Origin: a virus
Length of the DNA: 34,519 bases
Reading direction: 5' to 3' (one strand)
IMG/VR virus record: IMGVR_UViG_3300036403_000041
Location: 1-34,519 of that record
A model generated the notes under the pieces. That model did no database searches and was not told the DNA's origin. It saw only the letters and a program-made list of their open reading frames with translations. The position numbers were made by a program, and so were the translations under genes. Positions within the stretch are counted from its first letter, which is position 1. Each line of letters opens with the position of its first letter. Shown one piece after another: positions 1 to 34,519 of the stretch.

Positions 1-813
1 TTAAATCAGCCAGCCGCCTGCCCATACCGCGCGGCCGATGATATGCAGCTCTGCCAGGCGATCCTTGGGTACGGTCATTTCCTTGTATTCCTTGTTGTGA
101 CTGATGATCAGCACCGAGCCATCAAACTGGCGCTGTAGGCGCTTGGCGTACAGGTGGTCATCGAGCAGCACCACATAAACACCCTCACCCTCAAGCGCGT
201 TGCGGCTCTGGTCGATCATGACCGTGTCGCCGTCTTCAAGCAGCCCTGTCATCGAGTCGCCGTCTACGCGCAAGCACGCTAGGTCAGTGGGATTAAGCCC
301 CTTCTTACGCAGGCTGTAGCGCGTGAACGATAGCTGCACCAGAACACGCGAGCGTTCGTTCCAGGCCCCACTGCCAGCGCTACAGCGCGCATCGTAGAGG
401 GGCACAAAAGCATATACATCATCCTCAACGACCCTTGTAACGGGCGGTTGAGCGAATTTGCCACCCTCGCCAGTCATGAGCCACACCAAGTTCACGCCGC
501 TACATTCGGCCAGACTAATCAGCACTCGTCGGGTTGGCTCGCCCCCCTTTAGGTAGCGCTGCAGCCCGCCTTGGGATATGCCCGCCGCTTTCGCTAAAGC
601 ACTAACGCTTCCTGCTATAGAAGCAATATCGCGCAGCCTCTCTATGAAGGCGGTGTCACTTTCAGGTTCGACATCCGAACCTGAAAGCCGCGCAGCTTCG
701 TCGCTTTCAAGTTTCAACTTACGCAACCCATTGAAATTAAAGGGATAAATTCTATAGCACGCCCGCTTGCAGCAAATAGAAGCTGAAAGACTGCTATAGC
801 GCTTGTCTTTCAA
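1..813 (-). CDS. LexA/CI-like phage repressor (HTH + S24 peptidase)
   Basis: This is the probable lysogeny repressor. An N-terminal helix-turn-helix lies at about residues 68-93 (SALAKAAGISQGGLQRYLKG). The C-terminal half is a LexA/UmuD-type S24 peptidase. Ser187 (in DGDSMTG) and Lys224 (in YAKRLQ) are 37 residues apart, the same spacing as the LexA catalytic pair, and an Ala-Gly in CSAGSG is a plausible self-cleavage site. The repressor should therefore be inactivated by RecA during the SOS response. It is divergent from ner and the early operon. The start is uncertain: there is no in-frame ATG. The longest form uses TTG at 813, but TTG codons at 726 and 717 fit better with a TATAGA -10-like box at 752-757 and give the usual 235-245 residues. 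The stop TAA is at 1-3, so the gene is complete at its 3' end. Confidence 0.9.
   Translation of the reverse strand: MKDKRYSSLSASICCKRACYRIYPFNFNGLRKLKLESDEAARLSGSDVEPESDTAFIERLRDIASIAGSVSALAKAAGISQGGLQRYLKGGEPTRRVLISLAECSGVNLVWLMTGEGGKFAQPPVTRVVEDDVYAFVPLYDARCSAGSGAWNERSRVLVQLSFTRYSLRKKGLNPTDLACLRVDGDSMTGLLEDGDTVMIDQSRNALEGEGVYVVLLDDHLYAKRLQRQFDGSVLIISHNKEYKEMTVPKDRLAELHIIGRAVWAGGWLI
659..687. promoter_or_regulatory. Perfect 12-bp inverted repeat in the 5' part of the repressor gene
   Basis: The arms CTTTCAGGTTCG and CGAACCTGAAAG are perfectly complementary and separated by 5 bases. The half-site CTTTCA/TGAAAG recurs at 704-709, 783-788 and 806-811, so this looks like part of an operator array for the repressor or Ner. 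Because the region may also be transcribed, it could instead act as an RNA hairpin in the repressor mRNA. Confidence 0.55.
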
Positions 814-823
814 CTTTTATAGC
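753..823. promoter_or_regulatory. Probable operator cluster between repressor and early operon
   Basis: TATAGC occurs three times (753-758, 795-800, 818-823). An 8-bp inverted repeat TGAAAGAC/GTCTTTCA (783-790 and 804-811) flanks the palindrome GCTATAGC (793-800). These repeats overlap the predicted early promoter and the upstream TTG of the repressor gene, which is the expected position for repressor and Ner binding sites. The assignment to a given protein is inference. Confidence 0.5.
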
Positions 824-831
824 GTTATGTT
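803..831 (+). promoter_or_regulatory. Putative early promoter (sigma-70 type)
   Basis: A -35 box TTGTCT (803-808) and a -10 box TATGTT (826-831) are separated by 17 bp, pointing towards ner and the transposition genes. It overlaps the operator repeats, consistent with repression in the lysogen. Confidence 0.5.
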
Positions 832-890
832 TATCCGTAACAGGCAGTTAGACAGCCTAAAAAAACCACCCGCCAAGATGGTTGTTACCG

Positions 891-1241
891 ATGAACATTG
901 CCGAAATGCCACGCGACCCGGCCCAGCGCTGGGAGTGGATCAAGTACCAACTGCGCATCCATGGTTGCGCTCCTGCCGAACTGGCTCGCCAGCTCGAAAT
1001 TACTGACCGGGCCATCCGCGCGGTGAAGCATGCGCCGTATCCGCGTATCGAGCGGGCCATCGCCGAGCGCTTGGACGTGAAGCCAATGCAACTCTGGCCC
1101 GAGCGCTGGAACCTGGATGGCACGCCACTGCGCCAGCGGCCGAACCGGGCCGAGTCTTTGATGACGTATCACTGTACCGAGTGCTCTAAGGATAGCCGTT
1201 ACGTTCCTGTTTCGCACCGTAAAACCGGCACGGAGGCCTAG
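891..1241 (+). CDS. ner: Ner-like DNA-binding protein (early regulator)
   Basis: A protein of about 116 residues. Its first 80 residues match the Ner/Nlp winged-HTH pattern: an HTH around ELARQLEITDRAIRAV followed by the family hallmark KPMQLWPERW. In Mu, Ner represses the early promoter and the repressor promoter and so favours lytic transposition. Being the first gene opposite the repressor fits that role. The C-terminal tail of about 35 residues includes a CTEC pair and is longer than Mu Ner. The ATG at 891 is chosen as the first in-frame ATG; a TTG at 882 and an ATG at 906 are alternatives, and none has a clear Shine-Dalgarno sequence. Confidence 0.85.
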   Translation: MNIAEMPRDPAQRWEWIKYQLRIHGCAPAELARQLEITDRAIRAVKHAPYPRIERAIAERLDVKPMQLWPERWNLDGTPLRQRPNRAESLMTYHCTECSKDSRYVPVSHRKTGTEA

Positions 1242-1243
1242 AC

Positions 1244-1681
1244 ATGCGTAACGGAAAAGACGACCGCACTCTAGACATCTTCGAAGTACCCCGCGCGATT
1301 TTGACCGTGCCGGGCTGCGGCAACTATGCCGCCCAGGTAAGCGAGCAGGTCAGCGAAATGCTGAAAGGCTCCGAACTGGATCGCTATGAGATTGCCGCCC
1401 GCATGTCGCGCCTGAGTGGCGATGACGTGAGCAAGAACATGCTCGACGCCTGGGCCAGCCCGGCCCGCATTGACCACAACCTGCCCTTCTACAGAGCGAC
1501 GCTGCTGGAAGAGGTATGCGCCAGCCACCTATTGACTGACTGGCTGGTGGCACTGCGCGGTGGCCGGGTTGCTTATGGGCGCGACGCCCTGCTGGCCGAA
1601 CTGGGACGGCTGGAGCGTACCCGTGATGAGTCGGCGCGAAAGGCGCGCGAACTCAAGCGACTGATGGGAGAGCAGCAATGA
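1244..1681 (+). CDS. Conserved early-region protein of transposable phages, function unknown
   Basis: A 145-residue protein with a good ribosome binding site (GGAGG at 1232-1236). The N-terminal two thirds are mixed alpha with a segment resembling a DNA-binding helical domain (about residues 38-72, LKGSELDRYEIAARMSRLSG). The C-terminal 35 residues are strongly charged and probably helical or coiled (LAELGRLERTRDESARKARE). It sits between ner and the transposase and overlaps the next gene by 4 bp (ATGA), so it belongs to the early operon. I do not recognise a specific function; a role in regulation or transposition is only a guess from position. Confidence 0.8.
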   Translation: MRNGKDDRTLDIFEVPRAILTVPGCGNYAAQVSEQVSEMLKGSELDRYEIAARMSRLSGDDVSKNMLDAWASPARIDHNLPFYRATLLEEVCASHLLTDWLVALRGGRVAYGRDALLAELGRLERTRDESARKARELKRLMGEQQ

Positions 1682-2496
1682 ATCCAGCACAACTCAAACC
1701 AGGCACCTGGCTGCTGATTCGTGATCCGCTCGATGACCGGGAATACCGCGCCTGCTTTATAGAGCGCCTACCGTCCTTAGGTTACGGCGACCCTGCGTTA
1801 AATCGTCTGTGCTGCGCGGAGTGGGCCGGTCTACCTTGGGCGGATGAGGCCGGATGCTGCACGTACTCCGACACCTTGGTAGCCCACCACGGCAGGGTGC
1901 TGCTTGAAGACATTGTCAGTCCTTTGCCTGATCCTTTTGGCGCAGCGAGTCAACAAGACTCGAAAATCTTGCCTGCTCCAGAAGCTCTCGATCTTGAACC
2001 TCTTCTAGCGTCTCCTGGTACTCAGGCCACGGCTGTTTTGAGCGAAAAGGCCATGGAGGAATGGAGAGAGAAAGTACGCCTTGAACAACTTGAGCGGCTT
2101 CATAAGCAACTGATCGATAGCCAAGATCCGGATCAACTCGGTGCTCAGCGAGCAGGCGGAGTAATCCCTGCGCGTTCCAGTACTCTTCGTACGCCGCGTA
2201 CACAATCAGCGGGTAGTCGGGATGCTTCTGATACTTGCGCTTGCGCTCTGCGGGTGTCGATAGCACGAAGCCAGAGATCACATTGGCTTGGACTGTCTTC
2301 CAAGCTAGCCACTGTTCATAAGGCCCGCTCGCTAACACTACGCGAACGCCTTCTGCTTGTTCTTCGTCCAGTAAGGCAGTGGCTTCCTGCGCCAGTGCGC
2401 CGGCTTGTTGTGCATGCTTACTTAATGGCATCGATTCTTTCCTCTTGTGAACGAGCGGCCAGTAAGCGTAATGCAAAGGGTGGTGACCATGCGTAA
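1678..2496 (+). CDS. Hypothetical early protein; only the first ~80 residues look genuine
   Basis: It starts at an ATGA overlap with the preceding gene, with GGGAG just upstream. Residues 1-80 (ending near GRVLLEDIVSPLPDPF) read like a compact real protein with conserved-looking Trp, Cys and Asp. From about 1916 onward the frame lies entirely antisense to a convincing minus-strand gene and becomes rich in Ser, Arg and Leu without recognisable structure. The C-terminal 190 residues are therefore probably read-through into inserted DNA, and the ancestral gene probably ended near 1920. Function unknown. Confidence 0.5.
   Translation: MNPAQLKPGTWLLIRDPLDDREYRACFIERLPSLGYGDPALNRLCCAEWAGLPWADEAGCCTYSDTLVAHHGRVLLEDIVSPLPDPFGAASQQDSKILPAPEALDLEPLLASPGTQATAVLSEKAMEEWREKVRLEQLERLHKQLIDSQDPDQLGAQRAGGVIPARSSTLRTPRTQSAGSRDASDTCACALRVSIARSQRSHWLGLSSKLATVHKARSLTLRERLLLVLRPVRQWLPAPVRRLVVHAYLMASILSSCERAASKRNAKGGDHA
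1916..2431 (-). CDS. Probable antisense cargo (moron) gene, function unknown
   Basis: A 171-residue protein read against the early operon. The ATG at 2431 has a strong Shine-Dalgarno sequence (AGAGGAAAG, 8 bases upstream on the minus strand). The composition is that of a soluble, largely helical protein with many aromatics (YPLIVYAAYEEYWNAQ) and an acidic/basic C-terminus (DSLRQKDQAKD). The segment looks less GC-rich than its neighbours, and its orientation would allow expression in a lysogen. No family is recognised. It probably arrived as an insertion between a small early gene and the transposase gene. Confidence 0.65.
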   Translation of the reverse strand: MPLSKHAQQAGALAQEATALLDEEQAEGVRVVLASGPYEQWLAWKTVQANVISGFVLSTPAERKRKYQKHPDYPLIVYAAYEEYWNAQGLLRLLAEHRVDPDLGYRSVAYEAAQVVQGVLSLSIPPWPFRSKQPWPEYQETLEEVQDRELLEQARFSSLVDSLRQKDQAKD

Positions 2497-4537
2497 GTGG
2501 TTCACCGCCCAGGAACTGGTAGGCCTACCGGGAATGCCTGGCACTGTTCAGGGGCTAAATCTCCGCGCCAAGCGTGATGGCTGGGAAGCCCAGCTCCGTT
2601 TAGGGCGTGGTGGTGGCCAGGAGTACTCCTTCGCCGTGTTACCTGCCGAGACTCAAGCTGGCTTATTGGCTCGCATGGTGCAGCAGGAACAACCGCAGGC
2701 CGATGCTGTTCCTGCCGTAGTGCATACGCTCAATACGCCTAAACGTGACGCCATTTCAGCGTCACGCTTAAACGATGATCAACGCTCGGTGATGAATGCT
2801 CGGTTGCTGTTCGTGCGTGAAATCGAACGCATGAGCCAGATGGTCAGCCAACAGCGGGCAATCATGACGCTGGTTGGTCTGGCCCGCGATGGGAAGCTGA
2901 GCCCGTACCTGGCCGAGCGCGTGGAGCGTGCCAACGACCGTAAGAGCGCTGACCGCAGCTTGAGCGAACGCACCCTCAAGCGCTGGCTGGCGGACTTTCG
3001 CAAGCATGGCGAGATCGCTTTGGCACCGGCCCGGCGCAAGCCGGACATGAGCATACCGGCCTGGGCCCCAGTGTTTCTCAAGCACTACCAGCGCCCGCAG
3101 AAGCCGAGCGCAGAAGCGGCCTATGCCGCGTTCAGTGCTGAATATCCAGGCTGCCCGAGCATTCACGCAGTTCGCCGGTTTATGGCCAAGCTGAGCCCTG
3201 AGGCGCGCGAGGCCGGCCGTATGAGCCCGCAGGAATTGAAGTCGCTTAAAGCATTCCACCGCCTCGGTAGCGATCACCTGTGGCCAAACGATGTGTGGGT
3301 GGCTGACGGTCACGCCTTTGATGCGGAAGTGATCGACCCTCGGACGGGCAAACCCTTCCGGCCTGAGATCACCACCTGCCTGGACTGGCGCACTCGCCGC
3401 GTCGTTGGCTACGCCATCAACCTGGCCGAGTCGGCGCTGGCCACGCTGGACATGCTGTGCAGTGGCATAGCCCGCTGCGGGATGTTCCGAGAGTTCTACG
3501 TGGACAACGGGTCGGGCTTCGACAACGCCCAGGTGCGAGAGGTAATCGACCGCCTGGGTGGTGCGATGACCAACGCGCTGCCCTACAACAGCCAAGCCCG
3601 TGGCGTTATCGAGCGCTCGCACAAGTCCATTCTGGTGCGCCTGGCGAAAGAGTTCGACAGCTATATCGGTGCCGACATGGACAAGCAGGCGGGCACCCGC
3701 GTGCACCGCATCAGCCGCAAGGCTCTTAAGTTGGGTGAGCAGGCGAAAGAAATCCCCACTCTGTTCGAGTTCTGGCCACGCCTTGCCGCTGCTCTGGATG
3801 CCTACAACGACCGTCCGCACCGCAGCCTTCCGAAGGCGCGTGACCCGCAAACAGGGCGGATGCGCCACCAGACGCCGAACGAAGCCTGGACGGCTGCTCT
3901 GGCAGATGGTTTTGAGCCGCTGATGGCTTCACTTGATCTGACAACCTCCCTGACTCGCCCGCAAGAAATACGGCGCACTCATCGGGGGGAGGTACGTATC
4001 AACGGTGGCATCTACTTCCTGCGCGAACTGGAGACGATGCACGGCGACCAGGTGAGAGTCGCCTGGGATTACAGGGATGCCAAGCAAGTGGGCATTTTCA
4101 GCCTGGACGGGGAACACATTGGTGAGGCCGTTCTCAACGGCAACGTGCGCCCGGTGTTCACGAAACTTGAGCGTAAGGAAGACACCCGTATCAAGGGCCA
4201 ACTAGCGCGCTTGGCCGTCAAGGGCGAAACGCTCACCGGCAAAGAGGTTGAGGTGCGTGTGATTGAGCCCCGCACCTCCGATGACGCCGTTTACCAGCAC
4301 CGCCTGGTTGAAGCCCAGGAATACACCGCCCGACTGGAGCAGGCCGAACCGGAGTTCCAAATCCCCGGCGATGACATGGCTCGCTACTGGTTCTGGCAAG
4401 ACCTCGACCGTCGACGGGTTAGCGGCGAAAAACTGACCGAAGCCGAGGCCAAGTGGCACGAGAGTTACCCACGCCAGCAGGGCTTCAAATCTATCCAAAA
4501 AATGTATGACTTCGCGGACGAACAGGCCCGCGCTTGA
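2489..4537 (+). CDS. A: Mu A-type DDE transposase
   Basis: A 682-residue transposase/integrase that would cut and join the phage ends during integration and replicative transposition. The N-terminus (KWFTAQELVGLPGMP) matches the Mu-type winged-helix end-binding domain. The catalytic RNase H-fold domain shows D273 (in VADGH), D339 (in YVDNGSG) and E375 (in VIERSHK). It is followed by a Mu-transposase C-terminal beta-barrel region and an end domain that in Mu contacts B. Length is close to Mu A (663). The ATG at 2489 is chosen because AAGGG and GGTG lie just upstream; an in-frame ATG at 2471 has no such site. It is followed closely by gene B. Confidence 0.95.
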   Translation: MRKWFTAQELVGLPGMPGTVQGLNLRAKRDGWEAQLRLGRGGGQEYSFAVLPAETQAGLLARMVQQEQPQADAVPAVVHTLNTPKRDAISASRLNDDQRSVMNARLLFVREIERMSQMVSQQRAIMTLVGLARDGKLSPYLAERVERANDRKSADRSLSERTLKRWLADFRKHGEIALAPARRKPDMSIPAWAPVFLKHYQRPQKPSAEAAYAAFSAEYPGCPSIHAVRRFMAKLSPEAREAGRMSPQELKSLKAFHRLGSDHLWPNDVWVADGHAFDAEVIDPRTGKPFRPEITTCLDWRTRRVVGYAINLAESALATLDMLCSGIARCGMFREFYVDNGSGFDNAQVREVIDRLGGAMTNALPYNSQARGVIERSHKSILVRLAKEFDSYIGADMDKQAGTRVHRISRKALKLGEQAKEIPTLFEFWPRLAAALDAYNDRPHRSLPKARDPQTGRMRHQTPNEAWTAALADGFEPLMASLDLTTSLTRPQEIRRTHRGEVRINGGIYFLRELETMHGDQVRVAWDYRDAKQVGIFSLDGEHIGEAVLNGNVRPVFTKLERKEDTRIKGQLARLAVKGETLTGKEVEVRVIEPRTSDDAVYQHRLVEAQEYTARLEQAEPEFQIPGDDMARYWFWQDLDRRRVSGEKLTEAEAKWHESYPRQQGFKSIQKMYDFADEQARA

Positions 4538-4554
4538 CCAAGGGAGCTACAACA

Positions 4555-5274
4555 ATGAGTGTTTCTAAAATCGTACCGTTGACCAACGTGGGCCTGCTGG
4601 CCAGCGCCATTGAGCGCGCCATGCTGCGTCCGCAGGGTTTGCCAGGCTTGATCGTGATGTATGCGGCCAGCGGCCTTGGTAAGTCGGTGGCTGCAACCTG
4701 GGCTGCTAACCAACATCGCGCCTACTACGTTGAGTGCCGCGATACCTGGACGAAAAAGGCTTTTCTGCTGGCCATCCTGCGCGACATGGGCATCTTGCCT
4801 GGGCGCACCCTGAGCGAGATGGTTGACCAGATCGCCGAGCAACTCAGCCGCAGCAGCCGCCCGCTGATTGTTGATGACGTGCAGTACCTGCTCGACAAGG
4901 CCGCTGCCAACGTCCTGACCGACCTCTACAACGCCAGCCAGGGCACCATCGTGCTGATCGGTGAGGAGCGTGTGCCCGCCAGCCTGGCCAAGCTGGAGCG
5001 CCTGCATAACCGCGTACTGGAGTGGGTGCCAGCCCAGCCCGCCACGGCAGTGGATGTGCAGCAACTGGCCCGCGCCAGTTACCCGAAAGTGAGCATGGCT
5101 GACGATTTGCTGGCCGACCTGCACCGCGAGGTCAAAGGTTGCCTGCGCCGCGTAGCGGTCAACCTCTACCGAGTCCACAGCGAAGCCCAGGCCCTGGGTC
5201 TGAACAGCATGGATTTGGCCACCTGGGCTAAGCGTGGCTGGTACAACGGTCAGCCGCCACGGAGGGGGGTGTAA
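4555..5274 (+). CDS. B: Mu B-type AAA+ ATPase, transposition target activator
   Basis: A 239-residue ATPase. Walker A is AASGLGKS at residues 37-44; Walker B is RPLIVDD with Asp107/Asp108. In Mu, B polymerises on target DNA, stimulates A and gives target immunity. The C-terminal part (VKGCLRRVAVNLYRVHSEAQ) resembles the small helical DNA-binding region of the family. It lacks the N-terminal HTH extension of Mu B (312 residues), as is common in Pseudomonas transposable phages. The ATG at 4555 has AGGGAG upstream. The stop overlaps the next start (TAATG). Confidence 0.92.
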   Translation: MSVSKIVPLTNVGLLASAIERAMLRPQGLPGLIVMYAASGLGKSVAATWAANQHRAYYVECRDTWTKKAFLLAILRDMGILPGRTLSEMVDQIAEQLSRSSRPLIVDDVQYLLDKAAANVLTDLYNASQGTIVLIGEERVPASLAKLERLHNRVLEWVPAQPATAVDVQQLARASYPKVSMADDLLADLHREVKGCLRRVAVNLYRVHSEAQALGLNSMDLATWAKRGWYNGQPPRRGV

Positions 5275-5885
5275 TGGCTACAGGACGCAAGCCCGCCGAC
5301 CTGCAAATGCTGGGCGGCAAAAGCAACCGCCAACGCATTTGGGAAGCCCTGCGCGAGCGCCGTGAAGGTGCCAGCGTGTACAGCCTGGCCCGAGCCGCAA
5401 AGGTTGACGACGACACCGTGCTGACCTACCTGCGCTGCCTGATTGCCGGTGGCTACGTGCTGAAAAACGGCAAAACCTACGCGGTGGCCACCTACACCTT
5501 GCAAAAGGACGTAGGAGCCGAAGCACCGAAGCTCAACCGTGACGGCACGCTCAACACGCAAGGCCAAGGCGTTGAGGCCATGTGGCGCAGCCTGCGCATT
5601 CTGCGCGAAGTGGATGCCCGTGACCTGGTGCAAAGCACCGCGGCCTGTGGCGAGGCCGTCAGCCTGAACACGGCCAAGTCTTACCTGCAGTGGCTGCACA
5701 AAGCCGAGTACCTGGTGCTGGTTGTGGCCGGTAAGCCGGGCCCCCCCGCGACCCTTGCGCGCTACCGCCTGGCCCATGGTGCCGACACCGGCCCGCGCCC
5801 GCCGATGATCCAGCGCGTTGGTCAGGTGTTCGATCCCAACCTGGGTGAAGTGGTTTATCGCCAGCCAGCCGAGGTGGATGAATGA
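5274..5885 (+). CDS. Double winged-helix DNA-binding protein
   Basis: A 203-residue protein translationally coupled to B (TAATG). Two winged-helix-like units can be seen: residues about 18-75 (RQRIWEALRERREG, then TVLTYLRCLIAGGYVLKNGK) and about 102-160 (AMWRSLRILREVDAR, then TAKSYLQWLHKAEYLVLV). Each ends in a beta-hairpin wing. The C-terminus is Pro-rich. It is a typical companion of the transposition genes in this phage group. DNA binding is inferred; the target is unknown. Confidence 0.8.
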   Translation: MATGRKPADLQMLGGKSNRQRIWEALRERREGASVYSLARAAKVDDDTVLTYLRCLIAGGYVLKNGKTYAVATYTLQKDVGAEAPKLNRDGTLNTQGQGVEAMWRSLRILREVDARDLVQSTAACGEAVSLNTAKSYLQWLHKAEYLVLVVAGKPGPPATLARYRLAHGADTGPRPPMIQRVGQVFDPNLGEVVYRQPAEVDE

Positions 5886-6262
5886 ACGCCGTCCGCCTTG
5901 AAGCCTGGGGCGAACAGCCCCCGCTGTTTGTGCAACTGCTGGGGGCCGAAGTGGCCCGCAGCAACATGACCAAAACCGGTCAGCGCATCGGCATGAGCCG
6001 CACTGCCGTCAGCCTGGTACTGGCCAACCGTTACCCATCACCCAGCACGGCCGGCGTTGAACGCCGCGTGATGGATGTGCTGGGCCGCTTGGAGTGCGTC
6101 GCCCTGGGCGAAGTGGTTACCAGCGCGCAGTGCCAAAGCTACCGCGAAAAACCAGCGCCAACCCACAACCCAAACGCGATGCAGCACTGGCGCGCCTGCC
6201 AGTTCTGCGCAAACAACCCTAACTGCAACGCCCAGGAGAACGCCCATGCACGCATCCACTGA
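5882..6262 (+). CDS. HTH protein with Cys-rich C-terminus
   Basis: A 126-residue protein overlapping the preceding gene by 4 bp (ATGA). A Cro/Xre-like HTH lies at about residues 30-50 (TKTGQRIGMSRTAVSLVLAN). The C-terminal half contains five cysteines, including a C-x2-C-x5-C cluster near residues 109-118 (ACQFCANNPNC), which could bind metal. It is probably an early transcription regulator; no specific partner can be named. Confidence 0.78.
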   Translation: MNAVRLEAWGEQPPLFVQLLGAEVARSNMTKTGQRIGMSRTAVSLVLANRYPSPSTAGVERRVMDVLGRLECVALGEVVTSAQCQSYREKPAPTHNPNAMQHWRACQFCANNPNCNAQENAHARIH

Positions 6263-6581
6263 ACGGCCGTTGAAAGTGCTTACCCCGCAACTGGCTGACC
6301 GCCTGCGCGTGTTCAACAGCGCTAGCCGCACCTTGCAGGCCATGGGTATTCGCCTGCACCGCATTGACCCGGTAGCAAACCTGCTGGTGGTCGGCCCCGA
6401 AGACGGCCAGCGCCTGGTGCGTGACCGCCTGACTGAGGGTTATCAGCGCCACCCGTCAGCAGGCAGCACCCGTTACACCGTGATGTTCCAGGGCGTGTCT
6501 CTGGAGTGGCGCGAACCCATTAGCTACCGCGACAACCTGATCATCGCCGCCCCGGCTGCCATCGACCTGACTTTTCACTGA
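6246..6581 (+). CDS. Conserved hypothetical early protein
   Basis: A 111-residue protein starting inside the end of the previous gene. The ATG at 6246 is preceded by AGGAG with good spacing, which fixes the start. It shows alternating beta and alpha segments (VFNSASRTLQAMGIRLHRID, LLVVGPEDGQRLV) and no known motif. Codon usage matches its neighbours. Function unknown. Confidence 0.75.
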   Translation: MHASTERPLKVLTPQLADRLRVFNSASRTLQAMGIRLHRIDPVANLLVVGPEDGQRLVRDRLTEGYQRHPSAGSTRYTVMFQGVSLEWREPISYRDNLIIAAPAAIDLTFH

Positions 6582-6591
6582 GGACAACTGA

Positions 6592-7212
6592 ATGAACGCA
6601 CAACAAACCACCCCGGCCGGCTACCGGAAAAACGCCCAAGGCCACCTGATTCCTGAAAGCCTGATCAAGCCAATCGACATCGAGCGCGACCGTCTGGTGC
6701 AGCACCTGGTTGATCGTGCTAGCGAGCTAAACGGCGAGCTGGCCGACTACAAGGCTGTGGCCTTTGGCGACATCGAGGCTTTTGTGGAAATGAGCGCCGA
6801 GCAGTACGGCGCAAAGGTCGGCGGCAAGAAAGGCAATGTCACCCTGTTTAGCTTTGACGGTCGCTACAAAATCCAGCGCGCGGTACAGGAGCGCATTGCC
6901 TTTGATGAGCGCCTGCAAGCTGCCCGCGCCTTGATCGATGAATGCTTCCAGGAATGGACGCAGAACGCACGGCCCGAAGTAATCGCCCTGGTTAACGATG
7001 CCTTTCGTGCGGATACCAACGGTGAAATCCGTACCGCCCGCGTGCTGGCCTTGCGCCGCTTTGCCATCAGTGACGAACGCTGGCAGCGCGCCATGAGCGC
7101 CATTGGTGAAGCCTGCCAGGTGATCGGCTCCAAGTCCTATATCCGCATCTATGAGCGTGTGGGCGACACCGACCAGTACCGCCCGATCAGCCTTGATATT
7201 GCGGGGGTGTGA
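6592..7212 (+). CDS. DUF3164 family protein
   Basis: A 206-residue protein with GAGGA upstream. Its features match the DUF3164 family, which is common in the early operon of Mu-like phages: an N-terminal motif around GYRKNAQGHLIPESLIKP, a central GGKKGNVTLFSFDGRYKIQR and a C-terminal KSYIRIYERVGDTDQYRPIS. The biochemical role is not established. Confidence 0.88.
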   Translation: MNAQQTTPAGYRKNAQGHLIPESLIKPIDIERDRLVQHLVDRASELNGELADYKAVAFGDIEAFVEMSAEQYGAKVGGKKGNVTLFSFDGRYKIQRAVQERIAFDERLQAARALIDECFQEWTQNARPEVIALVNDAFRADTNGEIRTARVLALRRFAISDERWQRAMSAIGEACQVIGSKSYIRIYERVGDTDQYRPISLDIAGV

Positions 7213-7213
7213 G

Positions 7214-7498
7214 ATGGCCAAGACTTATGCAGTTTGCCAAATCGATGGCCTAATTATGCTGGTCGAGCAGCCACCCGCCGAGGGGCACTTTGCCCTCGCC
7301 GTGGGTGACCTGGCAGTGGTTCGCCAAGTGATTCGTGACACCGCAGAGCCAGCAGCGGCACCACGCGGAAAGCTCGCGCATAAGGTGCCGGGCATCGCGC
7401 CTGATGCAGCCGACCGCGAGAGCCTCGGCAGCATTGCCCGCTACATCCAAACCCTTAGCAAACACAATGCGCCCGGCTTCCGGGCGCTGGGGGTCTGA
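7214..7498 (+). CDS. Small hypothetical early protein
   Basis: A 94-residue protein starting at an ATG one base after the DUF3164 stop codon. The N-terminal half contains beta-prone stretches (TYAVCQIDGLIMLVEQPP), and the C-terminal half a helix (LGSIARYIQTLSKHNAPGF). No family is recognised. Close packing supports co-expression in the early operon. Confidence 0.65.
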   Translation: MAKTYAVCQIDGLIMLVEQPPAEGHFALAVGDLAVVRQVIRDTAEPAAAPRGKLAHKVPGIAPDAADRESLGSIARYIQTLSKHNAPGFRALGV

Positions 7499-7500
7499 AG

Positions 7501-7914
7501 ATGCAGCGCTACCACGACCCGCGCATAGACCCACTGCCGCAGCGCTCGGCCCATCTTGAAGCCGAGGCACTGCGCATCGAGCAGGCCACCCAAGCGTTTC
7601 TGGCTAATGGCGGAAAGATCGAGCAGATCGGCTACCAGATGAGTGATGCGCCAACGACCTTTGTGATCAACCCGGAGAAAACCCCGGTCTATGCGCACCT
7701 GTTCCAGCCCCCGGCTGGTGAGATTGATGCACCACAGGTAGCGCCGGTAGTAGAGCCGGCTTGCGATCTGGAAGCCAAGCAGGCCGCGCAGATCATGGCG
7801 CGCGCAGCCCTGGGCGAGCCGCCGAAGTGGATCGCCAAGCAACTGCACATGACCGAAAAGCGCGTGCGCCAACTGGCCCGCGACTACCACATCAGCTTTC
7901 GTGCACAGCGTTAG
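7501..7914 (+). CDS. HTH-containing hypothetical early protein
   Basis: A 137-residue protein. The N-terminal 90 residues are of unknown type. The C-terminal 45 carry a likely HTH (AAQIMARAALGEPPKWIAKQ followed by MTEKRVRQLARDY), which resembles sigma-like or resolvase-like DNA-binding helices. DNA binding is inferred. It is followed by a gene with its own AGGAG site. Confidence 0.7.
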   Translation: MQRYHDPRIDPLPQRSAHLEAEALRIEQATQAFLANGGKIEQIGYQMSDAPTTFVINPEKTPVYAHLFQPPAGEIDAPQVAPVVEPACDLEAKQAAQIMARAALGEPPKWIAKQLHMTEKRVRQLARDYHISFRAQR

Positions 7915-7922
7915 GAGCATCA

Positions 7923-8135
7923 ATGGCCAAGGTCATCATCACCCTGGAAGACAACACCGACCGCGTAACCGTATCCATGGATATGGCGGGCGCTCCGACC
8001 AACTTGCTGGGCATGCCGCAGCCAACACGGGCTGTGCAGATGTCACAAACGCTGTTCGATCTGGCAGCAGTAGACGCCAAGCTCAGCGGCTTGCCGGCCT
8101 GCGCCCGACAGCCATCGAACATGACCATTCACTAA
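7923..8135 (+). CDS. Small hypothetical protein ending inside ribozyme 1
   Basis: A 70-residue protein with a clear AGGAG before the ATG. It has an N-terminal beta strand pair (AKVIITLEDNTDRVTVSMDM) and a helical middle (MSQTLFDLAAVDAKL). Its last codons (Ile-His-stop) and stop TAA (8133-8135) are part of the conserved 5' segment of the hammerhead-like RNA. The gene at 8212-8619 ends in the same way. Cleavage at 8167/8168 would leave this mRNA with a structured 3' end 32 bases after its stop codon. Function unknown. Confidence 0.7.
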   Translation: MAKVIITLEDNTDRVTVSMDMAGAPTNLLGMPQPTRAVQMSQTLFDLAAVDAKLSGLPACARQPSNMTIH

Positions 8136-8198
8136 GCGAAACCGCCCCGGCCTGGCCGGTGGTGGTCTGCTCAGCGTGGTGGCTGGGTACTGATGAGC
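8129..8198 (+). ncRNA. Type II hammerhead-like self-cleaving ribozyme, copy 1
   Basis: All core positions of a hammerhead are present in type II order. GAAA is at 8138-8141 and CUGAUGA at 8190-8196, with the G8197-C8137 and C8198-G8136 pairs of a short stem II. Stem III is 8141-8150 with 8156-8166 (10 pairs, U8160 bulged). It ends in the GUC triplet 8165-8167, so cleavage is expected between 8167 and 8168. Stem I is 8168-8175 with 8182-8189 (8 pairs), loop GUGGUG. Loop bases 8176-8179 can also pair with UCAC at 8129-8132. The RNA starts in the last codons of the upstream gene and ends just before the GAGGA (8203-8207) of the next one. Confidence 0.9.
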
Positions 8199-8211
8199 AG
8201 CCGAGGACGAT

Positions 8212-8619
8212 ATGCAGCAAGAAGATTGGGACGCGCTTAAAGAGCAGATGGCCAGCCCTTACGGGAGCATGCGGTTGCAGTGCGACAAGTTCGAACTGGC
8301 ACTGCATCAGGCGGTCGATTCAAAGAGCAGAAAGTGGGTTACAGCCGTCTACGTCGACGGGGTTTTTAAAGGAGCCTGGACAAGCGCAACCAAAGAGGGC
8401 GAGCCAGAACACGAAGAGGCCCGCCGCTTCCTGCGCAAAGTTAGCAAAGCAGTATTCACAGCCAAAGAAGTTGAGCAGTACCGAAAAGCCCTGGGGAAAC
8501 GCCGGGCAAACGAGGTAGCGGCAAAACGACACGTCTACTTCTTGCCGACCTGGAGCAGCTTCAACAGCCTGAAAAAGCACCTGATAACCAACAACACCAG
8601 CATCGAACGCATCCACTAA
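8212..8619 (+). CDS. Hypothetical protein framed by two hammerhead-like ribozymes
   Basis: A 135-residue, basic protein. The ATG at 8212 follows GAGGA at 8203-8207, directly after ribozyme 1. The N-terminal half has a beta-rich segment with WVTAVYVDGVFKGAW. The middle is a charged helix (EHEEARRFLRKVSKAVFTAK), and the C-terminus contains KRRANEVAAKRHVYFLP followed by SSFNSLKKHL. No family is recognised; nucleic-acid binding is possible from the charge. Cleavage at 8167/8168 and 8648/8649 would place the entire ORF with its ribosome binding site on its own 481-nt RNA. This arrangement is not shared with any other gene in the window. Confidence 0.75.
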   Translation: MQQEDWDALKEQMASPYGSMRLQCDKFELALHQAVDSKSRKWVTAVYVDGVFKGAWTSATKEGEPEHEEARRFLRKVSKAVFTAKEVEQYRKALGKRRANEVAAKRHVYFLPTWSSFNSLKKHLITNNTSIERIH

Positions 8620-8679
8620 GCGAAACCTCGCCCATCAGGGCGAAGGTCTGCCGGGTGTGGTTGCCCGGTACTGATGAGC
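8613..8679 (+). ncRNA. Type II hammerhead-like self-cleaving ribozyme, copy 2
   Basis: It has the same architecture as copy 1 with different stem sequences. GAAA is at 8622-8625 and CUGAUGA at 8671-8677; the short stem II is G8678-C8621 and C8679-G8620. Stem III is 8625-8633 with 8638-8647 (9 pairs, A8644 bulged, loop AUCA). The GUC triplet is at 8646-8648, with cleavage expected between 8648 and 8649. Stem I is 8649-8656 with 8663-8670 (8 pairs), loop GUGGUU. Loop bases 8657-8660 (GUGG) pair perfectly with CCAC at 8613-8616. The stem sequences differ from copy 1 but pairing is kept, which is covariation. Confidence 0.9.
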
Positions 8680-8686
8680 AGCCAAG

Positions 8687-8965
8687 ATGAGTGAAAGCAA
8701 AAGTGAACGACGACGCCGCCTAAGCCGCGCCCGTTCCGCACGTTATCGCGCAGCCAAGCGCAAGCAGAAGCAAGTGATCAAGGCCGTTAAGTTCAAGGCT
8801 GAGTTGGGCGCTGGAACCATGGCAGACATGGAGAGCATCCGCCTGGCCGGCGACCTGACAACGGTTGAGGAAGGTTTGACCCTGGCTGTTCGCTACATGG
8901 CAGGCCTCGCCCGTCGCGACCCACAGGCATTCCGCGATGCCATGAACCCGAGGAACCCTGTATGA
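8687..8965 (+). CDS. Small basic hypothetical protein
   Basis: A 92-residue protein. The first 40 residues are extremely basic (SERRRRLSRARSARYRAAKR), suggesting nucleic-acid binding or a disordered arm. The rest is a small helical domain (VEEGLTLAVRYMAGLARRDP). Its ATG lies only 10 bases after the 3' end of ribozyme 2, with no clear Shine-Dalgarno sequence. Its translation could therefore depend on RNA folding or cleavage. It overlaps gemA by 4 bp (ATGA). Confidence 0.72.
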   Translation: MSESKSERRRRLSRARSARYRAAKRKQKQVIKAVKFKAELGAGTMADMESIRLAGDLTTVEEGLTLAVRYMAGLARRDPQAFRDAMNPRNPV

Positions 8966-9369
8966 GCGCAGGCAAGCAGAAAATCCAGATTGCCCGCCGC
9001 CAGCTTGGCCTGGACGATGATGCCTATTACGCAATCCTGGCCCGCGTTGCTGGCGTGAAAAGCTCCAAAGACCTGACACCAGGTCAAATCGGCCGTGTTC
9101 TGATCGAGTTGGAGCGCCTGGGCTTCAAACCAAAGCCAGCAAAGAAGACTAGCCGCGCCGCCCCCAAGCCAGCGCCTGACCGCGCCGCCCAGGTAGCCAA
9201 GATCGAGGCCTTCCTGGCAGAAGCCAATCGCCCCTGGAGCTATGCCGATGCCATGGCCCTGCGCATGTTCAAGGTTGAGCGCGTCGAGTGGTGCGACGCT
9301 GACCAGCTGCGCCGCCTGATTGCCGCTCTGACCTACGATGCCAAACGCCACGGGAGGCCTGTGCAGTGA
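8962..9369 (+). CDS. gemA: GemA/gp16 family regulatory protein (DUF1018)
   Basis: A 135-residue protein matching the Mu gp16/GemA family (DUF1018). The N-terminal motif KIQIARRQLGLDDDAYYAIL is followed by a Lys/Pro/Ala linker (KPKPAKKTSRAAPKPAP). The C-terminal domain contains WCDADQLRRLIAALTYDAKR. In Mu, GemA modulates expression of host and phage genes and DNA supercoiling. It precedes mor with a 4-bp overlap, the usual gene order in transposable phages. Confidence 0.88.
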   Translation: MSAGKQKIQIARRQLGLDDDAYYAILARVAGVKSSKDLTPGQIGRVLIELERLGFKPKPAKKTSRAAPKPAPDRAAQVAKIEAFLAEANRPWSYADAMALRMFKVERVEWCDADQLRRLIAALTYDAKRHGRPVQ

Positions 9370-9803
9370 AGATTGAACAGGCGCATGATCTGTTACCGCC
9401 GACTGTGCAGCGCATCGCCGAAGTGGTGGGGCTGCCTGCCACTATGAAACTGGTAGCCGAGTTGGGCGGTACATCCTGGTTCTTCGCCCAGGGTGTTGGC
9501 CGCAATGGCCAGGCCCGCGTCGCAGCCCTGGCAGAGATTGTTGGCGAGGAGGCGGCCGAGAAGCTCGGGCGCTATGCCAGCGAGCGCGAAACGATCTACA
9601 TACCCAAGTGTGATGCGGCATTGCTGGCGCTGCGCGATGCCGAGATTCACCGCCAATTTGAACAAGCGACCCGCGAGAGTGTCAGTGCTAATACGGTTGT
9701 TGCCGAGCTGGCCCGTACCTACAAGCTCAGCGACCGTCACGTCTGGCGCATTCTCAAGCGCCTGCCTGAGCTGGCCCAGCCGATCCGCGACCTGTTCAGC
9801 TAA
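9366..9803 (+). CDS. mor: Mor/C family transcription activator
   Basis: A 145-residue protein starting at GTG in a GTGA overlap with gemA. It has the Mor/C layout: an N-terminal dimerisation region (LPPTVQRIAEVVGLPATMKL, GGTSWFFAQG) and a C-terminal HTH (TVVAELARTYKLSDRHVWRI). In Mu, Mor turns on middle and C turns on late transcription. Here only one such protein is seen, and it lies directly before the late operon, so it probably does the late switch. Its likely target is the 53-bp module at 9806, 17585 and 19584. Confidence 0.9.
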   Translation: MKIEQAHDLLPPTVQRIAEVVGLPATMKLVAELGGTSWFFAQGVGRNGQARVAALAEIVGEEAAEKLGRYASERETIYIPKCDAALLALRDAEIHRQFEQATRESVSANTVVAELARTYKLSDRHVWRILKRLPELAQPIRDLFS

Positions 9804-9804
9804 G

Positions 9805-9861
9805 TTACTGACACCCGTTCCTTAATCCCCGCAACTCGCTGCCGCTGACCATAGCGGCATG
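9805..9861 (+). promoter_or_regulatory. Late leader module, copy A (putative late promoter/5' UTR)
   Basis: The first of three ungapped 53-bp relatives. Shared parts are TACTGACAC at 9806, a pyrimidine stretch ending TAATCC, then a hairpin TGCCGC-N8-GCGGCA directly before the ATG at 9859. Homology continues into the first codons (ATGAAC). There is no ordinary Shine-Dalgarno sequence between hairpin and ATG. Position after mor and before the late operon suggests an activator-dependent late promoter. Confidence 0.65.
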
Positions 9862-10200
9862 AACAATCAAGCCCCCGTATCCCAAGCGAACCCACGCGAC
9901 CTGGCCGCAGCCGTCCTGGCTGAGCCATCGCTTGAACAGCGCCAGTTGATGCTTGCACGTTGCCCGGCAGAGTTGCTGCCGCTGGTAAAGGAATACGTGC
10001 AGATGGGCTTTGCCAAGGTAAAAAGCTACCGGGCACACATCGACCGTCGCACAAAAAGCGCACGCGAAACCCCACCAGCGGCACCCCGTCGCGAAGCCAA
10101 AAACAGCGTCATTCACCACACCAGTTCCGCGCCTGAGTTTGGCAATCAGCGCCTGGCCGAGCTGCGCGCGTTGATCGGAGGTGCACCCCGTGGGAGTTAA
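9859..10200 (+). CDS. First gene of late operon, hypothetical
   Basis: A 113-residue protein. The N-terminal 60 residues are helical (LAAAVLAEPSLEQRQLMLAR, LLPLVKEYVQMGFAK). Then comes a basic, Pro/Ala-rich linker (RRTKSARETPPAAPRREAK) and a short C-terminal helix (NQRLAELRALIGG). Its start codon abuts the hairpin of late leader module A. It overlaps the endolysin start. Function unknown. Confidence 0.72.
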   Translation: MNNQAPVSQANPRDLAAAVLAEPSLEQRQLMLARCPAELLPLVKEYVQMGFAKVKSYRAHIDRRTKSARETPPAAPRREAKNSVIHHTSSAPEFGNQRLAELRALIGGAPRGS

Positions 10201-10690
10201 GACCCGTATCGCGTTGGCAATCGTTGCCGCCACACCTGTTGTCGCCCTCTATGAAGGACGCGATCTGCTGGCCCACCTCGACCCTGTTGGTATTCCGACC
10301 ATCTGCGAGGGGTGGACGCGAGGTGTGCGCCTTGGTGATGTTGCGACGGATGCCGAGTGCGACCAGAAAACCCAGCTCGCCCTCCAGGAAGCTGCGGACG
10401 TTTTCGAGCGTTGGGTGCCTGCCAAGGTTATCGGCGGCATGGACACAAAAAGTATCGCGGCCTTTCTGTCCTTTATCTACAACGTCGGCCCAGGCAAGCC
10501 AGGCGTCAAAGATGGCTTTGTCTGGCTCAAGAATGGCCGCCACTCGACCATGCTGCTGCACCTCCAGGCCGGGCGCATTCAGCCGGCCTGCGCACAACTC
10601 AGCTACTGGGTGAGCGCGGGAGGTCGCAAGTTTCGTGGGCTTGAGCGTCGTCGTGCAGCCGAGCGCCAGATGTGCGAGGCGGCCCTATGA
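10190..10690 (+). CDS. Endolysin, T4 lysozyme-like muramidase (GH24), probably SAR type
   Basis: A 166-residue muramidase that would cleave the peptidoglycan glycan strands. The catalytic triad is Glu22, Asp31 and Thr37 in EGRDLLAHLDPVGIPT, with exactly the T4 lysozyme spacing (9 and 6). A weakly hydrophobic, Ala-rich N-terminus (IALAIVAATPVVAL) directly before the catalytic Glu fits a signal-arrest-release sequence, so the enzyme may reach the periplasm without a classical holin pore. The GTG at 10190 is chosen because CGGAGG is 8 bases upstream; the GTG at 10181 would overlap that site. Overlaps Rz (ATGA). Confidence 0.92.
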   Translation: MGVKTRIALAIVAATPVVALYEGRDLLAHLDPVGIPTICEGWTRGVRLGDVATDAECDQKTQLALQEAADVFERWVPAKVIGGMDTKSIAAFLSFIYNVGPGKPGVKDGFVWLKNGRHSTMLLHLQAGRIQPACAQLSYWVSAGGRKFRGLERRRAAERQMCEAAL

Positions 10691-11316
10691 ACTGGTTAAG
10701 CCTGCTCCGGCCACTGGTGCCGTTTCTGCTGATCGGCGCTTTGTTCTGGCTGCATGGGTCAATGCTCCAGGGCGCATATGACAAGGGCTTTGCCCAGGCC
10801 CAAAGCGATGGTGACTTGGCCCTAGAAAAGCTGCGCCTGGAGCATATCCAGCTTGATCTGGAGCGAGCAAACGCCCGCGAAGTCAGTGCCAAAGCAGCCG
10901 CTAAAAAGCTGCTCGATGAGCAAGCCCGCAATGACAAGCTAGCCGCCGACCTGGCCGACCAGCAGCGCGCACACCGCACCACCACCGACCGCCTCACAGA
11001 GGAGATTGCCCGTGTTAACGACCTCTATCGCGACGCGCTCGACGCGCCGCCTAAGCCTCTGCCTGCTTGCGTGTTCACTGCTGGTTGGGTGCGCGTTTAT
11101 GACGAAGCAACCGGAGCCATCGCAGCCGGAATGTCCTCGGCCACCGATACCGGCCGAGCTACTGCGCAAAGCGCCGAAAGCCGAGCCGCTGAGCAACTCG
11201 ATTCAGGCATCAGCCAGCGCGACGTCCTGGAGCATCACGTCCGCTACGCCGAGCAGTGCCGTAACACTGCCGCGCAGTTGGATCTTCTGATTGATGCCGT
11301 ACAGGGGGCGCACTGA
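10687..11316 (+). CDS. Rz: Rz-like inner-membrane spanin subunit
   Basis: A 209-residue protein with one N-terminal transmembrane segment (about residues 7-24, LRPLVPFLLIGALFWLHG). A long charged coiled coil follows (LALEKLRLEHIQLDLERANA through LAADLADQQRAHRTTTDRLT). This is the i-spanin pattern that, with an outer-membrane partner, fuses the two membranes at lysis. The partner is embedded in another frame at 11012-11290. The C-terminal region (RDVLEHHVRYAEQCRNTAAQ) resembles other Mu-like Rz proteins. Confidence 0.85.
   Translation: MNWLSLLRPLVPFLLIGALFWLHGSMLQGAYDKGFAQAQSDGDLALEKLRLEHIQLDLERANAREVSAKAAAKKLLDEQARNDKLAADLADQQRAHRTTTDRLTEEIARVNDLYRDALDAPPKPLPACVFTAGWVRVYDEATGAIAAGMSSATDTGRATAQSAESRAAEQLDSGISQRDVLEHHVRYAEQCRNTAAQLDLLIDAVQGAH
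11012..11290 (+). CDS. Rz1: Rz1-like outer-membrane lipoprotein spanin, embedded in Rz
   Basis: A 92-residue protein in a different frame inside Rz. GTG at 11012 is preceded by GGAG at 11001-11004. It has an N-terminal signal peptide (RRLSLCLLACSLLVGC) with lipobox LVGC, giving lipidated Cys27. A Pro-rich mature part follows (QPEPSQPECPRPPIPAE), as in o-spanins. Full embedding in Rz is a known arrangement in lambda. The last 35 residues are Ser/Thr/Ala-rich and may be less constrained. Confidence 0.85.
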   Translation: MLTTSIATRSTRRLSLCLLACSLLVGCAFMTKQPEPSQPECPRPPIPAELLRKAPKAEPLSNSIQASASATSWSITSATPSSAVTLPRSWIF

Positions 11317-11756
11317 TGCAGATGGAATTTGCCGAGCTGATTGGCTGGGCCATCTCGCTGTTGTCGATCTCCACCACGGTGGTGTTCGGCTTGGTCAAGC
11401 TGCTGCTAGGCAGCTTCGAGAAACGCCTGGCCGAGCGCTTCGCCGCCCAGGACGAGGCACGCAAAGCCGCCAGTCGACACTGGGAGGACAGCTTTGCCAA
11501 GGTGCTGGAACGCCAGGATAAAGATGCCGAAGCCTTAGCACATAGCTTCGCCAGGGTGTTGGAGCGGCAGGACAAGGATGCCGAAGCCCTGGCACAGCTC
11601 GACCGCGCCTTCCTGCGCTTCCAGGCAGACCTGCCCGTGGCGTATGTGCGCCGCGAGGACTGGGCGCGGGGGCAATCGGTGATCGAAGCCAAGCTGGATG
11701 GCCTGGCGCTCAGGTACGAAAACATTCTGCTCAAAGGAGCATCACGACATGATTGA
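11316..11756 (+). CDS. DUF2730-like membrane-anchored coiled-coil protein
   Basis: A 146-residue protein coupled to Rz (TGATG). One N-terminal membrane segment (LIGWAISLLSISTTVVFGLV) is followed by a coiled coil. An 18-residue unit (SFAKVLERQDKDAEALAH) is repeated in tandem with few changes, encoded by 11490-11543 and 11544-11597. Its place between the lysis genes and the small terminase matches DUF2730 proteins of Mu-like phages. The role in virion assembly or lysis is not established. Confidence 0.78.
   Translation: MQMEFAELIGWAISLLSISTTVVFGLVKLLLGSFEKRLAERFAAQDEARKAASRHWEDSFAKVLERQDKDAEALAHSFARVLERQDKDAEALAQLDRAFLRFQADLPVAYVRREDWARGQSVIEAKLDGLALRYENILLKGASRHD
11490..11597 (+). repeat. 54-bp tandem duplication in the DUF2730-like gene
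   Basis: Two adjacent 54-bp units encode the 18-residue repeat SF(A)(K/R)VLERQDKDAEALA. Protein identity is higher than DNA identity, so the duplication is not very recent and is kept under selection as coiled coil. Confidence 0.75.
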
Positions 11757-12060
11757 CCTTGCAAAGTCCCGCCGCGAATCGCTGCGCTGGTACATCCTGC
11801 TGATTCTTAATACCTCGCGGCCTATCGACCCGCATGAAGCCGTGGTGCTCTCAACCATCCAGGCCATGTACGCGGACGCCACCCTGCTGGAGTTGCGCCG
11901 CGAGTTGGACTACCTGGAGCACCGTAGCCTGGTCACGCTGAATAAGCAGCCAAGTGGCCAGTGGATTTGCGGCCTGACCCACTACGGCGTCGATATCGCC
12001 GAATACACCGTGGACTGCCGCCCCGGCATCGCCCGCCCGGAAAAGTACTGGAGCGCCTGA
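11749..12060 (+). CDS. Winged-helix phage protein (Mu gp26 position; VpaChn25_0724-like)
   Basis: A 103-residue protein. The ATG at 11749 has AAGGAG at good spacing. It has a small winged-helix fold signature: RESLRWYILLILNTSRP, then LLELRRELDYLEHRSLVTLN, then a wing-like strand with GQWICGLTHYGVDIA. Its order, between DUF2730 and DUF3486, matches the head-packaging block of Mu-like phages, where a protein of this size is always found. The function is not proven. Confidence 0.82.
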   Translation: MIDLAKSRRESLRWYILLILNTSRPIDPHEAVVLSTIQAMYADATLLELRRELDYLEHRSLVTLNKQPSGQWICGLTHYGVDIAEYTVDCRPGIARPEKYWSA

Positions 12061-12061
12061 T

Positions 12062-12574
12062 ATGCCGCCGCGCAGCAAGGTGCTGGCACTTCCGCCCGAG
12101 GTAAAGGCGTGGCTTGACCAGGCGTTGATCGAGAACAATTTCAGCCAATACGAGTTGCTGTCGTCTGCCTTGGCTGAGCGCGGCCACAGCATCGGCAAAT
12201 CTGCGCTGCACGAATATGGCCAGAACTTCGAAGGCCGACTGGCCGCGTTGAGAACGGCTAGCGAGCAGGCAAAAGCCATGGTCGCGGCCGCCCCTGATGA
12301 TGAGGGTGCCGTCAACGAAGCATTGATGCGCCTGGTGCAAGAGCATCTGTTCAAGCTGCTGATGAGCGAAGGCGGACAGATCGACCTGCCCAAGGTGGCC
12401 AAGGCCGTGGCCGAGCTTGGCCGCGCCTCTGTGGTGCAAAAAAAGTGGCAGGCGGAGGTGCGCGAGCGTGCCGAAACAGCCGCCAATGCCGTGGAAAAGA
12501 TTGCCAAAAAAGGTGGGCTTACCGCTGACACCGTGGCCGAAATGCGCCGCGAGATTCTCGGGGTGGCCAAGTGA
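12062..12574 (+). CDS. DUF3486 protein, probable small terminase subunit (Mu gp27-like)
   Basis: A 170-residue helical protein with the DUF3486 hallmarks. The N-terminus is PPRSKVLALPPEVKAWLDQA, followed by a DNA-binding HTH (FSQYELLSSALAERGHSIGK). Two long helices then lead to the C-terminus TVAEMRREILGVAK. In Mu this position encodes the packaging initiator that recognises phage DNA and hands it to the large terminase. The next gene starts in its stop codon (GTGA). Confidence 0.9.
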   Translation: MPPRSKVLALPPEVKAWLDQALIENNFSQYELLSSALAERGHSIGKSALHEYGQNFEGRLAALRTASEQAKAMVAAAPDDEGAVNEALMRLVQEHLFKLLMSEGGQIDLPKVAKAVAELGRASVVQKKWQAEVRERAETAANAVEKIAKKGGLTADTVAEMRREILGVAK

Positions 12575-14112
12575 ATGTTCCCGCGCAAATCCCCAATACA
12601 GCAGACCTAGATATTCCGGCCGTCCTGCTGCCGTACCAGCAAGAATGGCTCGCCGAACAAGGCCCGCTGGTGGTCATCGAGAAAAGCCGCCGTACTGGCC
12701 TGACCTGGGCCGAGGCTGCTGACGATGTGCTGCTGTCCGCCTCGGCCAAGGACGCGGGCGGGATGAACACCTATTACATCGCCTATAACCAGGACATGAC
12801 CATTGAGTACATCCAGGCCTGTGCGATGTGGGCGCGGATGTTTAACCACGCCGCTAGCGAGATCGAGGAAGGCATCTGGGAAGACGGCGACAAGCACATC
12901 AAGACCTTTGGCATCACCTTTCCTGGTAGTGGCCACCGCATTGTTGCCCTGACTAGCCGCCCCTCCAACCTGCGTGGCCGCCAGGGCCGTGTGGTACTTG
13001 ATGAGGCCGCGTTCCACGATCAGTTAGAGGAAGTGCTAAAAGCTGCCTTGGCGCTGTTGATCTGGGGTGGCCAGCTGCGTGTTATCTCGACCCATAACGG
13101 GGTGAAGAACGCATTCAACACCCTGATTCAGGACATCCGCGCAGGTAAGCGTAAGGGTGTGGTGCAGCGCATCACCTTCCGCGATGCGGTCGCCCATGGG
13201 CTGTACCGACGCGTATGCATGCGCTTGGGCAAAGAGTGGACGCAGGCGGCCGAGGACGCCTGGGTCGCCGATGTGTATGCCTTTTATGGCGACGGTGCCG
13301 CCGAAGAGCTGGACTGCATCCCGGCCGAGTCGGCAGGCGCTGCACTGTCGCGCGCCCTGGTCGAGTCGCGCATGGTCGACGCGCCCGTGGTGCGCCTGAA
13401 AATGGCGGATGAGTTCACCCACTGGGATGAACGCCTGCGCGAGGCTGAGATTCGTGACTGGTGTGAGCGCGAGCTGCTGCCCTTGCTCAAGCTGCTCGAC
13501 CCGCAACAACTGCATGCCTTTGGTGAAGACTTCGGCCGTACCGGCGACCTCACGGTGATCGCGCCGTACTCGGTCGGCCTCGATCTGCGTTGCCGTGTGC
13601 CGTTCCTGGTCGAGCTGCGCAACATGCCGTACCGGCAACAGGAACAGGTGCTGTTCTACATCGTCGACCGCTTGCCACGCCTGATGGGCGGAGCGATGGA
13701 CGCCACCGGCAACGGCGGGTATCTGGCCGAGGCCGCGGGCCACCGCTACGGCGGCTGCATCCAGCAAGTGAAGCTCTCCGACCGTTGGTACATGGACAAC
13801 ATGCCAGCCTTTAAGGCGGCGTTTGAGGATGCCCTGCTGGAGATACCGCGTGATGCCCTGGTGCTCGATGACTTGCGAGCGCTGCAGATGATCGACGGCA
13901 TTCTCAAGCTCGGTAAGAGCCGCACCCAGGGCGAAGGTGGCCAACGCCACGGCGACGCCGCGATTGCTTTGGCACTGGGTTATGCCGCCACCCGACTTGA
14001 GGTTGAAAGCTATGGCTATGAGCCCGTGCGCCCTGACCGCAACAACAAACCCGGTTTTGATGATGATAACGCTGGCCCGGTGAACACCTGGGCGGCTGGA
14101 GGTGTTCTGTAA
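12571..14112 (+). CDS. Large terminase subunit (Mu gp28-like)
   Basis: A 513-residue packaging motor and nuclease. The ATPase shows Walker A KSRRTGLT (residues 38-45) and Walker B VVLDEAAF (141-148, Asp144/Glu145). The RNase H-like nuclease shows candidate metal-binding Asp320 (in GEDFGRTGD), Asp377 (in AMDATGNGG) and Asp462 (in HGDAAIALALGY). It would pump DNA into the prohead and, in Mu style, cut it headful-wise from integrated copies. It starts at GTG overlapping the small subunit stop and is coupled to the portal gene by TAATG. Confidence 0.94.
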   Translation: MNVPAQIPNTADLDIPAVLLPYQQEWLAEQGPLVVIEKSRRTGLTWAEAADDVLLSASAKDAGGMNTYYIAYNQDMTIEYIQACAMWARMFNHAASEIEEGIWEDGDKHIKTFGITFPGSGHRIVALTSRPSNLRGRQGRVVLDEAAFHDQLEEVLKAALALLIWGGQLRVISTHNGVKNAFNTLIQDIRAGKRKGVVQRITFRDAVAHGLYRRVCMRLGKEWTQAAEDAWVADVYAFYGDGAAEELDCIPAESAGAALSRALVESRMVDAPVVRLKMADEFTHWDERLREAEIRDWCERELLPLLKLLDPQQLHAFGEDFGRTGDLTVIAPYSVGLDLRCRVPFLVELRNMPYRQQEQVLFYIVDRLPRLMGGAMDATGNGGYLAEAAGHRYGGCIQQVKLSDRWYMDNMPAFKAAFEDALLEIPRDALVLDDLRALQMIDGILKLGKSRTQGEGGQRHGDAAIALALGYAATRLEVESYGYEPVRPDRNNKPGFDDDNAGPVNTWAAGGVL

Positions 14113-15689
14113 TGGATGAGTCGCCAATCCTGGACGCGAGCGGTAAGCCGTTCCTCAAGAAGTCCATGCTGCAAGAGGTGATCCAGGCCACTACAACCGG
14201 CGTTCACCAGGCCTGGGGCGTTGACTCGGTATCGTCCTCGCTCGACCCGGCGCGCCTGCGCACCATCCTGCAGAACGCTGCTACCGGCGACATCCTGGAG
14301 TACCTGGTACTCGCCGAAGAGATGGAAGAGAAAGACCTGCACTACGCCTCGGTGTTGGGCACCCGTAAGCGCGCTGTCGCTGGCGTTCCGGTCAGTGTTG
14401 AGGCCGGTGGCGAGGATACCCGCGCGGAGGAAATCGCCGACGCCGTGCGCAAGCTGGTCGAGGCCCCGGAGTTTTCCGACTTGGTGAGCGATCTGCTCGA
14501 TGGTTTGGGTAAAGGCTTTTCGGCTGTTGAGCCAGACTGGGAGCTCAAAGGCGAGCAGCTGTGGCCGGTGAAGTACGATCACCGCGACCCGCGCTGGTTC
14601 CAGTTCGACAAGCTGACCGGCCGTAAGCTGCTGATCCGTGAGGAAGCCGGCGAAGGTCGCGAGATTCCGCCCGGCCGGATGATTGTTCATATCCCCAAGT
14701 TGAAGTCGGGCCTGCCGATCCGTGGCGGTTTGGCGCGCCTGGTGGCCGTGTCTTATATGTGCAAGGCGTTCAGCCTCAAGGACTGGATGCGCTATGCCGA
14801 ACTGTACGGCCAGCCAATGCGTATTGGCCGCTATGGTCCTGGAGCCAAGCCGGACGATATTGCTGTTCTGCGCCGGGCGGTTGCGCAGCTGGCGGCTGAT
14901 GCTGCGGCCATCCTGCCCAAGGACATGCTGATCGAGTTCCAGAAGATCGCCGACTCAACAGGCGGTGCCGAACTGTTCGCGCGCCTGGCCGAGTGGCTGG
15001 ACAGGCAAGTCAGCAAGGCCGTACTCGGCCAGACCATGACCACCGACGATGGGTCGAGCCAGAGCCAGGCCACCGTGCATAACGATGTGCGCCTCGACAT
15101 TCTCAAGGCCGACGCCAAGCAGTTGGCCGCTACGATCAACCGCGACCTGGTGCGCGTGTTCGTCGATTACAACTTCGGCCCACAGCAAAACTACCCGAGC
15201 GTTGCATTCCAGGTTACTGAGCCTGAGGACTTGAAGGCCCTGGCCGATGCCCTGACGCCGTTTATTGATCGCGGCCTGCAAGTCGAGCAGTCAGCAATTC
15301 TGGAGCGGTTCGGCCTATCCGCCCCGGCCGAGGGCGCGCAGTTGCTCAAGCCAACAGGCCAGCAGCCAGTTGCCGGGCCGGCCCTCAATACTGAGCAACG
15401 TTGCAGCTGTCCGGGGTGCGGTGGCCACCGCCAGGCACTCAACCAGGAACATAAGCCCCGCGACAGTCTGGACACGCTGGTTGATGAAGCCGCCGCCGAC
15501 TGGGTGCCCGTGATGCGGCCGATGCTCGATCCGGTGTTGCAGTTGGCGAAGGACTCCGACGACTTCGATACCTTCCGGGCTGGCCTGGCCGGTTTGCTTG
15601 AACAGATGGACGATAGCGTCTTGATTGAGCAGCTCGCCCGCGCAGCTTTCAAGGCGCGCGGCCAAGGCGATGCAGGCGACGCGCTGTGA
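14112..15689 (+). CDS. Portal protein (DUF935, Mu gp29-like)
   Basis: A 525-residue protein forming the dodecameric DNA entry ring. It carries the DUF935 portal features: ARLRTILQNAATGDILEYLV near the N-terminus, HYASVLGTRKRAVAGVPVSV, the stem and clip region around KDWMRYAELYGQPMRIGRYG, and AVLGQTMTTDDGSSQSQA. Length is near Mu gp29 (512). An unusual Cys/Gly-rich patch (CSCPGCGGHR, about residue 432) lies in the C-terminal region. The stop overlaps the F-like gene start (GTGA). Confidence 0.94.
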   Translation: MDESPILDASGKPFLKKSMLQEVIQATTTGVHQAWGVDSVSSSLDPARLRTILQNAATGDILEYLVLAEEMEEKDLHYASVLGTRKRAVAGVPVSVEAGGEDTRAEEIADAVRKLVEAPEFSDLVSDLLDGLGKGFSAVEPDWELKGEQLWPVKYDHRDPRWFQFDKLTGRKLLIREEAGEGREIPPGRMIVHIPKLKSGLPIRGGLARLVAVSYMCKAFSLKDWMRYAELYGQPMRIGRYGPGAKPDDIAVLRRAVAQLAADAAAILPKDMLIEFQKIADSTGGAELFARLAEWLDRQVSKAVLGQTMTTDDGSSQSQATVHNDVRLDILKADAKQLAATINRDLVRVFVDYNFGPQQNYPSVAFQVTEPEDLKALADALTPFIDRGLQVEQSAILERFGLSAPAEGAQLLKPTGQQPVAGPALNTEQRCSCPGCGGHRQALNQEHKPRDSLDTLVDEAAADWVPVMRPMLDPVLQLAKDSDDFDTFRAGLAGLLEQMDDSVLIEQLARAAFKARGQGDAGDAL

Positions 15690-16474
15690 CTGGCCCAACC
15701 ACGGAGCATGTGCCCGTACCAGTGCCAAAGGACGCGCTGGAGTACTTCCGCGCCAAGGGCATCAAGGTTGGCTTTGATCACCGCGACGTGTGGGCCGAGG
15801 AACACGCCACATCCTGGACGGTGGCCAAGGCCATGCGCCTGGACATCCTGGAAGCGATCCGCTCGCACGTCGATGAAATGATCGAGTCAGGCCAGACCTT
15901 TGCCCAGTTCAAGCGCGAGTTGCAGCCGCTCCTGGAGAAGTTGGGGTGGTGGGGGCGTGGCGAGCTGCTCGATCCGCTGAGCGGCGAAACCCGCGAGGTG
16001 CAGCTGGGCAGCCCGCGACGCCTGCGCACCATCTATGACGTAAACCTGCGCCAGGCTCATGCGGCCGGCCAGTGGCAGCGCATAGAGCGCACTAGGGCGA
16101 CACAACCCTATTTGGTGTACCAGCTTGGGCCAAGCCGTGAACACCGGCCAGAGCATGTGGGCTGGGCTGGCATCATCCTGCCCGCTGACCACCCTTGGTG
16201 GCAATCGCACTTTCCACCCAACGGCTGGGGCTGTAAGTGCTGGGTGCGCCAGATCAGCAAGCGCGAGGCCGAGCGACTGACCGCAACGGGCCAGTACATG
16301 ACCGAAGCACCCGACCTGGGCATGCAGGAGTACATCAACCAGCGCACTGGCCAGGTGGTCAGCGTGCCCAAGGGCATCGAACCTGGCTGGGACTACAACC
16401 CCGGAGCCGTTTCCAGGAAGGCCAGAGCGCAGCAACTCCTGGAAGAGAAACAGCCAGAAACTGACACCGCCTAA
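15686..16474 (+). CDS. F: Head morphogenesis protein, Mu F-like minor head protein
   Basis: A 262-residue protein with the Phage_Mu_F domain. A helical N-terminal half (ALEYFRAKGIKVGFDHRDVW, MIESGQTFAQFKRELQPLLE) is followed by the conserved core IYDVNLRQAHAAGQWQR and the Cys-containing PPNGWGCKCWVRQISKREAE. It is shorter than Mu F by more than a hundred residues but contains the full core. It ends late operon I. It starts at GTG in a GTGA overlap with the portal gene, indicating translational coupling. Confidence 0.92.
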   Translation: MTGPTTEHVPVPVPKDALEYFRAKGIKVGFDHRDVWAEEHATSWTVAKAMRLDILEAIRSHVDEMIESGQTFAQFKRELQPLLEKLGWWGRGELLDPLSGETREVQLGSPRRLRTIYDVNLRQAHAAGQWQRIERTRATQPYLVYQLGPSREHRPEHVGWAGIILPADHPWWQSHFPPNGWGCKCWVRQISKREAERLTATGQYMTEAPDLGMQEYINQRTGQVVSVPKGIEPGWDYNPGAVSRKARAQQLLEEKQPETDTA

Positions 16475-16643
16475 AACGCCGCCTAAGCGGTTCTCAGCGA
16501 CTAAGGGCCACCATGGTATAGGGCGTATGCTGTTTTACGTTTCTAACGGGGGTCTAACGCGCTATAAATTGATTTGATTAGACGCTCACACGCGATTTCC
16601 GCATGATGCACGCCAATTTTTCAGTTTGGGCAAGGACGCTAGG
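16475..16643 (+). promoter_or_regulatory. Intergenic region with candidate cargo promoter
   Basis: This gap is more AT-rich than its surroundings. It has a short hairpin GCCGC-CTAA-GCGGT just after the F stop codon. A tandem TCTAACG pair (16542-16548, 16553-16559) is spaced one helical turn apart, followed by TATAAA at 16563-16568, a possible -10 box. No good -35 box is seen, so the promoter may need an activator. No tRNA or other RNA is recognised. Confidence 0.35.
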
Positions 16644-17579
16644 ATGGTCGATGAGATGGGACAACACTTTAGATTTCACCTTGTGTATGACGGCCCGGCG
16701 CTTGAAGAACATCGTATGGATGTCAGGGCGTTGGCTCCTGCGTTGCTGGCCATGGGAGACCTGGTAGAGCGTGCCAACCTCATTTTGAACGGTGAGCAAG
16801 TCAAGGTATCGGTCGACGTGCACGCGTCGTTTAAGTCTGGTTCCTTTGGGATCGACATGGATCTGGCACAAAGCCTTTGGCAGAAAGTGCTTGATCTAGC
16901 AGGAAGCCATCCGGCAGCCACCATGGCAACCATCTGTGGCTTGCTTGGATTATCTGCAAAAGATGCCGTGGTCGGCGTGATTCAGGTGATCCGTTGGCTG
17001 CGCGGGCGCGGCGTAACCCGTATCGAACCGCTGGAAAACGGTCTAGTTCGCCTGTTCGTCGATAACGATTACCTTGATACCGAGGAGCGTGTGGTCAAGC
17101 TGGTACAAGACTACAAGCTGCGCAAAGCACTTGAGGGCGTTATTGCCGACCCGCTTGAGCGTGAAGGCATCACGTCAGTCAGCACTGTGGAAGACAAGAA
17201 AGTCGCCGTCCACATCGAGCGCCAGGAGTCGGGGTATTTCAGAGCGCCAGCTCCGCAAGACGAAGCGCTGAGCGAAGATACTTACACCGCAAGCCTGCAG
17301 GTGCTCAACTTGGCATTCCAGGATGGAAACAAGTGGCGATTCACTGAAGGTGGCGGCAGCACCTTCCATGCAGTTGTTCTCGATGAAGCGTTTCTAAAGC
17401 GCGTGCAGCTCAACCAGGAGCAGTTCTCTAAGGACGATATTATCCGGGCAACCGTTCGACGCATCCAGAAAGTTACCAAGGATGGCTTGAGGGCAGACTA
17501 TGAGGTGCTCCAAGTACTAGAACATCGCAGCGCGACGCCAAAAGTGCAGCTCAAGATGAGCTTCGGCCCCGAAGCTTAG
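16644..17579 (+). CDS. Unknown accessory protein with a hydrophobic central segment
   Basis: A 311-residue protein in the block that interrupts the late operon. The N-terminal part (residues about 6-75) begins FRFHLVYDGPALEEHRMDVR. A hydrophobic, helical stretch (about residues 90-120, AATMATICGLLGLSAKDAVV) could be a membrane or packing helix. A C-terminal beta-rich domain follows (WRFTEGGGSTFHAVVLDEAF, DGLRADYEVLQVLEHR). AAGGA precedes the ATG at 16644; a TTG at 16626 and an ATG at 16656 are alternatives. It resembles widespread uncharacterised proteins found on mobile elements, but I cannot name the family with confidence. A defence or membrane role is a guess. Confidence 0.75.
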   Translation: MVDEMGQHFRFHLVYDGPALEEHRMDVRALAPALLAMGDLVERANLILNGEQVKVSVDVHASFKSGSFGIDMDLAQSLWQKVLDLAGSHPAATMATICGLLGLSAKDAVVGVIQVIRWLRGRGVTRIEPLENGLVRLFVDNDYLDTEERVVKLVQDYKLRKALEGVIADPLEREGITSVSTVEDKKVAVHIERQESGYFRAPAPQDEALSEDTYTASLQVLNLAFQDGNKWRFTEGGGSTFHAVVLDEAFLKRVQLNQEQFSKDDIIRATVRRIQKVTKDGLRADYEVLQVLEHRSATPKVQLKMSFGPEA

Positions 17580-17583
17580 CGAG

Positions 17584-17640
17584 TTACTGACACTCGCCCT
17601 CTAATCCAGCCTCTGCAACGCCGCTGACTATTGCGGCCTC
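17584..17640 (+). promoter_or_regulatory. Late leader module, copy B (start codon lost)
   Basis: The second copy of the 53-bp module: TACTGACAC at 17585, TAATCC at 17602-17607, and hairpin GCCGC-N8-GCGGC at 17620-17637. At the position where copies A and C have ATG, this copy has CTC (17638), followed by AAC as in the others. That frame stays open for about 50 codons to a TAA at 17791, which suggests a decayed former gene start. Confidence 0.6.
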
Positions 17641-17803
17641 AACACCACTTCAAACGAAAAGGGCCGACCGGCCAAGGTGTACCACCACCTCAACCGGCCG
17701 CCAAACCCGCAGAACCAGCCTGCAAGCCCAGCTAAGGCCCTCGCCTCGTCGACGAAGCGCGGGCAAATTAACACTGTTTACATATACAGTTAAAGGCTTG
17801 CTT
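17641..17803. other. Intergenic remnant between module B and dam
   Basis: No convincing gene is present. A frame without an ATG runs from 17638 to 17793. A weak hairpin AGGTG-TACCAC-CACCT lies at 17674-17689, and the LexA box follows at its right end. The region may be the residue of a deleted late gene that once followed module B. Confidence 0.45.
17774..17789. promoter_or_regulatory. LexA (SOS) box upstream of the Dam gene
   Basis: CTGT-N8-ACAG, the consensus LexA operator of gammaproteobacteria including Pseudomonas, in an AT-rich setting with flanking A and T that extend the dyad. It ends 15 bases before the dam start codon, so bound LexA would block transcription or initiation there. 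DNA damage, which also inactivates the phage repressor, would then turn on dam. Confidence 0.75.
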
Positions 17804-18607
17804 ATGACTTCCCCGATTATTCCCTGGATGGGCGGCAAACGACGCCTGGCAGACCGCTTGATCCCATTGTTCCCTCCTCACGAATGCTACGTCGAAGTTT
17901 TTGCAGGGGGCGCAGCCTTGTTCTTTATGCGTCCCCAGCCTGCTCCGGTTGAAGTACTCAACGACATCAACGGCGACCTGGTGAGCCTTTATCGGGTGGT
18001 GCAGAACCACCTGGAAGAGTTTGTCCGTCAGTTCAAGTGGGCCCTGTCTTCACGCCAGCTTTTTGAGTGGCAGAAGATAACCAGGCCAGAAACGTTGACC
18101 GATATTCAGAGAGCCGCAAGGTTTTTCTACCTACAGCACCATGCCTTCGGCGGTAAGGTAAGCGGGCAGAACTTCGGCACAGCCACCACCGGCCCAGCTA
18201 TCAACCTGATGCGTATCGAAGAGAACCTGTCGGCCGCCTGGCAGCGGCTGGCAGGCACGTATGTGGAGAACCTGCCCTGGCTTGACTGCGCCGAGCGCTA
18301 CGACAGGCCGCATACCTTTCTCTACATGGACCCGCCGTACTGGCAGACCGAAGGCTACGGCGTAGACTTCCCGTTCACAGAGTACGAGCGCATGGCCGAC
18401 TTTATGCGGCGTTGCAAAGGTAAGGTGATGGTCAGCATCAACGATCACCCCGATATTCGCCGGGCTTTCGCAGGCTTCTATATGCGAGAACTCGACATCA
18501 GCTACAGCGTGGGCAACCAGCGCAATGGAAAGTCGGAGAGGTCAGGCGAACTGGTGATTATGAATTGGGAACCGAGTAGCCTCGGGGGATTATTTGACGG
18601 AGTGTAG
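17804..18607 (+). CDS. dam: DNA adenine-N6 methyltransferase (Dam type)
   Basis: A 267-residue orphan methyltransferase of the D12/Dam class that transfers a methyl group from S-adenosylmethionine to adenine. The motifs are PWMGGKRRL (residues 7-15), SAM-binding VEVFAGG (30-36) and catalytic DPPY (176-179). The C-terminal part includes SERSGELVIMNW. No restriction enzyme gene is adjacent, so it probably protects phage DNA or affects regulation. It is the first gene after the LexA box, and the gene at 18617 follows with a 9-base gap. GATC specificity is likely but not provable from sequence alone. Confidence 0.92.
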   Translation: MTSPIIPWMGGKRRLADRLIPLFPPHECYVEVFAGGAALFFMRPQPAPVEVLNDINGDLVSLYRVVQNHLEEFVRQFKWALSSRQLFEWQKITRPETLTDIQRAARFFYLQHHAFGGKVSGQNFGTATTGPAINLMRIEENLSAAWQRLAGTYVENLPWLDCAERYDRPHTFLYMDPPYWQTEGYGVDFPFTEYERMADFMRRCKGKVMVSINDHPDIRRAFAGFYMRELDISYSVGNQRNGKSERSGELVIMNWEPSSLGGLFDGV

Positions 18608-18616
18608 GGAGGCAGC

Positions 18617-19582
18617 ATGTCGATTCTGAAGAACGCTAGCGAATCAATTCAGGTGGGGATGGAGGATTATCATGATGATGACCCTCGACGTGTGCTTTCG
18701 GCTATTCGCAACCTTTACGCTGGCATCCTGCTGCTTTTCAAGTACAAACTCCAATTGCTCAGCCCTGAAGGGTCAGATGAAGCACTGCTAAAAACCAAAG
18801 TACTCCCCTCAAGTGATCCTGAGTCCGGGGAGGTATCTTGGGTTGGGCGGGGCAAAAAAACAGTCGATGTCCGCGACATTATCGAACGCCTGCAATCGCT
18901 AGGCGTTAAGGATGTGGACTTCAAACTGCTTACCCAATTACAGAATATCCGCAATGACATCGAGCATTACTACAGCCCTCTCCCCGTAGAACGCATGAAG
19001 GAAGCTGTTGCAAACGCACTTCACTTGATTGTCCAGTTCTGCAAGCCACATCTGGACGAGGAGCCTGTAGGTATCCTAGGGCAGGAGTGTTGGGAACAAA
19101 TGCTTGAGGTTGCAACGGTTTATGACGCCGAACTGAAAACGTGCTTAGCCAATCTTGAGGCAGTTGAATGGCCATTTCAGGAGGTCAGGAATGCTGTTCC
19201 CTACATGAGATGCCCGGTGTGTGAGTCTCAACTCATAAAAGTGACTGACCTTAAGGCAATTAATCATTTGATTCGGTTCAGTTGCAGCAGTTGTCACCAG
19301 GAGTCTCACTACACCGATGTTGTCGGGCCAGCCGCTTCTGAGTACATGGACGGCATAACTCACTGGAGCATGAGGAAGGGCGGAGAGCCCATGAATCAGG
19401 AGTGCCCGGAGTGTGAACATGCCGCTTTTTTAATGGCTGAAGAGCAATGCGTCGCTTGTTTCTTTGAGTTTGATGAGACTCATTGCAAATGGTGTGAAGA
19501 GCGATTAACCCATGAGGAGCGCCTCGATGGAGATGTCTGCGGATACTGCCAATACAGACACGACAAGATAATGGCCGAATAG
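18617..19582 (+). CDS. HEPN-like protein with three zinc ribbons
   Basis: A 321-residue protein with a strong GGGAGG site. The N-terminal helical region ends in RNDIEH (Arg112-His117), the R-x4-H signature of HEPN domains, many of which are RNases in defence and toxin systems. Three Cys4 zinc ribbons follow: Cys199/202 with 223/226, Cys263/266 with 278/281, and Cys290/293 with 308/311. Zinc ribbons could recognise RNA, DNA or ribosomes. It is probably co-transcribed with dam and lies just before late leader module C. The sequence looks less GC-rich than the phage core. A role as exclusion or anti-phage RNase is inference; the HEPN call rests on one motif and its helical context. Confidence 0.7.
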   Translation: MSILKNASESIQVGMEDYHDDDPRRVLSAIRNLYAGILLLFKYKLQLLSPEGSDEALLKTKVLPSSDPESGEVSWVGRGKKTVDVRDIIERLQSLGVKDVDFKLLTQLQNIRNDIEHYYSPLPVERMKEAVANALHLIVQFCKPHLDEEPVGILGQECWEQMLEVATVYDAELKTCLANLEAVEWPFQEVRNAVPYMRCPVCESQLIKVTDLKAINHLIRFSCSSCHQESHYTDVVGPAASEYMDGITHWSMRKGGEPMNQECPECEHAAFLMAEEQCVACFFEFDETHCKWCEERLTHEERLDGDVCGYCQYRHDKIMAE

Positions 19583-19639
19583 CTACTGACACCCGTCCTC
19601 TAATCCTGCCCCCGTCATGCCGCCGAAACTGGCGGCATG
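19583..19639 (+). promoter_or_regulatory. Late leader module, copy C
   Basis: The third copy: TACTGACAC at 19584, CTAATCC before 19607, and hairpin TGCCGCC/GGCGGCA immediately before the ATG at 19637. The distance from TACTGACAC to the start codon is 53 bases, the same as in copy A. It opens late operon II. Copies B and C are direct repeats 2.0 kb apart that bracket the dam/HEPN cassette. Confidence 0.65.
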
Positions 19640-20629
19640 AACACACAAAACGCCCCACACAATCGCACCACCTCCACGGCCCTCTGCTTTGAGCTGAGCG
19701 CTGATGTTCCTGAATGGGTTGAGGTGCTTCCGCCTGGCCCGTCCGTGGTTGGACGCGATAGCCGCACCTGGTCGTATGACCCGGCTGAAGTCATGGCCAA
19801 CACCCTGGCGCACAGTAAGGGTGCTGACCTGCCGTTTGACTACCTGCATGCCACTGAGCTGAAAGCCCCACTGGGCGAGGACGCCCCGGCATCCGGCTGG
19901 GCGCGGGAGTACCGGGTAAACGAGCGCGGCGCGCTTGAAGCCCGCGTGGAATGGACGGCCAAGGCCCGTAACTCCATCAGCGAACGCGAATACCGCTACC
20001 TGTCGCCCGTTTTCACCTATGACGACACCGGGCGCATTCACCGCTTCTCCAGTTTCGGCCTGACGAACAAGCCGAATCTGTTGATTAAGGCGCTCAACGC
20101 CGAACAAGTCCAATCAATGGAGAAACTCCCGATGCTCTCAGAAGCCATCCGGGCAGCCCTTGGCTTGCCTGAAAACGCCACGGAGGAACAAGCCGTGGCG
20201 GCAATTCAAGCGCTGACCGACGCAAAAGAAACAGCGTTGAACAGCGAGAAAACCCCGTCCCTGCAAATGTACGTGCCGCGTGGCGACTACAACGCCCTGG
20301 AGCAGCGCGCCCAGAACGCTGAGCAGGCCCTGGCCCAGCGCGACAAGGATCAGTTGGCGACCGCCATCAACAACGAGATCGACGCCGCGCTCAAGGCCGG
20401 AAAGATCACCCCAGCCACCAAGGCTTACCACGTCGCAGCCTGCCAGGAAAAAGGCGGTTTGGAGCGCTTCCGCGAGTTCGTGAAGGCCGCGCCGTCCGTT
20501 ACTGGTCAGGTGATCAGTGATGAGCTGCCGAAAACCACCACCGCTCTCAACTCCGAGCAACAGCAAGCTGCCCGGATGCTTGGCATGAGCGATGACCAGT
20601 ACATCAAACACACCGAAGGGGGCATCTAA
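19637..20629 (+). CDS. I: Prohead protease with C-terminal scaffold (Mu I/Z-like)
   Basis: A 330-residue protein. The N-terminal half (about residues 14-155) matches Mu-like prohead proteases: DLPFDYLHATELKAP, then EREYRYLSPVFTYDD and FSSFGLTNKPNLLIKALN. The C-terminal half is a charged, helical scaffold (LEQRAQNAEQALAQRDKDQL). In Mu the scaffold Z is also made alone from an internal start. Its first codons are homologous to those of the gene at 9859 because of the shared leader module. The stop overlaps the capsid start (TAATG). Confidence 0.92.
   Translation: MNTQNAPHNRTTSTALCFELSADVPEWVEVLPPGPSVVGRDSRTWSYDPAEVMANTLAHSKGADLPFDYLHATELKAPLGEDAPASGWAREYRVNERGALEARVEWTAKARNSISEREYRYLSPVFTYDDTGRIHRFSSFGLTNKPNLLIKALNAEQVQSMEKLPMLSEAIRAALGLPENATEEQAVAAIQALTDAKETALNSEKTPSLQMYVPRGDYNALEQRAQNAEQALAQRDKDQLATAINNEIDAALKAGKITPATKAYHVAACQEKGGLERFREFVKAAPSVTGQVISDELPKTTTALNSEQQQAARMLGMSDDQYIKHTEGGI
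20132..20629 (+). CDS. Z: Putative internal start for scaffold protein (Mu Z-like)
   Basis: The in-frame ATG at 20132 is preceded by GGAG (20119-20122) at 9-base spacing. Translation from it would give 165 residues beginning MLSEAIRAALGLPENATEEQ, exactly the boundary between the protease and scaffold parts. This mirrors the known Mu I/Z overlap. The ATG at 20117 is a weaker alternative. Confidence 0.55.
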   Translation: MLSEAIRAALGLPENATEEQAVAAIQALTDAKETALNSEKTPSLQMYVPRGDYNALEQRAQNAEQALAQRDKDQLATAINNEIDAALKAGKITPATKAYHVAACQEKGGLERFREFVKAAPSVTGQVISDELPKTTTALNSEQQQAARMLGMSDDQYIKHTEGGI

Positions 20630-21546
20630 TGGCCGTCACTATCACCCCAGCACTGCTGGCCGCGCTGTTCAAAGGCTATCGCGCTGAGTACCAGAAGGCG
20701 CTTGATGCTGCCCTTCAAGAAACCCAGTGGAAGAAAGTCGCCACGCTGGTGCCAAGCGGCACGGCTGGGAATATCTACCCCTGGCTGGGCCAATTCCCTG
20801 GTCTGCGCGAATGGATCGGCGAGCGCCTGTTGAAGAACATGGCCGCCCATGGCTACACCATCGAAAACAAGAAGTACGAAGGCACCGTAACCATTGGCCG
20901 CACCTTGGTTGAGGACGACCAGGCTGGCGTATTCCTGCCGATGTTCAACGAAATGGGCCGCGCTGCTGCTTACCACCCCGAGTCCCTGGTCTTCGAACTG
21001 CTCAAGGCCGGCTTGACCACCGAGTGCTATGACGGCCAGAACTACTTCGACACCGAACACCCGGTGTACCCGAACGTCGATGGCACCGGTACTGCCGCGC
21101 TGGTCAGCAACTTGGATGTTCCAGGTAGTAACCCTGGCCCGACCTGGTTCCTGCTGGATACCTCGCGGGCAATTAAACCGCTCATCTTCCAGGAGCGCAC
21201 CAAGCCAGAAATCACCAGCAAGACCGATCCGAACAACAGCGACCACGTTTTCACACATGACGAATTCGTGCATGGCGTACGTTATCGCTGCAACGCGGGC
21301 TTTGGTTTCTGGCAGATGGCCTACGCCTCTCGCCAGCCGTTGACCGGTGAGTTCTACGGCAAGGCTCGCGCCGCGATGCAGAGCTTCGTTGCTGACGGTG
21401 GCCGTCCGATGAAGATCAAACCGACCCTGCTGGTGGTGCCGCCGCAACTGGAAGCCCAGGCCCGCAAGCTGCTGGTTAAGGACGAAAACGGCGGCAACGA
21501 ATGGGCCGGCACTGCCGAGCTGTTTGTATGCGACGAACTGGTCTAA
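20629..21546 (+). CDS. T: Major capsid protein (Mu T-like)
   Basis: A 305-residue coat protein of the Mu-like major head subunit family (HK97-type fold is known for the family). Typical segments are ALFKGYRAEYQKALD, YPWLGQFPGLREWIGERLLK, YEGTVTIGRTLVEDDQAGVF and YDGQNYFDTEHPV. The C-terminus (LLVVPPQLEAQARKLL) is also characteristic. Length equals that of Mu T (about 305). It follows the protease/scaffold gene with overlapping codons. Confidence 0.95.
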   Translation: MAVTITPALLAALFKGYRAEYQKALDAALQETQWKKVATLVPSGTAGNIYPWLGQFPGLREWIGERLLKNMAAHGYTIENKKYEGTVTIGRTLVEDDQAGVFLPMFNEMGRAAAYHPESLVFELLKAGLTTECYDGQNYFDTEHPVYPNVDGTGTAALVSNLDVPGSNPGPTWFLLDTSRAIKPLIFQERTKPEITSKTDPNNSDHVFTHDEFVHGVRYRCNAGFGFWQMAYASRQPLTGEFYGKARAAMQSFVADGGRPMKIKPTLLVVPPQLEAQARKLLVKDENGGNEWAGTAELFVCDELV

Positions 21547-21561
21547 CTGGGGAGCACCGCC

Positions 21562-21987
21562 ATGATCGTTCGCATCAAGTCCAAGCGGCCCGTTTACCGC
21601 CGCTGTGGCATCGCCCACACCAAGGCCGCCACCGACCACCCGGCCGACCGCTTTACCGAGGCCGAGCTGGAGCGTTTGCAGGCCGACCCGGTGCTCACCG
21701 TCGAGCTGCTCGATGGCGAGCTACCCGATCCGGACGCGGGTGGTGGCTCTACCTCGGCTGACCCTGGCAAGGATGCCAAACCTGCGGCAGCGGCCACGCC
21801 CGCGAAGGCCCCAGCCGCGAAAGCGGCCAAGGCTGGAGGCAGTGCCAAAGCAGCCGCGAAAAAACCAGCCACCAAGGCAGCGGCTAAACCCGCAGCAGCA
21901 CCCGCTACTGCGCCTCAACCTGCTGTCCAGGACGGCGAGCAGAAAGACGCCACGCCGCCAGCTGATCCACAGGGCGGCGAGGCTTAA
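21562..21987 (+). CDS. Small head-region protein with Ala/Lys/Pro-rich tail (HI1506/Mu gp35-like position)
   Basis: A 141-residue protein with GGGGAG before the ATG. The N-terminal 55 residues (VRIKSKRPVYRRCGIAHTKA, then a short helix and strand) form a small domain seen after the capsid gene in Mu-like phages. Residues about 60-141 are a disordered Ala/Lys/Pro-rich tail (KAPAAKAAKAGGSAKAAAKK). It could bind DNA or decorate the head. The function is not established. Confidence 0.75.
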   Translation: MIVRIKSKRPVYRRCGIAHTKAATDHPADRFTEAELERLQADPVLTVELLDGELPDPDAGGGSTSADPGKDAKPAAAATPAKAPAAKAAKAGGSAKAAAKKPATKAAAKPAAAPATAPQPAVQDGEQKDATPPADPQGGEA

Positions 21988-21990
21988 CCC

Positions 21991-22401
21991 ATGTCCTACG
22001 CAACCCTGGCGGGCTTTATCAAGCAGTACGGCGAGAACGCTGTGCTGCTGGTGGCTGACCGCGATGATGACGGGGTGATTGATGCCCCGGTGGTTGAGGA
22101 CGCACTGGCCCGCGCCAGCGCCGAAATCGACAGCTACGTCAGCGCCAAGCACCGCTTGCCGTTACCGGTGGTGCCTGATCGCTTCCCTGGCCTGGCCGGC
22201 GACATCGCCCTGTACCTGCTTTCGAGCGAGGGCGGTGCGCTGACCGAGGACAAGCGCAAGCGCTATGAGGACGCCATCAGCTACCTGCGTCGGGTGGCAT
22301 CGGGTGACGCGGGCCTTGGCCTGCCAACCCCGCCCGATCAGGAAAGCAGCGGCGAGGCCTGGTTTGAAAGCCAGCCCAAATGCTTTGGTGACCTGCTGTG
22401 A
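21991..22401 (+). CDS. DUF1320 head-tail connector protein (Mu gp36-like)
   Basis: A 136-residue protein with the DUF1320 features YATLAGFIKQYGENAVLLVA, EDALARASAEIDSYVSAKHR and LAGDIALYLLSSEGG. In Mu-like phages this gene encodes a head-completion or connector protein near the portal vertex. The next gene starts in its stop codon (GTGA). Confidence 0.9.
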   Translation: MSYATLAGFIKQYGENAVLLVADRDDDGVIDAPVVEDALARASAEIDSYVSAKHRLPLPVVPDRFPGLAGDIALYLLSSEGGALTEDKRKRYEDAISYLRRVASGDAGLGLPTPPDQESSGEAWFESQPKCFGDLL

Positions 22402-22841
22402 CTGGGGCCGCTATCAGCACCAACCTGGCGTTTGAACCACGCCTGGCTGGCCGGCTGGAGCGCTTGGCACAACTGGACACTGCGCAGCTCCTGGAAGGGA
22501 TCGGCGCGGAGGTCGAGAGCCAGACGCGGCGGCGCATTGCGATTGATAAAGCCAGCCCAAGCGGCCAGGGATGGCCGGATTGGTCGGCCGAATACGCCGA
22601 GACCCGGCACAGCGGCCAGAGCCTGTTGCAAGGCAATGGCCACCTGCTGGACAGCATCACTTATGAGGTGCAGGGCGACAGCGTGTTGGTGGGTAGCCCG
22701 CTGATTTATGCGGCGACACACCAGTACGGCGACCCAGATCGAGGGATCGAGCAGCGCGAGTTCCTGGGCCTGGAAGGCCAAGACCGCGAGGACGTTGCGG
22801 GCTTGATTGAGGACTACCTGGAGAGCCTGGCCAATGACTGA
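22398..22841 (+). CDS. G: Phage virion morphogenesis protein (Mu G-like, tail completion)
   Basis: A 147-residue protein of the Phage_tail_S/Mu G family. The N-terminal helical part (LERLAQLDTAQLLEGIGAEV) is followed by SPSGQGWPDWSAEYAETR, LVGSPLIYAATHQYGDP and REFLGLEGQDREDV. These motifs define the family. It starts at GTG overlapping the DUF1320 stop. In Mu the gene lies directly after F; here it has moved downstream of the capsid genes. Confidence 0.9.
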   Translation: MTGAAISTNLAFEPRLAGRLERLAQLDTAQLLEGIGAEVESQTRRRIAIDKASPSGQGWPDWSAEYAETRHSGQSLLQGNGHLLDSITYEVQGDSVLVGSPLIYAATHQYGDPDRGIEQREFLGLEGQDREDVAGLIEDYLESLAND

Positions 22842-23298
22842 GTTAACCGCTGACCAGGTGCTGCAAGGCATCGAAGCCTGGGCTGCTGAGTTGTTCCAGG
22901 GCGTTACGCCCAAGGTTGAGGTCGCGCTGCATGGCGGCCGGTTCAGCCCGGCCGACCTGGAGCGCTACGCGACCAAGGCTCGCGCCTGCCGCATTGCCCT
23001 GGAGGGCTTGAAGTTTGAGGTCAATGGACGTGGCCACTTAATCACCCACGGCCATGCCGTTGTGGTGGTGCTGGCCGGTGATGCCAAAGACAAACCCCGT
23101 GCCCTGAACGTGCTGCAGGTGGCCAGCACTCTACAGGCGGCGTTGCCGGGCAGCCGATGCGGCCTGGCACTTGAGGACAGCATCAACGCCAAGGAAGTGC
23201 GCGCCGCCAACCTTTACCACGCTGGGCTGGATAAAGCCGGCACCGCCGCCTGGGTGATCACCTGGCCGGTGAAATTTGAACACCCACGCACCCGCTAG
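22834..23298 (+). CDS. Tail terminator-like protein (DUF1834/Mu gp37-like)
   Basis: A 154-residue alpha/beta protein overlapping G by 8 bp. It contains GRGHLITHGHAVVVVLAGDA, then NVLQVASTLQAALPG and a C-terminal WVITWPVKFEHP, the layout of DUF1834/gp37-type tail terminators that cap the tail tube at the head. Family assignment is from pattern and position. Confidence 0.8.
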   Translation: MTELTADQVLQGIEAWAAELFQGVTPKVEVALHGGRFSPADLERYATKARACRIALEGLKFEVNGRGHLITHGHAVVVVLAGDAKDKPRALNVLQVASTLQAALPGSRCGLALEDSINAKEVRAANLYHAGLDKAGTAAWVITWPVKFEHPRTR

Positions 23299-23307
23299 GA
23301 GGGGCAG

Positions 23308-23505
23308 ATGGCAACTGAAGACAAACCAGCAGACAAGGCGAAGCAAGCCGAGCCAGCCAAGGTGAAGGTCAAGATCACCAGCAAGAACGGCCACCGCCAT
23401 GCAGGCGAGAAACACCCCGAGGGCTCGGTTATTCCCGTGTCCGAGGCTGACGCAAAACTCATCGTCGAAACCTTCAAGGTCGGCGAACGTGTAGAGGGCA
23501 AGTGA
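23308..23505 (+). CDS. Small tail-region protein
   Basis: A 65-residue protein with a very strong site (AGGAGGGG). The N-terminal 25 residues are Lys/Ala/Glu/Pro-rich. The remainder (VKVKITSKNGHRHAGEKHPE and VSEADAKLIVETFKVGERV) forms a small strand-helix domain common in proteins of this size at the head-tail boundary. Function unknown. Confidence 0.75.
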   Translation: MATEDKPADKAKQAEPAKVKVKITSKNGHRHAGEKHPEGSVIPVSEADAKLIVETFKVGERVEGK

Positions 23506-23507
23506 CC

Positions 23508-24245
23508 ATGGCACAGCCAAAAGTATTTAAGGGCGTTGGCGTAATGCACGCCAAGCGCCTGGGGGTGGCGGATGCGCCACTGCGCGACCTGGGCGACGTT
23601 GATGTTGCGAAAGTGGCCGTCCGATCCAACCAGATGGCCTGGAAACAACACCGCAAACCGGGTGGTGGCAACCTCGCCACCCTGAACACCCCGGATGGCA
23701 TCACCCTCGACGTGCAGATGCAGGAATGGACTGAGGAAAACCAGGCCATGGTGCTGCAAGGCAAGATTGTTGACCTGCCGCCTGAGACGGTGACCGGTGA
23801 ACCCATCGTGCTGCAACCCGGTGGCCTGACCCTGACTGCCTTCCCCGGCCCTAAGTCGATCACCCTGACCAAAACCAGCGACAGCACCCCGATTGCATTG
23901 TCGGCGGTGATCGTTTCGGCGGCCGGTTTGACCGTGCCGAAGGACAGCACGGTTATCACTGCACCGACCCCGGCCACCATCGCCTACACCAGCACCCAGG
24001 CCACGCGCATCGAGCCGCTGGTGGAAGCCGGTGCCGAGTACTACCTGGTACTGGACGGCCTCAACGAAGCCGAAAGCGGCCGCCCGGTAATTGTTGAGTT
24101 CTGGCGTTGGAAGGCACCGCCCGCCGAGGAACTGGCGCTGATCGATGGCGAGAACCCCGGCAAGTTGCTGAGTAAGGGTGAAGTGCTGGCCGATCCGACT
24201 CGCCCGGCCGGTGAATCGCCGTTCTGGCGCATCACCTGGTTGTAA
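23508..24245 (+). CDS. Major tail tube protein
   Basis: A 245-residue protein. Its position between the terminator-like gene and the tail chaperone, and its beta-rich sequence, indicate the subunit of the tail tube. Recognisable segments are KQHRKPGGGNLATLNTPDGI, TLDVQMQEWTEENQAM and an internal region with many Thr/Val (LSAVIVSAAGLTVPKDSTVI) that could be an extra Ig-like loop domain. The ATG at 23508 has AGAGGG at suitable distance; the GTG at 23502 is too close. No sheath gene is present, so the tail is non-contractile. Confidence 0.82.
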   Translation: MAQPKVFKGVGVMHAKRLGVADAPLRDLGDVDVAKVAVRSNQMAWKQHRKPGGGNLATLNTPDGITLDVQMQEWTEENQAMVLQGKIVDLPPETVTGEPIVLQPGGLTLTAFPGPKSITLTKTSDSTPIALSAVIVSAAGLTVPKDSTVITAPTPATIAYTSTQATRIEPLVEAGAEYYLVLDGLNEAESGRPVIVEFWRWKAPPAEELALIDGENPGKLLSKGEVLADPTRPAGESPFWRITWL

Positions 24246-24258
24246 TCCCACCCGCAAC

Positions 24259-24279
24259 GCCGGGCCGCAAAGGCCCGGC
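24259..24279 (+). promoter_or_regulatory. Perfect hairpin before the tail chaperone gene
   Basis: GCCGGGCC and GGCCCGGC form an 8-bp GC-only stem with loop GCAAA, in the 50-bp gap after the tail tube gene. There is no U-run, so it is not a standard intrinsic terminator. It may stabilise the abundant upstream mRNA end or lower downstream expression. Confidence 0.55.
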
Positions 24280-24295
24280 ATTGGAGCCTTTCGCA

Positions 24296-24646
24296 ATGAG
24301 CATGACCCTGACTAAGACCATTCCCCTTGGCGCGTTGAGCGTGACTGTTCGCGAGCTGACCGTGGGTGAGATTCGCGCCTGGTTAAAGCGCACCGCCGAT
24401 GGCGCGGGCGACGACCTTGTGGGCGACACCCTGATTGCCGAAATCAGCCTGGCCGACCTGATGGCCATGACGGATGTGAAACAAGACGGCCTGGACAACC
24501 TGACGCCCAACCAGGTGCGCGAGCTGTTCGATGCCTGCCGGGAGGTAAACAAGGATTTTTTCGGCCTAAGGGAGCGAATCACAGAGACCGGCAAACGGCT
24601 CCTGGAACGGCTCTCAAGCGACTTGAACGAAACGCCAGCGCCCTGA
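24296..24646 (+). CDS. Tail assembly chaperone, short form (lambda G-like)
   Basis: A 116-residue protein with the typical look of a G-type chaperone: TIPLGALSVTVRELTVGEIR at the N-terminus, a helical middle (NLTPNQVRELFDACREVNKD) and a hydrophilic end. Chaperones of this kind coat the tape measure protein during tail assembly. The ATG at 24296 follows GGAG. A slippery site at 24556-24562 in codons 87-89 allows a longer product, described separately. Confidence 0.85.
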   Translation: MSMTLTKTIPLGALSVTVRELTVGEIRAWLKRTADGAGDDLVGDTLIAEISLADLMAMTDVKQDGLDNLTPNQVRELFDACREVNKDFFGLRERITETGKRLLERLSSDLNETPAP

Positions 24647-24750
24647 TCAGGCACGGCCACACCCAGTTGTGGAGTTACCCCTGGGGCACCTGGATAGCGG
24701 CGTTAGATGAAGCGACTAGCGCGGCCGAGGCGGCGCAAAAAGGACGCTGA
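24296..24750 (+). CDS. Tail assembly chaperone, -1 frameshift long form (GT-like)
   Basis: The heptamer T TTT TTC at 24556-24562 is an ideal -1 slippery site in the chaperone frame. After a -1 shift the frame continues from CGG at 24562 to TGA at 24748-24750, giving a 151-residue fusion. The new C-terminus contains LIRHGHTQLWSYPWGTWIAA, a sequence of the sort found in T-type chaperone domains. This G/GT arrangement is conserved in long-tailed phages, including Mu. No separate start codon with a ribosome site serves the second frame. Confidence 0.82.
24556..24562 (+). promoter_or_regulatory. -1 programmed ribosomal frameshift slippery site
   Basis: T TTT TTC in frame with the chaperone codons GAT TTT TTC. 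Both tRNAs can re-pair after slipping back one base. It lies between the G-like tail tube gene neighbour and the tape measure gene, where such sites are expected. Confidence 0.82.
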
Positions 24751-24874
24751 GGCACAGGGAGGTGGTGGCGACCAGTAGCCCGGCAATCACTACCAGGGCG
24801 ACAGCTGACGCCACAAGGCGCGGAAACATGGCCATGCAGAGCAGCAGGCCGGTGGCAAGAAGGATGGTTTTCAA
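24716..24874 (-). CDS. Candidate second small membrane protein, minus strand
   Basis: An ORF of 52 codons from TTG at 24874 (or 39 codons from ATG at 24835) that follows the 53-residue membrane protein on the minus strand after 3 bases. It reads as one or two hydrophobic helices (TILLATGLLLCMAMF and SAVALVVIAGLLVATTSLCL). It overlaps the end of the chaperone frameshift ORF by 35 bp. The lack of a clear ribosome site keeps the confidence low; coupling to the upstream gene is possible. Confidence 0.42.
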   Translation of the reverse strand: MKTILLATGLLLCMAMFPRLVASAVALVVIAGLLVATTSLCLSVLFAPPRPR

Positions 24875-24877
24875 GGG

Positions 24878-25039
24878 TTAGCGCTTTTGTTGGCGAGGTA
24901 TGAAAAGGCTAGCGATCCACAGCGGCACGGCAACGACCATCAACACGATCAGCACGTAAATCATGCCTTTGAAGAGCGCTACAGGTGCCAAAACCATCAG
25001 CGCTACGACGATCAGAAAAACATAGTGAGCAAGTTTCAT
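24878..25039 (-). CDS. Small two-helix membrane protein, candidate superinfection-exclusion factor
   Basis: A 53-residue protein read against the late genes. Two strong transmembrane segments (HYVFLIVVALMVLAPVALF and IYVLIVLMVVAVPLWIASLF) are followed by a basic tail (PRQQKR). Its ATG (25037-25039 complement) overlaps the tape measure ATG (25038-25040) in the shared tetramer CATG. It lies between the tail chaperones and the tape measure gene. Phage HK97 keeps gp15, a small two-helix superinfection-exclusion protein that acts on tape-measure-dependent DNA entry, at this place. Orientation suits expression in the lysogen. The function is inferred from topology and position only. Confidence 0.65.
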   Translation of the reverse strand: MKLAHYVFLIVVALMVLAPVALFKGMIYVLIVLMVVAVPLWIASLFIPRQQKR

Positions 25040-28000
25040 GACTGATGTCCGTCTCTCAATTTCCGTTGATGCCAACCAGGGCCGTCGCCAGCTGCAAGAG
25101 TTTCGCGCTGGTTACAAAGCCTTGGTCGAGCAGCTGAGTGCGCCCCTAGGGCAGCTCTCGGCGTTTCGTGACTTGCAGTCAAGCCTAGTCCAGAACGAAG
25201 CCCAGCTCAACGCTACCCGTGCGCGCATTCGTGAGCTTGCCGACGAACTGATCCGCACAGAGAAGCCAACCAAGGCGCAGCAGCAGGCATACCGAGCGCT
25301 GACGGGTGAAGCGCGGGCAATGGAACAAGCCATTACCGGGCAGAAAAACCAACTCGCTCAGTTGTCCGGTGCCTTGAAAAGCGCTGGGGTAGATACAAAC
25401 CACCTGAGTAATGAGCAAAAGCGTTTAGCGGCTGATTTGGCACAAGCCAGCAAGGCCGCTGACCAGCAAGCACGCATTGCCGGGGCGCGTGATGCCCTGG
25501 GCGTTCGCCCACATCGCGAGATCCGTGGCGAGATCGTCCAGCTCCAGCGCCAATACCAAATGCTGCAACGCACCGGCACCCTGACCACGGCCGAACTGGC
25601 CCAGGCCAAGGTGCGCCTACGCGAGCGCGTGGCCGAGCTGCAGGTTGGCACCAACGGTTGGGCGCAGAGCCTAAGCCAGACTCGCTTGCAGGTTGGTGCA
25701 GCCGCCGCAGGTATGGGCGCCATGGCGTACGCAGGCGGTTCGCTGCTGAAGTTTTACGCCCAGTACGCCCAGCGCATGGCCGAGGTGAACAGCATCACCA
25801 GCCTCAGTCAGGGAGAGTTCCAGAAGCTATCCACAGACGTGCGGCAGTTGAGCCAGGACATGGGCAAGGAAGCGACCCAGTCGGCTGCGGCGTTGTACGA
25901 CATTTTGTCGTCTGGGGTTAACCCGGAGAACAGCATCACCACACTTGCGCTGGCCACCAAAGCGGCAGTCGCCGGGGTTACCGACACCGCCACGGCTGTG
26001 CGTGGTGGCCTGGCTGTGGTCAATGCCTACGGTGAGGGTATCGACAATCTGGGGCTGCGCTATGACCAGCTGTTTCTGGCCGTGCGCGATGGTGTGACCA
26101 CCTTCCCGGAGCTGGCCAACTACATTGGCGACGTACTGCCCACGGCCAAGGCTGCCCAGGTTGAGTTCGGTGAAGTAGCCGCCGCTATTGCACTGATGAC
26201 TAAAGCCGGTATTCGCACACCTCAGGCCGCCACGGCACTCAAGGGCGCGATCAACGCCTTGGCCGCGCCGGGCAATGCAGCAAAAAACGCAATGGCCGAG
26301 CTAGGTATTGAATGGCGCGGCCTAACCGCCACCCTAGAGGACATCGCAAGCCGCAACCTGGGCCTGGTCGCCTTGAGCGAAATTCTGCCGGATGTAGAAG
26401 CACGCACAGCTGTCCTGGCCCTGACGCAGAACATGGCCGGGCTCAAGGGCCAGGTCGTTGCCATGAGCGATGCCAGCGGTGCACTGGACGCCGCCTACGC
26501 CAAGATGGCCAACACGCCCCAGGCCGAACTGGACAAGTTCAATGCATCTTGGGATGAGTTGAGGCTCCAGCTTGGTGAGTCTGCCACTGCCTTCTTACCT
26601 ATTGTGGAAGCCGGCCGGGATTTACTGACCCAGTTCAACTCGTTACCCGATGCTGCAAAAAGAACTCTCGCATCCATATTGGCTGTTGTCGCGGCAGGTG
26701 TTGCATTGCGGACGATGTACCTGGCTCTTCGCAATCCATTCGGCCTGTTCCTCGGTCACATGGCCGCAACTCCTGGTGCAGCAGCTGGAGCCGCCAGCGG
26801 CATGGGCAGCATCGGCGGCGCTGCTGGTGAGCTGATCCCCAAACTAAAGAACCTGGCGGACGTGGCCAAGCTGGCCAAGGGCGCACTGGCACTGGGCGTG
26901 GTCGCCTGGACAGGTGGCAACCTGGCCGAGCTGTATGACCTGTACAAGCAGAATGAAGAACTGACCAACAGCCAGCGCGAATACGAAAAGGCGCTGCAAG
27001 ACACCATCACCACCACCAGCGCCTATGCCGACGCCGTGGCACTACCTGCCAACGCCCTGGCCCGCATGACCGAGGAAGAGCGCGCCGCATATACCGAGCG
27101 TCTGCGCCTAGCCCAGGAGCACTACCGCAAGCAGGCCGAGTTGATCAGCCGCCAGGACATGCAGCGCAATGGCCCGACCGCTGCTGTGAGCAGCGAAGCA
27201 CTGGCCGCCGCTGGCCAGGCCCGCCGTTACCAGGAAGCATTGCAGGGCCTGCAAAACGCCCACGCTCAACGCGAGGGCGCAGAAGGCCGCCACAACGCGG
27301 CCGTCGCCAAGATCAAGGCTGACAACCTGCTGAACATCCAGACCTCTCTGGGCAAGGAAATCCAGGCTTACGCGCTGGCCAACCAGCAGCTGGAAGCGGC
27401 AAACAAAAAGACCCAGGCCGCCATGCAGGCCCGTGCCGCGCTGGCCAAAGAATTCGAGCAGCTATCCAAGGACATGCGCTCGCCTGCTGCGGATGATGGC
27501 CCTGCCACCTGGGGCGATGTAACTGCGCTCAAGGCAGGCGCTCGCCAATCCTTGCAGCGCGGCGACTCAGAAGGCGCAATCCGCCAGGCCCGTGAGGCGG
27601 CCGGCATTCTGCGTGAGCTGAAAGAAAGCGGCGCGAACTCCTACGGCTTTGCGGGCCTGGCTGATGAGCTTGGCCTGATCGCTGACCAAGCCGCGCGCCT
27701 GGATGAAACCAAGGCGGATGTGGAGCGCATCGATGCCAAAGGCCGCGTGGATGAAATCAAGGCGCAGATGGATGAGCTGCTGGCCAAGGCCGAGGCCTTC
27801 AAGCGGCTAAACATCGAGTTCACTGGCTTTGAGCAATCGGCCGCTGCTCTGGAGCAACAAGCGCAGAGCCTGGCCGAGCGCCTGAAACAGTACATGGTCA
27901 TTCCAGTGAGCTACATCGGTGCGGCAGCAGATGCCGCCAAGGCATCGAGCGAGGCGAACAAGCAGGCCGGGGAAATCATCACACCCAAGCCGCTCAAGCG

Positions 28001-28343
28001 GGCAACCGGTGGCTGGATCGATGGCCCTGGCAGCACGGTCAGCGACAGCATCCTGGTGGCTGCATCGCGCAAGGAATTCATGGTTAACGCCCGCTCGGCC
28101 GAGCGCCTGGGCGCGGCCAACCTCGACTACATGAACCGCACAGGCGAGCTGCCTGGTCGTGATCCCTTTGTGCCCGACTTCCCGGCGCTGCCTGAAAGCC
28201 TCGACCGCATGGGCGAGCGTCAGCCGCTCAACCTGGCTATGCCGTGGGGCGGCTCCTACGCCCTGGAAGGCTCGCCGCGTGAGGTTTCCCGCATCCAGGA
28301 CGATCTGGAACGCGCCGCAATCAAAATGGGGTGGCCGCGATGA
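25038..28343 (+). CDS. Tail tape measure protein (TP901 type)
   Basis: A 1101-residue protein that sets tail length and is ejected with the DNA. Residues 1-230 are coiled coil (LSISVDANQGRRQLQEFRAG and many Gln/Ala/Lys repeats). Residues about 235-430 form the TP901 core (YAQRMAEVNSITSLSQGEFQ, ALYDILSSGVNPENS, AVAGVTDTATAVRGG). A hydrophobic region follows near 545-570 (LASILAVVAAGVALRTMYLA) and another near 610-635. The rest is helical, ending in the conserved RATGGWIDGPGSTVSDSILV region. At about 3 bases per residue and 1.5 angstrom per residue of helix it implies a long tail of roughly 150 nm. The start has only a weak ribosome site (GAGC). Confidence 0.93.
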   Translation: MTDVRLSISVDANQGRRQLQEFRAGYKALVEQLSAPLGQLSAFRDLQSSLVQNEAQLNATRARIRELADELIRTEKPTKAQQQAYRALTGEARAMEQAITGQKNQLAQLSGALKSAGVDTNHLSNEQKRLAADLAQASKAADQQARIAGARDALGVRPHREIRGEIVQLQRQYQMLQRTGTLTTAELAQAKVRLRERVAELQVGTNGWAQSLSQTRLQVGAAAAGMGAMAYAGGSLLKFYAQYAQRMAEVNSITSLSQGEFQKLSTDVRQLSQDMGKEATQSAAALYDILSSGVNPENSITTLALATKAAVAGVTDTATAVRGGLAVVNAYGEGIDNLGLRYDQLFLAVRDGVTTFPELANYIGDVLPTAKAAQVEFGEVAAAIALMTKAGIRTPQAATALKGAINALAAPGNAAKNAMAELGIEWRGLTATLEDIASRNLGLVALSEILPDVEARTAVLALTQNMAGLKGQVVAMSDASGALDAAYAKMANTPQAELDKFNASWDELRLQLGESATAFLPIVEAGRDLLTQFNSLPDAAKRTLASILAVVAAGVALRTMYLALRNPFGLFLGHMAATPGAAAGAASGMGSIGGAAGELIPKLKNLADVAKLAKGALALGVVAWTGGNLAELYDLYKQNEELTNSQREYEKALQDTITTTSAYADAVALPANALARMTEEERAAYTERLRLAQEHYRKQAELISRQDMQRNGPTAAVSSEALAAAGQARRYQEALQGLQNAHAQREGAEGRHNAAVAKIKADNLLNIQTSLGKEIQAYALANQQLEAANKKTQAAMQARAALAKEFEQLSKDMRSPAADDGPATWGDVTALKAGARQSLQRGDSEGAIRQAREAAGILRELKESGANSYGFAGLADELGLIADQAARLDETKADVERIDAKGRVDEIKAQMDELLAKAEAFKRLNIEFTGFEQSAAALEQQAQSLAERLKQYMVIPVSYIGAAADAAKASSEANKQAGEIITPKPLKRATGGWIDGPGSTVSDSILVAASRKEFMVNARSAERLGAANLDYMNRTGELPGRDPFVPDFPALPESLDRMGERQPLNLAMPWGGSYALEGSPREVSRIQDDLERAAIKMGWPR

Positions 28344-28861
28344 GCCAGATGCCAGTCCCTGTTGTGCTGGGCGGCGTGCCCATCGACCCGCATTGCGGGC
28401 CGGTGCGCTGGCGCGAGGAACCCTTCGGCGGCTTTGAAGAAGTGCGGATGATGGACGGCACCGCCATCGTCCAGGAGCACTGGAGGCGCTACCGCATCAC
28501 GGCCAGCGGTTCAGGCACATACGAGCCAGTGCTGACGCTCGACTTCAGCCAGCCGGTTGAGCTGTGGGGCATAAAGCCGCGCGGCCTGACTGGCACCGGT
28601 TTGCTCTATCAATTGCCACCAGCCACCCAGCGCCGGCCTGACGTTGCGCCCTGGGCGTTGGCGCGGATCGGTTGGAACTGGATCGAGGTCGCCATGGTGT
28701 TGGCGGGTGATCTGGCCACGGTTACGCCTGCACCAGGTGCTGACGTGTACCGGGTGTGCTGGTTGCCACGCTTTACCGTGGTTATGCCAAACGGGGTGCC
28801 AAGCGAGTTAGACGACGCGACGGGGCGTTATGACTGGTCGTTTGAGGCGAGGGAGCGCTGA
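28340..28861 (+). CDS. Tail tip protein, B3-type, function unknown
   Basis: A 173-residue, beta-rich protein directly after the tape measure gene (ATGA overlap), at the position of distal tail or tail-tip proteins. Segments such as GTAIVQEHWRRYRITASGSG, YEPVLTLDFSQPVELW and the C-terminal RYDWSFEARER are rich in Trp and Arg. It is coupled to the next gene (TGATG). I know no biochemical role; tail-tip assembly is inferred from place. Confidence 0.78.
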   Translation: MSQMPVPVVLGGVPIDPHCGPVRWREEPFGGFEEVRMMDGTAIVQEHWRRYRITASGSGTYEPVLTLDFSQPVELWGIKPRGLTGTGLLYQLPPATQRRPDVAPWALARIGWNWIEVAMVLAGDLATVTPAPGADVYRVCWLPRFTVVMPNGVPSELDDATGRYDWSFEARER

Positions 28862-30582
28862 TGGAATTCAACGCTGCCGAACTTAACGGCGTTGAGCTGA
28901 ATGCCGGCGTTTTGGACGCCAGCGGCAGCATCATCCAACTGCCGTTGTCGAACCGCTGGGCGCTGCGTGTGCTGCTTAATGGCGTGGACGTATCCGCTCG
29001 GCTGACTGGCCGTGTGGAAGTGACGGCGGATGAGAACACGGCGCGCACTGCACGCCTGAGCCTGGTGCCGACAGTGGGCTTGATCGACCTCGACACCTGG
29101 TCGGGCAAGCCGTTGCAGATATTCCGCCGTCGCCTGGTCGGCGGCGAGCTGGTGAGCGAAACCCTGCGCTTTACCGGCGTTACCCTGCCTGCCAAGTACG
29201 ACAACTGGCGCAACGTGGTGGCGCTGAATGCCACCTGCGACAGGCAGAACCGCCTGGAGCAAATGAGCATCGAGCAGATCGATGCGCTCACGGTGGAGTG
29301 CTACTGGTCGGCGGCGGTGTTTGGCGAGCTGAACAGCCACTACCAGTACGCCGAGGCGCGTCGCCAGACCCGCCCGATTGCCCTGGACTGTGGCCCTGAC
29401 GGGGCATTCCGCGTGACGCCCTGGCGCGCTGCTGCAATCCCGCACTTTACCTTTGATGCCAGCAACATCGTGGCCGGTAGTTTGCAGGTCACGCCGTCCG
29501 CCGAGAAACCAATCAACCGGATTGAGCTGGCCGTCGAGTACCGCTTCACTCGCCTGCGCCATCGTGAGCATCGCTATCAGTGGGATCACCCGGCCGCCAA
29601 CTTCTGCGCCTGGTATCCGCGCACCACTGAGCTGCCCACCATCAGCATGCTGGCCGAGGCCATCGAGCAGGCTGACTGGGATCAGATCGGCGAACCCGCT
29701 GTTGAAGAACTGCCGCCCGACCTGGTTAACCCATGCGGCCTGGGTGGTGCTTGGTACAACGAATTCACCGCCGACCCGCACTTGTTGTCCTTTTCGGTTG
29801 CGGTGGCCAGGCGCACAGCGCAGACCCTGACAGAGCAATACAACATCACGCTGCTTGCCGAAGGGTCAGTGACCACCTGGGGCGTGAACCTGGAGCGCGA
29901 GCGCTACAGCGATGAGGTGGAATACGACAGCCGCTCATGGGAAACGCTGCCTGCTGACCAGCGACCGAGCAATGCCGTGCAGGACTACCTGGGCGACTGG
30001 GTAATTGACCGCGACGATGGCACCCGCCGAGCCAACACCCTGTTGACTGCGTTGCACCGTGAGGCGGTGCGCATGGAGGACAGCCACAGGCGCACCCGTG
30101 TGGTGTGGGCGACGCCTATCTCTGACGCAATCTATGACACCGCCCACACCCTGGCCGTGAATGCCGGTGGTGTGCAGGCCATTGGCAAGGTCGTGGCTGT
30201 GGCCGAGCAATGGGATATGGATCGGGGCACTGAGCTGGCCAACATCGAGCTGGCGGTTTATCGCGGTGGCGAAGTAAGCGCTGCTGATCCGCTGACTGCG
30301 CCTGCCCAACCGGCGTTTGACTTCGGCGCCGCCCCGGCCAGCACGACCACGCTAGCCACTCAGCTGGGCGGCGATCAGTTCAGCCCGCCTTTCGATGACG
30401 ACCTGGACGGCTTTGCCGGTAACTACTCGGTCAAGTATCCGGGCAGCGAGCAGTACCAGCGCCGCTTGCAGATCACCACGCCAGACATTGATGCGCTCTA
30501 CCGCGACGGCGCGACGGCTGAGGCCGCCGCCAGCTATCGCCTCAACTTTCCTACCGATTTGCTGATCACGGAGGCCATGTGA
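28861..30582 (+). CDS. Large tail-tip/hub-like protein
   Basis: A 573-residue protein. The N-terminal 120 residues (WALRVLLNGVDVSARLTGRV, then ADENTARTARLSLVPT) resemble the beta-barrel of phage hub proteins that bind the tail tube end. Further on are RIELAVEYRFTRLRHREHRY and WVIDRDDGTRRANTLLTALH. The Asp/Gly-rich C-terminus could anchor the next proteins. Assignment is by position in the siphovirus tail module. Confidence 0.75.
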   Translation: MEFNAAELNGVELNAGVLDASGSIIQLPLSNRWALRVLLNGVDVSARLTGRVEVTADENTARTARLSLVPTVGLIDLDTWSGKPLQIFRRRLVGGELVSETLRFTGVTLPAKYDNWRNVVALNATCDRQNRLEQMSIEQIDALTVECYWSAAVFGELNSHYQYAEARRQTRPIALDCGPDGAFRVTPWRAAAIPHFTFDASNIVAGSLQVTPSAEKPINRIELAVEYRFTRLRHREHRYQWDHPAANFCAWYPRTTELPTISMLAEAIEQADWDQIGEPAVEELPPDLVNPCGLGGAWYNEFTADPHLLSFSVAVARRTAQTLTEQYNITLLAEGSVTTWGVNLERERYSDEVEYDSRSWETLPADQRPSNAVQDYLGDWVIDRDDGTRRANTLLTALHREAVRMEDSHRRTRVVWATPISDAIYDTAHTLAVNAGGVQAIGKVVAVAEQWDMDRGTELANIELAVYRGGEVSAADPLTAPAQPAFDFGAAPASTTTLATQLGGDQFSPPFDDDLDGFAGNYSVKYPGSEQYQRRLQITTPDIDALYRDGATAEAAASYRLNFPTDLLITEAM

Positions 30583-30899
30583 GCGACCGCGATTTTGTTC
30601 GGAACCTGAACGCCCTGGTCAGCACTCGCACCCGTCGAGAACTCAACCAGCTGGAGCCGCGTGGTGCGCTCAAAGGTAAGCGAGTTTCTGCCGCCTACCG
30701 CGAGCCAGTGCGCCAGGGCGGCGGCGGCCTGGCCAGTCCGCTGACAGAGCAGAGCTATGCGCTGCGCGAGTTTCACGACTCTCAGTATCTGTTCACCTCT
30801 GACGGTGTTTTTGTCTGGGAGTTTGGCCCACCGAAAAAGCTGGTCTTGACCGATGCCAACGGTGATACCCACCCGATCAACCTGGCGAGCCCGGAATGA
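30579..30899 (+). CDS. Small tail protein
   Basis: A 106-residue protein starting at GTG with GGAGG at good spacing, overlapping the previous stop. A basic helical N-terminus (FVRNLNALVSTRTRRELNQL) is followed by a Gly-rich hinge and a beta domain (YLFTSDGVFVWEFGPPKKLV). It overlaps the next gene by 4 bp. Function unknown. Confidence 0.75.
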   Translation: MSDRDFVRNLNALVSTRTRRELNQLEPRGALKGKRVSAAYREPVRQGGGGLASPLTEQSYALREFHDSQYLFTSDGVFVWEFGPPKKLVLTDANGDTHPINLASPE

Positions 30900-32683
30900 T
30901 GATTGATGGCATGACACTGAGCCTCGGCCAGCACCGCATATTGGGTTGCCCCTACCACGGCCTGGTAGTCGGTAACCGTTTGACCTTGCCTAACGGCCAG
31001 CAGATCAACAATCAGTGGAACACCTTCCAGGTGCGCGGTGCATACCGCTTGGCCGTGCCGGGTGTGGCCGCCATTACTCGCACTCCAGAGCAGGCCGCCA
31101 AAGATGCTTTGCAGGGTTATTTGTGGCGCACAGATGCGGTGGTATGGCTGCGCAGCAATGGCCGAGGCCAGTCTTTGTATGGCCGCTTACAGGTCGACAC
31201 GCCGGGCATTTATGCAACCGGGCCGGGGCAATGCTGGAGCATTGCGATGCCCTATATGCCTTACGCCAATGAGTCATTCACTGCGCTTAATGCACCGGCC
31301 ACGATGGCAGCTTTTGGCCGCATCGGTGCCGATGCCGATGAGCGTTCAGTGTCGGTTGGCTTATCCGGCTACGGTGCTGGGCGCTTCCCGCCTGAGAACT
31401 TTCTAACCCTCGACTGCGCACCCTCTGGCAACCAAATGCTGGTGGGCGACTCGCTCAACTATGACGCCGTGCACGACATGTATGTGCAAGGTGGCGGCCG
31501 CATGGCCCTCTTGCAATGCAGCGGAACTGGCACAGAGGGCAACCCGCTGCGCCTGACGCTTGAGTTTGTAGCCGATCAAAGCAGCGGTGCTGCGAGCATC
31601 GCTAATGACTTTGTGCTGTTTGATGGGGTGTGGGAGTGGCAACCAGAGATAACAATCGAATGGATACCACCCAAGCAGCCACAGCCCGACAGCTGTGAAT
31701 GGATGCTTCGCCGCACCACGGGTTACAACCTGGTTTATCTACCGAAAAACCCAGGCATCCCACAGCCCTACAACTGGATTCGATTCATTACCGGCACCCG
31801 CACGGCCAGCCTTGAGGGGCATGTGCTGGGCGGCTGGCTGGATGCCAGCGGTGCTCCAGTGTTGGTGACGTGCGATATCGCCTATCACTTTGAAGCCGAC
31901 CATCACATGAGCTGCCAGCGCTCATCGCAAGTCGATAAGGAAGAGGTGTTTCGCTACCTGGAGTTCGGCGGGCAGTGCGGCCTTGATGGCAGCTGGGGCG
32001 ATCAGCAGTACAACGTGGCCGGCGTGTTTGCATCTAACGGCAGCTACGGTGCCAGCACCGTTGAACGCATCACCTACACGCTCAAGGTCGGCGGCGTGGC
32101 CGTGGATGAGTACGTGATCGAGCACCTGTTTGAAGAGCAGGCGCAGCTGTACGGATCAAGCACGCCGCCCATGAGCGGCAGTGCCGCGATTACGCAGACT
32201 TACACGCTCAAGCTCAATGACCAAGTTATTGATCAGTTTGTTAGCCCCAGCCCGGCCGGCCCTGATACGCCGGCTTTCGGGCGAAACCTGTTGGTTAAAG
32301 CGGTGCTGGATCGAAACAACCGCTTTGGCCAAGAGCCTGTTGAGCAATGGTTGCCTGTGGCAGCCGCGTCCGAGCACCGATTGCTGGAAGTGATCGGCGG
32401 TAACGGCACCCAGTACGGCCCCAGCGTCGCGGTGCAAATGGCCCCGCATTGGTGGAGCAACAACATGGTGTGCCTGGCGACCCGTCAGCGTCCCTGGCAG
32501 CTAAGCCTGGGCGGTGGCACCCGTACCTATGGCCCAACCGCCCACCCTGGTGGGGTCGTAGCCGGGAGCATCACGGTCACCGCGCCTTCCAACTCCCAAC
32601 CCCCGCCACCGCGCTTTGGCGCACGTAGCCCCCTGACCGGCACTGTAGTGATCGGTCAAACCCAACGCATTCAGTACGTCTAG
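30896..32683 (+). CDS. Large tail protein (tail-tip/fibre base candidate)
   Basis: A 595-residue protein of mostly beta character with many Gly, Tyr and Trp. It starts near [20 protein letters not shown]. The middle ([20 protein letters not shown]) and C-terminal part ([20 protein letters not shown]) suggest a surface-exposed tail component. The end is Pro-rich. Its position directly before the collagen-like fibre supports a role in holding the fibre or in receptor contact. No enzyme motif is seen. Confidence 0.75.
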
Positions 32684-32691
32684 GAGAAACC

Positions 32692-34023
32692 ATGCAGCAG
32701 TTTATCGACAACTGGCGCGACATCCTCACGGCCCCAGCATTGGCCGCTGATGAGCAGTTACACATCAGCCCAGCGCTGGCTGCGCGCTTGACCGGCCTCG
32801 GGGCCGGCAACTTCTACGCCTTGACCCTTGCCCGTGTGGCCGAGTCGGGCGGAACGCTGCGCGAGGTTGCGTGGGAGAACGTCCACGTAACGGCCGTGGC
32901 TGCTGGTGTTTTGACCGTGCAGCGCGGTCAGGAAGGTACGACACCATTGGATTGGGCAGTCGGTGAGCTGATCAGCGCCCGACTGACGGCGGCAAGTGCT
33001 GAGCGGCTGCGCGGCGAGCAAGGGCCTCAAGGCGTGAAGGGTGATCCTGGTGATGCAGGGCCGCAGGGACCAGCTGGCCCACAAGGCGAACCAGGTGCAG
33101 CGGGTGCCATTGGCCCGCAAGGTGAGCCAGGCCCGCAGGGTTTGAAGGGTGATCCTGGTGATGCAGGGCCACAGGGGCCTGCTGGCCCGCAAGGTGAGCC
33201 AGGCCCACAGGGTTTGAAGGGTGATCCTGGTGATGCAGGGCCACAAGGGCCTGCTGGCCCGCAGGGCGAGCCAGGTGCAGCCGGTGCTGCTGGGCCTAAA
33301 GGTGAGCCGGGCGAAAATGGCCCGGTCGGCCCTCAAGGTGAGCCGGGAACAGGGATCAATATTATCGGCAGTCTGCCTGATCCAGCCGATCTACCCGGTA
33401 CTGGCGCGGTCGGTGACGCATATCTGATTGCTGGCCGCCTGTGGGTTTGGTCTGGCACCGCTTGGGTTGATGCTGGTTTGATCCAAGGGCCTAAGGGCGA
33501 TCCTGGTGATGCAGGGCCGCAAGGGCCGGCTGGCCCGCAGGGCGAACCAGGTGCAGCGGGTGCCATTGGCCCACAAGGTGAGCCAGGCCCGCAGGGTTTG
33601 AAAGGCGATCCCGGCGATTCGGGGTCGCAGGGGCCAGCAGGCCCAAAGGGTGATCCTGGCGAGGCTGGGCCTCAGGGGCCGATTGGCCCGCAAGGCCCAA
33701 AGGGTGACCCTGGTGATGGGGGCAGCTCTGTTACCAGGGCGAACTTTATCGAGTACATGCTGGAAACCGACCCTTTAACCTTTTTTGAGGACTCGCGCTA
33801 TTACAAGGATGTGGGCTTCGCCTTTCACGTGCTCAACCAGGTCGGATTGGGTTTTTCGGCACATCCGCTGTTACCGGCGCGGGTGCCTCGGCGACTCCTG
33901 GGGCCAATAGAGTGCTTCTCCTGGCGGCGGGTAGCACAGCAACGGGTACAGCCAGATACCAATCACTTGGCCTTGCAAACACTTTCGACCGGATCGGGCG
34001 CAGGTATTACTCAAGCTCCCTAG
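32692..34023 (+). CDS. Collagen-like tail fibre, frame interrupted near residue 388
   Basis: A probable receptor-binding fibre. Residues 1-107 form a globular head-binding part ([40 protein letters not shown]). Residues 108-220 are about 37 Gly-X-Y collagen triplets. An insert follows ([20 protein letters not shown] to [10 protein letters not shown]). A second collagen block of about 25 triplets precedes the C-terminal domain ([20 protein letters not shown]). The last 55 residues (after VGLGF) are an out-of-frame tail ending at 34023. The real C-terminal domain continues in the -1 frame from 33855. Strong AGGAG before the ATG. Confidence 0.85.
33013..33718 (+). repeat. Collagen-like Gly-X-Y repeat DNA
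   Basis: Degenerate 9-bp repeats coding for Gly-X-Y triplets, in two blocks (about 33013-33348 and 33484-33718) separated by a non-collagen insert. Within block 1 a 72-bp unit (8 triplets, containing [20 protein letters not shown]) occurs twice in tandem at 33141 and 33213. Such repeats can change length by slippage or recombination. Confidence 0.85.
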
Positions 34024-34514
34024 CGGTGGAGTATCGCTGCTACTTCAGCCTCCAAGCCCATGTGCTTAATCTGAGTAGTGCTGCCGAGCGCTACAAGTAC
34101 ATTATTTCTCTGGGTGGTTGGCTGATAAACGATGCTGTCGGGACGTTCGGTATTCGGATAAGTCATACCGATAACGAAAACTCAGGAAACTGGGTGATCC
34201 AGTACGTGGCGGCTGACCTGACGACAATAGTCACTGTGAACACAGCAGTAGCACCTTCGACCAACCCAACTGCTGATGCCGCTTACATAAAAGCTGAGTT
34301 ACACCGTAACGGCAGTGGCGCTAGCGAAATTAAAATCACGTTCGGTAAGAGCTCCCCTGTTGTGTATACGATCACTAACAGTTCCTTCCATACCAGCGGG
34401 ACGTTCATCACCCCTACGTTCTCAGCGAACATCACAAAGAGCGTGGGCACGACAACGAGGATTGTGGGCTGCACCGATCCAATTTTCGGCGGCTGGTTTC
34501 CGGGGGCGGGGTGA
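33855..34514 (+). CDS. C-terminal domain of the tail fibre in the -1 frame
   Basis: From TTC at 33855 the -1 frame reads [20 protein letters not shown] and then a Ser/Thr/Ala/Gly- and Tyr-rich beta domain ending at TGA 34512-34514 ([12 protein letters not shown]). Joined to residues 1-388 of the upstream frame it gives a fibre of about 607 residues. The join coincides with GGGTTTTT (33849-33856), where a -1 shift on G GGT TTT is possible. The GTG at 33912 has no ribosome site, so independent translation is unlikely. It is a broken gene, a sequencing error or a frameshift product. Confidence 0.7.
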
Positions 34515-34519
34515 GCCAT

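Follow-up and report, generated by a model that had tools for sequence, protein, structure and literature searches.

Type II hammerhead ribozymes with a pseudoknot were described in 2011 by Perreault et al. in multiple copies flanking prophage genes of varying identity, and the sections of that article considered here report that the tandem hammerheads of phages and prophages cleave in vitro and propose a dicing of phage transcripts (PMC3088659). Among them, a triple set around ardA in Agrobacterium tumefaciens, active in vitro and also in E. coli, likewise consists of several hammerheads that divide a polycistronic RNA of phage type at the boundaries between genes (PMC3088659, same sections). 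In a 2017 review, the role of hammerheads in bacteria and phages was still an open question (PMC6155905). Two hammerheads releasing a unit-length RNA also occur in retrozymes and viroid-like RNAs; those pairs are of type I or III and feed the replication of RNA circles, whereas the pair described here is of type II and lies in a protein-coding phage operon.

We analysed a stretch of viral DNA of 34,519 bases, called the window below. Phage genes flanked by hammerhead pairs have been on record since 2011 and the pair of the window belongs to that kind: it has in common with the prophage hammerheads of Perreault et al. the architecture, the core and the loop I-tail pseudoknot (PMC3088659 in the sections considered; RF02276), as well as a position around single phage genes that are not always the same. 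Compared with the set presented in those sections, what differs here is a regular succession of stop codon, ribozyme and ribosome-binding site, a defined exchangeable slot in one phage lineage and the existence of recombinant ribozymes. The genes and the host are not those of the A. tumefaciens set, for which the same sections describe no slot exchange, and the tandem sets that they present go up to a triple, against 24 copies in an array found here in another phage. The open-licence literature searched yielded no mention of recombination inside ribozymes, of a defined slot or of a 24-copy array. We consider it probable that the ribozymes of this early operon cut the mRNA into single-gene messages, insulate the genes from each other and allow them to be swapped by recombination.

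Identification and structure of the two ribozymes

An Rfam scan (cmscan) of the 34,519 bases returned RF02276 (Hammerhead_II) in two places only and no other RNA family. Both matches are full length (model positions 1-66 of 66) and on the plus strand: ribozyme 1, at 8134-8206, scored 68.2 bits (E 2.5e-12) and ribozyme 2, at 8618-8687, scored 68.3 bits (E 2.3e-12), for a gathering score of 37 bits. This covariance search confirmed what the initial annotation had proposed, two type II hammerheads around one small gene, and our own covariance model, R1, gave 74.3 bits for ribozyme 1 and 71.7 bits for ribozyme 2. The parts of the two elements are the following:

8133-8209, plus strand: ribozyme 1, whole element, extent matched by model R1 (RF02276 at 8134-8206)
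8136-8141, plus strand: ribozyme 1, 5' strand of stem II (GC) and core GAAA, read in the sequence
8141-8167, plus strand: ribozyme 1, stem III hairpin and GUC, predicted cut at 8167/8168
8168-8189, plus strand: ribozyme 1, stem I of 8 pairs with loop GUGGUG (8176-8181), read in the sequence
8178-8180 with 8200-8202, plus strand: ribozyme 1, pseudoknot of GGU in loop I with GCC in the tail, from sequence and covariation
8190-8202, plus strand: ribozyme 1, core CUGAUGA (8190-8196), 3' strand of stem II (GC) and tail AGCC
8617-8690, plus strand: ribozyme 2, whole element, from the RF02276 and R1 matches
8622-8625 and 8646-8648, plus strand: ribozyme 2, core GAAA and GUC, predicted cut at 8648/8649
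8649-8670, 8671-8677 and 8680-8683, plus strand: ribozyme 2, stem I, CUGAUGA and tail AGCC

The strand order is the same in both copies (GC, GAAA, stem III hairpin, GUC, stem I hairpin, CUGAUGA, GC, AGCC), with stems I and III closed by loops and stem II open, as in type II. Both have GUC as NUH cleavage triplet and a GGU in loop I pairing with the GCC of the tail. The predicted cuts, after C8167 and C8648 and 481 nt apart, agree exactly with the sites annotated initially, and the 8 pairs and 6-nt loop given for stem I are those read in the sequence (GUGGUG and GUGGUU). The accompanying statement that most paired bases of stem I differ between the copies has to be corrected: only 4 of the 8 pairs differ (2 of them on both sides), and the phrase would better fit stem III.

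When each element is folded alone, the ribozyme stems are reachable at 0-0.7 kcal/mol above the free minimum in both copies. For ribozyme 1 in a longer context, the computed fold prefers other pairings, with a stem I probability of 0.01-0.12, in models which leave out the pseudoknot and the non-canonical core. Misfolding of ribozyme 1 was considered and rejected, the other pairings being favoured in the long context and not by the element alone. Judged by its sequence, the window carries two genuine type II hammerhead ribozymes, for which self-cleavage is predicted.

Conservation and covariation in relatives

We derived a covariance model from 24 diverse members; applied to the collected loci, it retrieved 69 distinct members of the lineage, in which the core (GAAA, C17 and CUGANGA) is essentially invariant and the stems covary. 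The GAA of the core is present in all 69 and its last A in 68, the exception being a weak match (L151) where the pairing partner of this base changes too. Position N7 is the free position of the hammerhead core, and it varies freely among the 69 members (T in 55, C in 13, G in 1). The only G is that of the ribozyme at 5417-5486 of locus L126, which reads CUGAGGA.

The covariation claimed at first for the two copies of the window was borne out on both wide sets: the 24 divergent ribozymes have 95% of cells paired, two-sided changes at 13 of 19 pairs and a covariation score of 0.655 versus 0.182 in shuffles, and the 69 distinct matches have 96.2% of pair cells paired, with two-sided changes at 12 of 16 pairs and 22-45% pairing in slid controls, the first alignment being hand-picked and the second fitted to the model, so that both lean towards structure, while the margins are large. 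The pseudoknot is paired at 94.4% in the 24 sequences, including two replacements of GC by AU. Compensatory changes thus occur in stems I and III and in the pseudoknot; the pairs of stem II are invariant and, since they never vary, give no support either way.

Gene context and the stop-ribozyme-start layout

By its neighbouring early genes, the window is a Mu-like transposable phage of the Pseudomonas type, in agreement with the early-region placement proposed initially. The interval bounded by a 70-aa gene on the left and by the gene before GemA on the right is called the slot, and its surroundings are:

2447-4537, plus strand: MuA
4534-5274, plus strand: MuB-like ATPase
6592-7212, plus strand: DUF3164 gene
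7923-8135, plus strand: 70-aa gene of family c4, left of the slot (ORF, homologues at the same place in relatives)
8203-8207, plus strand: GAGGA, likely ribosome-binding site of slot gene A, directly 3' of the pseudoknot strand
8212-8619, plus strand: slot gene A, 135 aa, phrog_5671
8687-8965, plus strand: 92-aa gene, phrog_4093, 3' of ribozyme 2
8962-9369, plus strand: GemA (Pfam PF06252), right flank of the slot
9366-9803, plus strand: Mor

Both ribozymes point in this same direction between co-directional, tightly spaced early genes, and each fills the gap between the stop codon of the 5' gene and the ribosome-binding site on its 3' side: the TAA of the 70-aa gene (8133-8135) adjoins ribozyme 1 and that of gene A (8617-8619) adjoins ribozyme 2. 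No promoter-like site was found in positions 1-12000 of the window, which fits, weakly, a single early transcript that would span both predicted cut sites when intact; no intrinsic terminator coinciding with the ribozymes was found on the plus strand.

AlphaFold models gene A with confidence (pLDDT 93); the model matches no fold in the PDB and one unnamed viral structure, and family searches gave only phrog_5671 and a sub-threshold match to DUF7568. Its invariant residues are C24, D25, W56, F73, R75, K96, W114 and L124. A small gene of the early operon 5' of the slot (7220-7498) matches phrog_1518, named host nuclease inhibitor.

In 96 of 161 unique phage hammerheads, GCGAAA is preceded at a distance of 2-8 nt by the stop codon of an upstream open frame. 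Almost no stop codon falls inside the element, and the ATGs of open frames cluster about 16-45 nt past the beginning of CUGAUGA. Use of the core AUG (CUG-AUG-A) as a start codon was rejected, its frame being open for at least 40 codons in 51 of the 161 (32%), less than the 48% of control ATGs. Genes 5' of a ribozyme mostly end with His-stop (CAY TRA GCGAAA), in the window (8130-8135 and 8614-8619) as in relatives. The His codon as a part of the ribozyme was also rejected: CAY-TRA-GCGAAA is absent from the 24-copy array, and is thus lineage-specific.

With this layout, each ribozyme would fold, as the RNA polymerase passes, in the gap between two cistrons and cut after GUC while transcription proceeds. 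Cuts at 8167/8168 and 8648/8649 would release a 481-nt single-gene mRNA for gene A. This message would open with the stem I hairpin bearing a 5'-OH, carry a ribosome-binding site of its own and end in the stem III hairpin with a 2',3'-cyclic phosphate. Each ribozyme would in this way insulate the expression of one gene from that of its neighbours, which may be why the elements are retained. A ribosome terminating at the adjoining stop would cover the GAAA strand, so that cutting would be expected to occur between ribosomes.

Another conceivable function is a translation switch, in which the fold would keep hold of the core strand until the cut drops the GCGAAA strand and frees the CUGAUGAG strand for ribosome loading. 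The 92-aa gene after ribozyme 2 would suit it, its ATG standing 16 nt past the beginning of CUGAUGA without a separate Shine-Dalgarno sequence, as would its counterparts in many relatives (ATG 16-18 nt past this point, no other Shine-Dalgarno), and the ribosome-binding site after ribozyme 1 directly adjoins the pseudoknot strand. Against this, a distinct GAGG is usually available to the genes that follow ribozyme 1 (most relatives whose slot is occupied have it at this position), the genes of the 24-ribozyme array mostly have a GAGGTG-like site, and no ligand domain or regulator was seen; we regard such a switch as unlikely.

An exchangeable slot in Pseudomonas Mu-like phages

Relatives of the slot were drawn from IMG/VR, GTDB genomes and phage records. 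Three gene families, A, B and C, make up its contents, which are variable: empty, A, B, C+B, A+C, B+C or A+B, gene B being a DUF2786 + DUF7168 protein (Pfam). All Pseudomonas loci spanning the slot that were examined have a ribozyme with an intact core, so that the combination named as refuting in the initial annotation, flanking genes kept and core lost, was not found there; more distant GemA relatives are without ribozyme. Of 399 sampled Pseudomonas genomes, 21 carry the ribozyme, and in all 4 sampled genomes with a gene A homologue a ribozyme lies 5-8 nt upstream of the gene. In locus L126 the order is ribozyme-A-ribozyme-B. Many relatives have a slot gene with only one ribozyme, located upstream, which indicates that excision of the single gene is not essential for a slot gene. 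The final His of gene B is usual when a ribozyme directly follows and never present when none follows, a pattern consistent with a carried seam.

The transposable phages of P. aeruginosa (DMS3, D3112, JBD30) have a ribozyme at the same position as the window, between the small upstream gene and the one that precedes GemA. In about 120 phage records of this kind there is one ribozyme, with the slot empty or occupied only by B (JBD24, LPB1), whereas the window has two ribozymes around A. In the record of LESphi4 (OQ594957), the ribozyme is already annotated as RF02276. The gp17 of DMS3 is annotated from 9136, while an in-frame ATG stands right after the ribozyme at 9022 (L003 5083-5379, corresponding to 9022-9318 of the record), which probably extends the gene by 38 codons. 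In the same gp17 start region, D3112 seems to differ by one base.

Recombination inside the ribozymes

The clearest case concerns two loci with 97.6% identity upstream and 93.5% downstream of the slot, L130, which reads ribozyme-B-ribozyme, and L129, which has one ribozyme and no B. In a site-by-site comparison that sets private differences aside, the informative sites of the L129 ribozyme up to GGUCUGCC are all those of L130 ribozyme 1 and all the following ones are those of ribozyme 2. On these sites, the L129 ribozyme is a recombinant, with the switch located within 8 shared bases around the cut site. This chimera implies the gain or the loss of a gene by recombination inside a ribozyme, gene B having been either lost in L129 or gained in L130. 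A second pair (L238 and L139) is similar and less clear.

The same signature was found in 8 single-ribozyme loci without slot gene, whose 5' half is nearest to first copies in 7 of 8 and whose 3' tail is nearest to second copies in 8 of 8. Swapping labels within loci reaches both counts in 0.2% of trials, although this value of 0.002 is not a strict probability, the loci being related and picked after viewing an earlier comparison. The affinity of stem I goes either way, which points to switches in either conserved block, and in three loci (L003, L131 and L237) the switch is found beyond stem I and not at the cut. Breaks at the edges were also observed: gene B is inserted just 3' of the ribozyme in JBD24 compared with D3112 (98% identity on both sides), and the break is at the 5' edge in LPB1 and at the 3' edge in LESphi4, PA38 and Cline, but alignments may reach a ribozyme edge merely because ribozymes are conserved, a bias which the chimeric cases alone escape. 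The same early regions are also mosaic at gene junctions without ribozymes; the ribozymes are thus seams, yet not the only ones.

Another reading is that the pair would excise the 481-nt gene A RNA for circularisation, by RtcB or by self-ligation, or that the outer RNAs would be spliced together. The chimeric junction of L129 is the sequence expected from ligation across the slot, an excised RNA would bear the 5'-OH and 2',3'-cyclic phosphate ends, and of 17 hosts whose genomes carry such prophages, 9 encode RtcB. A match to RtcB is nevertheless absent in the other 8, many phages have a single ribozyme, and Perreault et al. sought spliced or circular products and, according to the sections of their article considered here, detected none (PMC3088659). 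The three loci switching after stem I, away from the cut, point instead to DNA recombination, and such circularisation or splicing appears quite improbable to us.

We keep to recombination of the DNA, by which a gene between two ribozymes would be gained, lost or swapped, the junction being again a complete ribozyme; what would make such swaps possible is the compact block of stop codon, ribozyme and ribosome-binding site that is repeated on both sides. That the elements now act only as DNA homology blocks or mRNA-end hairpins with their catalysis unused, as the breakpoints falling in ribozymes could suggest, is highly improbable, since it is exactly the catalytic core that is invariant, with only N7 free and compensatory changes in the stems, which is hard to explain without catalysis.

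Ribozyme arrays in other phages

The largest array was found in IMGVR_UViG_3300017605_000570 (L169, G038), a contig whose terminase, portal and tail sheath genes identify a tailed phage and which has 24 RF02276 matches in 7.6 kb (9932-17520, minus strand). One small gene occupies 21 or 22 of the 23 gaps, usually starting 7-14 nt after a ribozyme and stopping at the next one, and most of these genes have a GAGGTG-like site rich in purines. Smaller clusters, with about 3-10 type II hammerheads each, are present in the phage contigs L170 (G035), L171 (G036), L095, L121, L090, L087 and L104. The array of 24 far exceeds the two or three per cluster in the literature searched, and points to an operon with a predicted self-cutting ribozyme at nearly every gene junction.

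Implications for phage operons

A slot bounded by ribozymes, which recombine and yet stay intact, offers a concrete and testable answer to the question of the role of hammerheads, and the lineage carrying it has cultured members (DMS3, D3112). More tentatively, type II hammerheads of tailed phages in general may act as mRNA cutters when RNA and as gene-exchange seams when DNA, because any two ribozymes that recombine would restore a complete one, preceded by a stop codon and followed by a start site. If this is true, early phage operons would be arrays of cassettes punctuated by ribozymes, with an extreme of 24 ribozymes for about 22 genes.
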